From Tardiphaga sp. P9-11 (lineage in GTDB: Bacteria; Pseudomonadota; Alphaproteobacteria; Rhizobiales; Xanthobacteraceae), in assembly GCF_008329525.1 (NCBI RefSeq), contig NZ_NPKQ01000003.1, positions 1 to 64,000 on the forward strand: a stretch of DNA of 64,000 nucleotides, given 5' to 3'. Shown here piece after piece: positions 1 through 64,000 of the stretch (positions are counted from its first letter, which is position 1; the number at the start of each line of letters is the position of its first letter). A program made the translations under genes and the position numbers. The notes under the pieces are model-generated. The model worked only from the letters and a program-made list of their open reading frames with translations, was not told the DNA's origin and made no database searches.

Positions 1-151
1 GCCAAAGGCGCGTGCGTATCCCCATCAAGGCCACGGCCCGCGAGCCGATCAACAGGCCGGATACATATCAGCGACTTCCGCTATCTAAGCATAATCTCAC
101 TTGCGATCAGCAGCCGGTCCATACATTGCGCCACAAGCGGCCATGCTTACG
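1..151. other. Left edge, no gene recognised
   Basis: This stretch lies downstream of the last gene of the liv operon. Short open frames exist on the plus strand and run in from outside the window, but none gives a protein I recognise, and the minus-strand ATGs are quickly followed by stops. I saw no convincing terminator hairpin here. Confidence 0.5.
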
Positions 152-856
152 TTATTCTACGCCGAGATAAGCCGCTTTTACTTTGGGATCTGACAGCAAT
201 AGCGATGCAGGTCCGGCATGGACAATACGACCCGTCTCAATCACATAACCCCGGTCAGCGATTTCAAGCGCGGCCATGGCATTCTGCTCAACAAGCAACA
301 CGGTCATCCCGAGGGCACGTAACGAAACAATGGCCGCCAGTATCTGATCAACAAGCAGCGGTGACAGACCGAGCGAAGGTTCATCTAGCAGCAGCAGCTT
401 CGGCTTACCCATCAGAGCACGGCCGATGGCCAGCATCTGCTGCTGCCCGCCTGACAGACCGCCTGCTATTTGCTTCCGCTTTTCTGCCAGAATTGGAAAC
501 ATACCGAAGATCCTGTCGCGATCTTCGGCGATGTCCTTGTCGCGCCGCAGATAGGCGCCGAGCCGCAGGTTATCTTCCACGGTAAGCGGGCCGAATATCT
601 GCCGCCCCTCTGGCGACTGGAGAATGCCGCGCGCCACGCGGCGATGGGCAGGCAACCCGTCGATGCGTTCACCAAGAAATGTCACCTGGCCGTCACTGAT
701 CGGCTGAACTCCGGATAGCGCGTGCAGCAGCGTCGTCTTTCCTGCGCCGTTCGAACCGATCAGCGCAACAACTTCGCCGGTCTGCACGTCGAGAGTGATG
801 CCCTTAAGGACTTCGATACGTCCATAGCGGCTGCGGAGATTGGATATCTCAAGCAC
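152..856 (-). CDS. livF: Branched-chain-type ABC transporter ATP-binding protein LivF
   Basis: Second ATPase of a liv-type (HAAT family) importer, working on the cytoplasmic face with LivG. The 234-residue protein has a Walker A motif GSNGAGKT near residue 34, the signature LSGGQQQ and a Walker B LLLLDEPS, all intact. I chose the GTG at 856 because GGGAGG lies six bases upstream and the gene then overlaps livG by eight bases; an ATG at 877 in the same frame is the alternative. It is the last gene of livKHMGF. The operon diverges from paaG, so the cargo may be phenylacetate or another aromatic acid rather than an amino acid; that is inference from context. Confidence 0.9.
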   Translation of the reverse strand: MLEISNLRSRYGRIEVLKGITLDVQTGEVVALIGSNGAGKTTLLHALSGVQPISDGQVTFLGERIDGLPAHRRVARGILQSPEGRQIFGPLTVEDNLRLGAYLRRDKDIAEDRDRIFGMFPILAEKRKQIAGGLSGGQQQMLAIGRALMGKPKLLLLDEPSLGLSPLLVDQILAAIVSLRALGMTVLLVEQNAMAALEIADRGYVIETGRIVHAGPASLLLSDPKVKAAYLGVE

Positions 857-1631
857 GGGCAGCCTCCCGAGCGCCATGTTTGCCGAGATAGGCTTCAAGC
901 ACGGCCGGGTTGGCGCGCACCTCGCCCGGACTGCCCTCAATGAGCGGCCGCCCCCGCTCCAGCGCCAGGATTCGATTAGAGATCTTCATCACCAGCTTCA
1001 TGTCATGCTCGACCAGCACCACGGCGATCCCCTTCGCCGCCACCCGGCAGATCAGCCGGTCGATCTCCTCGGTCTCCACTGAATTGCAGCCTGCCGCCGG
1101 TTCATCGAGCAACAACACACGTGGCTCGGCAGCCAGCGCGCGTGCGATTTCAAGGCGCTTGCAGGCCCCATAGGATAGCGCGCCCGCCGGCGTATCGGCC
1201 TGGTCCCGCAAGCCAACCTCATCCAGGAAAGCAAGTGCAGCCGCACGGGTCTCCTTGTTCTGGTGCGTTACCGATGGCAGCCGGAACAGGTCCGCGAACA
1301 AGTTGCACTTTTCCCGCAGATGGCGGCCGACCATGACATTCTCCACTGCAGTCATGCGCTGGAATATCTGCAGGTTCTGAAATGTTCTCGACAGGCCCCG
1401 CGCCGCCAGCGCATCGGGTTCGAGGCGGGTGACATCCCGGCCTGCCAGTTCGATACGGCCCTGACTGGCCTCGTAGATGCCGGAGATCACATTGAACAAT
1501 GTGGTCTTGCCGGCACCATTCGGCCCGATGATGGAGAATATCTGACCAGCCTCCACGGAGAAGCCGACGCCGTCGATAGCCTTGAGGCCGCCGAACGAGA
1601 TGCCGATGTCGCTGACTTTGAGAATGGTCAT
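849..1631 (-). CDS. livG: Branched-chain-type ABC transporter ATP-binding protein LivG
   Basis: First ATPase of the liv-type importer. Walker A GPNGAGKT, signature region LSYGACKR and Walker [10 protein letters not shown] are visible, followed by the family-typical VLVEHDM switch region. In LivG proteins I usually expect LSYGDQRR and DEPAAGMN; here the residues are ACKR and CN, a mild divergence in otherwise conserved spots. The start is the ATG of an ATGA overlap with livM (bases 1631-1628), which implies translational coupling. The protein has 260 residues, normal for the family. Confidence 0.92.
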   Translation of the reverse strand: MTILKVSDIGISFGGLKAIDGVGFSVEAGQIFSIIGPNGAGKTTLFNVISGIYEASQGRIELAGRDVTRLEPDALAARGLSRTFQNLQIFQRMTAVENVMVGRHLREKCNLFADLFRLPSVTHQNKETRAAALAFLDEVGLRDQADTPAGALSYGACKRLEIARALAAEPRVLLLDEPAAGCNSVETEEIDRLICRVAAKGIAVVLVEHDMKLVMKISNRILALERGRPLIEGSPGEVRANPAVLEAYLGKHGAREAARA

Positions 1632-2572
1632 GCGCGCCACCCCGTCATGAACTTCGACAACACGGGCACGATGCCGTCGCGCATGAAGATCATCGACACG
1701 ATGATGATGGCACCCAGCATCAGGTTCTCATATTCCTGAAATACGGTGAGAAGCTGCGGCAGCATGATCAGCACGGCCGCCCCGACGATACTGCCCACAA
1801 CCGAGCCGAGCCCGCCAAGCACGACCATCGTCACCATTTCGATGGAATGCAGGAAGCCGGCCTGATCCGGATTGACGAAGCCATTCATCAGCGCGAGCGC
1901 AGAGCCTGCCAGCGATGCATAGACCGCCGCAATGACGAAGGCCTGCAACTTGAAGCGATTGACGTTGATGCCGGTCACCCTGGCAGCGATTTCGCTGTCA
2001 TGTAGCGCGCGAAACGCGCGTCCGGTCGGCGTCTCATCGAGATTGAGCGCAATCCACGTGCCGGCGAGCAACAGTCCGCCTGTGATCCAGTACCAGGTAT
2101 CGGATCCGCTGGCACGCCAGCCGAACAGCGTGAGTTTCATCACCGACATGCCGTCCGGACCTCCGGTCCAGCGGCTTTCTGTGGTGATGACCAGCGCTAC
2201 CAACACGCCGAATCCGAGCGTTGCGATAGCGAGATAGTGCCCCTTCAGGCGAAGGATCGGGCGCCCTACCAGGAAGGCCAGCAACGCCGACAGCGCGCAG
2301 CCGAGCAGCATCGCCGCCAGCGGCGGCACGCCAAGGTGCGTCGGCCCGATCGCGACCGCATAAGCGCCGATCCCGAAAAAACCGGCATGGCCGAGACTGA
2401 CCTGCCCGGCTTTGCCCATCAGGATATTCAGGCCGATTGCCGCGAAGGCAGAGACCCAGACCAATGACGCGACCCGGAAATAATAGCTCGACGGAAATAC
2501 CAGCGGCAGGGCGGCAATGATGACCGCCAGCACGAGCAGAATTCCATAGCGGTGACGGAGGGCTGCAAGCAT
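1628..2572 (-). CDS. livM: Branched-chain-type ABC transporter permease LivM
   Basis: Inner-membrane permease of 314 residues with many hydrophobic segments and the LivM-typical stretch LNILMGKAGQVSLGHAGFFG near residue 50, plus the permease-loop region around RALHDSEIAARVTGIN near residue 190. It pairs with LivH to form the translocation pore. It begins three bases after the livH stop and overlaps livG by four bases, so livH-livM-livG are read as one unit. Confidence 0.92.
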   Translation of the reverse strand: MLAALRHRYGILLVLAVIIAALPLVFPSSYYFRVASLVWVSAFAAIGLNILMGKAGQVSLGHAGFFGIGAYAVAIGPTHLGVPPLAAMLLGCALSALLAFLVGRPILRLKGHYLAIATLGFGVLVALVITTESRWTGGPDGMSVMKLTLFGWRASGSDTWYWITGGLLLAGTWIALNLDETPTGRAFRALHDSEIAARVTGINVNRFKLQAFVIAAVYASLAGSALALMNGFVNPDQAGFLHSIEMVTMVVLGGLGSVVGSIVGAAVLIMLPQLLTVFQEYENLMLGAIIIVSMIFMRDGIVPVLSKFMTGWRA

Positions 2573-2575
2573 CGC

Positions 2576-3448
2576 TCAGACCCTCTCGATGGTGCGGCGG
2601 CCAAACAATCCCTGGGGCGCGGCAAACAGCACTGCGAGGATCACGATGAAGGCAAACGCATCCTTATACGTCGAACTGATGTAACCGGCGCCGAACGCTT
2701 CGAGCAATCCGAGCAGCAGCCCACCGGCAACGGCACCGAGCGGATTGCCCATGCCGCCGAGCATGGCTGCGGCAAAGCCCTTCAGCGCCAACAACGTACC
2801 GACATCGTAGCTGGTCAGCGTAATTGGCGTGATCAGAATGCCGGCAACACCACCGATGGCAGCCGAGCCGCCGAAAGCCAGTGCCATGATGGTCGTGGTG
2901 TTAATGCCGACAAGCCGTGCGGCGAACCGGTTGGCGGATGTGGCGAGTACGGCCTTGCCGAGTAGGGTTCGTTCCAGAAAGACGTAGAGCAGCAGGACCA
3001 TCACGGCCGTGCCGCCAATCACCCAGAAGCTCTGCGGCTGAACCGCGGCGCCCAGCATCTGCACCGGCGTATCACCGGAGAATGCTGGCAGCTTGTGAAA
3101 CTGCTTGTCGAAAACGATCTGCGCCGCACCGCGCAGCAGGATCGACGCACCGATGGTGATGATGATCAGCGACACAGCCGATGCACCGCGGGCCGGCGCG
3201 ATTGCGAGCCAGTACAGCGACAGGCCAAGGACAACCGACACGATGACCGCGACCAGCGCCGCAAGCGGCAGCGGCACACCGGCCGCATGAGCGAACACCG
3301 TGACCATTCCGCCCAGCATGACGAATTCACCCTGGGCGAAGTTCACCACGTCGGAAGCGTTGTAGACCAGGGTAAAGCCAAGTGCGACTAAGGCGTAGAC
3401 GGCGCCGATCGTCAGGCCCGAGACCAGGAATTGAAAAAACTCGGGCAT
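2576..3448 (-). CDS. livH: Branched-chain-type ABC transporter permease LivH
   Basis: Inner-membrane permease of 290 residues. The N-terminal segment reads GLTIGAVYALVALGFTLVYN, followed by VVNFAQGEFVMLGG, the hallmark of LivH. I preferred ATG 3448 to the in-frame TTG at 3457; neither has a strong ribosome-binding site. It is separated from livK by about 100 bases containing a perfect 10-bp stem-loop, a common arrangement that lets the binding protein be made in excess over the membrane components. Confidence 0.9.
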   Translation of the reverse strand: MPEFFQFLVSGLTIGAVYALVALGFTLVYNASDVVNFAQGEFVMLGGMVTVFAHAAGVPLPLAALVAVIVSVVLGLSLYWLAIAPARGASAVSLIIITIGASILLRGAAQIVFDKQFHKLPAFSGDTPVQMLGAAVQPQSFWVIGGTAVMVLLLYVFLERTLLGKAVLATSANRFAARLVGINTTTIMALAFGGSAAIGGVAGILITPITLTSYDVGTLLALKGFAAAMLGGMGNPLGAVAGGLLLGLLEAFGAGYISSTYKDAFAFIVILAVLFAAPQGLFGRRTIERV

Positions 3449-3506
3449 GCGTGCCAACGGCCTTTCATTGCCACTACAATCTATTCTGCGTGGAGCGAGA
3501 GTGATT

Positions 3507-3537
3507 GATCTCCGCGCACGAATGTGTCGCGGAGATC
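3507..3537 (-). terminator. Stem-loop between livK and livH
   Basis: GATCTCCGCG (3507-3516) and CGCGGAGATC (3528-3537) form a perfect 10-bp stem with an 11-base loop, just after the livK stop. No run of T follows on the minus strand, so it is better read as an mRNA-stabilising or attenuating hairpin between the binding-protein gene and the permease genes than as a full terminator. Confidence 0.5.
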
Positions 3538-3550
3538 GCCGTTTGTAACG

Positions 3551-4732
3551 TTAGGTACCGGGTGGCAACAGGGTCCAGTCGCCGCCCTTCACTTCCAGCA
3601 TGCGGAAGGCGGATAGATCGAGGCCGAGATGGTCAGTCGGAGACATGGTCACGATGCCACCGGTGCCGACAAAGCCTTTGGTCTTTTCGATTTCGTCGCG
3701 CACTTTCTTGGCGTCGGTGGAATTGGCGCGCTTCATCGCCTCGACCATGATGTACAACCCATCATATGCATGACCGCCAAAGGTCGAGACCGGTTGCTTG
3801 GCCGTCGCCTCGAAGGTCTGCTTGTAGTCGACCACGACCTTCTTCTGCGGATCTCCGTCCGGCAGCTTGTCGCCGACCAGCAGCGCCGCGGCCGGAAGCC
3901 GAACGCCTTCTGCGGCCGGGCCGGCGAGTTCAATGAAGCTCTTCGAGGCCACACCGTGGCTTTGATACAGCGGGGTCGCCGACATGCCGAGCTGAGCGTA
4001 GTTGCGCGTCACGATCGCGGGCCCTTGTCCAAAACCGGGATTGACCACCGCCTGCACCCCGGCAACGCCCTTGATCTTTGTGAGCTGCGCCGTCATGTCG
4101 CTATCGCGCGGGCCATAGGTTTCCTCGGCGACGATCTGCACGCCATAGGTGGGAGCCACCTTGACGCATTGTGCCCGCATCGACGCGCCGAAGCCGTCGG
4201 TGCCGGAAATCATCGCGACCTTGGTGAAATTGCGCTGCTTGAGATTTTCAAAGATCTTCTCGCAAGCCATCTTGTCGGTATGCGGCGTCTTGAAAATGAA
4301 CTTGCGTACGGGATCGACCACTTCGATCGCGCCGGCCAGCGAGATGAACGGTACCTGCGCCTCTTCGAACACCGGGATCATCGCCATCGTCGTGCCCGTG
4401 GTCGAACCACCGACCATCGCAGCGACCTTATCGTCCTCGATCAGCCGCGTGGCGAAGGTGCGTGCCTTGTTGGCATCGCCGCCGTCATCATAGATCACGA
4501 GTTCAATCTTCTTGCCGGCCACGCCGCCGACGGCGTTGATCTTGTCGACATACATGCGCAGCGTTTTGTCTTCGGGCTCGCCGAGAAACGACGCGGGACC
4601 AGTAACCGACAGCACAGACCCGATCTTGACGGTCTGCTGTGCGAGCGCAGGGCTGTAGATGGACAGTCCCGACAGCGGCAGCGCAACGGCTGCGGCAATA
4701 GCAAGGCTCTTGAAATGCGAGTGGCACGTCAT
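3551..4732 (-). CDS. livK: ABC transporter periplasmic substrate-binding protein (LivK/Peripla_BP_6 type)
   Basis: Periplasmic binding protein of 393 residues with a Sec signal peptide (hydrophobic run ending near ALAQQ, about residue 32) and the family start of the mature domain, VKIGSVLSVTGPASFLGEPE. The start has a strong ribosome-binding site, GGGAGG six bases before ATG 4732. It heads the livKHMGF operon. The ligand cannot be read from sequence; the divergent paaG operon and the shared operator-like palindrome suggest an aromatic acid such as phenylacetate. Confidence 0.88.
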   Translation of the reverse strand: MTCHSHFKSLAIAAAVALPLSGLSIYSPALAQQTVKIGSVLSVTGPASFLGEPEDKTLRMYVDKINAVGGVAGKKIELVIYDDGGDANKARTFATRLIEDDKVAAMVGGSTTGTTMAMIPVFEEAQVPFISLAGAIEVVDPVRKFIFKTPHTDKMACEKIFENLKQRNFTKVAMISGTDGFGASMRAQCVKVAPTYGVQIVAEETYGPRDSDMTAQLTKIKGVAGVQAVVNPGFGQGPAIVTRNYAQLGMSATPLYQSHGVASKSFIELAGPAAEGVRLPAAALLVGDKLPDGDPQKKVVVDYKQTFEATAKQPVSTFGGHAYDGLYIMVEAMKRANSTDAKKVRDEIEKTKGFVGTGGIVTMSPTDHLGLDLSAFRMLEVKGGDWTLLPPGT

Positions 4733-4844
4733 CTCGTTTCCTCCCTGTGATGGCCGCCCATTTTTGAGCGTGCCCGGCGCTTTGCGTGCATCCTAACGGT
4801 CAAACCGCGCGCGATGGCACCAAATCCCGGGTCGACTTTTATAA

Positions 4845-4864
4845 TTGACCGGACGGTTGGTCAA
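4845..4864. promoter_or_regulatory. Candidate PaaR (TetR) operator between livK and paaG
   Basis: TTGACCGGACGGTTGGTCAA has outer arms TTGACC and GGTCAA (ATTGACC/GGTCAAT if extended by one base each way) and also contains ACCG-GA-CGGT. This layout fits TetR-family operators of the PaaR/FadR kind. It sits in the 190-base divergent region between livK and paaG, so one bound repressor could control both directions. The assignment to the TetR gene at 7565 is inference. Confidence 0.55.
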
Positions 4865-4922
4865 TAGTAACGTCTGCTTCACAACGGCGCAGAGCCGGAA
4901 AAATAACAATGGGGAGGAAGCG

Positions 4923-5714
4923 GTGGATACGAGCCTCGTCACGACCGATATCCGCGAAGGCTATCGCGTTCTCACGCTCAACAGGCCCGACCGGTTGAAC
5001 TCGTTCAGCGCTGCGATGCATGCCGAATTGATGGCGGCACTGGTGGCTGCGGAAGTCGACACATCCTGCCGTGCGCTACTTTTGACAGGCGCCGGCCGCG
5101 GTTTCTGCGCTGGACAGGATCTCTCCGACGGAGTTTTCACTCCGGGTGAAACACCGGATCTCTCCGTTACTATTGCGACCTACTACAATCCGCTGGTGCG
5201 CAAATTGCGCGGCCTGCCGATGCCGGTGATCTGTGCCGTCAACGGCGTCGCAGCCGGTGCGGGCGCCAATGTAGCCTTCGCCTGCGACATCGTGATCGCT
5301 GCGCGCTCCGCGAAATTCATTCAAGCCTTTGCCAAGCTCGGCCTCGTACCGGACGCCGGCGGCACATGGATATTGCCGAGACTGGTAGGCACCGCGCGGG
5401 CCCGGGCGCTCGCACTGCTCGCCGAACCCGTTTCCGCAGGCCAGGCAGAAGCCTGGGGCATGATCTGGAAATCGGTCGATGACGCCGACCTGATGACCGA
5501 GGCGCATCGTCTCGTCACGCATTTTGCGACCCAACCTACGGCAGGACTAGCGCTGATGAAACAGGCGCTCGACGCCTCTGAGACCAACAGTCTCGACCAG
5601 CAACTCGACCTCGAATGCGATCTGCAGGGACAGGCCGGTCGCACACCGGACTATCTCGAAGGCGTCACCGCCTTCATGGAAAAACGCGCACCGCGCTTTG
5701 TCGGGAGGCAGTGA
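4923..5714 (+). CDS. paaG: Ring 1,2-epoxyphenylacetyl-CoA isomerase PaaG
   Basis: Crotonase-family enzyme that isomerises the phenylacetyl-CoA epoxide to oxepin-CoA in aerobic phenylacetate degradation. The 263-residue length matches PaaG. Typical features are GAGRGFCAGQDLS near residue 60, the oxyanion-hole region AAGAGANVAFACD, and the PaaG-type aspartate in GLVPDAGGTW in place of the second hydratase glutamate. The start is GTG 4923, preceded by GGGGAGG; upstream codons in the same frame run back through the operator region and are not credible. First gene of a plus-strand operon, it overlaps paaI by one base (TGATG). Confidence 0.92.
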   Translation: MDTSLVTTDIREGYRVLTLNRPDRLNSFSAAMHAELMAALVAAEVDTSCRALLLTGAGRGFCAGQDLSDGVFTPGETPDLSVTIATYYNPLVRKLRGLPMPVICAVNGVAAGAGANVAFACDIVIAARSAKFIQAFAKLGLVPDAGGTWILPRLVGTARARALALLAEPVSAGQAEAWGMIWKSVDDADLMTEAHRLVTHFATQPTAGLALMKQALDASETNSLDQQLDLECDLQGQAGRTPDYLEGVTAFMEKRAPRFVGRQ

Positions 5715-6184
5715 TGGAGTCACGTGAGGCAGCAGCCGAGACCGCGGCGCAGACCACGGCCCAGGCCTGTGCCGATGCGATGTGGCACGATGATCGCGCC
5801 AGCAAGGCACTGGGCATGTCGATCCAGCGGATCGCGCCCGGCGAAGCTGTGCTCGCCATGACGGTGCGGCGGGACATGACCAATGGTCACGACATCTGCC
5901 ACGGCGGCTTCATCTTCACTCTCGCCGACTCGGCCTTTGCCTTCGCTTGCAATAGCTACAATCAGCGCTCTGTCGCGCAACAATGCGCCGTGACGTTCAT
6001 CCGCGCTGTTGCTGCCGGCGAGACGCTCACCGCCCACGCCATCGAACGCTCAAAGGCCGGGCGTGGTGGCATCTACGATGTCACAGTGCGTGACAGCAAG
6101 AACGTCGTCGTTGCCGAATTCCGCGGCCACTCGCGTACGATTTCGGGCGAGTTGCTGCCGCCAAATTCCAACCCAGCTCAATAA
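5714..6184 (+). CDS. paaI: Acyl-CoA thioesterase PaaI (hotdog fold)
   Basis: PaaI hydrolyses dead-end hydroxyphenylacetyl-CoA and relieves CoA sequestration when the pathway stalls. The 156-residue protein has the hotdog core: a HGGFIFTLADSAFAFACN segment in the middle, as in characterised PaaI, and a C-terminal KAGRGGIYDVTV strand. The ATG at 5714 overlaps the paaG stop by one base and GGGAGG lies upstream. It sits between paaG and paaK. Confidence 0.9.
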   Translation: MESREAAAETAAQTTAQACADAMWHDDRASKALGMSIQRIAPGEAVLAMTVRRDMTNGHDICHGGFIFTLADSAFAFACNSYNQRSVAQQCAVTFIRAVAAGETLTAHAIERSKAGRGGIYDVTVRDSKNVVVAEFRGHSRTISGELLPPNSNPAQ

Positions 6185-6206
6185 AAAGCCGATCCGGGAG
6201 GATTCC

Positions 6207-7541
6207 ATGTTTCAAATGCCATTGCGCAAGCTGGACCAGCTCAAACCAGAGCCTACCGAACTGGACCGTTATGAAGTTGCAGCCACCGCAGACCTGCGAA
6301 CCTGGCAGCTGAAGCAACTCGCATGGTCGTTGCGCCATGCCTATGACAACGTCCCGCATTACCGCGCCAAGTTCGACGCCGCCGGCATTCATCCGGGCGA
6401 TCTTACGAGCCTCGACGATCTCGCGAAATTTCCGTTCACCACCAAGACCGACCTACGTGACAACTATCCGTTCGGCATGTTCGCCGTGCCCGAGCAGCAG
6501 GTCGCGCGCATCCATGCCTCGTCGGGCACCACCGGCAAGCCCACCGTCGTCGGATATACCAAGCGTGACATCGATACCTGGAGCGATGTGGTGGCGCGCT
6601 CGATCCGAGCCGCAGGCGGACGCGCCGGCATGAAGCTGCACAACGCCTATGGCTACGGCCTGTTCACTGGCGGTCTCGGCGCGCATTACGGCGCCGAGCG
6701 TCTCGGCTGCACGGTGATCCCGATCTCCGGCGGCATGACCGAACGTCAGGTGCAGCTCATCACCGATTTCAAGCCGGACATCATCATGGTCACGCCATCC
6801 TACATGTTGGCGATCCTGGATGAATTCCGGAAGCAGGGCCTGGATCCGCGCAAGTCGTCGCTGCGAATCGGCATCTTTGGTGCCGAACCGTGGACCAATG
6901 CGATGCGCGAGGAGATCGAGGAAGCCTTCGATCTCCATGCCGTCGACATTTACGGCCTGTCGGAGGTGATGGGCCCGGGCGTCGCCAGCGAATGCGTCGA
7001 GACCAAGGACGGGTTGCATATCTGGGAGGATCATTTCTATCCGGAAGTGATCGATCCGCATACCGGGAAGGTGCTGCCCGACGGCGAGGAAGGCGAGCTG
7101 GTGTTCACATCGCTAACCAAGGAGGCAATGCCGATCATCCGTTACCGGACGCGCGACCTCACCCGCCTGCTGCCCGGCACAGCGCGCGCCATGCGACGCA
7201 TGGAGAAGGTCACCGGCCGCACCGACGACATGATCATCCTGCGCGGCGTCAATGTGTTTCCCACCCAGATCGAGGAAAAGCTGCAGACCATCCCTGGATT
7301 GTCGATGCATTACCAGATCGTGTTGACGCGAACCGGCCGCATGGACGAGATGGAGATTCACGTCGAGGCCCGTCCCGAACTCTCTGCTTCCGATCTCCGT
7401 CAGACCGCCGCCAACCGGCTGGAGCAGGCGATCAAGGACACCATCGGCATCACATCGCGCGTCATCATCCGCGACCCCGACGGCATCGAACGCTCGGCCG
7501 GCAAGGCCAGACGCATCCTTGACCGCCGGCCGCAGAGCTAG
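6207..7541 (+). CDS. paaK: Phenylacetate-CoA ligase PaaK
   Basis: ATP-dependent ligase that makes phenylacetyl-CoA, the committed first step. The 444-residue size is right for the family. The adenylate-forming motif SSGTTGKPTVVGYT occurs near residue 105, and the YGLSEVMGPGVASEC stretch and the C-terminal GRTDDMIILRGVNVFPTQIE region are characteristic. GGGAGG precedes ATG 6207, 22 bases after paaI; the open frame extends upstream through paaI but that part is only the out-of-frame reading of paaI. Confidence 0.95.
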   Translation: MFQMPLRKLDQLKPEPTELDRYEVAATADLRTWQLKQLAWSLRHAYDNVPHYRAKFDAAGIHPGDLTSLDDLAKFPFTTKTDLRDNYPFGMFAVPEQQVARIHASSGTTGKPTVVGYTKRDIDTWSDVVARSIRAAGGRAGMKLHNAYGYGLFTGGLGAHYGAERLGCTVIPISGGMTERQVQLITDFKPDIIMVTPSYMLAILDEFRKQGLDPRKSSLRIGIFGAEPWTNAMREEIEEAFDLHAVDIYGLSEVMGPGVASECVETKDGLHIWEDHFYPEVIDPHTGKVLPDGEEGELVFTSLTKEAMPIIRYRTRDLTRLLPGTARAMRRMEKVTGRTDDMIILRGVNVFPTQIEEKLQTIPGLSMHYQIVLTRTGRMDEMEIHVEARPELSASDLRQTAANRLEQAIKDTIGITSRVIIRDPDGIERSAGKARRILDRRPQS

Positions 7542-7564
7542 ACCTCAAAGGACTTTGATTCAGC

Positions 7565-8200
7565 ATGGCCCGTCCCCGCGCCAACAACTACGACGACAAG
7601 CGCCGCGCGATCCTCGATCGCTCGGCGGAGCTGTTCTCAGAATACGGTTATGACCGTGCATCCATGAACAAGATCGCCGCCGCATGCGGGGTGTCGAAGG
7701 CAAATCTCTATCATTACTACAAGGACAAGGATGAGCTTCTGTTCGACGTCATCCGCGCCCATCTCGACGACCTGCTGCAAGTCGTCGAGGCTGCCGACCA
7801 ACCCGATCTGGCACCCGCCGCGCGGTTGCGCGAGCTGGTGGCGGCGCTGCTCGAGGCTTATCGCGACGCCGATGCACAGCACAGCGTCCAGATCAGCAGC
7901 ATGCGGTTCCTGTCCGACGAGCGCCAGTCCACGTTGAAGAACATGGAGCGCGAACTCGTGCGCATCTTTTCCAGCGCCGTCTCCGGGATCGCCCCACAGC
8001 TCACAGATACGACGATGCTCAAGCCGGTGACCATGTCGCTGTTCGGTATGGTCAACTGGCACTACCTCTGGTTCAGGAGCCAAGGCCCGTTCACCCGCGG
8101 GGACTATGCCGATCTGGTCACGCGGCTGATCACCGACGGGACGCGCGATCTGCTGGCGCAGCCCGCTCCAGTCCCCAAACGTGCCACCGCACGCAAGTAG
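7565..8200 (+). CDS. paaR: TetR-family regulator, probable PaaR
   Basis: TetR regulator of 211 residues with an N-terminal helix-turn-helix (KIAAACGVSKANLYHYYKDK, about residues 40-60) and a C-terminal ligand domain ending in an Arg/Lys-rich tail. Its place between paaK and paaZ makes phenylacetyl-CoA the likely effector, as for known PaaR proteins. A candidate operator lies at 4845-4864 ahead of paaG. With paaX at 16184 this cluster has two local repressors. Assignment to PaaR is by context and family, not by a diagnostic motif. Confidence 0.78.
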   Translation: MARPRANNYDDKRRAILDRSAELFSEYGYDRASMNKIAAACGVSKANLYHYYKDKDELLFDVIRAHLDDLLQVVEAADQPDLAPAARLRELVAALLEAYRDADAQHSVQISSMRFLSDERQSTLKNMERELVRIFSSAVSGIAPQLTDTTMLKPVTMSLFGMVNWHYLWFRSQGPFTRGDYADLVTRLITDGTRDLLAQPAPVPKRATARK

Positions 8201-8243
8201 CGCAGCCTCCCCACTCGGCCACTCACAAAGAAGGGCGATCTCA

Positions 8244-10271
8244 ATGAAACTCGAAAGCTTCGTTTGCGGACAATGGGCCGCCCCCGGGCGCGACCTGATC
8301 GAGATCGCCAGCGCGGTGTCCGGCGACGTGGTCGCGCAAGCGACCAGTGGCGGGATCGATATGCGCAAGGTGCTGGACTATGCCCGCGGCACTGGCGGCG
8401 CGCATCTGCGACGACTGACCTTCCACCAGCGCGCGGACATGCTGAAGAAACTCGGTCAATATCTGACCGAGCGCAAGGAACAGCTCTACAAGCTGTCATT
8501 CCAGACCGGCGCGACCCGCATCGATAACATGATCGACGTCGACGGCGGCATCGGTACCCTGTTCGTCTATGCCGGCAAGGGTCGCCGCGAACTACCTAAC
8601 GCGAAATTCTTGCTCGATGGCAGCGTGGAATCGCTGTCGAAAACCGGGAGCTTCGCTGGCCAGCACCTCGTGACGCCGCTTCACGGCGTCGCGGTGCATA
8701 TCAATGCGTTCAATTTCCCCTGCTGGGGAATGCTGGAAAAGCTCGCCCCCGCACTGCTGGCGGGCGTTCCGGTCGTCACCAAGCCTGCGACCGTCACATC
8801 CTATGTCGCGCACGCGCTGGCACACATGATTGCCGAGTCCGGCATTCTGCCCGACGGCGCCTTCCAGTTTGTCGTTGGCTCGACCGGCGACCTTTTCGAT
8901 CACCTCACCTGTCAGGATGTGGTGTCCTTCACCGGGTCGGCCGAGACTTCGCAGAAGCTACAGCGACATCCGGTCATTGCCCGGGAGGCGGTTCGTTTCG
9001 TGGCCGAGCGGGATTCGCTCAACGCGGCCATCCTGGCGCCCGATGCCGCGCCGGGCACGCCGGAATTCGACCTGTTCATCAAGGAAGTGGCGAAGGAGAT
9101 GACGGTAAAGGCGGGACAGAAATGCACCGCGATCCGCCGCGCTATCGCACCAGCCGCCCATGTCGATGCCGTCATCGCGGCGCTGCGCGAACGTCTCGCC
9201 AAGATCACTATCGGCAATCCCGAACTGGAAAGCGTGCGCATGGGCCCGCTGGTGGGACTGGACCAACGGCGGGACGTGCTCGCCCATGTGGCGAAGCTGC
9301 GCACCGAGGCCGAACTGGTCAGCGGCGATCCCGACCATTTTTCCGTCGAGGGTGCGGACGCCGCACGCGGCGCTTTCGTGCCGCCTTTGCTGTTGCATTG
9401 CGCGAATCCCGCCGCCGCCGTCAGCGTGCATGAGATCGAAGCATTCGGCCCGGTCTGCACCGTGATGGGCTACGACGCTCTGGACGACGCGATCAGGCTT
9501 GCCAACCGCGGCGGCGGCAGCCTGGTCGCATCGGTCTATACGCATGATACCAAAATCGCATCCGACCTCGTATTCGGCATCGGCAGCTTTCACGGGCGCC
9601 TGGTGATGATCGATCGTGATTGCGCCAAGGAACAGACTGGCCATGGCTCACCGATGCCGCAGATGGTCCATGGCGGCCCCGGACGCGCCGGCGGCGGGGA
9701 AGAGCTCGGCGGCATTCGCAGCTTGCAGCACTACATGCAGCGCACCGCCTTGCAGGGATCACCTGCCATGCTCACCGGGATTACCGGAAGCTGGTCCAAG
9801 GGCACACCGATCATCGCAAAGGAACGGCATCCGTTCCGCTATCACTTCGAAGATCTCGACATCGGGCAGACCTTCATGTCGAAGGAACGCACGATCACAC
9901 TCGAGGACGTCGAGCACTTCGCCCATTTCACCGGCGACACATTTTACGCCCACATGGACGAAGAAGCGACCAAGGGACATCCGTTCTTCCCCGGCCGCGT
10001 CGCCCATGGCTATCTGCTGTTGTCATTCGCCGCAGGACTGTTCGTCGATCCCGATCCTGGCCCGGTGCTCGCCAATTACGGCCTGGACTCGTTGCGCTTC
10101 GTCAAGCCGGTGCGGCCCGGTGAAGCGATCAAGGTCCGATTGACCGCGAAAGAAAAGTCGCCGCGCAACAAGCAATATGGCGAAGTCCGCTGGGACGTTG
10201 AGATCACCACGGCGACCGGCGAAACCGCAGCGACCTATGAACTGCTCACCATGAACGCCGTGCGGTCCTGA
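8244..10271 (+). CDS. paaZ: Bifunctional oxepin-CoA hydrolase / semialdehyde dehydrogenase PaaZ
   Basis: Fusion enzyme of 675 residues that opens the oxepin-CoA ring and oxidises the resulting aldehyde. The N-terminal aldehyde dehydrogenase domain carries the nucleophile in GQKCTAIRR at Cys294. The C-terminal MaoC-like hydratase domain has GDTFYAH with Asp565 and His570, the spacing of the catalytic pair in E. coli PaaZ, followed by the [16 protein letters not shown] strand. The ATG at 8244 is preceded by AAGGG; codons before it belong to the end of paaR. Both active sites look intact. Confidence 0.95.
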
Positions 10272-10336
10272 TCCTTGTATCGGGCAGCGCCCATTCTCTG
10301 CCGCCACGACACCCGAAATTCATTCAGGAGACCACC

Positions 10337-10648
10337 ATGATCCTCGTCACAGTGATGTATCCCGCCGGAGCCGAGACGAAGTTCGACCTCGATTATTATC
10401 TGAGCAAGCATATGCCGCTGGTTAAGGAACGCTGGACGCCGCACGGGCTTACTAATGCTCAGGTCGTCAAGGGCATCGGCAAGCCCGACGGCAGTGCGCC
10501 CGACTATCAGATGATGGCACTGTTGACCTTCGGCTCGCTCGACAATTTCAGGGCTGCCGGCAAGGCGCATGGCCGCGAGATTTTCGCCGACATCCCGAAT
10601 TTCACCGATACTCAGGCTACGGTTCAGATCAGCGAGATTCTGGTCTGA
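10337..10648 (+). CDS. EthD-family dimeric alpha/beta-barrel protein
   Basis: Small protein of 103 residues beginning MILVTVMYP with the EthD signature DYYLSKHMPLVKERW near residue 22 and a TFGSLDNFRAAGKAHGREIFADI segment. EthD-like proteins are ferredoxin-fold barrels often found beside P450 or ring-modifying systems; EthD of the ethyl tert-butyl ether system accompanies a P450. A GGAGACC ribosome-binding site precedes ATG 10337. It lies between paaZ and a cytochrome P450, so a partnership with that P450 is plausible. The biochemical role is unknown. Confidence 0.8.
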   Translation: MILVTVMYPAGAETKFDLDYYLSKHMPLVKERWTPHGLTNAQVVKGIGKPDGSAPDYQMMALLTFGSLDNFRAAGKAHGREIFADIPNFTDTQATVQISEILV

Positions 10649-10686
10649 GCCTGTCACATCGTCGATGATCGGTGGAGATGTAGCTC

Positions 10687-11925
10687 ATGGCCAGCACGGC
10701 GGCGGTCGGCGATGCGGAGCTCATCCGCGGCTTTTCCTTGAAGGCATTGCCTGACGCCTTTTACGACGACCCCTATCCGACCTATCGCGCGCTTCAGACG
10801 CACGATCCGCTTCACCGGATGGCAGATGGGTCGCTGTTCCTGACACGGCATAGCGACCTGGAGGCTATCTACAAGGACACGATCCGCTTCAGTTCCGACA
10901 AAAAGGTTGAATTCGCCCCCAAATACGGCGTCGGTTCGCTGCTATTCGAACATCACACAACCAGCCTGGTGTTCAATGATCCGCCGCTGCATACGCGCGT
11001 TCGACATCTCATTGCCGGCGCCCTCAGCCCCCGCGCGATCTCCGAGACCGAACCCCGGCTGATCACTCTGGTGGACCGGCTGCTCGACGATATGGCGGCA
11101 CGCAGCCACGCCGACCTCATCGAGGACTTTGCTTCGGCGATCCCCATCGAAGTCATCGGCAACCTGCTCGGTGTCCCGCATGCGGAGCGCAGCCCGCTGC
11201 GTGGCTGGTCGCTTGCCATTCTCGGTGCGCTGGAACCGTCGCTATCGCCCGAGGTACAGGCCCTCGGCGAAACAGCGGTCGCCGAATTCCTCGACTATCT
11301 ACGCCGGCTTGTTGCAGACCGTCGGGCGCGGCCGGGCGATGCCGAAAACGACGTCCTCACCCGCCTGATCGCCGGCGAAACGGCGAGCGGCGAACGCCTC
11401 AGCGAGACCGAATTGCTGCAGAATTGCATTTTCATCCTGAATGCCGGCCATGAGACAACCACCAATCTGATCGGCAATGGCCTAGAGCTGCTGTTGCGCT
11501 TCCCCGAGCAGAAGCAGCGCCTGATTGATGAGCCGGCGCTGATCCGCACTGCGATCGAGGAATTCCTGCGGTTCGAAAGCTCTAATCAACTCGGCAATCG
11601 CGGCGTTGCAGTCGACACCGAGATCGGAGGCATCGCTCTTCCGAAGGGTACGTTGATTACACTCTGTATCGGCGCCGCGAACCGCGACCCCGCGCAATTC
11701 GCGTCACCCGATCAACTCGACATCAGCCGCGCGCCAAACCGCCATCTGGCTTTCGCGTCGGGAGCTCATGTCTGCGCGGGTCTCAATCTCGCCCGCATGG
11801 AAGGCCGCATCGCCATCGGACGATTCATGGCCCGCTTTCCGAATTTCGCAGCCGCCGGACCCGCAAAGCGCGCCCGGCGCGCGCGCTTCCGCGGCTTCAC
11901 GTCATTGCCCGTAACGCTTGGATGA
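10687..11925 (+). CDS. Cytochrome P450
   Basis: Soluble bacterial P450 of 412 residues. The I-helix oxygen-binding motif AGHETTTN, the ExxR-region helix EEFLRFES and the haem loop FASGAHVCAGLNLAR with the thiolate ligand at Cys363 are all present, so it should bind haem. It needs a separate ferredoxin and reductase, and none is adjacent; PaaE carries a plant-type [2Fe-2S] domain but is dedicated to the PaaABC(D) oxygenase. Placed between the EthD-like gene and a thioesterase inside the paa operon, it might hydroxylate or demethylate an aromatic or alkyl precursor. The substrate is unknown. Confidence 0.9.
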   Translation: MASTAAVGDAELIRGFSLKALPDAFYDDPYPTYRALQTHDPLHRMADGSLFLTRHSDLEAIYKDTIRFSSDKKVEFAPKYGVGSLLFEHHTTSLVFNDPPLHTRVRHLIAGALSPRAISETEPRLITLVDRLLDDMAARSHADLIEDFASAIPIEVIGNLLGVPHAERSPLRGWSLAILGALEPSLSPEVQALGETAVAEFLDYLRRLVADRRARPGDAENDVLTRLIAGETASGERLSETELLQNCIFILNAGHETTTNLIGNGLELLLRFPEQKQRLIDEPALIRTAIEEFLRFESSNQLGNRGVAVDTEIGGIALPKGTLITLCIGAANRDPAQFASPDQLDISRAPNRHLAFASGAHVCAGLNLARMEGRIAIGRFMARFPNFAAAGPAKRARRARFRGFTSLPVTLG

Positions 11926-11956
11926 TTTCTTCACACTGAATGCAGGATACTCCGTG

Positions 11957-12382
11957 ATGACGACTTTCGACACCTCCGCTGCCACTCATCTGCTGCAGAC
12001 CGTCTTTGCCCCATGGGTGCAGGACCTCGACCTGTCTATCGAATGCATCGACGCCGACGGCGCTATCCTGCGCATGAAGTTTTCGGACAGGCTCTGCCGC
12101 GATAACGGCGTCGTTTGCGGACAGGCGCTGATGTCTCTTGCCGACACGGCCATGGTGTTCGCGATATCTTCGGCAGCGGGCGAATTTCTGCCGATGACCA
12201 CCGTAGATCAGACCATCCACTTCCTCAAACCGGCCATGCGTTCCGATCTGCTGGCCCAGGCACGTGTAGTCAGGCTCGGGCGCACCATGGCGTTCGGCAG
12301 CGTAACGATCGAAACCGCAAGCGACGCAAAACCGGTCGCGCTCGCGCAGACCGCCTATGCGATCATGCGCGACAGCAAGTAA
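11957..12382 (+). CDS. PaaI-like hotdog thioesterase
   Basis: Second hotdog-fold thioesterase of the cluster, 141 residues, with the segment NGVVCGQALMSLADTAMVFA in the position of the PaaI catalytic helix and a TVDQTIHFLKPAM strand typical of the PaaI_thioesterase/4HBT domain. It is distinct from paaI at 5714. ATG 11957 is preceded by AGGAT; a GTG one codon upstream is possible. Its stop codon is immediately followed by the complement of the paaE stop, so the convergent operons meet with no spacer. It probably hydrolyses an aryl- or acyl-CoA formed in the operon. Confidence 0.8.
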   Translation: MTTFDTSAATHLLQTVFAPWVQDLDLSIECIDADGAILRMKFSDRLCRDNGVVCGQALMSLADTAMVFAISSAAGEFLPMTTVDQTIHFLKPAMRSDLLAQARVVRLGRTMAFGSVTIETASDAKPVALAQTAYAIMRDSK

Positions 12383-13462
12383 TCAGACCTGATCGTAATC
12401 GACGGTGATGCGCGCCGAAACCGGGTGCGCCTGACAGGTGAGCACGAAGCCCGCCTCCAGCTCCCACGGCTCCAGCGAATAATTGACATCCATCTGCGTG
12501 TCGCCCTCGACGACCTTGGCACGGCAGGTGCTGCACATCCCGCCCCTGCAGGCATAGGGCAGATCCAAGCCAGCGCGAAGCGCCGCATCGAGAATGGATT
12601 CCCCCTCGACGATCGGCACGTCCTTGCGCTTGCCGTCCACGATGAGCGCCGCAACCGCCTTGGGCGGCGCCTCCGGAGCCACGACCGGTTTCGGCCGTGG
12701 CTTGCCGCCCAGGCCCGAGACGAAACGCTCGACGTGAACATGCTCGGCAGCGACGCCGAGTTCGGCACAGGTCGCCGCGATCTCCTCGCTCATGGCCACC
12801 GGTCCGCAGATGAACACATGATCGATCGCCTTCGCCGGCACCATCGCGCGCAGCAGGATGGAGACCTTGTCGTGATCCAGCCGGCCATACAGGATCGGCA
12901 GGTCCTGTTCTTCCTGAGATAGGACGTGGAACACGGATAGGCGGCCCATGAACCGGTCTTTCAATTCCTCCAGTGCTTGAAGAAACAGAATGCCGGAGGC
13001 CGTCCGGTTGCCGTAGAAGAGAAAGAAGCGGCTCTGTGGCTCACGCGCGAGAATGCCCCGGATGATCGACATGATCGGCGTGATACCGGAGCCCGCCGCG
13101 AAGCCCACATGAGTGCGCGCCTGCTCCGGCGCATGCGCGATGCCGAAACGACCGGTCGGCGTCATGACGTCAAGCTCGTCTCCCGATTTGAGCTGCTCGA
13201 GCGCCCAGTTTGAAAAGGTACCGCCGTCGACCTTCTTCACGGCGATCCGCAATTCGCGGTCATCGGGACTTGAGCAGATCGAATAGGACCGGCGCACCTC
13301 CTCGCCATCCATCATAGTCCGCAGCGTCAGATACTGGCCTGGCGCAAACGCGTATTCTTGTTCGAGATCTCCGGGAATGGCGAATGTCATCGACACCGCA
13401 TCGGAGGTTTCCCGACGTACGTCATCGACCGCGAGACGATGGAATTTGGGGGCGTGGGACAT
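12383..13462 (-). CDS. paaE: Phenylacetyl-CoA epoxidase reductase PaaE
   Basis: Electron-transfer subunit that passes electrons from NADPH through FAD and a [2Fe-2S] centre to the PaaA diiron site. In 359 residues the order is an FAD-binding domain (RRSYSICSSP), an NAD(P) domain (FAAGSGITPIMSII, FICGPVAM) and a C-terminal plant-type ferredoxin domain with the cysteines of CRGGMCSTCRAKV and a downstream TCQAHP. The start is ATG 13462; codons upstream fall inside paaD. Last gene of paaABCDE. Confidence 0.94.
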   Translation of the reverse strand: MSHAPKFHRLAVDDVRRETSDAVSMTFAIPGDLEQEYAFAPGQYLTLRTMMDGEEVRRSYSICSSPDDRELRIAVKKVDGGTFSNWALEQLKSGDELDVMTPTGRFGIAHAPEQARTHVGFAAGSGITPIMSIIRGILAREPQSRFFLFYGNRTASGILFLQALEELKDRFMGRLSVFHVLSQEEQDLPILYGRLDHDKVSILLRAMVPAKAIDHVFICGPVAMSEEIAATCAELGVAAEHVHVERFVSGLGGKPRPKPVVAPEAPPKAVAALIVDGKRKDVPIVEGESILDAALRAGLDLPYACRGGMCSTCRAKVVEGDTQMDVNYSLEPWELEAGFVLTCQAHPVSARITVDYDQV

Positions 13463-13473
13463 CGGCGCTCGTC

Positions 13474-13977
13474 CTAGTGACACTTGAAGTAATCGAACGG
13501 CTCGCGGCACGTCGTGCAGCGCCACAGCGCCTTGCAGGACGTCGAGCCGAATTCGGACAATACTTCGGTCGCGAGCGACCCGCATTGCGGGCAGGCCACC
13601 TGTTGTTCGCCGAACAATGCGCGGCGGCCCCCACCGGACTGCGGCGGCGCCACGCCGTAATCTTTCAGCTTGCGGCGACCGTCATCGCTCATCCAGTCCG
13701 TCGTCCAGGCTGGCGAGAGCACCGTCCTGATTTTCGAGTTGCAGATTCCCTCGCGCGCCAAGGCTAGTTCAATTTCCAGCGCGATCATGTTCATCGCCGG
13801 GCATCCCGAATAAGTCGGCGTGATCGCAACTTCGACCTGTCCGTCCACAATGGATACGTCGCGCAGCACGCCAAGGTCCGCGATGGTCAGGACCGGAATT
13901 TCCGGGTCGACCACCTCGGCCGCGGCGGCCCATGCGCGCGCGCGCAACGCGCTGTCGCTGGTGTCGGCGGCTACCAC
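13474..13977 (-). CDS. paaD: Phenylacetyl-CoA epoxidase assembly protein PaaD
   Basis: MIP18/DUF59-type protein thought to help iron-sulfur or diiron maturation of the epoxidase. The 167 residues comprise the N-terminal DPEIPVLTIADLGVLRDV domain and a C-terminal zinc-ribbon-like tail with CPQCGS, TSCKA and RCTTCREPFDYFK. The start is GTG 13977, overlapping the end of paaC by seven bases; no other start fits the family's N-terminus as well. Confidence 0.92.
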   Translation of the reverse strand: MVAADTSDSALRARAWAAAAEVVDPEIPVLTIADLGVLRDVSIVDGQVEVAITPTYSGCPAMNMIALEIELALAREGICNSKIRTVLSPAWTTDWMSDDGRRKLKDYGVAPPQSGGGRRALFGEQQVACPQCGSLATEVLSEFGSTSCKALWRCTTCREPFDYFKCH

Positions 13978-14747
13978 GTTGCGTCCGGAAACGAGCGCTG
14001 CAGCGACTGCAACTCGCTGAGCAGGTGACCAAGATGCTCGCTATGGCTTCCTGAACGCCCGCCCTTCTGCATCCAGCTCTTGCTGGGGCAGGCCAGCGTC
14101 GCCGTCTGCAAAACCCCGGTCACGGCGTCGGTCCAACCAGCACGCAGGCTTTCGGGATCGACCACAAACCTATCGGCGATCAATCCGGCGTCGCTATCAT
14201 CAGTGTGGAATAGTTCGCCGGTGAAGGACCAGAGGTCGTCAATCGCGGCTTGCGCGCGTTTGCGACTCTCGGCTGTGCCGTCGCCAAGGCGGATCACCCA
14301 TTCGGACGAATGCCGGACATGATAGGCACTCTCTTTCTCTGATTTCGCAGCGATCGCAGCCAACGTGGCATCCCTGGAATTCGTCATGGCGCGCCAGTAG
14401 GCATCGGCGAATACCGAGTAGAGGAACTGCCGGACGATGGTGCGCGCGAAATCGCCGTTGGGCTGCTCGACCAGCAGGAGATTGCGATACTGACGGACGT
14501 CGCGCAGATAGGCGTAGCTGTCCTCGTCATTGCCGGTGTCTTCGACCTTGGCCGCGTAGCTATACAGCTCACGCGCCTGGCCGATCAGGTCAAGGCCCAT
14601 ATTGGCGAGCGCCATATCCTCTTCCATCATCGGCGCATGGCCGCACCATTCCGAAAGCCGGTGTCCCAAGATCAGCGCGTCGTCGGCACGACGCAACGCA
14701 TAGAGCACCGGGGGGCTCTCAGTTACCGAGATCGAAGCTGCAGCCAT
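13971..14747 (-). CDS. paaC: Phenylacetyl-CoA epoxidase structural subunit PaaC
   Basis: Ferritin-like subunit that forms the stable PaaA-PaaC core of the epoxidase but lacks catalytic iron. Helical segments DALILGHRLSEWCGHAP and MEEDMALANMGLDLIGQARE are typical. From ATG 14747 the product is 258 residues, the family norm, with AGGA nine bases upstream. A GTG at 14810 overlapping the paaB stop would add 21 residues and cannot be excluded. Confidence 0.92.
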   Translation of the reverse strand: MAAASISVTESPPVLYALRRADDALILGHRLSEWCGHAPMMEEDMALANMGLDLIGQARELYSYAAKVEDTGNDEDSYAYLRDVRQYRNLLLVEQPNGDFARTIVRQFLYSVFADAYWRAMTNSRDATLAAIAAKSEKESAYHVRHSSEWVIRLGDGTAESRKRAQAAIDDLWSFTGELFHTDDSDAGLIADRFVVDPESLRAGWTDAVTGVLQTATLACPSKSWMQKGGRSGSHSEHLGHLLSELQSLQRSFPDATW

Positions 14748-14806
14748 GGCCTGTGATCCTGCTGGCAAGAATTCTGTTGCTGTAAGAGCATGACGCGTGC
14801 GCTTGC

Positions 14807-15094
14807 TCACATGTGGCCAACTTCGTCCGGCACATCGTAGAATGTCGGATGCCGATAGATCTTGGACAGTGCCGGCTCGAACATCATGTCCTTTTCGGCG
14901 GGATCCGAAGCGACGATGGTGTCAGACGGGACGATCCAGATCGACAGCCCCTCACCGCGGCGGGTGTAGATATCGCGCGCCGCCTGCATCGCCAGAGCGG
15001 CATCCGCGGCGTGCAGCGATCCGACATGCTTGTGTGCAAGCCCATTGCGGCTGCGGATGAAAACTTCCCAAAGCTGGATATTCGGCGTGCTCAT
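14807..15094 (-). CDS. paaB: Phenylacetyl-CoA epoxidase subunit PaaB
   Basis: Small subunit (95 residues) that bridges the PaaAC heterodimers. The sequence has the family features LWEVFIRSRNGLAHKHVGSL near the start and ending IYRHPTFYDVP. It lies 21 bases after paaA and is followed closely by paaC, as in the standard paaABCDE order. Confidence 0.95.
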   Translation of the reverse strand: MSTPNIQLWEVFIRSRNGLAHKHVGSLHAADAALAMQAARDIYTRRGEGLSIWIVPSDTIVASDPAEKDMMFEPALSKIYRHPTFYDVPDEVGHM

Positions 15095-15115
15095 GATCAG
15101 CTCCCTGCTTGTCCG

Positions 15116-16108
15116 TTAAGCCGCAACAGCGGCGCGACGCGCCCGCTGCTTCTCGGCATAGGCCACGGCAGCCTCGCGCACCCATGCGCCATCGTCATGC
15201 GCCTTGCGGCGCGCGGCGAGGCGATCACGATTGCAGGGACCATTGCCGGCCAGCACGTCCTGGAATTCCTGCCAATCGATGGCGCCGTAATCCCAATGGC
15301 CCGTCGTTGCATTCCACCTCAGATCCGCATCTGGGATCTTGAGGCCGAGATAGTCAGCCTGGGGAACGGTGGCGTCGACGAATTTCTGACGCAACTCGTC
15401 ATTGGAAAAGCGTTTGATCTTCCAGCGGGTCGACTGATCGCTGTGCTGGCTCTCGCCGTCCGGCGGGCCAAACATCATCAGGCACTGCCACCACCAGCGA
15501 TCCAGCGCACTCTGCGCCATCGCCTTCTGGTCAGCCGTGCCGTGCGATAGCGTGACCATGATCTCGTAACCCTGGCGCTGATGGAACGACTCTTCCTTGC
15601 AGACGCGGATCATCGCGCGCGCATAGGGACCGTAGGAACAACGGCACAGCGGAATCTGGTTCATGATGGCGGCCCCATCGACCAGCCAGCCGATCGCACC
15701 GATATCGGCCCAGGTCAGCGTCGGATAGTTGAAGATTGACGAATACTTCGCCTTGCCGCTGAGCATCTGGTCGACGAGTTCTTCGCGCGATGTGCCGAGC
15801 GTTTCCGCAGCCGCATAGAGATAGAGGCCGTGCCCACACTCGTCCTGCACCTTGGCCAGCAGGGCCGCCTTGCGACGCAGGGTCGGCGCACGCGTGATCC
15901 AGTTGCCTTCCGGCAGCATGCCGACGATTTCGGAATGCGCATGCTGGGAAATCTGCCGCGTCAATGTCTTACGATACGCGGCTGGCATCCAGTCATTGGG
16001 CTCGATGCGCTCCTCATTGGCGACGCGGACCTCGAAACGAGCGGATTTGTCAGCGTCTTCTAGGTGCCGGTCGTCGGCCTGCGGCGCATTCAGGGCCTGC
16101 GTATACAT
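15116..16108 (-). CDS. paaA: Phenylacetyl-CoA epoxidase catalytic subunit PaaA
   Basis: Diiron catalytic subunit that epoxidises the aromatic ring of phenylacetyl-CoA. The diiron-site helices are visible as [17 protein letters not shown] and [15 protein letters not shown]. It has 330 residues, close to other PaaA proteins. The start is ATG 16108 with GGGAGG eight bases upstream; the open frame continues upstream through the AT-rich promoter and that part is not credible. First gene of paaABCDE, it is preceded by a palindrome at 16123-16140 and by paaX in the same orientation. Confidence 0.95.
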
Positions 16109-16122
16109 GCCTCGTCCTCCCG

Positions 16123-16140
16123 TATGTTTTCTCAAACATA
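16123..16140. promoter_or_regulatory. Palindrome in the paaA promoter, candidate PaaX operator
   Basis: TATGTTT-TCTC-AAACATA is a perfect 7-bp inverted repeat lying two bases upstream of the paaA ribosome-binding sequence, in a 75-base AT-rich gap after paaX. A protein bound there would block transcription or initiation of paaABCDE. Assignment to the adjacent PaaX is inference; the E. coli PaaX site is different. Confidence 0.5.
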
Positions 16141-16183
16141 TAACAGAAAAACAAAACTGCAAGATATTTTTGTAACATAAAGA

Positions 16184-17056
16184 CTATTGGTCCGAGAACC
16201 TGCGGGCGAGTTCCATGCCAGGTGCTGGCAATGGTCCGCCTGCGCTTGCGCCGTGTTGGTCGAGCCACTGCTCGGCGACTGAGAGCAAGGCCCGGTAGAT
16301 CCGTCCGCACAGCGCACGAGCCTCTGCAGCGGGCCAATCCGCCGGTAGCAGCGCCGGTGGCAGCAATGGGTCGCGCAGCAGGACACGGCGGTACTGATGA
16401 ATCAGCAGGATACGCGCCAGCATCGCATCTGCTGGCGGCAGTGCGTCCGCGCCGGTAATCCACGCCTCGAGTGGCGCGAAGGTCTTCAGAAAATCCCGAT
16501 AAGAGTCGGCGATCCGCGGCAGCAGCCAGGCCTCCCCGATCAGGCGTCGCCCCATCTCGTTATTAGCCGACACTTCCAGCCGGATCGCACCTGCCACCAC
16601 CGATGGCACGGCGGTGCCGGATGGCGCGACCCAGACGCCCGGCATCGGATTGCCGAACCCCGCCTCGATCAATGCCGCGCGCGACACCTCGCGATCCCCG
16701 CCATTGGAGATCAGGAGCAATTCGAGAAACCCCTCCCATTCCGAGGGCTGCGGATTGTAGACATGCGCCACGGCTGACGCGAAACGCTCCTGCCCGCTTG
16801 GTGCCAGCGTGTAGAAGCTCTTGCGGCCGACCTTCTCGCGATCGAGCCAGCCATCTGCGGCGAGCCGAGACATCGCGGTGCGCACCACGCCGCCGTCGAT
16901 CTCCAGCATCTCCAGAAATGCCAGCAATGTGCCGAGCCACACCGATCCGCCACGCGGCAAAATCGCGTCGCCGTAAAAGGTGATGATCAGTGAGCCGGTG
17001 CGCGAGGGTTCACGCTTGAATCGGCTGATAATGCGAAAGAGCGGATGCTGCGACAT
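16184..17056 (-). CDS. paaX: Phenylacetic acid operon repressor PaaX
   Basis: Winged-helix repressor that in other bacteria responds to phenylacetyl-CoA. The 290 residues match PaaX: SLIITFYGDAILPRGGSVWLG near residue 22, the wHTH region GVVRTAMSRLAADGWL, and the C-terminal WLLPRIADSYRDFL domain. It lies upstream of and codirectional with paaA, an order that allows autoregulation through the palindrome at 16123. A TetR gene inside the plus-strand paa operon adds a second layer. Confidence 0.92.
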   Translation of the reverse strand: MSQHPLFRIISRFKREPSRTGSLIITFYGDAILPRGGSVWLGTLLAFLEMLEIDGGVVRTAMSRLAADGWLDREKVGRKSFYTLAPSGQERFASAVAHVYNPQPSEWEGFLELLLISNGGDREVSRAALIEAGFGNPMPGVWVAPSGTAVPSVVAGAIRLEVSANNEMGRRLIGEAWLLPRIADSYRDFLKTFAPLEAWITGADALPPADAMLARILLIHQYRRVLLRDPLLPPALLPADWPAAEARALCGRIYRALLSVAEQWLDQHGASAGGPLPAPGMELARRFSDQ

Positions 17057-17059
17057 GGG

Positions 17060-17290
17060 TCATCCGTAAAACATTCCGGCACAATCACCAACCTGCTCGT
17101 CCCTGCATTTTGATCGATAGGGTGAGATCGACCGTGTGCAAGACAGCCGTAGTGCGGCTATGATCGCGTTCACCTTACGAGAGCGCTCCGATTGCAAAGC
17201 TGCGAAACACATAGTGAAGAGAAAGCCGATCGCGAAAACAAACAACGCGACGTTGGTCGCGTACGGGATGAGGCCGCCGGCGATCAACAT
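17060..17290 (-). CDS. Possible small membrane protein upstream of paaX
   Basis: Open frame of 76 codons ending three bases before the paaX ATG. Residues 2-33 are strongly hydrophobic (two short membrane segments around GLIPYATNVALFVFAIGFLF), preceded by GGGAG nine bases before ATG 17290. The last 30 residues look random and may simply be the paaX leader. I do not recognise a family. If real it would be cotranscribed with paaX. The rest of the 339-base gap between paaX and the MarR gene shows nothing clear. Confidence 0.3.
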   Translation of the reverse strand: MLIAGGLIPYATNVALFVFAIGFLFTMCFAALQSERSRKVNAIIAALRLSCTRSISPYRSKCRDEQVGDCAGMFYG

Positions 17291-17395
17291 CGTCGCCGCT
17301 CCCGCAAGGCCGATGAAGCAGCACTGCTGCCGGATGCGCCGTAGACGTCGACCGGCGGTAGCACACGGTTCCTACATGAAAAAAACGACATCTTG

Positions 17396-17902
17396 TCAAA
17401 GATCTGGCTGCTCGACCGAGATGAGGAGCTTTCGCAACAGTCGCGTGAGTGTTTGACGTTCGCCGGCTGTCAGTGTCTCGTCAACTGAACGGGACAGCGA
17501 GAAGTGTCGGGCGATCGCCTTATCAACGGAACTTCGGCCCTTAGTCGTCAGCGTGATCCGCGCTCCGCGGCCGTCATCAGGATCCTGGCGCCTGACAATG
17601 AAGCCGTCTTGCTCGGCGCGCCGCAACCGCGCAGTGAGCCCGCCCGACGACAGCAGGCATTCCGCATAGAGGTCGGTCGGTCGAACGCCGATGCTGCTGT
17701 CGGCCTCCCGACGGTAAATTGTCAGGAGTAGATCGAAGAGCTCCCAATTGAACCCCTGCTCTTCGAGCGCTGGCTCGATGGCGCTGCGCATGTGCACGGA
17801 CAGCCGGACAATCCGGCCCACGACGTCGAGGTGGCCGGCGTCGAGGTCGGGCCGGCGGCGGCTCCAGCCCGCAATGATCTCATCAATCGAATCGGTAGTC
17901 AT
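17396..17902 (-). CDS. MarR-family transcriptional regulator
   Basis: Winged-helix regulator of about 168 residues. The DNA-binding region runs through RPTDLYAECLLSSGGLTARLRRAEQDGFI with the wing DPDDGRGARITLTTKGR. It is divergent from the RidA-ABC operon and the gap holds two TATCTT-N6-AAGATA palindromes, so autoregulation plus control of that operon is likely. The start is uncertain: ATG 17902 is my choice, with ATG 17914 and GTG 17929 in frame and no strong ribosome-binding site for any of them. Confidence 0.85.
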   Translation of the reverse strand: MTTDSIDEIIAGWSRRRPDLDAGHLDVVGRIVRLSVHMRSAIEPALEEQGFNWELFDLLLTIYRREADSSIGVRPTDLYAECLLSSGGLTARLRRAEQDGFIVRRQDPDDGRGARITLTTKGRSSVDKAIARHFSLSRSVDETLTAGERQTLTRLLRKLLISVEQPDL

Positions 17903-17949
17903 GGCGGTCAGCATATAGGCACGGGGCACCGAATAGATGCAAATTCATC

Positions 17950-17967
17950 TATCTTCGTGCAAAGATA
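17950..17967. promoter_or_regulatory. MarR operator-like palindrome 1
   Basis: TATCTT-N6-AAGATA (TATCTTCGTGCAAAGATA), a perfect 6-bp inverted repeat in the divergent gap between the MarR gene and the RidA-ABC operon. A second copy begins 21 bases downstream. Confidence 0.7.
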
Positions 17968-17970
17968 TTT

Positions 17971-17988
17971 TATCTTGACTCAAAGATA
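17971..17988. promoter_or_regulatory. MarR operator-like palindrome 2
   Basis: TATCTT-N6-AAGATA (TATCTTGACTCAAAGATA), identical arms and spacing to the first site. The 21-base centre-to-centre distance is two helical turns, so two dimers would sit on the same DNA face. Confidence 0.7.
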
Positions 17989-18078
17989 GTCTGATCTCAC
18001 ACTTCGTGACGGGTTGGCCGGATGCCGCCCTGCGAGAGGGTCACGGGGTTACCAACCTCCGCCATTGAGGAGACGATC

Positions 18079-18543
18079 ATGATAGCCAAGCCGGCCTTTG
18101 CAACATCGCCATCCAATCCGCACGTCAAGGAAATCCAGACGATCCCGGAGCGGAAGCCCGACATGCCCTACGCACCGGCAATCCGTGTCGAGATTCCCTG
18201 CGGCATGCTGTTCATCTCAGGAGCTACGCCATCGCCGCTCTATCACAAGCATCCCCACGTCCTCGAAGAGCACGAGCATCCCAACTCGATCGAGGAGCAG
18301 ACCCATCGCGCCATGAAGACGATCGAGTCAATCCTGGATCACGAGGGGCTCGCCTGGACCGACATCGTCAAGGTGACGAAGTACTTGACCGACATCCGGG
18401 ACCAGGACGGCATGGTGAAGGTGATGAAGGAGTATTTCGGCAACTGGACGCCGGCCAGCACCACCATTTGCATCAACCAGCTCTCGACCCAGGGCGCCCG
18501 TGTCGAGCTCGACATGATCGCCGCCATTCCCGTGCAGAAATAG
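18079..18543 (+). CDS. RidA/YjgF family protein
   Basis: Rid-superfamily protein of 154 residues, somewhat longer than typical RidA (about 130) through an N-terminal extension. Segments LFISGATPSPLYHKHP, IESILDHEGLAWTDIVKVTKYLTDI and a C-terminal VELDMIAAIPV follow the family pattern, but I did not find the arginine-centred motif that defines imine-hydrolysing RidA, so deaminase activity is uncertain. ATG 18079 is preceded by GAGGAG. It is the first gene of an operon with a ribose-type ABC importer, suggesting it processes the imported compound. Confidence 0.8.
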   Translation: MIAKPAFATSPSNPHVKEIQTIPERKPDMPYAPAIRVEIPCGMLFISGATPSPLYHKHPHVLEEHEHPNSIEEQTHRAMKTIESILDHEGLAWTDIVKVTKYLTDIRDQDGMVKVMKEYFGNWTPASTTICINQLSTQGARVELDMIAAIPVQK

Positions 18544-18596
18544 GCCGGATGTGACCTCCCGCCGGCCCCGGGTCATCGGGCCGAACGAGGCCGACA

Positions 18597-20171
18597 ATGA
18601 TGCACGGCACTGAAATTCAAAATGAGCAAGGGGACCGCTCGCTACACACCCCAATGGCAGCCGGTCAACGGATGGCCGGACGCAAAGCCGACGCGCCGCT
18701 GCTGCGGTTGGTCGGTATCGATAAATCCTTTCCCGGCGTGCATGCGCTCAAGAACGTATCGCTCGACGTCTATGCCGGCGAGGTCCATGTCATCCTCGGC
18801 CAGAATGGTGCCGGAAAATCGACGCTGATCAAGACGTTGTACGGCGCCTATGCGGCCGATCGGGGTCACATCGAGATCGAGGGCCGCCGGGTCGCGGTCG
18901 CCGGCCCCGCCGATGCGAGCGCGCTTGGCATCGCCGTCATCTTCCAGGAATTCTCGCTGGTCCCATATCTCGACATCGCACAGAACATCTTTCTCGGTCG
19001 CGAAGCCGCATTCAGTCGCTTCGGCCTTGTCGATTTCGCGGCCATGCATGCGGCCGCGCGCATCATCCTCGACGATCTCGGGCTCGACTACGACACCCAC
19101 GCCTATGCCGCCAACCTCGGCGTGGCCCAGCAGCAGATGGTGGAGATCGCCAAGGCGCTCTCACAGAACGCGCGGGTGCTCGTGATGGACGAGCCGACGG
19201 CCGCGATCTCCGAGCGCGAATCCGATCGCCTGTTTCAAACCATCACGCGACTGACGGAGAGGCGCGTCGCCATCGTCTACATCTCCCATCGGATGAAGGA
19301 AGTGCAGATGCTCGGCGATCGCATCACCATCCTGCGCGACGGCGCCGTCGTGACCAGCGTGCTGCGCGATCAGAAAAGCCAGGCCGAGATGGTAGGCGCG
19401 ATGATCGGGCGGGCATCGGGATCGCAGCTTGTACGGACGCCGCGCACGCCGGGCGAGCCTGTTCTGTCCGCCAGGGATGTAAGCACAGCCAAACTGTCGG
19501 ACATCTCCATCGAAATTCTCGCCGGCGAAGTGGTGGGGCTTGCCGGCCTGGTTGGATCCGGTCGGACCGAAGTGGTCCGCGCGCTGTTCGGCGCGGATCC
19601 GATCGCAATCGGCGAGATTTCTCTGTTGGGATCGCGCGCGCCGACCACACTGGACGGGCGGGTGCGGGCGGGCATGGCCCTGCTCCCGGAAGATCGCAAG
19701 CAGGAGGGCTTGGCGCTCCCGCTCGATGTCCGCGACAATGCGACGGTTGCCTCGCTGTGGCGCAGCTTCGCCTCCGGCTGGTTCTCGCCGGCCAAAGCAG
19801 AGCGGGATACACACGGGCTGATCGCACAGCTTGGCATCGCCGCGCATAGCACGCGCCAGAGCGTCCACACCCTCAGCGGCGGCAACCAGCAGAAGGTCGT
19901 GCTGGCGAAATGGCTGGCCGCGGGAGCCAAATTGTTCCTGCTGGATGAGCCGACGCGCGGCGTCGATGTCGGCGCCAAGGCCGAAATCTATCGCCTGATC
20001 GATCAACTCGTGGATGGCGGGGCCGGTGTCGTCGTCATCAGTTCGGAACTGCCGGAGCTCGTCCAGCTCTGCGACCGCGCCTATGTCATGCGCGACCACC
20101 GCATCGTCGGGCATCTCGCCGGCGACGCACTGACCGAACGAGCCATTCTCGAACTGGCGGTGCATCAGTGA
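18597..20171 (+). CDS. Ribose-type ABC transporter ATP-binding protein (two ABC domains)
   Basis: RbsA/MglA-type ATPase of 524 residues with two fused nucleotide-binding domains. The N-terminal half has Walker A GQNGAGKST and Walker B VLVMDEPTAAIS; the C-terminal half has the degenerate loop GLVGSGRTEVVRALFG, signature LSGGNQQKV and LLDEPTRGVDVG. GAGG six bases before ATG 18597. It overlaps the next permease gene by four bases (GTGA). The substrate is unknown; members of this class carry sugars, polyols, purines or AI-2-like signals. Confidence 0.9.
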   Translation: MMHGTEIQNEQGDRSLHTPMAAGQRMAGRKADAPLLRLVGIDKSFPGVHALKNVSLDVYAGEVHVILGQNGAGKSTLIKTLYGAYAADRGHIEIEGRRVAVAGPADASALGIAVIFQEFSLVPYLDIAQNIFLGREAAFSRFGLVDFAAMHAAARIILDDLGLDYDTHAYAANLGVAQQQMVEIAKALSQNARVLVMDEPTAAISERESDRLFQTITRLTERRVAIVYISHRMKEVQMLGDRITILRDGAVVTSVLRDQKSQAEMVGAMIGRASGSQLVRTPRTPGEPVLSARDVSTAKLSDISIEILAGEVVGLAGLVGSGRTEVVRALFGADPIAIGEISLLGSRAPTTLDGRVRAGMALLPEDRKQEGLALPLDVRDNATVASLWRSFASGWFSPAKAERDTHGLIAQLGIAAHSTRQSVHTLSGGNQQKVVLAKWLAAGAKLFLLDEPTRGVDVGAKAEIYRLIDQLVDGGAGVVVISSELPELVQLCDRAYVMRDHRIVGHLAGDALTERAILELAVHQ

Positions 20172-21145
20172 GTGTCACGACCTCACTGCAGGGAAAGTCC
20201 GGCATAGGCCAGTTCCTTAGCGCAATCCCCGGCGCCGGCATCCTGCTGATCCTGATGCTGGCGCTGTTCACGATCGTCAATCCGCGCTTCGTGTCCCAGA
20301 CAAACCTCATCAATGTCGGCTTGCAGACCTCGCTACTGCTGATGATCGCCCTGCCGATGACGCTCATCATCCTGACCGAAGGTCTTGACCTGTCGGCCGG
20401 AGCCCTGGTCGGGCTGAGCGGCGTCATCGTCGCCGAGGCGCTTCTCGCCGGATGGGGCGTATTCGCCGCCTGTACCGCGACGCTCGCGGTGAGTATCGCC
20501 TTCGGTGCCCTGAATGGCGTTCTGGTCGCCTATCTCGCGCTGCCCGCTTTCGTCGTTACGCTCGGCACGATGGGGCTGATGCAAGGGATTGCGCTGGTGC
20601 TCACCAATGGCGATCCCGTCGGCGGGTTCACGCCTGCCATTGAAATCTTCTATCGCTCGCAGCTCTGGTTCATCCCGCTGCCAATCGCGATCGCCGCGGC
20701 CCTTTATGCCGCGCTGTGGCTGCTGCTGTATCGGACCCGGCTCGGCAACTACGTGATCGCCATCGGCGGCAACAAGGACGCGCTGCGTCTCGCCGGCATT
20801 CGCGCCAATCTCGTCCACCTCGCAGTTTATGTACTCGGCAGCGCGATCATCGGTCTCTCCGCAGTGCTGTTGATCGGACGCACCAATTCGGCGCATCCGA
20901 CCGTCGGTATAGGCATGGAGTTCGAAGCAATCGCCGCCGTGGTGCTAGGAGGCACCTCCTTCGAGAAAGGACAGGGCTGGCTATTCGGTGCCGTGCTCGG
21001 CGCGCTCGCCATAACCGTACTGCGCAACGGCCTCAACATCCTTTCCATCGACTCGTCGCTACAAGTCGTGTGCATCGGCATCCTGCTCATCCTCGCGCTG
21101 CTGATCGACCAGGCGCGCAAGCAATTCGTGAGGCGTGCGACATGA
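20168..21145 (+). CDS. Ribose-type ABC transporter permease 1
   Basis: RbsC-like inner-membrane permease of 325 residues with about ten hydrophobic segments and the family motifs LTEGLDLSAGALVGLSG, the IAIGGNKDALRLAGI cytoplasmic loop and VLGGTSFEKGQG near the end. The GTG start overlaps the ATPase stop and its own stop overlaps the next permease (ATGA), so all three genes are translationally coupled. Confidence 0.9.
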   Translation: MSVTTSLQGKSGIGQFLSAIPGAGILLILMLALFTIVNPRFVSQTNLINVGLQTSLLLMIALPMTLIILTEGLDLSAGALVGLSGVIVAEALLAGWGVFAACTATLAVSIAFGALNGVLVAYLALPAFVVTLGTMGLMQGIALVLTNGDPVGGFTPAIEIFYRSQLWFIPLPIAIAAALYAALWLLLYRTRLGNYVIAIGGNKDALRLAGIRANLVHLAVYVLGSAIIGLSAVLLIGRTNSAHPTVGIGMEFEAIAAVVLGGTSFEKGQGWLFGAVLGALAITVLRNGLNILSIDSSLQVVCIGILLILALLIDQARKQFVRRAT

Positions 21146-22122
21146 CGGTCCCGGCAACGCTCGATATCCGCCCGTCGTCTTTGTCGCCCGACGCCGCGGC
21201 CCTGCTCGGCCGGGTCGTCCTGATCGTTCTGATCGCCGGCGCATTGACCGCAGTCGATCCGGGATTCGCTTCGGTGAGCAATCTCCTGAACATGCTGCGA
21301 CAGGCGAGCCTGCTATTTCTCGTCGCGTCCGGCCTCACACTCGTCATCATCGGCGGCGGACTCGATCTGTCGGTCGGCGCCAATCTCACGTTGTCGGCCT
21401 GTCTCGCGGCAGCGGCGATCAAGACCACCGGCAATCCGTGGTACGGCGTCGCCGTTGCCATCGGCGCTGGCACACTGATCGGTTTCGCCAACGGGCTGAT
21501 GATCAACCGCCTGCGGCTGCCGCCCTTCCTTGCGACTTTCGGCATGCTGTGGGTGGCGCAGGGCATCGCCTACTGGTTCATGGCCGGGCAGACCATCTAC
21601 GGCATGCCGATGTCCTTTCGCTATTTCGGCACCGGCTTCTTCCTCGGTGTTCCGCTGCCGATCTGGATCACACTCATGGTCTGTCTTGCCTGCAGCATCC
21701 TGCTGCATCGCACGACCTTCGGCCGCGAGACGTATTTTATGGGCGCCAACCAGACCACCGCGCTTCTGTCCGGCGTCCCGGTCGAACGTCGTCGGCTGCT
21801 GCTCTACGTGCTCAGCGGCTTGACGGCTGGCATCGCGTCCCTCGTCTATCTGGCCCGCCTCAATGCGGCCGAGCCCGGAATCGGCGAGCCGTTGCTGCTC
21901 CCAGCTATCGCCGCCGTGCTTGTCGGCGGCACATCCCTATTCGGCGGCAACGGCAACATCGTCGGTACCGTGCTCGGCGCCATCCTGCTCACCATCATCG
22001 TCAATGGCCTCAATCTGCTGAATGTCGCAGCCACCTGGCATCCCTTCGTCAACGGCGCCGTCGTCCTGGTCGCGATCATTGCGGATCTCGTCATCAGCCG
22101 ACGCCGATCAGGGAGCAGATAG
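21142..22122 (+). CDS. Ribose-type ABC transporter permease 2
   Basis: Second RbsC-like permease (326 residues), clearly divergent from the first: IIGGGLDLSVGANLTLSACL, MGANQTTALLSGVPV and VLVGGTSLFGGNGN. Having two different permeases implies a heterodimeric pore, as in LsrCD- or FrcC-like systems with paired permeases. The start ATG 21142 overlaps the previous stop. Confidence 0.9.
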   Translation: MTVPATLDIRPSSLSPDAAALLGRVVLIVLIAGALTAVDPGFASVSNLLNMLRQASLLFLVASGLTLVIIGGGLDLSVGANLTLSACLAAAAIKTTGNPWYGVAVAIGAGTLIGFANGLMINRLRLPPFLATFGMLWVAQGIAYWFMAGQTIYGMPMSFRYFGTGFFLGVPLPIWITLMVCLACSILLHRTTFGRETYFMGANQTTALLSGVPVERRRLLLYVLSGLTAGIASLVYLARLNAAEPGIGEPLLLPAIAAVLVGGTSLFGGNGNIVGTVLGAILLTIIVNGLNLLNVAATWHPFVNGAVVLVAIIADLVISRRRSGSR

Positions 22123-22177
22123 ACCCGACATCACCAGTTCACCACACGTCTCGTCATTCACAACCAGAGGGGCCATC

Positions 22178-23152
22178 ATGCGAACCACCAGATCTACTCG
22201 ATGCGTTCTTGCCGCCGTCATCTGCGGCACCCTGTTCAATTCGGCGGCGCGCGCCGATGGCGAGACGATTGCCGCCTTCACGAAGAACCAGGTGGACCCT
22301 CATTTCGAGGGCGTGCGCGCCGGCGTGGCGCAAATGGCCGCGAAAATGAAGGCGACAGTCAAATATTACACGCCGACGAAACCGAACAACATCACCGAGG
22401 GCATGTCGCAGCTCGAAGACGTCGGCGTGACCAAGCCCAATCTGATGCTGTTCATGCCGATCGACGCCAAGGCGCAACTGCCGACGATCAAGCGCCTGAT
22501 CGAATCCGGCCTGCCGATCATCAACTACAACGACCGCGGCGGCGATGCGCCTTATCTCTCTTTTGTTGGGCAAGACGATTACAAGCTCGGCCATGACATC
22601 GCCAAGACCCTGTTCGACCACCTCGGCGGCAAGGGCAATGTGGTGATCCTCGAAGGCGTCAAGGGCTCGACCACGGGAGACGAGCGCAAGCGCGGCTTCG
22701 ACGCCGCCGTCAAGGAATATCCGAACATCAAGGTGCTGGCCTCGCAGCCCGCCAATTTCCAGCGCCTGCTCGGCATGCAGACGATGGAGAACCTGATCCA
22801 GCAGTTCAGCATCATCGACGGCGTGATCTCCGCCGCTGACGCGTCCGCGCTCGGCGCCATCGAAGCGCTCAACGCCGCCGGCCGCAAGAACGTGGCTGTG
22901 GTCTCGATCAATGGCGTACCCGAGGCCGTCGAAGCCGTGAAGGCAGGCAGCCTGCTGGCGATCGCCGAGTTCGACGGCTTCAAGATCGGCTGCGTCGCCA
23001 CCGCGGTGGGCCTCAACGCCATTCGCGGCCAGAGCGCGCCGAAGCAGGTCACGATTCCGGGCGCGATCATCACCAAGGCGAACTACGCGCCCTGGCTCGT
23101 CCCCTACAAGGACCGCACCTGCCCGACGCCCGACGCCTATATCGCGAAGTAA
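22178..23152 (+). CDS. Ribose-type ABC transporter substrate-binding protein
   Basis: Periplasmic binding protein of 324 residues (Peripla_BP_4 class) with a Sec signal peptide ending at the ARADG region near residue 27. The body shows KNQVDPHFEGVRAGVAQMA and DERKRGFDAAVKEYPNIKVLA as in RbsB-type proteins. AGAGGGG precedes ATG 22178; the frame upstream belongs to the end of the permease gene. Last gene of the operon. The ligand is not deducible. Confidence 0.9.
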   Translation: MRTTRSTRCVLAAVICGTLFNSAARADGETIAAFTKNQVDPHFEGVRAGVAQMAAKMKATVKYYTPTKPNNITEGMSQLEDVGVTKPNLMLFMPIDAKAQLPTIKRLIESGLPIINYNDRGGDAPYLSFVGQDDYKLGHDIAKTLFDHLGGKGNVVILEGVKGSTTGDERKRGFDAAVKEYPNIKVLASQPANFQRLLGMQTMENLIQQFSIIDGVISAADASALGAIEALNAAGRKNVAVVSINGVPEAVEAVKAGSLLAIAEFDGFKIGCVATAVGLNAIRGQSAPKQVTIPGAIITKANYAPWLVPYKDRTCPTPDAYIAK

Positions 23153-23161
23153 CACCAACGA

Positions 23162-23189
23162 GCCTGCAGGCGCGTCGCGTGCTGCAGGC
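23162..23189. terminator. Hairpin between convergent genes
   Basis: GCCTGCAG (23162-23169) and CTGCAGGC (23182-23189) form an 8-bp stem between the convergent ends of the ribose-type binding-protein gene and the Bug-type binding-protein gene. No good T-run follows on either strand, so it is only a tentative bidirectional terminator. Confidence 0.35.
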
Positions 23190-23197
23190 CCGCATTC

Positions 23198-24166
23198 TTA
23201 CTTGGCCACCCCGTCCGTCGACATCGCGACGAGCTTGCCATAGCGCTCCGCATCACTGCGCAACTCGGCTTCGAACGCTTCCGGCGTCGAGCTGGCGATG
23301 TCGGCGCCCTGCGCGGCGAACTGCTTGATCAGGGCCGGATCGCTGAGCGCTTCGGCGAGATCGCGCGCGATCTGGCTGACGATGGGTTTCGGCACCGCCG
23401 CGGCGGCGAGCATACCGAACCAGCTATCGTAGGTGAATTCGGGGAGCCCTGCCTCGACGAAGGTCGGCACGTCAGGCAGTTGCGCCATGCGGCTCTTGCC
23501 GGTGACTGCCAGTGCACGCAATTTTCCCGACTGGATCAAGTCGCCGCCGACGCCGAAGAAAGTAAAGGCAACCGAGGTGTCGCCGCGCATAATGCTGATC
23601 TGGGATTCCGGCAGTCCGCGATGCGGGATCAGCACCATCTTCGTCTGCGTGAGATGCCTGAATAGTTCAGCGGCGATACCGGTGGAACTACCGACGCCGG
23701 CAGAACTGTAGCTCAGCGAATCCGGCTTGGCCTTCGCCGCGGCGATCAGTTCGGCCAGCGTCTTGAACGGCGCATCCGGCGGCACGATCAGGATGGAGGG
23801 CGTCGATCCGACACGGCTGATCGCAGCGAAATCCTTGATCGGATCGAAGTTGAGGTTCTTGTTGACCACGCCGATCACGCTATGCCCGTTCGAGGTCAGC
23901 ATGATCTGCGAGCCATCGGTCGGGCCTTTGGCGAGACTGCTGACACCGGCGATGCCGGGCCTGTTCTCGACGATGACCTGCTGCTTCCACTTCGCAGCAA
24001 GCTTCTCGGCTACCGAACGGGCAAGAATGTCGGTGAGGCTGCCCCCCGAAAACGGCACGATAATACGCACGAGCTGGCTCGGATAAGTCTGTGCAAAGGC
24101 TCCACTGCCCATCAGCGCCGCAGTCGCGGCGAGGCCGGATCCGATCATGAAGTGTCGGCGATCCAT
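23198..24166 (-). CDS. Bug/TctC-family tripartite tricarboxylate transporter binding protein
   Basis: Periplasmic binding protein of the Bug family, about 322 residues, with a Tat-like leader (MDRRHFMIGSGLAATAAL) and the family stretch YPSQLVRIIVPFSGGSLTDILAR. Bug proteins bind carboxylates; the TctA/TctB membrane partners are not in this window. ATG 24166 has better spacing from GGGAG than the adjacent ATG 24169. It is the last gene of the LacI-linked operon, so the ligand may be the operon's aromatic or keto-acid substrate. Confidence 0.85.
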   Translation of the reverse strand: MDRRHFMIGSGLAATAALMGSGAFAQTYPSQLVRIIVPFSGGSLTDILARSVAEKLAAKWKQQVIVENRPGIAGVSSLAKGPTDGSQIMLTSNGHSVIGVVNKNLNFDPIKDFAAISRVGSTPSILIVPPDAPFKTLAELIAAAKAKPDSLSYSSAGVGSSTGIAAELFRHLTQTKMVLIPHRGLPESQISIMRGDTSVAFTFFGVGGDLIQSGKLRALAVTGKSRMAQLPDVPTFVEAGLPEFTYDSWFGMLAAAAVPKPIVSQIARDLAEALSDPALIKQFAAQGADIASSTPEAFEAELRSDAERYGKLVAMSTDGVAK

Positions 24167-24200
24167 CATTTTCTCCCTTTAAGAACCAAGTGCCGGGCTT

Positions 24201-24551
24201 TCAGCCTCTGGCGGTGTTGGGCAGCGGCATTGCAAGCAAGACCACCGCCGGTCGTTTCGTCTCGTTGCGCAGCGCGCGCGTCTCGTTGGGCGCGATGCGG
24301 CAGGAATCCCAGATGCCGAGGGTGGCGGTGCCATCCGGCGTCTCGAAAGTCACCTCGCCTTCGAGGACGACATAGAACTTCTCCTCCGGCGAGGCCGAGG
24401 GCGTGATACCGCCACCCGGCAGAATCTGGCTCATGCCGAGCCACATCACATCGCCTGGCCCTGCGTCGCGGCCCTGCAGGCGGAACATCCGCATGTCATT
24501 GTGGCCAGGGGCTTCGTAGCGAGGAGCATCGTTCAGGCGGACGACATGCAT
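24201..24551 (-). CDS. Cupin-domain protein
   Basis: Single-domain cupin of 116 residues. GGITPSASPEEKFYVVLEGEVTF resembles cupin motif 1, but the usual first histidine pair is not obvious (only SPEEKFY), so metal binding is uncertain. The second motif region is around NETRALRNETKRPAVVLLA. It begins four bases after the MDR oxidoreductase stop. It could be a small isomerase or ring-cleavage accessory enzyme; the function is unknown. Confidence 0.7.
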   Translation of the reverse strand: MHVVRLNDAPRYEAPGHNDMRMFRLQGRDAGPGDVMWLGMSQILPGGGITPSASPEEKFYVVLEGEVTFETPDGTATLGIWDSCRIAPNETRALRNETKRPAVVLLAMPLPNTARG

Positions 24552-24555
24552 GGCT

Positions 24556-25575
24556 TCACCCGTTCGGTTGAAAAACGAGACGGTCGCGCGAAGAGCCGAG
24601 CACGGCGACATAGGCCTCTGCAGCGCGCTGCAGCGGGTAGATCGCGTCCGGCTTGATCGGAAACGGCTTCAACGCGCCGCTGGCGAAACCCGGCACCAGC
24701 TCACGCAGGATCTCGCCGGCTTCCGGCGATGACAGCGACAGCGAGTCGACACCGAAGAAGGTGTGCTTGCCGCGATAGAAGGCGAAGATGTCGAACGGCA
24801 CGGTGGCCTTGGTTGAGGCAATGAATATCTGGCGGCCGAGATGCGCGAGCGACTTCGTGCCAGCGTCGTAATATGGCTCACCGACGGTGTTGTAGACAAT
24901 GTCCGCGCCCTTGCCGCCGGTGAGTTCGCGCACCGTCGCGGCGACATCATTGCGGCTGGAGTCGATGACCGTCACCTCGCCATGGGCATGGCCGGCATAT
25001 GGCTCGTCCTTGCGGACGACGCCGATCACGCGGGCGCCCTGCCATGATGCGATCTGCGTCACCGCCTGACCGACCTTACCGTTCAGGCCAAGGATCAAGA
25101 CTGTCTCGCCGGGTTTCGACATGCCGCTGCGGCGAAAGCCTTCCTGCGCGGTGACGAAGGGCACGCCGATGCCAGCCGCCTCCGCGAGGCTGATGTTTGC
25201 CGGCTTCTCGACCAGCGCAGACGCTTCGACGACCAGGTGCGTAGCATGGGTGCCGTCGCGGCCGATCCCGAGTTGACCCGACGAGCCGAACACTTCCTTG
25301 CCGATCAGTTCGGCCGGACCGTCGATCACAACGCCGGCGAAGTCGCGGCCAGGCGTGCGGGGAAAGACCGCATGCGGCATCAGACCGAGCGTCGCCTTGG
25401 CGTCCGACGGATTGATCGCAGCGGCCTTGATCTCGACCAGCGCATCGCCTGGCCTGACGCAGGCCAGTGTGCGTTGCTCGATGCCGAGCGCTACATTCTC
25501 GATGCGATCAGCCTTGGCGGCGACCCGCAGGCATGTTGCGGTGACGCTGGAGGAAGTCTTGGCGGCTGCAGTCAT
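24556..25575 (-). CDS. Zinc-independent MDR oxidoreductase (quinone reductase/enoyl reductase type)
   Basis: Medium-chain dehydrogenase/reductase of 339 residues. The N-terminal GroES-like domain includes VEIKAAAINPSDAKATLG and PRTPGRDFAGVV; the nucleotide-binding domain has LILGLNGKVGQAVTQIASWQGA. The zinc-ligand cysteines of true alcohol dehydrogenases are not seen, pointing to the quinone-oxidoreductase/enoyl-reductase branch. GAGGAC precedes ATG 25575. Next to a dioxygenase and a BKACE enzyme it could reduce an unsaturated ring-cleavage product (for example maleylacetate); this is inference. Confidence 0.8.
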   Translation of the reverse strand: MTAAAKTSSSVTATCLRVAAKADRIENVALGIEQRTLACVRPGDALVEIKAAAINPSDAKATLGLMPHAVFPRTPGRDFAGVVIDGPAELIGKEVFGSSGQLGIGRDGTHATHLVVEASALVEKPANISLAEAAGIGVPFVTAQEGFRRSGMSKPGETVLILGLNGKVGQAVTQIASWQGARVIGVVRKDEPYAGHAHGEVTVIDSSRNDVAATVRELTGGKGADIVYNTVGEPYYDAGTKSLAHLGRQIFIASTKATVPFDIFAFYRGKHTFFGVDSLSLSSPEAGEILRELVPGFASGALKPFPIKPDAIYPLQRAAEAYVAVLGSSRDRLVFQPNG

Positions 25576-25595
25576 TTCAGTCCTCGAATGCAGTG

Positions 25596-26489
25596 TTATG
25601 CAGCGCCCGGCAAATCAAACAGTGCACGCGCCTCAGCAGGCGTCGCGATCTGCGCGCCGAGTTCCTCGATGATGCGGCGTGCCTTGTCCACCATCACAGC
25701 GTTCGACGACGCCAACACGCCGCGGCCGAGCATCACCGCATCTTCTAGACCGGTGCGGGCATGACCGCCGGCGAGCACCGATTGCGCCACCATGGGAAAT
25801 GTGGAGCGGCCGATGCCGATGGCCGTGAAATGCGCATCCCGCGGCAGCAGGCCGCGCGCATATAACACCGTTTCCGGCGAGGGCTGGAAGCCGTATTTCA
25901 CGCCCATCACGAAGGAGGTGAGCGCCCGGCCGCTGAGCGTGCCGTCGGCGAGGAGATCGTGCAGCAGCGCGATATCGCCGGAATCGAACAGTTCGATCTC
26001 GGGTTTCACGCCGGCCTCGCGGATGACCTTCGCCATACGGCGCACATTGCCGGGCGTGTTGATCACCACCTGCCCGCCGGAATTCATGGTGTTGAGATCG
26101 AGCGTGCAGATGTCGGGCTTCAGCGCCGTGATATGGGCTACGCGTTCTTCCGGGTTCATCAGCGTGGTGCCGGCGGCGGCGACCTTGGGATCGTCCTGCG
26201 AAGGCACGAAGCGACCGCCAGGACCGGTGGTGATATTCAGGATCAGGTTGCGATTGCGCGCGCGAATACGCGCCACGACGTCTTGATAATATTCGAGCTT
26301 CATCGACGGCGCGCCGGTTCCGGGCTCGCGCACGTGGATATGCGCGACTGCCGCGCCGGCTTCTGCGGCACCGAGGCAGGCGTCGGCGATTTCTTCCGGC
26401 GCGATGGGCAGATGCGGGGTCTGGTCCGGCCGCGTCAGATTGCCAGTAACGGCGCAAGTGACAACGATCTTGTCGAGCATCGGGCGCAT
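25596..26489 (-). CDS. BKACE (DUF849) beta-keto acid cleavage enzyme
   Basis: Member of the DUF849/BKACE family, which transfers the terminal part of a beta-keto acid with acetyl-CoA to give acetoacetate and a new CoA ester. The 297-residue protein has the N-terminal IVVTCAVTGN strand, the metal-binding HIHVRE pair near residue 50, and the conserved ELFDSGD and GIGRSTFPM segments. AGGAGA precedes ATG 26489 (an in-frame TTG lies one codon earlier). Context with an intradiol dioxygenase makes 3-oxoadipate a reasonable candidate substrate, not proven by sequence. Confidence 0.88.
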   Translation of the reverse strand: MRPMLDKIVVTCAVTGNLTRPDQTPHLPIAPEEIADACLGAAEAGAAVAHIHVREPGTGAPSMKLEYYQDVVARIRARNRNLILNITTGPGGRFVPSQDDPKVAAAGTTLMNPEERVAHITALKPDICTLDLNTMNSGGQVVINTPGNVRRMAKVIREAGVKPEIELFDSGDIALLHDLLADGTLSGRALTSFVMGVKYGFQPSPETVLYARGLLPRDAHFTAIGIGRSTFPMVAQSVLAGGHARTGLEDAVMLGRGVLASSNAVMVDKARRIIEELGAQIATPAEARALFDLPGAA

Positions 26490-26499
26490 CAATCTCTCC

Positions 26500-27246
26500 T
26501 TACAACGCCCGACCGCCGTCGACGACGATCAGCGAGCCGGTAGAATAGGTCAGGTGGGTGGCGCAGGCCGCGATCGCACGGCCGACATCCTCGGCCGTCG
26601 CGACGCGCCTGAGCGGAATGGTCCCTGCGACCTTTTCAAGCGCGGCCGCATCGCGGCCCGGCACAAAGTCGGTGGCCACCACACCAGGCGACACCGCCAT
26701 CACGCGCACCGCGGGTGCCAGCGCCCGCGCGAGCGACTTGGTCATGGTGTCGATGCCGGCCTTGATCGCTGCATAAGCGAGGTTGGAGCCAACGCCATTC
26801 AATCCCGCGATCGAGGATACGTTGACAACGAGCCCATCTCCGCCGGCCTTGAGCAGCGGCGCGAAGGCACGGATAGCGGCAAACTGGCCACGCCAGTTAA
26901 CCTTGAACATGTCGTCGATGAAATCGTCAGTCAGCGCATCCAGGTCGCTGATCGGAATGGGCTTTGTATAGCCAGCGCTGTTGACCAGGATATCGCAGCG
27001 CCCGAAGGCCCGCTCGACCTCTGTGGCGAGTACAGTCAGCGTCGCAGTGTCCTCGACAACAGCACGACGGGCGAAATGCCCCTCACCCGGAAGATTCGTT
27101 AGCAGTGCATTCGCCGCAGCTTCATCGGAGCGCCAGGTCACGACAACACTGGCGCCTTCCGCTGCGAAGGCCTGTGCGGCAGCGGCGCCGATGCCACCCG
27201 AGCCGCCGATCACCACTGCAACCTTACCCGCGAGAACATTCAGCAT
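26500..27246 (-). CDS. Short-chain dehydrogenase/reductase
   Basis: Classical SDR of about 248 residues. The NAD(P)-binding glycine motif is GGSGGIGAAAAQ near residue 14, NSAG is the structural motif, the catalytic serine lies in VSSIAGLNG and the YxxxK motif is YAAIK. An arginine after strand 2 (TWRSDE) hints at NADPH preference. ATG 27246 is chosen over the in-frame TTG 27252. It sits between the dioxygenase and the BKACE gene; the substrate is unknown, presumably a keto or hydroxy intermediate. Confidence 0.85.
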   Translation of the reverse strand: MLNVLAGKVAVVIGGSGGIGAAAAQAFAAEGASVVVTWRSDEAAANALLTNLPGEGHFARRAVVEDTATLTVLATEVERAFGRCDILVNSAGYTKPIPISDLDALTDDFIDDMFKVNWRGQFAAIRAFAPLLKAGGDGLVVNVSSIAGLNGVGSNLAYAAIKAGIDTMTKSLARALAPAVRVMAVSPGVVATDFVPGRDAAALEKVAGTIPLRRVATAEDVGRAIAACATHLTYSTGSLIVVDGGRAL

Positions 27247-27253
27247 CGTCAAC

Positions 27254-28144
27254 TCACTTGATGGGAGGTTGCGGGAGCGCGGCCTCGCCGGGCTCCATCA
27301 CGAAAGTGTAGGACAGGCTGAACCATTCACCGTTGACGTCCGGTGCGGGCAGCACGCCTTCACCCTTCTTGAAATCGCCGATCAGCGCGCGCGTCACGCC
27401 GAACACGACGTCGCTCTCCAGATGCTTATCGTCATCAACGAAGATCTGCGTGATCAGCGTTTTGAATCCCGGCTTGAAAGCAAGCACATGCAGATGCGCC
27501 GGCCGGAATGGATGCCGGCGCTGCGCGGCCAGCATTTCGCCGGTCGGACCGTGGGTCGGCACTGGATAGCCAGCAGGCTTGACCGAGCGGAAGGCGAAAC
27601 GACCCTCGGCATCGGTCTCGAAAACGCCACGTAGATTCATGTCGGCCTGACCGGCGTCCTGGTTTTCATACATGCCGGATGGCGACGCCTGCCAGACGTC
27701 GACGCGGACACCCGAGAGCGGTGCTCCCTGCGCATCAGTGATGCGGCAATCGACGAACAGTGGTGCACCGGGCGTCGGCGAACGCAGGATCGAGGCACCA
27801 TTCTCCACGCGCGGAGCGTTCGCCCGCCAGAATGGCCCCAGCAACGCTGCTGCGGTCTCGGTCGCACCGTCCTGGCCATTGTTCAGAAGACAGACCAAAG
27901 TCGAAAGCCCGACTGCATCGCTGAACAGCACGCCCTCATTGTGAGTGTCATTCGTCGCCTGGCCGATGCGATTCAGAAAATCGATGGCGAACTCGAACTC
28001 TGCCTCGGTCAGTCGGACCTCGCGCGCAAAGTCGTGGAGATGGCGAACGAAGGCGCCCATGACCGTGCGCAGTCGCTCATTGGGCGCGCCGCTCATCGCG
28101 TCGAGCACGGCCCCGGTAACATCTTCTTGGCGGGTAATGATCAT
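27254..28144 (-). CDS. Intradiol ring-cleavage dioxygenase (hydroxyquinol/catechol 1,2-dioxygenase type)
   Basis: Non-haem Fe(III) dioxygenase of 296 residues. The C-terminal catalytic domain shows the tyrosine and histidine ligands in SGMYENQD, KPAGYPVPTHGPTG and FRPAHLHVLAF; the N-terminal helical dimerisation domain is the length found in catechol and hydroxyquinol dioxygenases. The long N-terminal domain excludes protocatechuate 3,4-dioxygenase subunits. I favour hydroxyquinol 1,2-dioxygenase from the overall pattern, but catechol is not excluded. First gene of the minus-strand operon facing the LacI gene. Confidence 0.85.
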   Translation of the reverse strand: MIITRQEDVTGAVLDAMSGAPNERLRTVMGAFVRHLHDFAREVRLTEAEFEFAIDFLNRIGQATNDTHNEGVLFSDAVGLSTLVCLLNNGQDGATETAAALLGPFWRANAPRVENGASILRSPTPGAPLFVDCRITDAQGAPLSGVRVDVWQASPSGMYENQDAGQADMNLRGVFETDAEGRFAFRSVKPAGYPVPTHGPTGEMLAAQRRHPFRPAHLHVLAFKPGFKTLITQIFVDDDKHLESDVVFGVTRALIGDFKKGEGVLPAPDVNGEWFSLSYTFVMEPGEAALPQPPIK

Positions 28145-28183
28145 AGCCGCTTCCTCAACATTGCGATCTCACAGTCAACGACA

Positions 28184-28201
28184 TGCGCAATCGATTGCAC
28201 A
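28184..28201. promoter_or_regulatory. LacI-type operator 1
   Basis: TGCGCAATCGATTGCACA is an 18-bp palindrome with one mismatched pair around the core GCAATC|GATTGC. The central CG-containing palindrome is the classic LacI/GalR layout. It lies between the dioxygenase operon and the LacI gene. Confidence 0.82.
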
Positions 28202-28204
28202 GTT

Positions 28205-28222
28205 AGCGCAATCGATTGCGCT
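28205..28222. promoter_or_regulatory. LacI-type operator 2
   Basis: AGCGCAATCGATTGCGCT is a perfect 18-bp palindrome. Its centre is 21 bases from that of operator 1, two helical turns, so two LacI dimers (or one tetramer) could occupy both and repress the catabolic operon and the regulator gene. Confidence 0.85.
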
Positions 28223-28250
28223 CGTCAATATCAACGACTAAATTGAAGCT

Positions 28251-29279
28251 GTGGCTGGAATCACGACGATCAAGGACGTTGCGCGCGAGGTGGGAGTGCA
28301 CCCATCCACCGTGTCGCGGGCGCTCGACCCAGCCCGGCGCGGCCGGATCGGAGAACCGGTCGTACGGCGGATCCTGGAAGCGGCGGAACGCTTAGGCTAT
28401 CACCCCGATACGGTCGCCGCGAGTCTTCGGAGCGGGCGCTCCAACCTGGTCGGCATCATTGTCCCGGACATTGCGAATCCTGTCTTCTCGCCGATCATCA
28501 GCGGGCTCGAAAGCGTTCTATCAGAGCGGGGTTACGCACTGATCGTTGCCGATCCGCAACCGCAAAGGTCAGGCGACAGCGACATCATTCAACGGCTCGT
28601 GGCGCGCCGTGTGGATGGTCTTGTGCTGGCAAATGTCGCGCTTCATGACGACACGGTCGAGCGCTGCGTGAGCTGGCAGGTTCCCGTCGTGCTGGTCAAT
28701 CGCGCGGAAGCGGAGGCGCGTGTGCCTTCGGTGGTTTCGGACGATGTGGCCGGGATGCGCCTGGCCGTCGCGCATCTTCTTGAACTCGGACACCGCCATA
28801 TCCTCCACCTCGCCGGTCCGCAGACGATATCGACCGGTTCGCTCCGACGCCGCGGATTCGTGGAAGCCATGAGCGCTGCAGGCCTTGCGCCGGTCGACGA
28901 TGATATTGAAGAAGCCGAAGCATTCACGAGAACCGGCGGACACGCTGCCGCGCTTCGATTGCTTGCACGACGACCTCAGGCGACCGCAGTCGTCGCGGCG
29001 AACGATCTTCTCGCGCTCGGCGTTTACGAGGCCTTGAGAGAAATGGGCAGGCGATGTCCGGAAGATCTATCGGTGATCGGTCACAACGACATGCCGCTAG
29101 TCGACCTGGTGGACCCACCGCTCTCCACAATCCGCATCAGCCACCGCGAGATGGGTGAACAGACCGGCGAACTCCTGCTTAAACTGATCAAGGACGTCCA
29201 TGGAGAAGTGTCTCACGTGGTGACGGCTCCCCTGCTCGTCGTGCGCCGTTCGACCCAGCCGCCGCCGGTCCCGCGATAG
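28251..29279 (+). CDS. LacI-family transcriptional regulator
   Basis: Regulator of 342 residues. The N-terminal helix-turn-helix is TIKDVAREVGVHPSTVSRAL (residues 6-25) with the hinge helix around AASLRSGRSNLVG, followed by a periplasmic-binding-like effector domain. The start is GTG 28251 with a weak GAAG upstream. Its promoter region carries two LacI palindromes shared with the divergent dioxygenase-BKACE operon, so it is the likely repressor of that operon, induced by the operon's substrate or an intermediate. Confidence 0.9.
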   Translation: MAGITTIKDVAREVGVHPSTVSRALDPARRGRIGEPVVRRILEAAERLGYHPDTVAASLRSGRSNLVGIIVPDIANPVFSPIISGLESVLSERGYALIVADPQPQRSGDSDIIQRLVARRVDGLVLANVALHDDTVERCVSWQVPVVLVNRAEAEARVPSVVSDDVAGMRLAVAHLLELGHRHILHLAGPQTISTGSLRRRGFVEAMSAAGLAPVDDDIEEAEAFTRTGGHAAALRLLARRPQATAVVAANDLLALGVYEALREMGRRCPEDLSVIGHNDMPLVDLVDPPLSTIRISHREMGEQTGELLLKLIKDVHGEVSHVVTAPLLVVRRSTQPPPVPR

Positions 29280-29599
29280 CCGTCAGTTACAAGCTCGCCC
29301 ACATGTCAGCGATGCGCCGGGAGCTGCCCGTGGTTCAACGCCTAGCCGAAAAGACCATGATTCAGCGGCAGTTCGTGGCTGACGTTCGGTGGCTTCATTT
29401 ATCACCTCAACTCAGTACCCAAGTTCCAACCACGGCCCTCCCCTTGTTCCTACTCAGCCCTGCACTCCGCTTATTGGTTGGGCGAAGCTGGCCGAGGGCA
29501 TTCAATTTGGACGTCGTTGGACAATACCGGTAGCTGTGGTGATGCCAGCTGCATTCCGCATTCTTCTTGTGTGATAGGTAAGCCTCACTCACCCTCCGG
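29280..29599. other. Intergenic region, no gene recognised
   Basis: About 320 bases between the LacI gene and the terminator of the convergent binding-protein gene. Short open frames exist on both strands but their products are low in complexity and not recognisable, and none has a good ribosome-binding site. Base composition is somewhat less GC-rich than the surrounding genes. Confidence 0.55.
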
Positions 29600-29631
29600 A
29601 AAAATCGCGGACAAAGGCATCTTTGCCCGCG
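29600..29631 (-). terminator. Intrinsic terminator of the AtuA-binding protein operon
   Basis: CGCGG-A-CAAAG / CTTTG-C-CCGCG (29606-29616 and 29621-29631) pairs into an 11-bp stem with one A-C mismatch and the loop GCAT. On the minus strand it is followed by ATTTTT. It lies about 30 bases after the stop of the binding-protein gene at 29662. Confidence 0.75.
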
Positions 29632-29661
29632 ACGATCAATGCAAAGACCTATCTACTAGGT

Positions 29662-30888
29662 TTACTTCTTGCTCATCACCATCGGGCATGCGCTTGCGGA
29701 AAGCGGCGAGAAGGCTTCCTCGCTGGTCACGGTCGCGAGGATCTTGAACACGTCATAGGGGTCGCTGACCTCGCTCTGCTTCTTCACCTCGGCGAGGTAC
29801 ATGTCGTGGACCATCAGATTGTCCGGGCGCAGCTTGCCGTTGCGGAGGAAGGCGTCGTTGAAGGTGCGGCCCTGCAGGTCCTTCATCACCGTGGCTGGAT
29901 CCTTTGTATTCGCTGCTTCCACAGACTTGATGTAGTTCAGCGTCGATGAATAGACGCCGGCCTGCATCATGCTCGGCGGCTTGCCCATCTTGGCCGCATA
30001 ACGCTTGGCAAATTCACGCGTACGATCGTCCATATTCCAGTAGAAGCCGGACGTCACCAGCAGGCCCTGCGCGCTCTTCAGGCCGACGCTGCGGATGTCA
30101 TTCACATCGATCAGGAGCGCGATCATTTTCTGGCCACCGCTCAGCAGGCCAAATTCCTCGGCCTGCTTGATCACGTTCTGCGTATCACTGCCGGCATTGG
30201 CGACGGCGATCACCTTCGCGCCCGACGATTTGGCGGTCAGTAGCTGCGAGGAGAAATCGGCGGTGTTGATCGGGTGCAATGCGTGGCCGAGCGACTTGCC
30301 GCCGCCCTTGGTCACGACCTCCGTCACGTCGCGCTCGAGCGCATGACCGAAAGCATAGTCGGCTGCGATGAAAAACCAGGTATCATTGCCTTGCTTCAGC
30401 AATGCCTTGCCGCCGACATTGGCGAGCGCATAGGTGTTGTAAGTCCACTGGATGAAGTTCGGCGAACAGAATTTTCCACTCAGATCCGCCGAGCCGCCAG
30501 CGGATGTGATGAACATCTTGTTGCGCTCCTTGGCGAAGGTCTGCACCGCGATACAGACCGACGACACCGGCACGTCGAGAATGACATCGACGCCTTCCTG
30601 ATCGTACCACTGGCGCGCAATATTGCCACCGACGTCGGGCTTGTTGAGATGGTCGGCGGAGATTAGCTGGATCGACTTGCCGAGCGCCTTGCCGCCGCAT
30701 TCATCGATGGCGAGCTGTGCCGCAGCGACCGATCCCGCACCGCCGTTATCAGCGAACAGGCCGGTCATGTCGGTGAGCACACCGAATTTCAGCGGCGTAT
30801 CCGCCGCGGCGTGAACAACCGCAGGCGAAAAAACGGCAGCGCTAACGCCGGTCGCACCTAGCCCGGCCAGAAATGTACGTCGCTTCAT
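29662..30888 (-). CDS. Branched-chain-type ABC transporter substrate-binding protein (orphan)
   Basis: Periplasmic binding protein of 408 residues with a Tat-type leader (MKRRTFLAGLGATGVSAAVF) and the Peripla_BP_6 pattern LKFGVLTDMTGLFADNGGAG. GGGAGG lies upstream of ATG 30888. It follows the AtuA-type genes on the same strand with a 63-base gap, so it is probably cotranscribed, yet no permease or ATPase accompanies it here. It may deliver its ligand, possibly the AtuA-pathway substrate, to a transporter encoded elsewhere. Confidence 0.86.
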   Translation of the reverse strand: MKRRTFLAGLGATGVSAAVFSPAVVHAAADTPLKFGVLTDMTGLFADNGGAGSVAAAQLAIDECGGKALGKSIQLISADHLNKPDVGGNIARQWYDQEGVDVILDVPVSSVCIAVQTFAKERNKMFITSAGGSADLSGKFCSPNFIQWTYNTYALANVGGKALLKQGNDTWFFIAADYAFGHALERDVTEVVTKGGGKSLGHALHPINTADFSSQLLTAKSSGAKVIAVANAGSDTQNVIKQAEEFGLLSGGQKMIALLIDVNDIRSVGLKSAQGLLVTSGFYWNMDDRTREFAKRYAAKMGKPPSMMQAGVYSSTLNYIKSVEAANTKDPATVMKDLQGRTFNDAFLRNGKLRPDNLMVHDMYLAEVKKQSEVSDPYDVFKILATVTSEEAFSPLSASACPMVMSKK

Positions 30889-30951
30889 TAATTGTCCTCC
30901 CTGTTTTTGGTTTTTTGGTATGAAAGTATCATCGTCCTGTTGTGACGAAGA

Positions 30952-31287
30952 TCATGACGAGCCGGATGACGCTCCTATGTCCGGCAGCTCGAATTCAAGT
31001 AGCGCAGAGCTCAATGATTTTCCGTGCGTATCCAGCGCGAGCGACCTCACTACGCCGCCGCCAAGCGCACCCGTCAGCACGAAGTTCAGGGCGCCAAGCG
31101 CCGGTATCTCATAGCGCGCGACGGTGCCAGTGATGGTGTCGCCGAAATGCTCCGCGACGCAATCGGCCGTCACATGCTCCGCCAGAAATGCGAAGTCCCC
31201 CATGTCGAAAGCGATGACGGAAACATTGGACGTGTCGCCCTTGTCGCCGCTGCGTGAATGCGCAATTTCATGGAGCTTCATGGTCAT
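30952..31287 (-). CDS. Small AtuA-associated protein (separate C-terminal domain)
   Basis: Protein of 111 residues beginning MTMKLHEIAHSRSGDKGDTS, the pattern of the C-terminal ferredoxin-fold domain found fused to DUF1446 in Pseudomonas AtuA. Here it is a separate gene whose ATG (31287) overlaps the AtuA stop by four bases (ATGA), so the two products are made together and presumably form a complex. The fold assignment is from pattern recognition; the enzymatic role is unknown. Confidence 0.8.
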   Translation of the reverse strand: MTMKLHEIAHSRSGDKGDTSNVSVIAFDMGDFAFLAEHVTADCVAEHFGDTITGTVARYEIPALGALNFVLTGALGGGVVRSLALDTHGKSLSSALLEFELPDIGASSGSS

Positions 31288-32618
31288 GCCTCCATGAATG
31301 TGACTGATGACGTCACGACACTGTCGGGCAACAGCGCCGAGGCGACGCCAACGATTTCCCGCGCCGATTTCCACGCGCCACCGCCGCCGGCCGGGCCGTT
31401 GGTGTAGAGCGTCTCGACTTCGTTGCCGATCTTTATCGCTTCCGCGAGCGTGTCCGTGCGCGCAGCGACGCGAACACGAACTTCATAGGGTTCGTGACCT
31501 TCGGCCAAGGTGTCGCCATGCAGCGCGTTGACACCGATCAGATCGAACCGGCTTTCCGTCATCTTCACACCGGTGAGCGCGAGACGTTCACGCACGATAT
31601 CCAGCGCGAGACGACCGCGCGCGGCGGCATTGGCGCCGGCGTAGGAGATTTCGCCCTCGCCTATATAGCTGTCGAGATAGCCGACCGAGGTCTTCAGCAG
31701 GCCTGTCTTGGGCGTGCCGCTGCCGCCAGTAACGTGGACACGATCTGGCCCAGTTTCCTCGACGCGGACCTGCGAAAAGTCAGCAACGACGTCCGGTTGA
31801 TAGTAGCGGGTCGGATCGTGGATTTCGTAGAGCAACTGCTCCGTCACCGTCGCGCGCGTGATCTGGCCGCCGGAGCCCGCGACTTTGGTAACGACAAGAT
31901 CGCCATCCTCGCGCACCTCGCCGATGGGAAAGCCGAGCCGCGCGAGGCCCTGGACGTCCTTGACGCCCGGATCCGCGAAATAGCCGCCCGTGATCTGGCC
32001 AGCGCATTCCAGCAGATGGCCGACCATAGTGCCCTTGCCCAGCAGGTCCCAGTCGTCCATCGCCCAGCCGAATTCGTGCACCAACGGCCCGAGAAACAGC
32101 GCCGGATCCGCCGCGCGGCCGGTGATGACGACATCCGCGCCGCCGGCCAGCGCTTCAGAAATCGGTGCAGCACCTGTATAGGCATTGGCCGAGATCACGC
32201 GATTGCCGAGCGCCTTGACGGAGCCGCCCTCGTCCAGCGCAACGTCGGACATGCGCGCCTGGTCCAGCACATCGTCACCGGTCACGGCCGCGACCTTGAG
32301 TCCTGTCAGACCGAGCGCCCTCGCGATGTCACGCGTTGCCTGGGCCGCAGCGACGGGATTCGCTGCACCCATATTGGTGACGATCTTGACGCCATTCTTC
32401 CTGCAGATTGGGAGCACCGCCTTCATGCGATCGGCGAGCAGCGGATCGAAGCCGCCTTGCGGGTCCTTCAACCGGTCCTGTTGGGCCAGCGCGATGGTAC
32501 GTTCGGCAAGACACTCGAAGACGAGATAATCGAGGTCGCCGCTTTCGGCGAGTTCGATCGCCGGTTCGATCCGGTCACCCGAATAGCCGGCGCCGGATCC
32601 GATCCTGATGGTGCGCAC
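31284..32618 (-). CDS. AtuA-like protein (DUF1446)
   Basis: Protein of 444 residues starting RTIRIGSGAGYSGDRIEPAIEL with LDYLVFECLAERTIA and KIVTNMGAANP, the distinctive start of the DUF1446/AtuA family, first named for acyclic terpene utilisation in Pseudomonas. The molecular reaction of AtuA is not established. The start is GTG 32618 with GGGAG upstream. It is divergent from a LysR gene and heads an operon with its small partner and an ABC binding protein. No geranyl-CoA carboxylase genes are present, so a terpene role is doubtful; acyl-CoA or hydroxy-acid metabolism is an alternative. Confidence 0.82.
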   Translation of the reverse strand: MRTIRIGSGAGYSGDRIEPAIELAESGDLDYLVFECLAERTIALAQQDRLKDPQGGFDPLLADRMKAVLPICRKNGVKIVTNMGAANPVAAAQATRDIARALGLTGLKVAAVTGDDVLDQARMSDVALDEGGSVKALGNRVISANAYTGAAPISEALAGGADVVITGRAADPALFLGPLVHEFGWAMDDWDLLGKGTMVGHLLECAGQITGGYFADPGVKDVQGLARLGFPIGEVREDGDLVVTKVAGSGGQITRATVTEQLLYEIHDPTRYYQPDVVADFSQVRVEETGPDRVHVTGGSGTPKTGLLKTSVGYLDSYIGEGEISYAGANAAARGRLALDIVRERLALTGVKMTESRFDLIGVNALHGDTLAEGHEPYEVRVRVAARTDTLAEAIKIGNEVETLYTNGPAGGGGAWKSAREIVGVASALLPDSVVTSSVTFMEA

Positions 32619-32774
32619 GTGCAGTTCTCCCTGGGTCAGACTTACGCGCAGTCACATCGCGCAAAGCGCGATGGCTGCATGTCCTCTCCCCATCTCATTT
32701 TCGAACATGTCGCGGGCCTGAAAAGGCGATGACGAGCATGTCGCTTTGGATCATTGAAGCCAGAACGACGCCCC

Positions 32775-32788
32775 TATTCAATTGAATA
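32775..32788. promoter_or_regulatory. Palindrome in AtuA/LysR divergent promoter
   Basis: TATTCAATTGAATA is a perfect 14-bp palindrome in the 198-base gap between the AtuA-like gene and the LysR gene, about 30 bases before the LysR start. It is the right place for a regulator site controlling both directions. Confidence 0.55.
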
Positions 32789-32792
32789 AATT

Positions 32793-32807
32793 CTATCCCA
32801 TTGATAG
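32793..32807. promoter_or_regulatory. Second inverted repeat, possible LysR site
   Basis: CTATC-N5-GATAG, five bases downstream of the TATTCAATTGAATA palindrome and ten bases ahead of the LysR ATG. LysR proteins commonly bind interrupted dyads near their own start; binding here is inference. Confidence 0.4.
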
Positions 32808-32816
32808 ATATTCGCT

Positions 32817-33728
32817 ATGGATGTGAATCTCCGTCAAATCCGCTCCTTCGTCGTCGTCGCCCAAGCCGGCAGCTTCACCCGCGCCGCGGAGATGCTGCAT
32901 CTGGCGCAGCCGACATTGACGGTTCAGATCCGGCGCCTTGAAGAAACGCTCGAGGTGAAACTGTTCGACCGCAACACCCGCTCCGTCGAACTCACGCGCA
33001 TGGGCCGCGAGTTGCTGCCGGTGTTTCAGCGCATGATCCGGGATCTCGATGCGGTCGTCGTGAACACCCGCGATATCGCGGCCAAGCGCCGCGGCGTGGT
33101 GCGGATCGCGGCACTTCCCTCCGTCGCCGCCGGCGCCTTGCCCGAAGCCATCAAATCGTTTCGTGAATCGCAGCCCGGCGCCTCCTTCGTGTTGAAGGAC
33201 GTGATTGCCAACCGCGTGCTCGACCTCGTCCACTCGGAAGAGGTTGATCTCGGCATCATGGGCGGCAGCGTCAACGGTCACGACGTGGAAGTGCTGCTTG
33301 AGGTGCGCGACCGCATGCACGTGGTGTTTCCGGCGAAGCACCCGATCGGCAGTATTCGCAAGGTCACCATCGACGAACTGATGAAATATCCGCTGGTCCT
33401 GATGGATCCCGCGACCAGCGTCCGCGCCATCGTCGACGGCGCCTTCCTGACCGCGGGACACATCGCGCAGCCCACCTGCGAGGCGACCTATATGATGACC
33501 GCCATCGCCATGGTGCGCGCGGGACTCGGCATCACCATCCTGCCAGGCTCCGCACGCGAGATCGGCGCGGAGCCGGACCTGTGCTCGCGGCAGATCGACG
33601 TCGCGGATTTCTCACGCGCGATCACCATCATCAAGAAGGCAGGTCGCACGCTGCCGCCGATCAGCGAGGCCTTTGGCGATCACCTCGCCAAGTCAATGGG
33701 CGCACAGCCCCTGTTCGCGCACCGCTGA
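32817..33728 (+). CDS. LysR-family transcriptional regulator
   Basis: LysR regulator of 303 residues with the N-terminal helix-turn-helix FTRAAEMLHLAQPTLTVQIRRLEE (about residues 21-44) and a periplasmic-binding-like effector domain. It is divergent from the AtuA-like operon with two palindromes between them, so it most likely activates that operon. It ends nine bases before the stop of the convergent NMT1-type binding-protein gene. Confidence 0.9.
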   Translation: MDVNLRQIRSFVVVAQAGSFTRAAEMLHLAQPTLTVQIRRLEETLEVKLFDRNTRSVELTRMGRELLPVFQRMIRDLDAVVVNTRDIAAKRRGVVRIAALPSVAAGALPEAIKSFRESQPGASFVLKDVIANRVLDLVHSEEVDLGIMGGSVNGHDVEVLLEVRDRMHVVFPAKHPIGSIRKVTIDELMKYPLVLMDPATSVRAIVDGAFLTAGHIAQPTCEATYMMTAIAMVRAGLGITILPGSAREIGAEPDLCSRQIDVADFSRAITIIKKAGRTLPPISEAFGDHLAKSMGAQPLFAHR

Positions 33729-33737
33729 CGCCAGCGA

Positions 33738-34718
33738 TTATTTCATCGCATCATAGACTGCGAAGCTGTAAGCGCCTTCGGGCTTCTTGGTGATCACCGG
33801 GTCCGATCCGCCCGACATCAGTGTTGCGACCGTGCGGTCGTAATCCTTGACGTCGAGCTTGCCATTCGCATCGCCGAGCAGCTTGCTGACCTCGGTCATC
33901 ATCCGCTTCTGATCTTTCGCCGTTTTCGCGCCAGTGGAATCACCGGCGAGGATGATCTTCACCGCTTCGTCGGGATTGACCTTGGCATAGTCCCAGCCCT
34001 TCATCGACGCCTTCACGAACTTCGCCATCTTGGCGACGAAGGTGGGATCCTTGAGATTCTTGTCGAGCACCCAAAGACCATCCTCCAGCGTGGCGACCCC
34101 CTCGTCCTCGTATTTGAACACGGTGAGCTGGCTCGGCTTGTAGCCGCCATCGATCACCTGCCAGTATTCGTTATAGGCCATGGTCGACACGCAATCGGCC
34201 TGCTTCTGCAGCAGCGGATCGACATTGAAGCCCTGCTTGATGATCTTGACGCCGGCCGGCGAGCCGTCGGTCTTGTAGCCGAGCTTCGACATCCAGGACA
34301 GGAACGGATATTCGTTGCCGCCATACCAGACACCCGTGACCTTACCCTTCAGGTCTGTCGGCTTCTTGATGCCGGTTTCGGCGCGGCAGGTGAGTTCAAG
34401 CCCGGACTTCTTGAAGGTCTGTGAGATATTGACCAGCGGCACGCCCTTCTCGCGCGACGCCAGCGCCGACGGCATCCAGTCCACCACCACATCGGCACCG
34501 CCACCGGCGATGACCTGCGGCGGCGCGACGTCGGGACCGCCCGGCTTGATGGTCACGTCGAGTCCGGCGTCCTTGTAGAAGCCCTTCTCCTTGGCCACGA
34601 AGTAGCCGGCGAACTGGGCCTGCGCGACCCATTTGAGCTGGACGGTGACCTTGTCCGCCGCCTGCGCGGAGCCGAGCGACAGGGTCATCGCCGCGCCAAG
34701 TGCCATGATCTTCTTCAT
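33738..34718 (-). CDS. NMT1/SsuA-type ABC transporter substrate-binding protein
   Basis: Periplasmic binding protein of 326 residues with a Sec signal peptide (ending SAQAAD near residue 22) and the NMT1/ThiY-like start VTVQLKWVAQAQFAGYFVAKEKGFY. This subclass binds small organic anions or heterocycles such as pyrimidines, taurine or phthalate-like acids. GGAG precedes ATG 34718. It is the last gene of an ATPase-permease-permease-binding protein operon. Confidence 0.87.
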   Translation of the reverse strand: MKKIMALGAAMTLSLGSAQAADKVTVQLKWVAQAQFAGYFVAKEKGFYKDAGLDVTIKPGGPDVAPPQVIAGGGADVVVDWMPSALASREKGVPLVNISQTFKKSGLELTCRAETGIKKPTDLKGKVTGVWYGGNEYPFLSWMSKLGYKTDGSPAGVKIIKQGFNVDPLLQKQADCVSTMAYNEYWQVIDGGYKPSQLTVFKYEDEGVATLEDGLWVLDKNLKDPTFVAKMAKFVKASMKGWDYAKVNPDEAVKIILAGDSTGAKTAKDQKRMMTEVSKLLGDANGKLDVKDYDRTVATLMSGGSDPVITKKPEGAYSFAVYDAMK

Positions 34719-34749
34719 GCCCAACTCCGGAACTGGCGAACCTGCCGAC

Positions 34750-35880
34750 TTAGGCTCGCATGGATGGATGCCAAAACGTCATTGCGCGCTCGGCCAGCGC
34801 AACCAGCCCATAGAAAACCATTCCCGCGATCGCCGCGAGCGCGATCTCCGCCCACACCATATCCAGCGCCATGCGCCCGGCTTCCGTCGAAATCCGGAAG
34901 CCGATGCCTTGCGTCGGCGTGCCGAAGAACTCCGCAACGATGGCACCTATCAAGGCCAGTGTGGCATTGATCTTCAATGCGTTGAAGATGAAAGGTAGAG
35001 CAGCGGGGAGATACAACTTGATGAGAGTCTGGGCATAGCTTGCGCCATAGGAGCGCATCAGGTCACGTTCAATATCGCCGGCCGCCTGCAGGCCAGCCAG
35101 CGCATTCACCAGCATCGGGAAGAATGTCACCAGCGCCACCACGGCGGCCTTCGACGGCCAGTCGAAGCCGAACCACATCACCATGATGGGCGCGACGCCG
35201 ACCAGCGGCAACGCCGAGAAGAAGTTGCCGAGCGGCAGCAGCCCCCGGCCAAGGAACTCGAAGCGATGCGCGAGGATGGCGACCAGCAGTCCTGCCGAGC
35301 AGCCGATGGCATAGCCGATCAGCACGCCGCGGATGAAGGTCTGCACGAAATCCGCGCCCAGCATCGGCAGCGACGCCATGAATTTCGCAGCGGCAGCACT
35401 CGGCGACGGCAACAGCGCCGGCGGCACGCCGGCGCCACGCACCACGACCTCCCAGAGATAGAACACCGCCGCGCCGAACAGCAGCGGAATCGCGAGATCG
35501 ATGGCCTTGCGGAAGGCGCTGCTGCGTGGCTTCAGCCCGGCCAGCGCAACGACGCAGATCCATGACGCCAGCCAGACGCCAATGACCACCATCCAGAAGC
35601 CCGACGCGGCATCGCCGGCAATCAGGGGATCGCGGAGCAGCATCAGCGTCATCTCTGCCATGATGCCTGCGCCGATGAAGCCGATCACGATGGCCGAGAG
35701 ACCGCGAAAGCCGGCGGCGAAACCGAATAACAATACGATCACGCCGGTCAGCAGGAACGTCAGTGGCCGCGCCATCAGCGCTGCGACAGGCGTGCCGGCC
35801 AGCGGCAGCGGCAGCATCAGCGTGATCAGCACGCACACCGCCGACATGATGAAGCCGAGGCGTATCTGGCGACGGTTCAT
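34750..35880 (-). CDS. SsuC/TauC-type ABC permease with N-terminal extension
   Basis: Permease of 376 residues. The C-terminal 260 residues form a standard BPD permease domain with the EAA-type loop ALAGLQAAGDIERDLMRSYGAS and [28 protein letters not shown]. The N-terminal 115 or so residues add about four extra hydrophobic segments (GFIMSAVCVLITLMLPLPLA, TFLLTGVIVLLFGFAAGF and others) not usual in this family. The ATG at 35880 overlaps the previous permease stop by four bases. The larger open frame continuing upstream to 36690 is an out-of-frame reading of that permease. Confidence 0.87.
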   Translation of the reverse strand: MNRRQIRLGFIMSAVCVLITLMLPLPLAGTPVAALMARPLTFLLTGVIVLLFGFAAGFRGLSAIVIGFIGAGIMAEMTLMLLRDPLIAGDAASGFWMVVIGVWLASWICVVALAGLKPRSSAFRKAIDLAIPLLFGAAVFYLWEVVVRGAGVPPALLPSPSAAAAKFMASLPMLGADFVQTFIRGVLIGYAIGCSAGLLVAILAHRFEFLGRGLLPLGNFFSALPLVGVAPIMVMWFGFDWPSKAAVVALVTFFPMLVNALAGLQAAGDIERDLMRSYGASYAQTLIKLYLPAALPFIFNALKINATLALIGAIVAEFFGTPTQGIGFRISTEAGRMALDMVWAEIALAAIAGMVFYGLVALAERAMTFWHPSMRA

Positions 35881-36803
35881 GTCCGCGCTCCCATCCGCCG
35901 CCCCACCTTGCGTTCGACATAGCTGACGATCGCAATCAGGCCGGACGCCAGTACGGCGGCGGCAACCAGCGCCGACCAGATCTGGATGGTCTGGCCGTAA
36001 TAGGAGCCGGCCAGCAGGCGCGCGCCAATGCCAGCTTCGGCGCCGGTCGGCAATTCGGCGACGATGGCGCCAATCAGCGAAATGGTGATGGCGACCTTGA
36101 GGCTGGCAAAGAGATACGGCACCGCCGATGGCCAGCGCAGTTTCGACAACACCTGCCTGGATGTCGCCGACCATGTCCGCATCAGATCCATCTGCATCGG
36201 ATCCGGCGAGGTGAACCCCTTCACCATGCCTATCGTGATCGGGAAGAAACTCAGATAGGCCGAGATGATCGACTTCGGCAGCAAGCCCTGCAAGCCGATG
36301 GCGCCGAGCACCACGATGAAGATCGGCGCCAGCGCCAGGATGGGCACCATCTGCGAACAGATGATCCACGGCATCAGGCTGCGCTCCAGCACGCGACTGT
36401 GCACGATGGCCAGCGCCAGCACGATGCCGAGCAATGCGCCAAGTCCAAAGCCGAGCAATGTCGCGGACAGTGTCACCATGGCATGATAGACGAGGCTGCG
36501 CGGCGCCGTCGGCGGATAGCCGAACACGCTCTCGATGAAAGCACCGACCACCTGATGCGGCGCCGGCAGCAGCGGCCGCTCCGCGCTCATGGTGCCTTCC
36601 AGCAATTCCATCATCGTGTAAGGCGCTTCCTCGCGCTCGAAGCCGCCGCGCACAAGCGACAGGTTCATCAGCACGGCACCAATGTACCAAACGACGATCA
36701 GAACCGTGACAATGGTCACCACCGGCGCGCTACGCTTGACCAGCGGATGCGTGCACCATGCCGTACGCGCGACCGGCATCGTATCTACCGTACTACTCGT
36801 CAT
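35877..36803 (-). CDS. SsuC/TauC-type ABC permease
   Basis: BPD permease of 308 residues with an N-terminal anchor helix ([19 protein letters not shown]), the typical permease core ([41 protein letters not shown]) and a cytoplasmic loop around [23 protein letters not shown] 36803 overlaps the end of the ATPase gene by 11 bases. With the second permease it would form a heterodimeric pore. Confidence 0.87.
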
Positions 36804-37623
36804 AGGAATGCCCGGCGCGCAGCCCTGTGCGCACGCGCTGCGCGATCGCCATGAATTCCGGTGTCTCGCGAATTTCCAGCGTACGGTCACGCGGGAAATT
36901 GCAGTCGATGATATCAGTAATACGGCCTGGCCGCGGCGACATCACCACGATCTTGGTGGAGAGAAACACCGCTTCCGGAATCGAATGCGTCACGAACAGC
37001 ACGGTCTTGCGCGTCTTGGCCCAGAGCTGCAGCAGTTGCTCGTTGAGATGATCGCGCACGATCTCATCCAGCGCGCCGAACGGCTCGTCCATCAGCAGCA
37101 ACTCGGGATCGAACGACAGCGCGCGCGCGATCGACACCCGCTGCTGCATGCCGCCCGAGAGTTGCCAGGGAAACTTGCGTTCGAAGCCCGTGAGGTTGAC
37201 GAGGTCGAGATAACGCGCAGCACGTTGCTTCTGTTCGGTCGGCGAGAAACCCATCAGCTCCAGCGGCAGTTTGAGATTGGCTTCAATGCTGCGCCAGGGA
37301 AAAAGCGCCGGCGCCTGAAACACATAGCCGTAGTTGCGCCCGAGCCGCGCCTGCTCCGCGCTCATCCCGTTGACGGTGACGGCGCCTGAGCTTGGCTGCT
37401 GCAGATCGGCGATCACGCGTAGCAGCGTGGTCTTGCCGCAGCCGGAGGGACCGATGAAGGAGACGAACTCCCCGCCGCCGATTTGCAGATCGACATTGGA
37501 TAGGGCTTCGACCTTGCCGTCCGTCGTATCGAAAGTGAGCGATACCTTGCTGACATCGACCGCGATGGGACGCGTCACGTTGGATTGATAAATGTGAGGT
37601 TCAGCGTCGGCAGTTGAGTTCAT
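36793..37623 (-). CDS. SsuB/TauB-type ABC ATP-binding protein
   Basis: ATPase of about 276 residues with Walker [10 protein letters not shown], the Q-loop [11 protein letters not shown], signature LSGGMQQRV and Walker [12 protein letters not shown], all typical of the nitrate/sulfonate/taurine subfamily. First gene of the four-gene operon. ATG 37623 is chosen, but GTG 37650 in frame cannot be excluded, as neither has a strong ribosome-binding site. Confidence 0.88.
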
Positions 37624-37840
37624 GCGCACCGGTTCGACCAGAAGGGTCACGCAGCCCCGCCACCCCGTCAGAACCTATGAGCCCTGCGGGACGTGGCAAT
37701 TTGCCGCCTATCGAGAGATGATATCGGCATTGATCGCTGCTTCAACACAATAGTGCCGCCCCCTTCCCGCCGCTCGCCGATAGTTTGCGCAAGGACAGCG
37801 GACTTATTGGGCAGTTATCATTCACCGCGCCGCATCGCCC

Positions 37841-37871
37841 AAACAAAAACGGCCGGGCGTGGGCCCGGCCG
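37841..37871 (-). terminator. phyR terminator
   Basis: CGGCCGGGC (37850-37858) and GCCCGGCCG (37863-37871) form a perfect 9-bp stem with a 4-base loop; on the minus strand it is followed by TTTTTGTTT. It lies 25 bases after the phyR stop. Confidence 0.85.
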
Positions 37872-37896
37872 CTGCAATCGCATCGATAGAATGAAA

Positions 37897-38697
37897 TCAG
37901 GACGCCTTGGCCGTCTTGTTCTTCGAATTGCGCTGGAAGAACAGCGCCTGGCTGGCAACGGCCGAGACCATCGCGGGCTGGAACGGCTTCGAGATCAGGA
38001 AGGCCGGCTCCGGACGTTCGCCAGTCAGGAAGCGCTCCGGATAGGCGGTGATAAAGACCACCGGCACTTCGAAAATGCGCAACAGCTCATTGACCGCGTC
38101 GAGACCCGAGCTGCCATCGGCGAGCTGAATATCCGCGAGAATAAGCCCGGGCTTCTTGTTCTTGGCGAGCGCCACAGCATCCGCGTGAGTGCGTGCCACA
38201 CCGATGACGTTATGACCGAGATTCTTCACGAGACTTTCGAGGTCCATCGCGATGAAGGTCTCGTCCTCAATGATGAGAACGTCCGTGGCGATCTCGGCGG
38301 CCATTTCTCGGCCGGCCGTGTCGGCCAGCGTACGCACTTCCGCCACATCAGCGTCGAGGACGAAGGCGACTTCCTCTTCCGAGAAGCCTTCGAGCGACAG
38401 CAGCAGGAATGCTTGCCGCGGCAGCGGGGTGATGTTGGAAATGCGCTTCTCGGACGCAGCCTGCAACGGCGCCACATCCGGATTGTCGTTCAGCGCGACC
38501 GAATTCCAAATCTGGGTAAAAAGGCGAAACAGGCCGGCACGGGGTCCATGCTGCTCGTCTAGAAGCGACTGGTCCTGCAGCAGCGCTTCCAGCATGGCGC
38601 CCACATAGGCGTCGCCCGAGGCTTGGTTACCCGTGAGGGCACGGGCATAGCGCCGCAACAGCGGTAAGTGTTCAGCTACGAGCTGTGATCGGGACAT
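37897..38697 (-). CDS. phyR: General stress response anti-anti-sigma regulator PhyR
   Basis: PhyR (266 residues) joins an N-terminal sigma-like domain (LVAEHLPLLRRYARALTGNQ onward) to a C-terminal receiver domain. When phosphorylated at Asp189 (in ILADIQLADG) the sigma-like half captures NepR and frees EcfG. The receiver has the acidic pocket DVLIIEDE, the threonine in VVFITAY and the lysine in FLISKPF. ATG 38697 has GGAG five bases upstream. It is divergent from nepR-ecfG with GGAAC-type promoters. No histidine kinase is nearby. Confidence 0.95.
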   Translation of the reverse strand: MSRSQLVAEHLPLLRRYARALTGNQASGDAYVGAMLEALLQDQSLLDEQHGPRAGLFRLFTQIWNSVALNDNPDVAPLQAASEKRISNITPLPRQAFLLLSLEGFSEEEVAFVLDADVAEVRTLADTAGREMAAEIATDVLIIEDETFIAMDLESLVKNLGHNVIGVARTHADAVALAKNKKPGLILADIQLADGSSGLDAVNELLRIFEVPVVFITAYPERFLTGERPEPAFLISKPFQPAMVSAVASQALFFQRNSKNKTAKAS

Positions 38698-38770
38698 CCC
38701 CACTCCATCCTGTTCGAAGTCAAAGTCGAAGGGTACCCGAATACAACCCGGCTCCCTCGATATGCGTGAT

Positions 38771-38795
38771 TACGCCCCAGCCGGACAAAAGTTCC
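38771..38795 (-). promoter_or_regulatory. Candidate EcfG-dependent promoter of phyR
   Basis: On the minus strand GGAAC (38795-38791) is followed after 16 bases by CGTA (38774-38771), close to the alphaproteobacterial stress consensus GGAAC-N16/17-CGTT. It lies about 75 bases upstream of the phyR ATG, indicating that EcfG feeds back on phyR. Confidence 0.7.
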
Positions 38796-38803
38796 ATCTG
38801 ATC

Positions 38804-38828
38804 GGAACTTTCGGCGGCTCTCTGCATT
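38804..38828 (+). promoter_or_regulatory. Candidate EcfG-dependent promoter of nepR-ecfG
   Basis: GGAAC (38804-38808), 16-base spacer, then CATT (38825-38828), matching the -35 exactly and the -10 less well. The -35 boxes of this and the divergent phyR promoter form GTTCC-N8-GGAAC, so the two promoters start back to back from the same short segment. Confidence 0.6.
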
Positions 38829-38907
38829 AGATCGCCAACAGACGCCGCAAAGGCTTCAAAAATCAAGAAAATTTCTCAAATTCCAGGGGGCGTATCTTCT
38901 GGGGAAT

Positions 38908-39117
38908 GTGGAACGGGTCATGAAAGATGTGAAGCCAAAGGGCGGATTAAACGCCGAAATCCAGTCACGGATCGGGCATCAGTTGCGCGCCATGTACGAC
39001 GATGTCGTGCGACAGGGCGTCCCGGATCGATTTGCGGAGCTGATCCGCAAGCTGGACGGGGCTGAGGCTCAAGCCCAGATCGCTGGCGATCCTGGCAAAA
39101 ATGAAGGAGGGGAATAA
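38908..39117 (+). CDS. nepR: Anti-sigma factor NepR
   Basis: Small anti-sigma factor (69 residues from GTG 38908, 65 from ATG 38920) that holds EcfG until phosphorylated PhyR displaces it. The conserved core is IQSRIGHQLRAMYDDVVRQG followed by VPDRFAELIRKLD. The start is ambiguous: GGGGAAT precedes the GTG, while the ATG has only a weak site. Its stop overlaps the ecfG ATG by one base (TAATG), ensuring coupled synthesis of anti-sigma and sigma factor. Confidence 0.92.
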   Translation: MERVMKDVKPKGGLNAEIQSRIGHQLRAMYDDVVRQGVPDRFAELIRKLDGAEAQAQIAGDPGKNEGGE

Positions 39118-39665
39118 TGCCTCTCACAGACTCACTCCGCGACGACATTCTGGCGTCGGTGCCTAGTCTGCGCGCCTTCGCGATCTCGCTCTCCGGCAAC
39201 GGCGACCGTGCCGATGACCTCGTCCAGGAAACGCTGTTGCGCGCCCTCGCCAATATCGACTCTTTCCAGGTCGGCTCGAATCTGCCTGCGTGGTTGTTCA
39301 CCATTCTACGCAATCTGTTCCGCTCGGACTATCGCAAGCGGCGGCGCGAGGTTGAGGATGCCGATGGCAGCTATGCCAAGACTCTGAAGACCCAGCCGGC
39401 GCAGAACGCCCATCTGGAGTTCGAGGAGTTTCGCGCGGCGCTCGAAAAGCTTCCGCAGGATCAGCGCGAAGCCCTTATTCTGGTCGGCGCCTCCGGCTTC
39501 TCCTACGAAGACGCCGCCACGATCTGCGGCTGCGCCGTCGGTACCATCAAGAGCCGCGTGAACCGCGCGCGTTCGAAGCTCAGTGCCCTGCTTTATGTTG
39601 ATGGCGCGGAAGACTTCGGTCCGGACGATACCGTCCGGGCAGTCATCGGCGGATCGGGCGGTTAG
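39117..39665 (+). CDS. ecfG: Extracytoplasmic function sigma factor EcfG (SigT type)
   Basis: Sigma factor of the alphaproteobacterial general stress response, 182 residues. Region 2 covers LVQETLLRALANIDSF and the promoter-melting part PAWLFTILRNLFRSDYRKRRRE; region 4 has LPQDQREALILVGASGFSYEDAATICG and the recognition helix CAVGTIKSRVNRARSKL. GAAGGAGGGG precedes ATG 39117. A terminator follows at 39692. Confidence 0.94.
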   Translation: MPLTDSLRDDILASVPSLRAFAISLSGNGDRADDLVQETLLRALANIDSFQVGSNLPAWLFTILRNLFRSDYRKRRREVEDADGSYAKTLKTQPAQNAHLEFEEFRAALEKLPQDQREALILVGASGFSYEDAATICGCAVGTIKSRVNRARSKLSALLYVDGAEDFGPDDTVRAVIGGSGG

Positions 39666-39691
39666 GTCGATCCGACAATTGACGCAAGACA

Positions 39692-39719
39692 AGCGGTCAC
39701 TTCGGTGGCCGCTTTTTTT
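39692..39719 (+). terminator. ecfG terminator
   Basis: AGCGGTCAC-TTCG-GTGGCCGCT: nine-base-pair stem with one G-T wobble, stable TTCG tetraloop, followed by a run of seven T. It lies about 25 bases after the ecfG stop. Confidence 0.9.
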
Positions 39720-39898
39720 GTGCGAATTGGTATGACCGTGTCAGCAGCGCGCCGACTTCTTCCCGCAACCGGGCGAAGGAACCGCCACCATCTTTCCGCC
39801 ACACAGAAAGTGCCCCTCGCGCTCACATCGCGGGGGATTTTTATTGATGCACATGCCATCAACGCCTCGCGACTGATGACTGCGAGGACCAATCCGGA

Positions 39899-41122
39899 AT
39901 GCCCGCCTTTCGACCACGAACCATCTCGCTTGCCGCCGCATTGAGCCTCGCTTGCGCTGGCCATGCCTTCGCGCAAAAGCAATACGATCCCGGCGCATCC
40001 GACACCGAGATCAAGATCGGCAACATCATGCCCTATAGCGGGCCGGCTTCGGCCTATGGCATCGCGGGCATCATCGAGGCCGCCTATTTCCGCATGATCA
40101 ACGATCAGGGCGGCATCAACGGCCGCAAGATCAACTTCATCAGCTATGATGACGCCTATAATCCGTCCAAAGCCGTAGAACAAGCGCGCAAGCTGGTGGA
40201 ATCGGACGAGGTGCTGGTGATCTTCAATCCGCTGGGCACGCCGTCGAATGCAGCGATCCAGAAATATCTCAACATCAAAAAGGTGCCACAGCTGTTCGTC
40301 GCAGCCGGCGCGACCTATTTTGGCAACCACCGGGCTTTCCCATGGACCATGGCGTGGCAGCCGCCTTATGAGAGCGAAGGCCGCATCTATGCGAAATATC
40401 TGCTGACGGAAAAACCCAACGCGAAGATCGCTGTGCTCTATCAGAATGACGATCTCGGCAAGGACGTGCTGAAGGGTTTGAAGGACGGGCTCGGCGACAA
40501 GGCTGCGGCGATGCTGGTCGCCGCAGAGAGCTATGAGGTGACCGAGCCGATCGTCGACAGCCACATCATCAACCTGAAGGCCTCAGGCGCCGACACCTTC
40601 ATCAGCGTTACCACGCCGAAGTCAGCGGTACAGAGTATCCGCAAGGTCTCTGAACTCGGCTGGAAGCCGCTCTACATCCAGGGCTATGCCAGCGCATCGA
40701 TCAGTTCGGTGCTGAAACCTGCGGGACAGGAGATCTCGCAAGGTATCCTGTCGGCTTACTACGCCAAAGACGGCTCCGACCCGCAGTGGGACAATGACCC
40801 CGGCATGCAGCGCTTCTACGCGTTCCTCGCCAAATACGCACCCGACGCCCGCCGCAACGATATCTCCGTGGTCTATGGTTACGGTACCGCCCAGACCATG
40901 GTGCAGGTGCTGCAACAGGCCGGCGACAACCTGACTCGCGAAAACATCATGAAACAGGCGGCAAGCCTGAAGGATTTCGCGCCGGACACGATGCTGCCGG
41001 GCGTCAAGCTCAATACCTCCGCCACCGATTTTTATCCGATCGAACAGCTGCAGATGATGCGCTTCAAGGGTGACAAATGGGAGCTGTTCGGCCCGGTGAT
41101 CTCGGGCGAGATCAGCCGCTGA
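39899..41122 (+). CDS. ABC substrate-binding protein, tandem paralog 1
   Basis: Branched-chain-type periplasmic binding protein (407 residues) with signal peptide ending at HAFAQ near residue 25 and the array-wide mature start YDPGASDTEIKIGNIMPYSG. It is the most divergent of the five paralogs: IIEAAYFRMI, YLNIKKVPQLFVAAGAT and a C-terminus without the CGDDLTRA cysteine of the others (it has QQAGDNLTRE). ATG 39899 has a modest GAGGA upstream. A strong terminator follows at 41162, so it is a single-gene unit. No permease is nearby. The family binds aromatic acids, amino acids or fatty acids; the ligand is unknown. Confidence 0.87.
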   Translation: MPAFRPRTISLAAALSLACAGHAFAQKQYDPGASDTEIKIGNIMPYSGPASAYGIAGIIEAAYFRMINDQGGINGRKINFISYDDAYNPSKAVEQARKLVESDEVLVIFNPLGTPSNAAIQKYLNIKKVPQLFVAAGATYFGNHRAFPWTMAWQPPYESEGRIYAKYLLTEKPNAKIAVLYQNDDLGKDVLKGLKDGLGDKAAAMLVAAESYEVTEPIVDSHIINLKASGADTFISVTTPKSAVQSIRKVSELGWKPLYIQGYASASISSVLKPAGQEISQGILSAYYAKDGSDPQWDNDPGMQRFYAFLAKYAPDARRNDISVVYGYGTAQTMVQVLQQAGDNLTRENIMKQAASLKDFAPDTMLPGVKLNTSATDFYPIEQLQMMRFKGDKWELFGPVISGEISR

Positions 41123-41161
41123 ATTATGCCGGCAGGCGGCATATCCATTGCCCAATAAAGC

Positions 41162-41194
41162 AGCCCTTCGCGGTGTTATCGCGAAGGGCTTTTT
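41162..41194 (+). terminator. Terminator after paralog 1
   Basis: AGCCCTTCGCG (41162-41172) pairs perfectly with CGCGAAGGGCT (41180-41190) around a 7-base loop and is followed by TTTTTG. Confidence 0.9.
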
Positions 41195-41283
41195 GTTGCC
41201 GCATACACGCGAACGGTGTTCAATCCGGCCGGAGCCGCAAAGGCCCGTAAAACAAGACGAATAAAAATCAGGGGAGTTCTGAA

Positions 41284-42516
41284 ATGCCTTCGATTCCATC
41301 GCGTGCACTGGCTTTGTCGGTTGCCGCGGCCTTCAGCATCGCCGCCTCGGGCAGCGCGCTGGCCCAGAAGAGATATGATCCCGGCGCCACAGACACCGAA
41401 ATCAAGATCGGCAACATCATGCCGTATAGCGGCCCTGCCTCGTCCTACGGACTGATCGGCAAGACCGAAGCCGCCTATTTCAACATGATCAACGATCAAG
41501 GCGGCATCAACGGCCGCAAGATCAACTTCATCAGCTATGACGACGGCTATTCGCCGCCCAAGGCGGTGGAGCAGGTGCGCAAGCTGGTGGAGTCCGACGA
41601 AGTCCTCGTCGTGTTCAACTCGCTAGGTACACCGTCAAACACGGCATTCCAGAAGTATCTCAACGCCAAGAAAGTACCGCAGCTCTTCGTTGCCACCGGC
41701 GCCAGCAAGTGGAACGATCCGAAGCACTTTCCCTGGACCATGGGCTGGCAGCCCAGCTATCAGGTCGAAGCACAGATCTATGCCAAATACCTGATGAAGG
41801 AGAAGCCCGACGCCAAGATCGCGGTGCTTTACCAGAACGACGACTTCGGCAAGGACTATCAGAAAGGGTTTCGTGAGGCGCTCGGCACCAAGGCCTCGAT
41901 GATCGTCACCGAAGAGAGCTACGAGATCTCCGAACCGACGGTGGATTCCCACATCGTCAAGATCAAGTCGCTGAACCCGGACGTGGTGGTATCCTTCGTT
42001 ACGCCGAAGATTGCCGCCCAGACGATCCGCAAGATCGGCGAACTTGGCTGGAAGCCGCTTCATCTGGTCAGCAATGTCAGCATCTCGGTCGGCGCGGTCC
42101 TGCAGCCGGCAGGCTTCGATAATGCCCAGGGCGTGTTGTCCGCCGATTATCGCAAGGATGGCCTTGACCCGCAGTGGAAGGACGATCCCGGCATGAAGAA
42201 GTGGGCGGCCTTCGTCGACAAATACATGCCCGGCTCCGATCGCTCCGACAACAGCCTGTTGTACGGCTACGGGGCGGCACAGACGCTGGTGAAGGTGCTG
42301 CAGATGTGCGGCGATGACCTCACCCGCGCCAATGTGATGAAACAGGCCGCAAGCCTGAAGGACTTCGTGCCCGACACGCTACTGCCCGGCATTACCCTCA
42401 ATACCTCGGCCACAGACTACGCCCCGATCGCGCAATTGCGCATGATCCACTTCAAGGGCGACAAGTGGGAACTGTTCGGCGATGTGATCAGCGCCGATAC
42501 ACCTACGCCGGAATAG
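41284..42516 (+). CDS. ABC substrate-binding protein, tandem paralog 2
   Basis: Peripla_BP_6 protein of 410 residues, signal peptide ending at SALAQ near residue 28, mature start RYDPGATDTEIKIGNIMPYSG. The ligand-binding region includes SYDDGYSPPKAVEQVRKLVE and VATGASKWNDPKHFPWTMGW; FREALGTKASMIV distinguishes it from its neighbours. GGGGAG lies upstream of ATG 41284. It is followed by its own terminator at 42555. Confidence 0.88.
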   Translation: MPSIPSRALALSVAAAFSIAASGSALAQKRYDPGATDTEIKIGNIMPYSGPASSYGLIGKTEAAYFNMINDQGGINGRKINFISYDDGYSPPKAVEQVRKLVESDEVLVVFNSLGTPSNTAFQKYLNAKKVPQLFVATGASKWNDPKHFPWTMGWQPSYQVEAQIYAKYLMKEKPDAKIAVLYQNDDFGKDYQKGFREALGTKASMIVTEESYEISEPTVDSHIVKIKSLNPDVVVSFVTPKIAAQTIRKIGELGWKPLHLVSNVSISVGAVLQPAGFDNAQGVLSADYRKDGLDPQWKDDPGMKKWAAFVDKYMPGSDRSDNSLLYGYGAAQTLVKVLQMCGDDLTRANVMKQAASLKDFVPDTLLPGITLNTSATDYAPIAQLRMIHFKGDKWELFGDVISADTPTPE

Positions 42517-42554
42517 TGCCGCGGCATTTCGCATTGCACCACTGAAGCAACAGA

Positions 42555-42584
42555 GCTCCTGCGATTTAGTCGCAGGGGCCTTTT
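42555..42584 (+). terminator. Terminator after paralog 2
   Basis: GCTCCTGCGA (42555-42564) and TCGCAGGGGC (42570-42579) form a 10-bp stem with one T-G pair and a 5-base loop, followed by CTTTTCTT. Confidence 0.82.
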
Positions 42585-42621
42585 CTTGTGGTCGGCCTGT
42601 GAGGGGTATTCAATGCAGTCA

Positions 42622-42637
42622 GGAGTCGCAGAACTCC
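42622..42637 (+). ncRNA. 5' leader hairpin of paralog 3
   Basis: GGAGT-CGCAGA-ACTCC, a 5-bp stem with the loop CGCAGA, in the short leader 35 bases upstream of ATG 42672 and preceded by GGTATTCAAT. The paralog 4 leader has the same loop and a compensated stem pair (GGAGC...GCTCC). It may be an RNA element in the leader or a DNA operator; function is inferred only from conservation. Confidence 0.4.
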
Positions 42638-42671
42638 AAAAAAACTTGGGAAGAAACGATCACGGAGATCA

Positions 42672-43904
42672 ATGATGCTCGCACGATCCATGCGGCTGGC
42701 TGCACTGCCCGCTGCCCTGGCCCTCTTGGCCGCCAGTGCAGCCGGCGCCCTCGCCCAGAAAAGATACGACACTGGCGCCACAGATACCGAAATCAAGATC
42801 GGCAACATGATTCCGTATAGCGGACCTGCCTCGGCCTATGGCGTGATCGGGAAGACGGAGACCGCCTATTTCAATATGATCAATGAGCAGGGCGGCATCA
42901 ACGGACGCAAGATCAACTACATTTCCTATGACGACGCCTATTCGCCACCGAAAGCCGTCGAGCAAGTGCGCAAGTTGGTCGAGTCAGATGAAGTCCTTGC
43001 GGTGTTCAACCCGCTCGGCACGCCCTCCAATACGGCGATCCAGAAATATCTCAACGGCAAGAAGGTCCCGCAGCTGTTCGTCGCCACCGGCGCCACCAAG
43101 TGGAACGACGCGAAAAACTTCCCCTGGACCATAGGTTGGCAACCCAGCTACCAGAGCGAAGCTCAGATCTATGCCAAATGGCTGATGAAGGAGAAGCCCA
43201 ACGCAAGGATCGGCGTTCTTTACCAGAACGATGATTTCGGCAAGGACTATCTCAAAGGCCTCAAGGATGGCTTGGGTGCGAAGGGTTCGATGATCATCAT
43301 CGAGGACAGCTATGAGATCGCGGAGCCGACCATCGACACCCATATCGTCAAGCTGAAGTCCGCTAATCCCGACGTGCTGATCATCTTCGCCACGCCGAAG
43401 TTTGCCGCACAGACCATCAAGAAAACGGCCGAGCTCGGCTGGAAACCACTGCAGATCCTCGCCAATGTCAGCGTCTCCGTCGGCGCGGTGATGCAGCCCG
43501 CGGGATTCGACAATGCGCAGGGTGTATTGTCGGCCTCTTACACCAAGGACGGCACCGACGTTCAGTGGAAGGACGATCCGGGTATGAAGAAATGGGCGAC
43601 GTTCCTCGACAAATACATGCCCGACGCCAACCGCTCCGACAGCAGCCTCGTTTACGGATACGGCGTGGCGCAGACGCTGGTGAAGGTGCTGCAGATGTGC
43701 GGCGACGACCTTACGCGCGCCAATCTGATGAAGCAGGCTGCGAGCCTGAAGGACTTTACGCCGGACACGCTGCTGCCCGGCATTACGATCAGCACCTCGG
43801 CCACCGATTTCGCGCCTATCTCGCAACTGCAGATGCAACGCTTCACCGGCAACAAGTGGGAGCGCTTCGGCGAGATCATCAGCGGGGACGTCGCGACACA
43901 ATAG
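42672..43904 (+). CDS. ABC substrate-binding protein, tandem paralog 3
   Basis: Peripla_BP_6 protein of 410 residues with signal peptide ending AGALAQ near residue 29 and mature start RYDTGATDTEIKIGNMIPYSG. Close to paralog 2 over its whole length (for example QMCGDDLTRANLMKQAASLKDF) but distinct in the hinge and cleft (YLKGLKDGLGAKGSM, TKDGTDVQWKDDPG). GGAG lies upstream of two adjacent ATGs, 42672 and 42675. A terminator follows at 43952. Confidence 0.88.
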   Translation: MMLARSMRLAALPAALALLAASAAGALAQKRYDTGATDTEIKIGNMIPYSGPASAYGVIGKTETAYFNMINEQGGINGRKINYISYDDAYSPPKAVEQVRKLVESDEVLAVFNPLGTPSNTAIQKYLNGKKVPQLFVATGATKWNDAKNFPWTIGWQPSYQSEAQIYAKWLMKEKPNARIGVLYQNDDFGKDYLKGLKDGLGAKGSMIIIEDSYEIAEPTIDTHIVKLKSANPDVLIIFATPKFAAQTIKKTAELGWKPLQILANVSVSVGAVMQPAGFDNAQGVLSASYTKDGTDVQWKDDPGMKKWATFLDKYMPDANRSDSSLVYGYGVAQTLVKVLQMCGDDLTRANLMKQAASLKDFTPDTLLPGITISTSATDFAPISQLQMQRFTGNKWERFGEIISGDVATQ

Positions 43905-43951
43905 CTTTGCTGCGCCAACAGCTCTGCTGCATCAGCGAACACGAATATACC

Positions 43952-43981
43952 GCCCTCGCGAGCATGTCGCGGGGGCTTTTT
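43952..43981 (+). terminator. Terminator after paralog 3
   Basis: GCCCTCGCGA (43952-43961) and TCGCGGGGGC (43967-43976) form a 10-bp stem with one T-G pair, followed by TTTTT. Confidence 0.9.
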
Positions 43982-44018
43982 CTTGCTGCGACCTTCACAC
44001 GGGTGTTGAATATCCTCA

Positions 44019-44034
44019 GGAGCCGCAGAGCTCC
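44019..44034 (+). ncRNA. 5' leader hairpin of paralog 4
   Basis: GGAGC-CGCAGA-GCTCC with the same CGCAGA loop as the paralog 3 leader and a compensated closing pair. It is preceded by GGTGTTGAAT and an outer TTGAAT/ATTCAA pair (44006-44011 and 44036-44041) that could extend the structure. It is 45 bases upstream of ATG 44080. Confidence 0.4.
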
Positions 44035-44079
44035 GATTCAAAAAATGTAACACATCACAATTGATCAGGGAGATCAGAA

Positions 44080-45309
44080 ATGCCCGCAATGCATCTGCGT
44101 CTGGCCGCGTTTCCGGCTATCTTGGGTTTACTTGCCGCCTCCGCAACCGGCGCGCTCGCGCAGAAAAAATATGATCCCGGCGCGACCGATACAGAAATCA
44201 AGATCGGCAATATCATGCCCTATAGTGGACCGGCCTCCGCTTACGGCGTCATCGGCAAGACCGAAGAGGCCTATTTCAAGAAGATCAACGCCGAAGGCGG
44301 CATCAACGGCCGCAAGATCAATTTCATCAGCTATGACGATGCCTATTCACCGCCGAAAACAGTGGAGCAGGCGCGCAAGCTGGTGGAGTCTGATGAGGTC
44401 CTGCTGGTCTTCAACCCGCTAGGCACGCCGCCGAATTCAGCGATCCACAAATACATGAACAGCAAGAAGGTGCCGCAACTGTTCGTCGCTACCGGCGCCA
44501 CCAAGTGGAACGATCCGAAGGACTTCCCCTGGACCATGGGCTGGCAGCCTAGCTACCAGAGCGAAACCCAGATCTATGCGAAATATTTGTTGAAGGAGAA
44601 GCCGAACTCGAAGATCGCAGTGCTCTATCAGAACGACGATTACGGCAAGGACTATCTCAAAGGACTCAAGGACGGCCTCGGCGCCAAGGCAGCCTCGATG
44701 ATCGTGATCGAGGACAGCTATGAAACTTCCGAGCCGACCATCGACAGCCATATCGTGAAGCTGAAGGCGACCAATGCCGACGTCTTCATCAACATCACCA
44801 CGCCGAAATTCGCCGCGCAGGCGATCAAGAAAATCGCCGAGGTCGGCTGGAAACCGCTGCACTTCCTCAACAACGTGTCCGCTTCCGTCGGCAGCGTGAT
44901 GAAGCCCGCCGGTTTCGAGAACGGCCAGGACATTGTCTCGGCCGCCTACGCCAAGGATGTGTCTGACCCGCAATGGAAGGACGACGAAGGCATGAAGACG
45001 TTTCTTGCATTCATGACCAAGGACTTCCCGGACGGCAACAAGCTCGACAACAATGTTATCGTCGGCTACGGCGCGGCACAGACGCTGGTGAAAGTACTGC
45101 AGATGTGCGGCGATAATCTTACCCGCGAAAACGTCATGAAGCAGGCCGCCAGCCTGAAGGACTATCGCACCGAGATCCTGCTGCCGGGCATCAAGATCAA
45201 CACATCCGCCACGGATTTCGCGCCGATCAGCCAGCTGCAGCTGCAGCGTTTCAAGGGTGAGAAGTGGGAATTGTTCGGCGACATCATTAGCGCTGATGTC
45301 GGCGGCTAG
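44080..45309 (+). CDS. ABC substrate-binding protein, tandem paralog 4
   Basis: Peripla_BP_6 protein of 409 residues; signal peptide ends TGALAQ near residue 28, mature start KYDPGATDTEIKIGNIMPYSG. Differs from its neighbours in YFKKINAEGG, SAIHKYMNSKKVPQ and a C-terminal lobe FLAFMTKDFPDGNKLDNNV. GGGAG lies eight bases before ATG 44080. A perfect 13-bp hairpin follows at 45341. Confidence 0.88.
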   Translation: MPAMHLRLAAFPAILGLLAASATGALAQKKYDPGATDTEIKIGNIMPYSGPASAYGVIGKTEEAYFKKINAEGGINGRKINFISYDDAYSPPKTVEQARKLVESDEVLLVFNPLGTPPNSAIHKYMNSKKVPQLFVATGATKWNDPKDFPWTMGWQPSYQSETQIYAKYLLKEKPNSKIAVLYQNDDYGKDYLKGLKDGLGAKAASMIVIEDSYETSEPTIDSHIVKLKATNADVFINITTPKFAAQAIKKIAEVGWKPLHFLNNVSASVGSVMKPAGFENGQDIVSAAYAKDVSDPQWKDDEGMKTFLAFMTKDFPDGNKLDNNVIVGYGAAQTLVKVLQMCGDNLTRENVMKQAASLKDYRTEILLPGIKINTSATDFAPISQLQLQRFKGEKWELFGDIISADVGG

Positions 45310-45340
45310 CCACCCACATTCCACGAAACGGAAAATGCGT

Positions 45341-45381
45341 GAGGCCTGCGTCAGACGTGACGCAGGCCTCACTGCGTTTTT
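45341..45381 (+). terminator. Terminator after paralog 4
   Basis: GAGGCCTGCGTCA (45341-45353) pairs perfectly with TGACGCAGGCCTC (45358-45370) across a 4-base loop. A TTTTT run begins six bases later. Confidence 0.78.
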
Positions 45382-45428
45382 CGGCTCTTTCCATTTGAGC
45401 CACTGAGCAATCGCGGTATGATTATCTC

Positions 45429-45447
45429 GCAGGCGCACAAGGCCTGC
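45429..45447 (+). ncRNA. 5' leader hairpin of paralog 5
   Basis: GCAGGC-N7-GCCTGC, a 6-bp stem at the same relative place as the hairpins before paralogs 3 and 4 and also preceded by GGTAT. The loop GCACAAG only resembles CGCAGA, so equivalence is tentative. Confidence 0.3.
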
Positions 45448-45490
45448 AGAACAAGAAAATCATGCCTTGCACGCAAGGGAAGGAACTCAA

Positions 45491-46732
45491 ATGTCTGCCA
45501 CGACCGCGCGGCTGTTGTCGCTCTCGGCCGCCGCCATGTTGCTCGCCGCCTCCAACTCCACCGTTCTCGCCCAGAAGAAATATGACACCGGCGCCAGCGA
45601 CACCGAAATCAAGCTCGGCAACATCGTGCCCTATAGCGGACCGGCCTCGGCCTATGGTGCCGTCGGCAAGGCGCAGGCCGGCTATTTCAAGATGATCAAC
45701 GACAAAGGCGGCATCAACGGCCGCATGATCAACTACATCTCCTATGACGACGCCTATTCGCCACCGAAGGCTGTCGAGCAGACCCGCAAACTCGTTGAAT
45801 CCGACGAAGTGCTGTTGATGTTCTCGGCATTGGGCACACCGTCCAACACCGCGATCCAGAAATATCTCAACGCCAAGAAGGTGCCGCAGCTCTTCCTGGC
45901 CACCGGCGCCACGAAGTGGGCCGATCCGAAGAATTTTCCGTGGACCATGGGCTGGCTGCCCAGCTACCAGAGCGAAGGCCGCATCTATGCCAAGTACCTG
46001 CTGAAGGAAAAGGCCGGTGCTAAGATTGGTGTGCTCTATCAGAACGACGACTTCGGCAAGGACTACCTGAAGGGCGTCAAGGACGGCCTCGGCGAGAAGG
46101 CTTCGTCCATCGTCATCGAGGAGAGCTATGAGCTCACCGAACCCACCGTGGACTCCCACATCGTCAAGATGAAGTCGCTCAATCCCGACGTAGTCGTCAT
46201 TTTCGCGACGCCCAAGTTTGCCGCGCAGACCATCAAGAAGATTGCCGAGCTGGGCTGGAAGCCTACCATGATCGTGCCGGGAGTCAGCGTCTCGATCGGT
46301 CAGGTGCTGCGTCCCGCAGGCTTCGAGAACGCGCAGGGCTTGCTCTCCGCGCACTACTCCAAGGACGCCACCGACCCGCAGTGGAAGGACGATCCAGGCA
46401 TCAAGGCCTATCGCGAATTCCTCGCCAAATACGTGCCGGACGGCAACCCGTCGGATTCGTCGCTGATGTCCGGCTACAATATCGCCGAGACTATGGCGAT
46501 CTTGCTCAAGCAGTGCGGTGACGACCTCACCCGCGCCAACGTGATGAAGCAGGCGGCGAACCTGAAGGACGTCCAGCAGTCGACACTGCTGCCGGGCGTC
46601 AAGGTCAACACCTCGCCGACCGATTTCTCGCCGATCGAGCAGATGCAGCTGATGCGCTTCGAAGGCGAGAACTGGAAACTGTTCGGCGACGTGCTGACGG
46701 GTGAACTCGGCACGGGCGGCAGCGGCGGTTAA
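45491..46732 (+). CDS. ABC substrate-binding protein, tandem paralog 5
   Basis: Peripla_BP_6 protein of 413 residues with signal peptide ending STVLAQ near residue 28, mature start KYDTGASDTEIKLGNIVPYSG, and an added glycine-rich C-terminal tail (GTGGSGG). Distinct features are AVGKAQAGYFKMINDKGG and ILLKQCGDDLTRANVMKQAANLKDV. GGGAAGGAA precedes ATG 45491; an upstream in-frame ATG at 45467 lacks such a site. The array ends here; a palindromic repeat at 46745 follows. Confidence 0.88.
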   Translation: MSATTARLLSLSAAAMLLAASNSTVLAQKKYDTGASDTEIKLGNIVPYSGPASAYGAVGKAQAGYFKMINDKGGINGRMINYISYDDAYSPPKAVEQTRKLVESDEVLLMFSALGTPSNTAIQKYLNAKKVPQLFLATGATKWADPKNFPWTMGWLPSYQSEGRIYAKYLLKEKAGAKIGVLYQNDDFGKDYLKGVKDGLGEKASSIVIEESYELTEPTVDSHIVKMKSLNPDVVVIFATPKFAAQTIKKIAELGWKPTMIVPGVSVSIGQVLRPAGFENAQGLLSAHYSKDATDPQWKDDPGIKAYREFLAKYVPDGNPSDSSLMSGYNIAETMAILLKQCGDDLTRANVMKQAANLKDVQQSTLLPGVKVNTSPTDFSPIEQMQLMRFEGENWKLFGDVLTGELGTGGSGG

Positions 46733-46744
46733 GCGATGCAATTT

Positions 46745-46775
46745 CTTCCCCTCTCCCCTTACGGGAGAGGGGAAG
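46745..46775. repeat. Palindromic intergenic repeat
   Basis: CTTCCCCTCTCCC (46745-46757) and GGGAGAGGGGAAG (46763-46775) form a perfect 13-bp stem with a 5-base loop and no T-run. A related GGGAGAGGG-containing segment occurs at 46861-46870, so the whole 46735-46875 gap looks like a REP-type element as found widely between genes in this bacterial family. Confidence 0.6.
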
Positions 46776-46923
46776 CCCCGGGGGTCCGTTGCTCTCCTCT
46801 CGACCCCGCTTCGCGTGTTCGATCCACCCTCCCCCACATAGCGCAGCTGCGCTGCGCCTAAGGGAGAGGGCAAGAAGGGCAGCCATCTTGCCGTCCCTGC
46901 CATAGAGCGGCATAACCCCGGGC

Positions 46924-48204
46924 ATGACCGATAAACGCCCCCTGCTCCGCGCAATTTTCGATGCCGCAGTTGCTGCGGCCCATCCCGATGTCATCCTTGG
47001 CGCCCACCTGCCGGCGCCGCCGAAGGGCCGCATCATCTGCCTCGCCGCCGGCAAAGGCGCCGCGGCCATGGCCGCCGCCGCCGAGGCGCATTATCTCGAT
47101 ACACTGAAGCTCGATCCCGCGCGCCTGATCGGCATCGCTACCACACGCCATGGCCATGGCGTGCCCACCAGGCGCATCCGTGTAGTCGAGGCCGGCCATC
47201 CCGTGCCCGACGAAGCCGGGCTCAAAGGCGCTGACGACAGTCTCAAGCTCGCGGCAGAGGCCACTGCTGACGACCTCCTGCTGGTGCTGATTTCCGGCGG
47301 CGGCTCGGCCAACTGGACCGCGCCCGTAGCGGGCATCACCTTCCAGCAGAAGCAACAGCTCAACCGCGCGCTGCTGCGCTCCGGCGCCGTCATCGGCGAG
47401 ATCAACACCGTGCGCAAGCACCTCTCGCGCATCAAAGGCGGCCGCCTCGCCCGCGCGGGCCAGAAGGCGGAGATCGTCACGCTGGCGATTTCCGATGTGC
47501 CACATGACGATCCTGCGGTGATCGCGTCAGGACCGACGGTTCCGGATATGACCACGCTGTCTGATGCCCGCGCTATCATTGCAAAATTCAATCTCGCCAT
47601 CGACGATGCTGTCCGCGCCGCGCTCAGCGACGAGGCCAATGAAAGCGTCAAACCGAACGATCCGGCTTTCGCGCGCGCGCGTTTCGAGCTGATCGCACGC
47701 CCGCGGGAGTCACTCGATGCCGCGATCAAGGTAGCGAAGGATGCCGGCTACGAGATCATCGATCTCGGCGCCGATCTCGAAGGCGAAGCCCGCGATGTCG
47801 CCGCCGACCACGCGAAGCTCGCATTGAAAGCCAAAGCCGATGGCAAGAAGCTGGCGATCCTATCGGGTGGGGAGCTGACGGTCACGGTCGTTGGCACTGG
47901 CCGCGGCGGCCCGAACCAGGAATATGCGCTGGCGCTGGTCGAGGCGTTCAAGGACACGACGGGGATCGTTGCACTCGCAGGCGACACTGACGGCGCCGAT
48001 GGCGGCGCCGGCAGCGCCAGCGATCCCGCCGGTGCAATCGTGGACGCGCGCACATTCGAGGCGATGCGTGCGCAGAAGCTGGATGCGAAGGCGACGCTGG
48101 CGAATAACGACGCAACGACGTTCTTCACGGCGACGGGCGATCTACTGCAGACCGGGCCGACGCTGACCAATGTGAACGATGTCAGGGTAATTCTGGTGGG
48201 TTGA
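46924..48204 (+). CDS. Glycerate 2-kinase (MOFRL family)
   Basis: Kinase of 426 residues that converts D-glycerate to 2-phosphoglycerate (the GckA/TtuD family), feeding tartrate, glyoxylate or serine-cycle products into glycolysis. The N-terminal DUF4147 part has AAGKGAAAMAAAAE near residue 42, the LLLVLISGGGSA motif near residue 118 and INTVRKHLSRIKGGRLA; the C-terminal MOFRL domain has LSGGELTVTVVGTGRGGPNQE and GDTDGADGG. It stands alone between the binding-protein array and a palindromic repeat. Confidence 0.9.
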   Translation: MTDKRPLLRAIFDAAVAAAHPDVILGAHLPAPPKGRIICLAAGKGAAAMAAAAEAHYLDTLKLDPARLIGIATTRHGHGVPTRRIRVVEAGHPVPDEAGLKGADDSLKLAAEATADDLLLVLISGGGSANWTAPVAGITFQQKQQLNRALLRSGAVIGEINTVRKHLSRIKGGRLARAGQKAEIVTLAISDVPHDDPAVIASGPTVPDMTTLSDARAIIAKFNLAIDDAVRAALSDEANESVKPNDPAFARARFELIARPRESLDAAIKVAKDAGYEIIDLGADLEGEARDVAADHAKLALKAKADGKKLAILSGGELTVTVVGTGRGGPNQEYALALVEAFKDTTGIVALAGDTDGADGGAGSASDPAGAIVDARTFEAMRAQKLDAKATLANNDATTFFTATGDLLQTGPTLTNVNDVRVILVG

Positions 48205-48209
48205 TCACA

Positions 48210-48360
48210 AGCTGTCATTCCGGGGCGCGAAGGCCACTTGGCGGTCGCGAACCTCAGCAACTCCACTTGGAGTGGCGGGGAATCCAGTAGTGCCATATCA
48301 TACCGGGCTTCCGGGCTCGCGCTCTCGGCAATGCCGAGATCGCGCCCCGGAATGACAGCT
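48210..48360. repeat. Intergenic palindromic repeat with 20-bp perfect ends
   Basis: AGCTGTCATTCCGGGGCGCG (48210-48229) is the exact inverted complement of 48341-48360. The 111 bases between contain further short palindromes. A shorter relative of the same ends lies at 61416-61552. The right end supplies the last two bases of the stop codon of the MarR gene at 48359. No open frame is inside, so it is a non-autonomous element of MITE or REP type. Confidence 0.8.
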
Positions 48361-48865
48361 AAAACTCCCGGGCGATCTTCGCCATCATCCCCAGCAGCGC
48401 CTTGTGATCCGCAGGACCCAGCACCTCGATCAAACGTGCTTCATGCCGCGTCGCAACCAGCTTCTTGGCGCGGGTCAGCGTGGCGCGGCCTTTGTCGGTG
48501 AGCATCAGCACATGGGAGCGGCGGTCGCTCGGTGAGCGCATCCGCGTCAGCAAGTCGCGGCTTTCCAGCGCGTCGAGCAGCGAGACGAAATTCGGACGGA
48601 GGATGCCGAGCGTGTTGGCGATCTCGGTCTGGTTGCGGCCGGGGTTTTTGTCCAGCAGCAGCAGCACCGAGAACTGCGCGGGTGTCAGCTGCAGCGGCGC
48701 CATGCAGCGCAGGAAGTCCTCAAACACCTTCAACTGCGCACGTTTCAGCGAATAGCCCAGCAGTTCGGAGAGTTCGCCGAGCTGCAGCGCACAGCCCTCC
48801 TCGTCGAACCCACCGGGCGCGACTTGCTTGGCTTGATACTGGGACGTCGTCTTTGAAACAGTCAT
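48359..48865 (-). CDS. couR: MarR-family regulator, probable CouR
   Basis: MarR regulator of 168 residues with the winged helix NQTEIANTLGILRPNFVSLLDALESRDLL and wing RMRSPSDRRSHVLMLTDKGR. Divergent from a liv-type importer and part of a phenylpropanoid cluster whose order matches the R. palustris cou locus as I recall it, where CouR represses and p-coumaroyl-CoA releases it. A candidate motif is found at 48931-48960 and stronger copies at 58880 and 62660. Its TAG stop runs into the palindromic repeat. The name CouR rests on context. Confidence 0.8.
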   Translation of the reverse strand: MTVSKTTSQYQAKQVAPGGFDEEGCALQLGELSELLGYSLKRAQLKVFEDFLRCMAPLQLTPAQFSVLLLLDKNPGRNQTEIANTLGILRPNFVSLLDALESRDLLTRMRSPSDRRSHVLMLTDKGRATLTRAKKLVATRHEARLIEVLGPADHKALLGMMAKIAREF

Positions 48866-48930
48866 CGCTCGCTTTCCGCGATCGCCGCGGCCTGAATGAA
48901 ATAGCCAGTCGACATGCGACGGGCCTTGAG

Positions 48931-48960
48931 ATTATGTTCAATAATCGTTATGAAGTATAT
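48931..48960. promoter_or_regulatory. Candidate CouR sites in couR/ABC divergent promoter
   Basis: ATTAT-GTTCA-ATAAT (48931-48945) is a perfect 5-bp inverted repeat, and TTATG-AAG-TATAT (48948-48960) is an imperfect match to the TTATA-N3-TATAA motif seen at 58880 and 62660. Both lie in the 184-base AT-rich gap between couR and the importer operon. Confidence 0.5.
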
Positions 48961-49049
48961 CAAATAGACGGCGGGTTTCAACCGCCATTGTTGATTGTCC
49001 TGCGCCTGTGGTATCCGCGGCGCCAGACAGTGCGGGGGAGCGTCCGGCT

Positions 49050-50090
49050 TTGAATACAACGATCTTGCTGTTCCTTTTGCAGGACGGCATCACCAACGGC
49101 GCGATCTATGCGCTGCTTGGGCTGGCCCTTGTGCTGGTCTTTGCGGTGACGCGCGTCATCCTGATCCCGCAGGGCGAATTCATCACCTTCGGCGCGCTGA
49201 CCTATGCCAGTCTCTCGGCCGGCCAGATGCCGGGCACAATCAAGCTGGCCGTCGCCATGGGCGTCGTCGCCTTCGCCTTCGATCTCTTCACCTTCCGCAA
49301 GGCGTTGCATGCCAGGCGCGTACTGCGCTCCGTGGCTGTCAATATCGTCTTCCCGCTGGCGATCTGGGGCGTGATGTGGGCGCTGGGTGGACGGCCGGGG
49401 AATATCGCCCTCAACATCGTGCTGTCGTTGCTGATCGTTGCCGCCATCGGCCTTTATCTCTATCGCATCGCGTTCCAGCCAATCGCCCACACCTCGGTGC
49501 TGGTGCTGCTGATCGCGTCGGTCGGCTGCCATCTGGCGTTGCAGGGTTTCGGCCTCGTCTTCTTCGGGGCTGAAGGCCAGCGGGGACCTGCGATCTCGTC
49601 TGACGCCATCACCATCGGCGCATTACGCTTCACCGGCCAGAGCATCGCCGTCTATGGCATCACCATCGCGCTGATCATCGGCCTCTGGCTGTTCTTCGGC
49701 TATACGCTCTATGGCAAGGCGCTGCGCGCCACGGCGGTGAACCGCCTCGGTGCCCGTCTCGTCGGCATCCGCACGTCGCTGTCGGGCCAGATCGCGTTCC
49801 TGCTGGCCTCGGTCATCGGCGCAATCTCGGGCATCCTGATCGTGCCGATCACCACGCTCTATTACGACACCGGCTTCCTGATCGGCCTGAAGGGCTTCAT
49901 CGCTGCCATCATCGGCGGCCTCGTCAGCTATCCGCTCACCGCCACCGCAGCGATCCTGGTCGGCTGCGTCGAGGCGTTCTCGTCGTTCTATGCAAGCAAC
50001 TACAAGGAAGTCATCGTCTTCACACTGATCCTTCCGGTGCTGGTGCTGCGTTCGCTCGCCGCCCCCGCCGTCGAAGAAGAGAAGGATTGA
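49050..50090 (+). CDS. LivH-type ABC permease of the aromatic-acid importer
   Basis: Permease of 346 residues starting LLFLLQDGITNGAIYALLGLALVLVF and followed by VTRVILIPQGEFITFGALTY, a LivH variant with an insertion of about 60 residues (AVAMGVVAFAFDLFTFRK to LYLYRIAF). I chose TTG 49050 because GGGGGAG lies nine bases upstream; GTG 49008 in frame would add 14 residues. By position it corresponds to a membrane component of the CouPSTU-type p-coumarate importer. Confidence 0.85.
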   Translation: MNTTILLFLLQDGITNGAIYALLGLALVLVFAVTRVILIPQGEFITFGALTYASLSAGQMPGTIKLAVAMGVVAFAFDLFTFRKALHARRVLRSVAVNIVFPLAIWGVMWALGGRPGNIALNIVLSLLIVAAIGLYLYRIAFQPIAHTSVLVLLIASVGCHLALQGFGLVFFGAEGQRGPAISSDAITIGALRFTGQSIAVYGITIALIIGLWLFFGYTLYGKALRATAVNRLGARLVGIRTSLSGQIAFLLASVIGAISGILIVPITTLYYDTGFLIGLKGFIAAIIGGLVSYPLTATAAILVGCVEAFSSFYASNYKEVIVFTLILPVLVLRSLAAPAVEEEKD

Positions 50091-50095
50091 GCGCC

Positions 50096-51868
50096 ATGAC
50101 GTCGCGTATCCTTCCCATTCTCGTCTTCGCGCTGGTGATGGCCGCAATCCCGTTCATACCGGGCGTGCCGCCGTTCTGGATCGTGCTCTTGGACAATATC
50201 GGCCTCGCCGCACTCGTCGCCATGGGCCTCGTGCTGCTCACTGGTGTCGGCGGTCTGACCTCGTTCGGCCAGGCGGCGTTCTGCGGCTTCGGCGCTTATA
50301 CGACCGCCTATCTGACGACCGCCTACGGCATGTCACCGTGGCTGACGCTGCCAATGTCGCTGATCGTCTCGGGCCTCGCTGCGGTGTTCCTCGGCATCAT
50401 CACCATGCGCCTGTCGGGCCATTATCTGCCGCTCGGTACTATCGCCTGGGGCATCAGTCTCTTCTATCTATTCAGTAAGCTCGAATTCCTCGGCCGTAAC
50501 GACGGTATCTCGGGCATTCCACCGCTGTCGATCGGCAGTTGGAAGATGCTCGATCCGGGCTCGATCTATTTCGTGATCTGGATCGCGGTCATCGTCTGCG
50601 CGCTGCTGTCCATGAACCTGCTGGACTCTCGTACCGGTCGTGCCATCCGCGCGCTGCGTCGCGGCCACGTCGCTGCTGAAGCATTCGGCGTGCAGACTGC
50701 GCGCGCGAAGCTGATGGTCTTCATCTACGCCGCCGTGCTCGCCGGTCTGTCCGGCTGGCTCTATGCGCATTTCCAGCGCGCCGCGAACCCGACGCCATTC
50801 GGGCCGCATCTCGGCATCGAATATCTGTTCATCGCAGTAGTCGGCGGTGCCGGTTATGTCTGGGGCGGCGTCCTCGGCGCGGCCGTGGTCGTGATCCTGA
50901 AGGAAGTGCTGCAGAGCTATCTGCCGCTGATCTTCGGCGGCGGCGGCCAGCTCGAAACCATCGTATTCGGCATCCTGCTCGTTGCGCTGCTGCAGCTAGC
51001 GCCGACCGGCATGTGGCCGTGGCTGACGGCATGGCTACCGGCCGGCGACAGCCGCAGGCGCCCGGCGCCGGCCGATGCTCTCCCTGCCCGCAGCGGCAGC
51101 CATCCCGACACCGGCGTATTGTTGCAGATAGAGAAGGCCCGCAAGCAGTTCGGCGGCGTCATTGCCGTCAATGACGTGTCGTTCACTGTGCAAGCGCGCG
51201 AGATCGTGGCGCTGATCGGCCCCAACGGCGCCGGCAAGAGCACGACATTCAATCTCATCACCGGCGTGCTGACTGCGACCGCCGGCAAGGTCGCGGTCCT
51301 CGGCAAGAGCGTCTCTGGCGCGCCGCCGCAGGAGATCGTCAAGCTCGGCATTGCCCGTACCTTCCAGCATGTGAAGCTGGTACCCGATATGACCGTGCTG
51401 GAAAACGTCGCTCTCGGCGCGCATCTGCGCGGACGTTCGGGCGCCATCGCCAGCATGCTGAGGCTTGACCGCGCCGACGAAGCGAAGCTGCTCGCGGAAG
51501 CCGCCAAGCAGATCGAACGTGTCGGTCTTGGCGACCAGATGAACCAGCTCGCAGGCAGCCTGTCGCTTGGCCAGCAGCGCATCGTCGAGATCGCGCGCGC
51601 ACTCTGCGTCGATCCGATGTTGCTGCTGCTGGATGAACCTGCCGCCGGCCTGCGCCATATGGAGAAGCAGCAGCTCGCATCGCTGCTGCGGCAGTTACGC
51701 GATGGCGGCATGTCGGTGCTGCTGGTCGAACACGATATGGGCTTCGTGATGAAGCTCGCCAACCGCATCGTGGTGCTCGATTTCGGGACCAAGATCGCCG
51801 AGGGCACGCCGGCCGACATCAAGACCAACCCCGACGTCATCAAGGCCTATCTGGGAGTGGTGGCATGA
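50096..51868 (+). CDS. Fused LivM permease and LivG ATPase
   Basis: Single 590-residue protein joining a LivM permease (residues 1 to about 310, [20 protein letters not shown] and the loop [15 protein letters not shown]) to a LivG ATPase (from about 340, Walker [10 protein letters not shown], signature LSLGQQRI, Walker [11 protein letters not shown]) through a proline/arginine-rich linker. Such fusions occur in liv-type systems for aromatic acids. ATG 50096 follows AAGGA. The gene overlaps the next ATPase by four bases. Confidence 0.9.
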
Positions 51869-52608
51869 AGGCTCAAAACAGCGCGTTGTTGCAAGTCACC
51901 GACGCACATGTCGCTTATGGCAAGGTCGAGGCCGTGCGCGCGGTCAATCTCGAAGTCCGCACCGACGAGATCGTCACCATCATCGGCGCCAACGGCGCCG
52001 GCAAGACCACATTGCTCAATGCCGTGATGGGCATCCTGCCGCTGAAAGGCGGCGTAAGCTTTGCCGGGCAGGACGTCTCCAGGATCGACATCGAGGACCG
52101 CGTCGCCGCGGGCTTGAGCCTCGTCCCCGAGCATCGCGAATTATTCGCTACGATGAATGTGGAAGACAATCTGTTGCTCGGCGCGTTCCGCATCGACAAG
52201 GCTACGGCCGCTCGTTCGTTCGAGCACGTCTACAATTTGTTTCCGCGCCTCAAGGAGCGTCGCGAGCAGCTCGCTGGCACGCTCTCCGGCGGCGAACAGC
52301 AGATGCTCGCCATGGGCCGCGCGCTGATGGGCGCGCCGAAACTTCTGATGCTCGACGAGCCGAGCCTCGGCCTGGCCCCGATCATCGTCGCCGACATTTT
52401 CCGCATCGTCAGCGAACTGAAAGCCGCCGGCGTCTCGGTGCTGCTGGTCGAGCAGAATGCGCAGGCCGCATTGAAGATCGCCGACCGCGCTTATGTGATG
52501 GAACTCGGCGAATTCATCCTGGATGGCGCCGCCAGCGACATCGCCAGCAACCAGCGCGTGGTTGCGAGCTATCTCGGGTTTCAGCACGAGGGTGAGAGCG
52601 CGATCTGA
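51865..52608 (+). CDS. LivF-type ABC ATP-binding protein of the aromatic-acid importer
   Basis: ATPase of 247 residues with Walker A GANGAGKTT, signature LSGGEQQM and Walker B LMLDEPSLGL. ATGA overlap with the fused permease-ATPase. It completes the membrane and ATPase parts of the importer; the binding proteins are encoded just downstream on the other strand (52677 and 54027). A bidirectional terminator follows. Confidence 0.9.
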   Translation: MKAQNSALLQVTDAHVAYGKVEAVRAVNLEVRTDEIVTIIGANGAGKTTLLNAVMGILPLKGGVSFAGQDVSRIDIEDRVAAGLSLVPEHRELFATMNVEDNLLLGAFRIDKATAARSFEHVYNLFPRLKERREQLAGTLSGGEQQMLAMGRALMGAPKLLMLDEPSLGLAPIIVADIFRIVSELKAAGVSVLLVEQNAQAALKIADRAYVMELGEFILDGAASDIASNQRVVASYLGFQHEGESAI

Positions 52609-52623
52609 TCGCGATCACGTGAA

Positions 52624-52653
52624 AAAGCCGGTTGTCTCGCGACAGCCGGCTTT
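52624..52653. terminator. Bidirectional terminator between convergent operons
   Basis: AAAGCCGGTTGTC (52624-52636) and GACAGCCGGCTTT (52641-52653) form a 13-bp stem with one T-G wobble and the loop TCGC. A- and T-rich flanks on either side fit termination in both directions. Confidence 0.85.
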
Positions 52654-52676
52654 CGTTTGAGCTCGTACGCTCCGGC

Positions 52677-53825
52677 TTACTTCGCCGGAACGTATTTGCC
52701 GTCCTTTACCGTCAGCAGGATCCGCGAGCGGTCGTCGACGCCGTTGCGGTCTTTTTCGGTGTAGTTGTAGACGCCCTGGGTCGCGGCGATTTCCTTCTCA
52801 GACATCAACGCCTGGCGGATGGCGTCGCGGAATTCCGGCGTGCCGGGCTTGGCGGTCTTCAGCGCCACAGGCACCACGCGCTTGAGCACTTCGAATACGT
52901 CATAGGCGTGACCGGCGAACTGGCTGCGGCTATTGGCGCCATACTTGGCTTCATAGGCAGTGTTGAGTTCGAGGCCGGGCTTCTTGGTCTGCGCCGTATC
53001 CGGCTGGCCTTCCGGATACATCACGGGGCCCGCAGCCATCAGCACGCCTTCGGCGGATTTGCCGGCGATACGGATGAAGTCACTCGAGGCAGCGCCATGG
53101 GTCTGATAGATCAACCCCTTGTAGCCGCGGTCGCGCAGTTCGGACTGTGGCATGCCGGCGCCCGTGCCGGCGGCGCCGATCAGAATCGCATCGGGATTGG
53201 CGGCGATCAGCTTCAGCGCCTGACCGGTAATCGACGTATCCGGACGTGCGAAACGCTCGTCGTCGACGATGGACATGCCCATCGCCGATGTCTGGGCCTT
53301 GAGGTCGTTGAACCACAGGTCGCCATAGGAATCCGAATAGCCGACATAACCGATGGTTTTGACGCCATGGGCCTTCATGTGGTCGTACATGACCTTGCCG
53401 ACAATCTCGACCGGCTGCGGCATGTCCACCGACCATTTCACGCGCGCCGGCGTGAACGGCATCGGCGACAGGCTGAAATGCGGCACACCGGCTTCATTGG
53501 CGACCGCCGACATGGCGACCGAAGACGGCACGATCGACGAACCGACCATGATGTCGGCCTTGGACTCCGACACGAAGCGGCGCGCATTGGTGGTGGCGAT
53601 GGACGGATCGCCGCCATCGTCGAGCACGATCAGCTTCAGCGGCACGCCGCCGATCTCCTTGGGCACGAATTCCAGCGCGTTGCGCTCAGGCACGCCCAGC
53701 GCGGCGGCGGGGCCCGTGGTGGAGATGCTGATGCCGATGGTGATGTCGGAGGACTGGGCCTTCGCCGGGACGGCGATGGCCAGCGAGGCGGCAACGGCCG
53801 CGATCGCCAGATGAAGCTTGGACAT
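52677..53825 (-). CDS. ABC substrate-binding protein, probable CouP-like (copy 1)
   Basis: Peripla_BP_6 protein of 382 residues with signal peptide ending VPAKAQ near residue 24 and mature start ITIGISISTTGPAAALG. Very similar to the next gene upstream (54027) over the full length, for example GVPERNALEFVPKEIGGVPLK. In R. palustris the corresponding protein CouP binds p-coumarate and related phenylpropenoids. ATG 53825 has only a weak GAGAAA site. A terminator at 53932 separates it from copy 2. Confidence 0.85.
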   Translation of the reverse strand: MSKLHLAIAAVAASLAIAVPAKAQSSDITIGISISTTGPAAALGVPERNALEFVPKEIGGVPLKLIVLDDGGDPSIATTNARRFVSESKADIMVGSSIVPSSVAMSAVANEAGVPHFSLSPMPFTPARVKWSVDMPQPVEIVGKVMYDHMKAHGVKTIGYVGYSDSYGDLWFNDLKAQTSAMGMSIVDDERFARPDTSITGQALKLIAANPDAILIGAAGTGAGMPQSELRDRGYKGLIYQTHGAASSDFIRIAGKSAEGVLMAAGPVMYPEGQPDTAQTKKPGLELNTAYEAKYGANSRSQFAGHAYDVFEVLKRVVPVALKTAKPGTPEFRDAIRQALMSEKEIAATQGVYNYTEKDRNGVDDRSRILLTVKDGKYVPAK

Positions 53826-53931
53826 GTGGTTTGTTTCTCTGAACTCTTGTGACTGCGAACTGCGCCGACAGCAGCGGCATTGCCGACCATCGTTGCGCAG
53901 GTTGTGACCGCACGAAGGCTCGCGCAGCACG

Positions 53932-53963
53932 AAAAAACCGGCCTCTGGGCAGAGGCCGGTTTT
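53932..53963 (-). terminator. Terminator between the two binding-protein copies
   Basis: AAAACCGGCCTCT (53934-53946) pairs perfectly with AGAGGCCGGTTTT (53951-53963), loop GGGC. On the minus strand the stem ends in TTTTTT, so it terminates transcripts of the upstream copy at 54027; the copy at 52677 then needs its own promoter. Confidence 0.85.
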
Positions 53964-54026
53964 GGTATCGGAAAATGCCGGGGAAGCAAAGGGCACGAAA
54001 TGCCCAGGATCCCCGTCAGAAGCGCA

Positions 54027-55175
54027 TCACTGGGCGAGAACGTATTTGCCGTCTTTCACCGTCAGCAAGATGCGCGAACGCTCATCGAGGCCATACCGAT
54101 CTTTTTCCGTGAAGTTATAGACGCCCTGCGAGGCGGCAATTTCCCTCTCCGTCAGCAACGCCTGGCGGATCGCCTCGCGGAACTCGGGTGTGCCGGGCTT
54201 GGCGGTCTTCAGCGCCGTCGGGATCACCCGCTTCAGCACTTCGAAGGCGTCGTAGGAGTGGCCTGCGAACTGGCTGCGGCTGTTGGGGCCATATTTGGCT
54301 TCATAGGCGCTGTTGAGCGCCATACCGGGCTTCTTGGTCAGTGCCGTGTCCGCCTGGCCTTCCGGATACATCACCGGGCCGGAGGCCATCAGCACGCCCT
54401 CGGCCGCCTTGCCGGCGATGCGGATGAAGTCCATCGAGGCGGCGCCGTGGGTCTGATAGATCAGGCCCTTGTAGCCCTTGTCGCGCAGTTCGGTCTGCGG
54501 AAGTGCTGCCGCGGTGCCGGAAGCGCCGACCAGGATCGCGTCAGGGTTGGCAGCGATCAGTTTCAGCACCTGGCCGGTGACCGACGTATCTGGGCGGGCA
54601 AAGCGCTCTTCCGCCACAATATTGATACCCATCGGCACCGCCTGGGTCTTGAGATCGTTGAACCACAGATCGCCGTAGCTGTCGGAATAACCGATATAGC
54701 CGATGGTCTTGATGCCCTTCGACTTCATGTGGTCGTACATCACCTTGCCGACGATCGGCACGGGCTGTGGCATGGCCACGGACCACTTGGCACGTTCAGG
54801 CGTAATCGGCAGCGGCGACAGGGCGAAATGCGGGATACCGGCTTCGTTGGCCACGTTGGACACAGCAATGCTGGTTGGCGTAACCGCCGAGCCCAGGATG
54901 ATGTCGGCTTTGGATTCGGTGACGAAGCGGCGGGCGTTGGTGGTCGCGGTGGTCGGATCGCCGCCATCGTCGAGCACGATGATCTTGAGCGGGACTCCAC
55001 CGATTTCCTTCGGCACGAATTCGAGCGCATTGCGCTCGGGGATGCCCAGCGCGGCCGCCGGGCCCGTCGTTGACGTGGTAATGCCGATGGTGACGTCGGA
55101 CGTCTGGGCAAAAGCCGGTGCGGCGAATGCCAGCGAGGCGGCAACGGCCGCGATCGCCAAGTGATGCTTGGTCAT
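54027..55175 (-). CDS. ABC substrate-binding protein, probable CouP-like (copy 2)
   Basis: Peripla_BP_6 protein of 382 residues, signal peptide ending PAFAQ near residue 24, mature start VTIGITTSTTGPAAALG. It differs from copy 1 at scattered sites, for example VTPTSIAVSNVANEAGIPHFALSP against VPSSVAMSAVANEAGVPHFS, so ligand preference may differ. GGAGGGAG precedes ATG 55175. It follows the SDR gene of the couA operon after a 127-base gap with a stem-loop. Confidence 0.86.
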   Translation of the reverse strand: MTKHHLAIAAVAASLAFAAPAFAQTSDVTIGITTSTTGPAAALGIPERNALEFVPKEIGGVPLKIIVLDDGGDPTTATTNARRFVTESKADIILGSAVTPTSIAVSNVANEAGIPHFALSPLPITPERAKWSVAMPQPVPIVGKVMYDHMKSKGIKTIGYIGYSDSYGDLWFNDLKTQAVPMGINIVAEERFARPDTSVTGQVLKLIAANPDAILVGASGTAAALPQTELRDKGYKGLIYQTHGAASMDFIRIAGKAAEGVLMASGPVMYPEGQADTALTKKPGMALNSAYEAKYGPNSRSQFAGHSYDAFEVLKRVIPTALKTAKPGTPEFREAIRQALLTEREIAASQGVYNFTEKDRYGLDERSRILLTVKDGKYVLAQ

Positions 55176-55250
55176 GGGTCTCTCCCTCCAGGTTATTTTT
55201 ATGTGTCAGCTAAATCAAAGTTCGGCTGGCTTATCAGCCCCTTCTTTAGG

Positions 55251-55287
55251 TCAGTGCGCCCGTACCGGTAAAGGGCTGGCGCACTGA
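55251..55287 (-). terminator. Stem-loop between SDR and binding-protein copy 2
   Basis: TCAGTGCGCC (55251-55260) and GGCGCACTGA (55278-55287) form a perfect 10-bp stem with a 17-base loop. No T-run follows on the minus strand, so partial termination or mRNA processing is more likely than full termination. Confidence 0.45.
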
Positions 55288-55302
55288 TCGTTTGCCGCAG
55301 GC

Positions 55303-56064
55303 TTAACGGGGCGCCATGCGCAGCGATGCGTCGAGCCTGACGACCTCGCCGTTCAGATATGGATTGTCGATCATGTGCAGTGCGAGAGACGCGAACTCGT
55401 CGGCATGGCCGAGCCGGCGCGGGAACGGGATCGCCGCAGCGAGACTGTCCTGCGCCTCCTGCGGCAGGCCGGCCAAAAGCGGCGTCATGAACAGGCCCGG
55501 CGCGATGGTCAGCACGCGAATGCCGAACTGGGCCATTTCGCGGGCGATGGGCAGTGTCATGCCGACGATGCCGCCCTTGGAGGCAGAATAGGCGGACTGG
55601 CCGATCTGACCGTCATAGGCCGCCACCGAGGCCGTCGAGATCACAACGCCGCGCTCGCCGGTCTCCAGCGGCTCCAGTTTGGACATCGGGTCCGTTGCCA
55701 AGCGGATCATATTGAACGAGCCGATCAGGTTGACGCGGATCACCTTGTCGAAATCGCCGAGCGCCATAGGACCATCGCGACCGATCACGCGCTTGGCAAC
55801 GCCGATGCCGGCGCAATTCACCAGCACGCGCGCCGGGCCGTGCGCCTTGGCGGCGGCTGCAACCGCGGCTTCAGCGGAGGCGGCGTCGGAGACGTCGCAG
55901 GAAATGGCGACGCCGCCGATTTCCTTGGCGACAGCCTCGGCGAGTGTCGTGTTGAGATCGAGCAGTGCGACCTTCGCGCCTTGCGCCGCGAGCTTGCGGG
56001 CGGTTGCCGCGCCGAGGCCGGATGCGCCGCCGGTGACGATGGCGGATTGGTTCTTCAGTTGCAT
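55303..56064 (-). CDS. Short-chain dehydrogenase, probable 3-hydroxyacyl-CoA dehydrogenase
   Basis: SDR of 253 residues resembling type-II 3-hydroxyacyl-CoA dehydrogenase: cofactor motif TGGASGLGAATA, Asp38-like LLDLN (NAD preference), NCAG, the loop around PMALGDFDKVIRVNLIGSFN, active-site VISTASVAAYDGQIGQSAYSASKGG. GGGAGG precedes ATG 56064. Directly downstream of couB, it may oxidise the 3-hydroxy-3-arylpropanoyl-CoA formed by the hydratase, implying a beta-oxidation-like side-chain route. Confidence 0.82.
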   Translation of the reverse strand: MQLKNQSAIVTGGASGLGAATARKLAAQGAKVALLDLNTTLAEAVAKEIGGVAISCDVSDAASAEAAVAAAAKAHGPARVLVNCAGIGVAKRVIGRDGPMALGDFDKVIRVNLIGSFNMIRLATDPMSKLEPLETGERGVVISTASVAAYDGQIGQSAYSASKGGIVGMTLPIAREMAQFGIRVLTIAPGLFMTPLLAGLPQEAQDSLAAAIPFPRRLGHADEFASLALHMIDNPYLNGEVVRLDASLRMAPR

Positions 56065-56113
56065 AGTGTCCTCCCGTACTTCGATTTCTTTGCCCCTCGC
56101 TGGCGGCTTTCAA

Positions 56114-57997
56114 TCAGATCGCAATCACCTTCGCAGCTTCTGGATTCCCATAGATGTTATCGATCAACACCGCGCGATGCTCCAGCACAGCGCGCTGATT
56201 GACCGAGCCCTTATCCGTGACCTCGCCGCGATCGATCGACAACGGCGTTTCGAGCAGCACGGCCCTCGCGATGCGTGTCGAGGAGCCAGTGGCGCCTGCC
56301 ATGAAGCGTCCGAGGCGCTCACGGAACGCGTCGCGGACGATCGGATCATTGGCCGCAGCGGCGAAATCGCCTGCCGGCAGATCGGGATTGACGGTACGGC
56401 AGCCATCGAGATCGAGGATCACCAAAGCCGCGAGTTCGTCGCGGTTGATGCCCGTGATCACCACATCGCGCACCAGCGGCGCGCAAGTGCCGACGAAGCG
56501 TGCGCGCAGCGGGCCAACACTGACCCAGGTGCCGCTGCCGAGCTTGAAGTCCTCGGAGATGCGACCGTCGAAATCAAAGCCTGCAGAAAGATTATCGGGA
56601 TCAACTGCTTTCAGCGCATCGCCGAAAATGTAATAGCCTTCCTCGTCGAACGCCTTCGCGGTCAGTTCCGGCTCGCGCCAATAGCCCGGCGTGATGTTCG
56701 GCCCCTTGGCGCGCACTTCCATCTTGCCGTTGTTCGGCACCAGCTTGGCATCGTTGCCCGGCACCGGGAGACCGACATGGCCGGACCGACTCGTCACGGG
56801 ATTGACGCACATGAAGAAGGGCGAGGTCTCGGTGGCGCCAAGACCCGTCAGCATCGGCACGCGCACACCCGTGGTCTGTACTGATAGTTCGTCGAGACTG
56901 TCCCAGACATAGGCCGACAGCGCCGCGCCCGAGAAGAACATCGCGTGCAGCCGCGCAAAAAATTTCTGGCGGAGTTCGCCGTCCTCGCGCAAATAGGGCA
57001 GCAGGGACTCGTAGCCCTTGGGAACGTTGAAATAGACGGTCGGCGAGATCTCGCGAAGATTGCGGATGGTCTGCTCGATGCCCGCCGGCGTCGGCTTACC
57101 CTCATCGAGATACATAGAGCCGCCATTGAACAGCGTCAGCCCTATATTGTGATTGCCGCCAAACGTATGATTCCACGGCAGCCAGTCGATGATGACAGGC
57201 GGCTCGTCCTTCAGGAAAGCCAGCGTGTCACGCAGCATGATCTGGTTGGCGCACATCATGCGCTGTGTGTTGATCACAGCCTTCGGATTACCTGTCGAGC
57301 CCGAAGTCAGCAAAAACTTGGCGATCGAGTCAGGACCGATCGCAGCGTTCGCAGCGTCGAGATTGGCTGCCTCCTGCGTCGTCAGAAGCTCGGAGAGCCT
57401 TGTCACACCGCGATCCGGCAGCATGCCGCGGGACACGACGACTTCGACATCGGCCGGGACATTAAAGCGGACCGCATCCGCGAACACGTCGCCGTCGTCG
57501 ACGAAGATCAGCCCCGGCGTCAGCAGCTTCATGAGATAGCCGAGCTTGCCATAATCCTTCGACACCAGCGAATAGGCCGGCGATACCGGCGCATAGGGAA
57601 TGCCAGCATAGAGCGCGCCGAAGGCGATCAGCGCGTGATCGACGGAATTGCCCGAGAGAATGACGATGGGCTTGTCGGCCGACAACCCCCGCGCCAGCAG
57701 CGCTGAAGCGATGTGGCGCGCCGTATCCAACATCTGCGCGTATGTGACTTCACGCCAGCCGCCGCCTTCCGCGCGCTCGGCCATGAAAACGCGATCCGGC
57801 GTCTCTCTAGCCCAGTGATGCAGATAATCGGTAACGCGTTCCGGATAGTCGCCGATGACATTGGTCGGCCGTAGATAGATGGTGCCGTTATCGTGGCGCT
57901 CGATGGTGACCGCGGGATCGCCATAGGAAATGGAGCGCAATGGATGCGCCGCCTCTGCCCTCTTGGTCTGATTGCTCTTTTCCGCACTTGGAGACAT
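56114..57997 (-). CDS. couB: Feruloyl/p-coumaroyl-CoA synthetase (CouB-like)
   Basis: Adenylate-forming CoA ligase of 627 residues of the feruloyl-CoA synthetase type, which activates hydroxycinnamates at the cost of ATP. The core motif is LLTSGSTGNPKAVINTQ near residue 230, IDWLPWNHTFGGNHNIG follows, and the motif GRISEDFKLGSGTWVSVGPLR is specific to this subclass. ATG 57997 has GGGTGGG upstream (an in-frame GTG at 58006 is the alternative). The gene lies 59 bases after couA in the same operon. Confidence 0.9.
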   Translation of the reverse strand: MSPSAEKSNQTKRAEAAHPLRSISYGDPAVTIERHDNGTIYLRPTNVIGDYPERVTDYLHHWARETPDRVFMAERAEGGGWREVTYAQMLDTARHIASALLARGLSADKPIVILSGNSVDHALIAFGALYAGIPYAPVSPAYSLVSKDYGKLGYLMKLLTPGLIFVDDGDVFADAVRFNVPADVEVVVSRGMLPDRGVTRLSELLTTQEAANLDAANAAIGPDSIAKFLLTSGSTGNPKAVINTQRMMCANQIMLRDTLAFLKDEPPVIIDWLPWNHTFGGNHNIGLTLFNGGSMYLDEGKPTPAGIEQTIRNLREISPTVYFNVPKGYESLLPYLREDGELRQKFFARLHAMFFSGAALSAYVWDSLDELSVQTTGVRVPMLTGLGATETSPFFMCVNPVTSRSGHVGLPVPGNDAKLVPNNGKMEVRAKGPNITPGYWREPELTAKAFDEEGYYIFGDALKAVDPDNLSAGFDFDGRISEDFKLGSGTWVSVGPLRARFVGTCAPLVRDVVITGINRDELAALVILDLDGCRTVNPDLPAGDFAAAANDPIVRDAFRERLGRFMAGATGSSTRIARAVLLETPLSIDRGEVTDKGSVNQRAVLEHRAVLIDNIYGNPEAAKVIAI

Positions 57998-58056
57998 TGG
58001 TCCCACCCTATGTGTTTCGTCCTGGTGTTCTTGTTATTTTTGTTTGTCGTCGTCGT

Positions 58057-58851
58057 TCAGGTCGGCTTGACCTTGCCGGTCTTGCGATCCAGGAAATCCC
58101 GAATGCGATTTTTCGCTTCCTGATCGTTCTGCGCCACTGAGGCCATCAGCGCTTCCAGCATTAAACCTGTTTGTGGGCTGGCTTCGGCGATTAGCGGCAA
58201 GGCTTGCAGCACGGCGAAATTTGTCAACGGCGCGTTCTGCGCCACGCGCTCGGCAAGTTCGATCGCCTTGGGCAACGCGCCACCGGCTTCTGTCAGATAC
58301 TGCGCGAAGCCGAGCGCTGCGCCTTCCTCCGCCTTGTAGACGCGGCCGGTCAGCATCATATCGGCCATCCGGTGCACGCCGATCAGCCGCGGCAACCTCA
58401 TCGAACCGCCACCACCAACGAAGATGCCGCGGCTGCCTTCCGGCAGCGCATAGTAGGCCGAGGGGTCGGCGACGCGGATGTGCGCGGAGCATGCGAGTTC
58501 AAGGCCACCACCGATCACGGCGCCCTGCAAGGCAGCAATCACCGGCACGCGGCAATGCTGGATGATGTCGAACACCCGGTGCCACATCCGCGAATGCATC
58601 AGACCCGCTGTGGCGTCGCGTTCGGTCAGTTCGGATAGATCGAGGCCGGCAGAAAAATGCCCGCCGATGCCATGCACCACTACCGCGCCGACCTCGTCCG
58701 GCAGCGACGCGAAACAGCGCTCGATCTCCAGGATCAGCCCATCGTTCAACGCATTGCGTTTGGCCGGACGGTTCAGCCCCACGACCAGCACGAGGCCCTG
58801 GGTTTCGATCTGGAGCATGGAGGCAGCAGCAGCGGGGACGGCTTGGTTCAT
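58057..58851 (-). CDS. couA: p-Coumaroyl-CoA hydratase, crotonase family (CouA-like)
   Basis: Crotonase-family enzyme of 264 residues at the head of the couA-couB operon. The oxyanion-hole regions are GIGGHFSAGLDLSE and VIAALQGAVIGGGLELACSA. Both hydratase glutamates appear present, one in GGGLELACS and one in YYALPEGSRGIF. The vanillin-forming hydratase-lyases, as I recall, have a serine in place of the first. That favours hydration without direct aldehyde release, matching the SDR downstream. A TTATA-N3-TATAA palindrome lies about 30 bases before its ATG. Confidence 0.85.
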   Translation of the reverse strand: MNQAVPAAAASMLQIETQGLVLVVGLNRPAKRNALNDGLILEIERCFASLPDEVGAVVVHGIGGHFSAGLDLSELTERDATAGLMHSRMWHRVFDIIQHCRVPVIAALQGAVIGGGLELACSAHIRVADPSAYYALPEGSRGIFVGGGGSMRLPRLIGVHRMADMMLTGRVYKAEEGAALGFAQYLTEAGGALPKAIELAERVAQNAPLTNFAVLQALPLIAEASPQTGLMLEALMASVAQNDQEAKNRIRDFLDRKTGKVKPT

Positions 58852-58879
58852 GGGCGCGATTAGGTCCTAGTGAGAATAA

Positions 58880-58892
58880 TTATATTTTATAA
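58880..58892. promoter_or_regulatory. Candidate CouR operator at the couA promoter
   Basis: TTATA-TTT-TATAA, a perfect inverted repeat immediately upstream of couA. The extended minus-strand reading GTTATAAAATATAATTAT matches the site at 62659 (GTTATATGTTATAATCAT) in 14 of 18 positions. Confidence 0.65.
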
Positions 58893-59023
58893 CGAATAGG
58901 GCGTAAGTCAATCTTGCGGTGCAATAAGCCTCTTCCTTCAATCTAATATGGGCGTCCGGCCCGCGAGAGCGACCCGGCCGCGCCAAGTGCAGGAAAGTAA
59001 GCGCGATCCGCGCAGCACAGGCC

Positions 59024-59488
59024 TCACAGCACCTGATGCACCGCAAGCTCCACCCGATCCGGATGCCGCGTGCCAACGCCGATGAACAGATTCTGCATCA
59101 GCCAGCGATAGTTGGGACGCCCTGTCTCGAACCTCGGCACCGAGCGGAAATAGATCAGAGCGGGATCGACGGCCTCGCCACGCGCGATGCGATCGAGCGC
59201 CTCCTTTGGCCCGAAGCGGACGCCGATATTCTCGATATAGATAATAGCGCCGTCATCGAGTTCGAATGTGTATTTCGCTTCAAGCTCGGTAAAGCCATCC
59301 GGGCGGATGACCTGGAAATCCGCGCCGCTTGGATGGATCGTGCCCTTGATGCCCTCGCCCTGCACGGTCCCGCCAAGGACCGGGATGACGCGACGGATGC
59401 CATATCCGAGATCGCCGGCCACGATCGGCGTGCCGACCTTGATCGACAGGCTGAAGACATATTTCGTCGCAAGCTGCGGTGTCGTCAT
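59024..59488 (-). CDS. DUF3237 family protein
   Basis: Protein of 154 residues of the DUF3237 type: FSLSIKVGTPIVAGDLGYGIRR, a central VLGGTVQGEGIKGTIHPSGADFQVIRPDG and the C-terminal IYFRSVPRFETG with NYRWLMQNLFIGVG. These are predicted beta-barrel proteins often found in aromatic catabolic clusters; the function is unknown. ATG 59488 lies four bases after the TRAP large-subunit stop, so it is cotranscribed with the TRAP genes. It is followed by a 172-base gap before couA. Confidence 0.82.
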   Translation of the reverse strand: MTTPQLATKYVFSLSIKVGTPIVAGDLGYGIRRVIPVLGGTVQGEGIKGTIHPSGADFQVIRPDGFTELEAKYTFELDDGAIIYIENIGVRFGPKEALDRIARGEAVDPALIYFRSVPRFETGRPNYRWLMQNLFIGVGTRHPDRVELAVHQVL

Positions 59489-59492
59489 GATG

Positions 59493-60803
59493 TCATCCAA
59501 TCATCCGCATCGGCAACCAGGTCGCAATCAGCGGGAACAGGATCAGCAGCACGAGACGGATCAGGTCGGTAACCACGAATGGCAGCACGCCTTTGAATAT
59601 CGTCGACATGCTGACGTCCTTGATCACACTCTTGATGACGAAGACGTTCATGCCGACCGGCGGGTGAATCAGACCGAGCTCGACGGTCATGACGATGACG
59701 ATGCCGAACCAGATCGGATCGAAACCAAGCGCCATGATCACCGGAAACACGATCGGCACGGTGAGGATCACCATGGCCATGGCATCCATCAAGCAACCGA
59801 GCACCAGATACATCAGGAGGATCAGCGCCAGCACGCCGTAGGGGCCGATGCCGAGGCCGGTGAGAAACTCGGTGACGTGCTGCGGGGTCTGGGTAATGGT
59901 GAGAAAATAGCCAAAGCACAGCGCACCGATGAGCACAGTGAACACGGCGGCCGCGGTCCGCGTCGCTTGCAACAGTGACTGCAGAATGCCGTCCTTGTTC
60001 AGTTTGCCGCGCAGTACGCCGATGATGAAGGCGCCCACGGCGCCGACCGCACCGGCTTCAGTCGGAATGAAGAAGCCACCATAGAGGCCGCCGATCACGA
60101 AGATGAACAGCAGCAACGGCGACCAGACGTCGCGGATCGCCGCCGCGCGCTCGCGCCACGAGGCTTTCGGTCCAGCCGGCAAGAAGCCCGGCTTGACCAC
60201 GCCGATGATCGCAATGGTGATCATGTGCATGACGATGGCCAGCAGGCCCGGCACGATGCCGGCAATGAACAGCTTGCCGATGTCCTGCTGGGTGATGATG
60301 CCGTAGACCGCGAGCACCGTGGACGGCGGCAGCATGGCGCCGAGCGTGCCACCAACCGCAATCACACCAGTGGCGAAGCTCTGCGGATAATTGAAACGGC
60401 GCATCTCGGGATAGGCGACGGCAGAGAATGTCGCGGCGGTGGCGACCGACGAGCCGGAGATCGCAGCAAAACCACCGCAGGCCGCGATCGTCGCAATACC
60501 CAATCCGCCCTTCCAGTGGCCGACAAAAGTGTTGGCGGCGCGAAACAGTTCGCGACTGATGCCGGACACCGAGACGAAGGCGCCCATCAGGAGGAACATG
60601 GGGATCACGCCGAAGGAATAATCCGTCACCGTGCGCATGGTGGTCTGGCCGACCAGTTTCAGCGCCGGCGCAAAGCCCGTGAGATAGCCGAAGCCCGTGA
60701 TGCCCACGAGGCCCATCGCCATGCCCACCGGCACGCGCAGCAGCATCAGCACAAACAGGCTGACAAAGCCGATGACGGCAACCGCTTCATTGCTGAGGTC
60801 CAT
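59493..60803 (-). CDS. TRAP transporter large permease (DctM/TarM-like)
   Basis: Large TRAP membrane subunit of 436 residues with about 12 hydrophobic segments and the family stretches FVLMLLRVPVGMAMGLVGITG, the SGSSVATAATFSAVAYPEM pocket and GCLMDAMAMVILTVPIVFPV. The start ATG 60803 lies five bases after the DctQ stop. By synteny with R. palustris as I recall it, it is the TarM component of the TarPQM aromatic-acid transporter. Confidence 0.9.
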   Translation of the reverse strand: MDLSNEAVAVIGFVSLFVLMLLRVPVGMAMGLVGITGFGYLTGFAPALKLVGQTTMRTVTDYSFGVIPMFLLMGAFVSVSGISRELFRAANTFVGHWKGGLGIATIAACGGFAAISGSSVATAATFSAVAYPEMRRFNYPQSFATGVIAVGGTLGAMLPPSTVLAVYGIITQQDIGKLFIAGIVPGLLAIVMHMITIAIIGVVKPGFLPAGPKASWRERAAAIRDVWSPLLLFIFVIGGLYGGFFIPTEAGAVGAVGAFIIGVLRGKLNKDGILQSLLQATRTAAAVFTVLIGALCFGYFLTITQTPQHVTEFLTGLGIGPYGVLALILLMYLVLGCLMDAMAMVILTVPIVFPVIMALGFDPIWFGIVIVMTVELGLIHPPVGMNVFVIKSVIKDVSMSTIFKGVLPFVVTDLIRLVLLILFPLIATWLPMRMIG

Positions 60804-60808
60804 GCGAC

Positions 60809-61375
60809 TTACTCTGCCGTCTTGATTTTGGGTTCGTGCATCTCTTCCGGATGGAAGATCAGCCTGTAAGTGCGGATCGCGATCAGCAGCACCGCCGAGA
60901 CGTCGCCAATCCATGACAGCAGAAAGAACGGCCAGACCGGCAGTTGCAGATCCATGGTGACGATGTGGCTCGAATAGGTGTCCACCACCTTGTCAAACAG
61001 CGTGTAGGTCTGCACCGTGACGACGAACAGCAGCACCAAGGTTGCGAACACATCGATCCAGCGCTGATATTTCGGCGTGGCATTCGCCCAGACCAGATCG
61101 ACGGTGATGTGCGAGCCGCGATAAGACGTCGCGGCGATGCCCCAGAAGATCAGCACGCCAAGCATGAACTGACCGATATTATAGTAATCGGGAATCGTGA
61201 CCGCAAAGAATTTGCGCATGAACACCGCGATGAAGGTGTTCAGCGCGACGATACCGACGAAGAACGCGGCGATCCATTCGATGGAATCGATAAAGCGATC
61301 CATCACGTTCTTGCGGGGCGCATCCGGCGGAATGCCGAGGGCGCTTGATTGGGAGATTTCGGACGTGGCGGTCAT
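60809..61375 (-). CDS. TRAP transporter small permease (DctQ/TarQ-like)
   Basis: Small TRAP membrane subunit of 188 residues with four hydrophobic segments and the family motif FWGIAATSYRGSHITVDLVW near residue 80. It couples the binding protein to the large permease. It is separated from the DctP gene by a 182-base gap that is largely filled by a palindromic repeat at 61416-61552. Confidence 0.9.
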   Translation of the reverse strand: MTATSEISQSSALGIPPDAPRKNVMDRFIDSIEWIAAFFVGIVALNTFIAVFMRKFFAVTIPDYYNIGQFMLGVLIFWGIAATSYRGSHITVDLVWANATPKYQRWIDVFATLVLLFVVTVQTYTLFDKVVDTYSSHIVTMDLQLPVWPFFLLSWIGDVSAVLLIAIRTYRLIFHPEEMHEPKIKTAE

Positions 61376-61415
61376 GATGGTTTTGATTTCAGGTTATCGT
61401 TCTGGGCGACAAGCT

Positions 61416-61552
61416 CGTCATTCCGGAGCGTGCGAGCCTCGCTCGCGTGAACCCAGAATCTCGATGTGGTGCAACCTCTGGTGCCAAACAGCTCGGGATT
61501 CCGGGTTCGCTTCATCCGCGCCAACGCGCGAATGAAGCGCCCCGGAATGACG
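61416..61552. repeat. Second copy of the palindromic repeat, inside the TRAP operon
   Basis: CGTCATTCCGGAGCG (61416-61430) and CGCCCCGGAATGACG (61538-61552) are inverted copies with one mismatch, the same core (GTCATTCCGG) as the repeat at 48210-48360. The interior differs. It separates the binding-protein gene from the permease genes and could fold into a large hairpin in the transcript. Confidence 0.75.
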
Positions 61553-61557
61553 ATCGA

Positions 61558-62580
61558 TCACAACCCCGCGTCGTGCTTCTTCAGCATCGCCTTGAGGTCC
61601 GCATCGATGGCATCGGCGTCGCCGCCAGCCTTCTTCACGGCTGCAGCCCAGGCGGCGTTGAGGGGCTGGACGCCCTTCTTCCATTCGGCGAGCTGCTCAG
61701 GCGTCAGCTTGTAGACTTCGTGATCCGGCAGCGCCTTCATCTTGGTGCGGCCATTGGCTTCGAAGTCGACCCAGGGATCGGTGACCTTGGAGGCCCATTC
61801 CGGCGTGCAGTGATCGTCGATGATCTTCTTCTGCCCCGCGGACATGGAATTATACTTGGCAAGGTTGATGTTGTAGGTGAACACCGTCGAATAGAGTGGC
61901 ACGTCGATGTGATACTTCACCACCTTGTCGATGCCAAACAGGAAGATCGAGCCCCACGGGAACGCGATCTCGTCGGCAACGCCGCGTTCGATCGCATCGC
62001 GCGATTCCGGCGCCGAGGCCTGCACATTGGTGCCGCCGAACAGCTTGACCATTTCGCCGATCGTACTCTGCGCCGGGCGGACCTTCACGCCGTTGAGGTC
62101 TGACGGCACGACGATCTTCTTCTTGCCGTGGATCGAGCCGGGATCGTGGATAAAGGCGAAGCACAACTTGGTGTCCTTCATCTCGGTCTTGGCGTATTTC
62201 TGATACCACTCGTTGAGCGCGAGGGTGCCCTTCTTGCCGTCCGAGAACACGAAGGGCAGCTGGCCCGCAGCCACGATGGGGAAACGGCCGGGCTGATAGC
62301 CGGGATTCACGTAAGTGATATCGGCGATACCATCGCGCGCCATATCGTAATGGTCGAACGCCTTGCCGAGCTGTTCCGAAGGGAATACCGACATCTTGAT
62401 GCTGCCGCCCGAGGCCTTCTCGATATCGGCAGCCCAAGCCTGTGTGGCCGGTACCAGCGGATGGGCCGGCGGCACCCACAGCGATACTTTCATATTGACG
62501 GTTTTGTCTTGCGCTTGCGCGGGCGTGAGTACTGGCATGATGCAGCCAGCCGCCAGCAATGCGAGAATTGCTTTCCTCAT
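61558..62580 (-). CDS. TRAP transporter substrate-binding protein (DctP/TarP-like)
   Basis: Periplasmic TRAP binding protein of 340 residues with signal peptide ending PAQAQ near residue 24, VSLWVPPAHPLVPATQAWAADIEKA, and the conserved arginine region GVKVRPAQSTIGEMVKLFGG that usually contacts the ligand carboxylate. GGGAGAG precedes ATG 62580. First gene of the minus-strand TRAP operon, divergent from pobA. TarP of R. palustris binds p-coumarate, ferulate, caffeate and cinnamate; the same is likely here. Confidence 0.88.
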   Translation of the reverse strand: MRKAILALLAAGCIMPVLTPAQAQDKTVNMKVSLWVPPAHPLVPATQAWAADIEKASGGSIKMSVFPSEQLGKAFDHYDMARDGIADITYVNPGYQPGRFPIVAAGQLPFVFSDGKKGTLALNEWYQKYAKTEMKDTKLCFAFIHDPGSIHGKKKIVVPSDLNGVKVRPAQSTIGEMVKLFGGTNVQASAPESRDAIERGVADEIAFPWGSIFLFGIDKVVKYHIDVPLYSTVFTYNINLAKYNSMSAGQKKIIDDHCTPEWASKVTDPWVDFEANGRTKMKALPDHEVYKLTPEQLAEWKKGVQPLNAAWAAAVKKAGGDADAIDADLKAMLKKHDAGL

Positions 62581-62659
62581 CGTCTCTCCCTCTACGTCCG
62601 TTTGGACGTGTTCTCTCGAACCTGTTCACCGGACCTTGAATGGCCCTTTGCGAATATTG

Positions 62660-62672
62660 TTATATGTTATAA
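62660..62672. promoter_or_regulatory. Candidate CouR operator between TRAP operon and pobA
   Basis: TTATA-TGT-TATAA, a perfect inverted repeat in the 203-base divergent region, about 80 bases before the TRAP binding-protein start and 110 bases before pobA. Same motif as at 58880. Confidence 0.65.
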
Positions 62673-62732
62673 TCATCCTTGCAAGCGGTGCGATTGCATG
62701 CGTTGCGGGCCCAGTGTCGCGACCCCGCTTGA

Positions 62733-63956
<1,224 letters not shown>

Positions 63957-64000
63957 GGCGAAGCTTGGCTAAACTTCCCCACATGCTCGGATGTCATGCG
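63957..64000. other. Right edge
   Basis: Forty-four bases after pobA with no recognisable gene or clear terminator before the window ends. Confidence 0.5.

Follow-up and report, generated by a model that had tools for sequence, protein, structure and literature searches.

Five tandem binding-protein genes of Tardiphaga sp. P9-11, probably receptors detached from the ABC importer that they serve

The window, that is the whole 64,000-nucleotide stretch of DNA analyzed from the soil bacterium Tardiphaga sp. P9-11, carries at 39899-46732 an array of five intact open reading frames in tandem on the + strand (P1 to P5), with hairpins and promoter-like elements in the spacers and a further transporter to the right. 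The features are as follows, S2 being a related receptor gene of this genome that lies on a different contig.

39691..39714, + strand, terminator-like hairpin of ecfG, left side of a rearrangement breakpoint
39785..39842, + strand, scar, remnant of the post-S2 spacer, with a terminator-like hairpin (39814-39836) before P1
39899..41122, + strand, P1, solute-binding protein, 407 aa, PF13458 match, 73% to S2
41162..41190, + strand, terminator-like hairpin after P1
41196..41224, + strand, promoter-like pair TTGCCG-N17-TTCAAT before P2
41284..42516, + strand, P2, solute-binding protein, 410 aa, PF13458 match
42555..42579, + strand, terminator-like hairpin after P2
42586..42614, + strand, promoter-like pair TTGTGG-N17-TTCAAT before P3, with an inverted repeat at 42620-42637
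42672..43904, + strand, P3, solute-binding protein, 410 aa, PF13458 match
43952..43976, + strand, terminator-like hairpin after P3
43983..44011, + strand, promoter-like pair TTGCTG-N17-TTGAAT before P4, with an inverted repeat at 44017-44034
44080..45309, + strand, P4, solute-binding protein, 409 aa, PF13458 match
45339..45372, + strand, terminator-like hairpin after P4
45395..45422, + strand, promoter-like pair TTGAGC-N16-TATGAT before P5, of a different type
45491..46732, + strand, P5, solute-binding protein, 413 aa, PF13458 match
46924..48204, + strand, glycerate-kinase-like gene (glyK; DUF4147/MOFRL), ancestral right neighbour of the array
48359..48865, - strand, MarR-family regulator, ancestral right neighbour of the array
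49008..52608, + strand, second Liv transporter, made up of livH, a livM-livG fusion and livF, an unlikely partner of the array

As an earlier note on this DNA had proposed, the five genes encode ABC binding-protein paralogs of similar size: they are 62-79% identical in pairwise comparison, all share the start YD[PT]GA[ST]DTEIK after a signal-peptide-like stretch, and all five score above the PF13458 (Peripla_BP_6) cut-off (E 3e-54 to 4e-59). For P5, the mechanical open reading frame runs from TTG 45467, and the ATG at 45491 has a good ribosome-binding site. The AlphaFold model of P1 (pLDDT 89.3) matched HAAT structures with a TM of 0.7, and by profile, and for P1 also by the predicted two-lobe fold, P1-P5 are assigned to the HAAT-type periplasmic binding proteins of type I fold. 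Among solved structures the fatty-acid ABC binding protein 4n03 came third in the profile ranking and sixth in the fold ranking; the ligands of the fold neighbours of the P1 model range over aromatic acids, amino acids and fatty acids, so that the fold does not fix the ligand.

The hairpins resembling intrinsic terminators that had been noted after P1 to P4 were all located; none was found 3′ of P5 in Tardiphaga sp. P9-11, and the one before P1 had been overlooked. The region 38500-48500 holds, on both strands, 24 terminator-like sites against 10.0 (sd 3.1) in shuffles, and an Rfam search of it gave no hit even at E values as weak as 1, which places the hairpins outside every listed RNA family. 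A chance origin was ruled out by shuffled flanks, since a hairpin was present in 184 of 290 3′ flanks of 120 nt from the array and its relatives and in 56 of 1450 shuffled ones. At 77 of 154 receptor junctions the hairpin is followed by a promoter-like pair, TTG-N17-TTSAAT (shuffle mean 0.35), which is absent from the other half; in both the flank and the junction counts G005 and G014 enter twice (as L091 and L142), as does the livGFHM side of G017 (as L090). This conserved succession of terminator and promoter-like pair makes separate transcripts for the array receptors likely. P1 and P5 are without the element, and S2, P2, P3 and P4 have one promoter type in common; the idea that each receptor is separately controlled is thus upheld by half, since the conserved terminator-promoter modules speak for separate transcripts but do not show that these are regulated differently. 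Control of P1 by EcfG was not borne out, inspection by eye between ecfG and P1 having revealed no GGAAC-N16/17-CGTT pair, the motif expected for it.

The statement that no permease lies in or next to the array is true only in a narrow sense, because a full Liv set, which the earlier note had missed, begins 2.3 kb downstream, beyond the glycerate-kinase-like and MarR genes (livH 49008-50090, fused livM-livG 50087-51868, livF 51865-52608). It is adjoined by its own two binding-protein genes (52677-55175, 80% mutual identity), only distantly related to the array receptors. The genome search suggested there for a matching permease set led to the likely transporter, livGFHM on another contig (C3), followed by the receptors S1 and S2 of the array's clade and flanked by pimA/pimF-like genes (AMP-ligase and ECH/3HCDH genes). 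S1 begins 6 nt after livM and is probably part of the livGFHM operon.

The receptor clade has 17 members in this genome (at least 47% identity to P4; next matches at most 35%), of which only S1 and S2 lie directly 3′ of permease genes. With one C3-type LivH per 17 clade receptors, this LivH appears as the single candidate translocator to which many receptors might deliver. Across the 18 genus genomes, C3-type LivH is found in one copy in 16, in two in G001 and in none in G011 (77% complete), and the receptor clade has 8-17 members in each. Outside the clade, 13 of 54 PF13458 genes also lie more than 10 kb from a PF02653 gene, two weak matches having been left out of this tally of 54 plus 17. 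Over 119 genomes of the family, raw counts irrespective of kinship gave 50 with both the transporter and the receptor clade, 65 with neither and two plus two with one only, that is four exceptions.

In 11 of the 15 same-genus genomes compared (15 of the 17 relatives, G010 and G011 left out), livGFHM immediately precedes the array. The cluster order in relatives is pimA/pimF-like genes, livGFHM, receptors drawn from S1-S2-P1-P2-P3-P4-P5, glyK and MarR, unsplit clusters holding up to six receptors each over seven positions. This order recurs among 80 named loci, a set that does not include R. palustris CGA009; at least one clade receptor occurs at 74 of them and none was seen at six, several of which are cut by contig ends. 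The same order is found at L114 (labelled R. palustris MAG) and L116 (R. rhenobacensis). The earlier suggestion that the receptors feed one or a few transporters encoded elsewhere is thereby well supported, by contiguity and by family co-occurrence.

In four of the 15 relatives and in Tardiphaga sp. P9-11 the cluster is split: a block of ~70 kb with the transporter has been relocated, and a receptor terminator persists as a scar in front of the first gene left behind. In the window's lineage the block ends at S2, and P1-P5 remained, now 3′ of ecfG. The scar before P1 matches the S2-P1 spacer of the unsplit genome G001 (86% over 58 nt, E 1.3e-10), and window positions 38875-39718 match G001 4903000-4903846 at 84%. 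These alignments trace the lack of a neighbouring permease to a rearrangement specific to the lineage and not to a design feature. A simple inversion swapping S2|P1 with ecfG|x1 (x1 being the gene now after S2) is not supported, because ecfG and x1 are more than 280 kb apart in G001, G008 and G016, the three unsplit genomes in which both were found; relocation of the whole block fits the data instead. Of seven unsplit genomes searched, three (G001, G007, G016) have ecfG in the orientation of livH and 64-70 kb upstream of it; in G002, G005, G008 and G014 it is elsewhere or on another contig, so that the ancestral neighbourhood is drawn from the first three.

In a tree of 98 rows, from which six short frames of L049/L050 were left out, the seven receptor positions form distinct clades (support 93-100), that of P5 only together with the broken frame L049:5532, a long branch at its base. 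Same-position genes cluster across species and not within genomes, and dN/dS of 0.035-0.146 over the positions indicates purifying selection. A cassette array of the gene-conversion kind, in which silent copies are transferred into one expressed site, was rejected, since positions group across species and all five genes are intact. One majority residue is common to all seven groups in 176 of 380 alignment columns, and 53 of 380 are group-specific, in an alignment without L041:9191 and L046:4139 (below 76% identity), L049:5532, all of L050, rows lacking the start motif (P2 of L043, L045 and L058; P1 of L048), frames below 380 aa and dispersed paralogues. Of ten LBP pocket contact columns that could be mapped onto it, two (188, 265) are group-specific against 1.4 expected, so that the pocket argument is only suggestive. 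Ligand diversification, also proposed earlier, thus gains indirect support from the position clades, from some pocket-equivalent columns and from the R. palustris binding data discussed below, but not from strict pocket enrichment.

We consider it probable that the array supplies, in trans, some of the receptors of one HAAT ABC importer, the C3 livGFHM. The ancestral cluster would have comprised pim-like genes, livGFHM, receptors of the seven positions, glyK and MarR; in the window's lineage the ~70 kb block ending at S2 would have left and P1-P5 remained behind ecfG. S2 and P2-P5 would be self-contained cassettes, for most of them promoter-like element, gene and terminator, each receptor binding a different subset of carboxylic acids and handing it, by a presumed docking, to the same LivHM. 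The most likely ligands are medium/long-chain fatty and dicarboxylic acids, a class suggested by the pim-linked R. palustris receptors, the AMP-ligase and ECH/3HCDH genes and the rank of 4n03.

A modest case can be made for going further: the array may be a modular receptor library of self-contained promoter-receptor-terminator cassettes, with up to seven positions, which strains gain, lose and exchange through homologous recombination and which go on working in trans once cut off. This is suggested by the tree, which places P2 and P4 of the window's genome among other species (support 99 and 98) and its P1 and P5 beside those of sister genomes (98 and 92), and by a different fourth receptor in G002 and G005. 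If true, cassette turnover would change the substrate range of one conserved importer.

It is unlikely that the array is one long message in which hairpins act as partial terminators or stabilisers setting receptor amounts; stem-loops act so in cellulolytic clostridia (PMC9045158), and half of the junctions, as well as P1, lack the TTG-N17-TTSAAT pair, but its conservation after the hairpin at the other half speaks against it. Paralogues of identical acid range and affinity that only raise the receptor amount would agree with the mutual identity of P1-P5 and with the columns common to all groups; position-specific clades kept over the genus, the group-specific columns and the differing binding profiles of RPA3723 and RPA3724 (PMC3223731) render such a dosage effect quite improbable. 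Proximity, and the presence of the second Liv set also 3′ of glyK-MarR in many Bradyrhizobium and Afipia loci, would favour that set as the array's transporter in place of the C3 livGFHM. We hold this very improbable: the second set is accompanied by two binding-protein genes of its own kind, only distantly related to those of the array, and among the 17 named loci with LivH less than 80% identical, some of which end at contig ends, 13 have a clade receptor and none the second Liv set. Least credible, and hardly to be expected, is that some receptors are sensors partnering signalling proteins and not transport: dispersed clade members adjoin GGDEF-EAL, GntR, LysR and AraC genes, but the synteny of P1-P5 with the transporter is kept in relatives, and no sensor kinase or chemoreceptor was present among the neighbours examined.

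This genome has many binding-protein genes with no permease close by, and such genes usually stay classed as orphans. For the array, the relatives point to a likely partner, to the rearrangement that separated the two and to a likely ligand class, which opens a direct test of how far receptors widen one ABC importer and whether a place beside the transporter matters.

In P. aeruginosa, DppA1-A5 with one DppBCDF provide, in the published accounts available (PMC4206461, PMC12728205), a case of five paralogous receptors widening the range of one ABC transporter; the receptors belong to another family and the ligands are peptides. The stem-loops described for clostridia (PMC9045158) likewise directly follow the binding-protein gene and set the receptor:translocator ratio within an operon, whereas the array hairpin precedes a promoter-like element and the next gene is another receptor. 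The closest counterpart by gene arrangement is in R. palustris, of the same bacterial family, where three related COG0683-type receptors, RPA3723, RPA3724 and RPA3725, cluster with one Liv-type ABC transporter beside pimFABCDE (Giuliani et al., 2011; PMC3223731). There RPA3723 and RPA3724 bind fatty and dicarboxylic acids, and RPA3725 bound no ligand in the published screen; the available part of PMC12844201 holds no ligand information on it. By the clustering at the C3 locus, and with P1-P5 contiguous in 11 of 15 relatives, the array would belong to this pim-linked fatty/dicarboxylic-acid transporter type. That cluster has three receptors, whereas the Tardiphaga type has up to six per cluster over seven positions and in Tardiphaga sp. 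P9-11 is cut in two, with five receptors parted from the transporter; the array would accordingly represent an enlarged, split variant of a multi-receptor acid importer already known.

The five tandem solute-binding-protein genes (PF13458) described by the earlier note, P1-P5, are all intact and lie where it had placed them, and a strong terminator-like hairpin stands 3′ of each of P1-P4, as it had also claimed, with none after P5. Its statement that no permease lies next to the array is true only narrowly, since a complete second Liv transporter is found downstream:

39899-46732, + strand: P1-P5
46924-52608, downstream of P5: glycerate-kinase-like gene (glyK), MarR gene and complete second Liv transporter

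Facing this second Liv set is another tandem pair of receptors, 80% identical to each other (window 52677-58851), which adjoins SDR, AMP-ligase and enoyl-CoA hydratase genes.

The Tardiphaga genome (G000) contains 73 matches to PF13458 and 76 to PF02653. One group of 17 receptors, at least 47% identical to P4 (next hits at most 35%), comprises the five of the array, two named S1 and S2, and ten scattered over eight places, with no PF02653 permease gene less than 14 kb from any of these ten. S1 and S2 come after livG-livF-livH-livM on contig C3, and S2 is the nearest relative of P1 (73% identity). The genome search proposed by the earlier note yielded a candidate matching permease set, and its expectation of a transporter elsewhere in the genome was borne out. 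C3 also carries, on the opposite strand, AMP-ligase and ECH/3HCDH genes arranged as expected of pimA and pimF. Dispersed receptors of the group were seen beside two sulfatase-like genes and GntR (L033:3308-8369), near a PHB-depolymerase-like gene (L032:8120-15130), next to genes for an AMP-ligase, AraC and an acyl-CoA dehydrogenase (L035:1277-6572) and beside a GGDEF-EAL gene (L034:7754-11581).

Synteny was compared in 15 of 17 same-genus genomes; in 11 of the 15, receptors lie directly behind livM, as subsets of the seven positions S1, S2 and P1-P5, and G003, G004, G015 and G017 have the two-place cluster of G000, livGFHM-S1-S2 and ecfG-P1 to P5-glyK-MarR. The order pimA/pimF-like genes, livGFHM, receptors, glyK, MarR recurs across Bradyrhizobium, Afipia and Rhodopseudomonas (80 named loci), with 0, 1, 2, 3, 4, 5 and 6 receptors of the clade in 6, 16, 13, 25, 13, 5 and 2 loci, counted within 10 kb and with several loci cut by contig ends. 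In more distant alphaproteobacteria, e.g., Hoeflea, Thalassobaculum, Sneathiella and Camelimonas, the transporter is accompanied by one to three receptors. Among 119 family genomes, LivH (E ≤1e-90) and receptor (E ≤1e-150) were both present in 50 and both absent in 65, with LivH only in G055 and G065 and receptor only in G084 and G128 (Fisher p 1.5e-28, uncorrected for kinship). In relative G001, the livM adjoining the array reads as two frames (L040:4337-5367), and a second livGFHM of the C3 type (LivH 92%) has a distant receptor (54%) nearby (L059:3181-6616).

In G001, ecfG lies 68 kb upstream of livH in the same orientation, and 4904011-4968500 is colinear with G015 5099758-5035539, which is 3.1 Mb away from the array of G015; adding livGFHM and the S receptors brings the moved block to about 70 kb. 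The match between G001 4903000-4903846 and the window runs to position 39718, and window 39785-39842, which includes the hairpin upstream of P1, aligns to the S2-P1 spacer of G001 at 86% identity over 58 nt; together these place the breakpoint between about 39718 and 39785. By the latter match, the odd hairpin 5′ of P1 is the leftover of the departed receptor's terminator. From gene order in other genera we infer that the unsplit arrangement is ancestral; the absence of a neighbouring partner is a result of the rearrangement. The general-stress regulator genes phyR and ecfG (37897-39665) directly precede the array in the split lineage, and no EcfG-type promoter was seen before P1 on inspection by eye.

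In alignments across the genus, the spacers between P1 and P2, P2 and P3, and P3 and P4 (147-176 nt) contain, in order, the hairpin, TTG-N17-TTSAAT (most rows), an inverted repeat resembling GGAGCCGCAGAGCTCC (less pronounced between P1 and P2) and the RBS. Hairpin and pair also occur in the S1-S2 spacer of G000; the P4-P5 spacer has a different pair (TTGAGC-N16-TATGAT in G000), and TTSAAT is absent before P1. TTG-N17-TTSAAT was found at 77/154 receptor-receptor junctions against a shuffle mean of 0.35 (36/55 in the genus set), and at 101/154 against 1.1 with N16-18 allowed, all counts inflated by relatedness. The inverted repeat (≤3 mismatches) occurs twice in the window against 0.10 expected. 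Two-sided changes in the consensus folds numbered 4, 0, 2 and 8 pairs from P1-P2 to P4-P5, a few of them outside the main hairpin. These terminator and promoter-like modules support separate transcription units, as far as the claim of separate control goes; five different controls are not supported, because S2, P2, P3 and P4 have the same type of promoter.

Across species, the receptors at any one of the seven positions group together as a clade (support 93-100; for P5 this requires including one broken ORF), and dN/dS was 0.035-0.146 against orthologues in G015 and G001. Protein identity to sister genomes is only 86-90% for P2, P3 and P4, 94-97% for P1, P5 and glyK and 100% for EcfG, and P2 and P4 of G000 cluster with other species (window 41284-45309), suggesting recombination within the array. 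G002 and G005 have a different fourth-position receptor, 69-70% identical to P4, in its own clade (support 100):

L041:9191-10498: fourth-position variant receptor
L046:4139-5374: fourth-position variant receptor

Broken or overlapping frames in P1 of G008 and in receptors of the fragmentary genome G009 (L049:5532-7144, L050:1238-5320) reflect either decay or assembly error.

Among 380 alignment columns, 176 have the same majority residue in all seven groups and 53 differ between groups while largely fixed inside them. Among the latter are 188, 238-240 and 262-265, which align with positions that have ligand roles in leucine-binding protein (Tyr150, the Tyr202 region, Glu226); columns 115, 116, 139 and 140, aligned with the carboxylate anchor of that protein, are conserved. 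This would fit receptors with a common carboxylate anchor and differing tails; a strict count gave no enrichment of group-specific residues among pocket columns.

The array is largely explained as the enlarged, split receptor set of a putative pim-type acid importer, a real system whose receptors are predicted to dock on one LivHM. The open-licence literature searched yielded no report of the longer array or its split; several receptors on one importer are already known from DppA1-5 (PMC4206461, PMC12728205).
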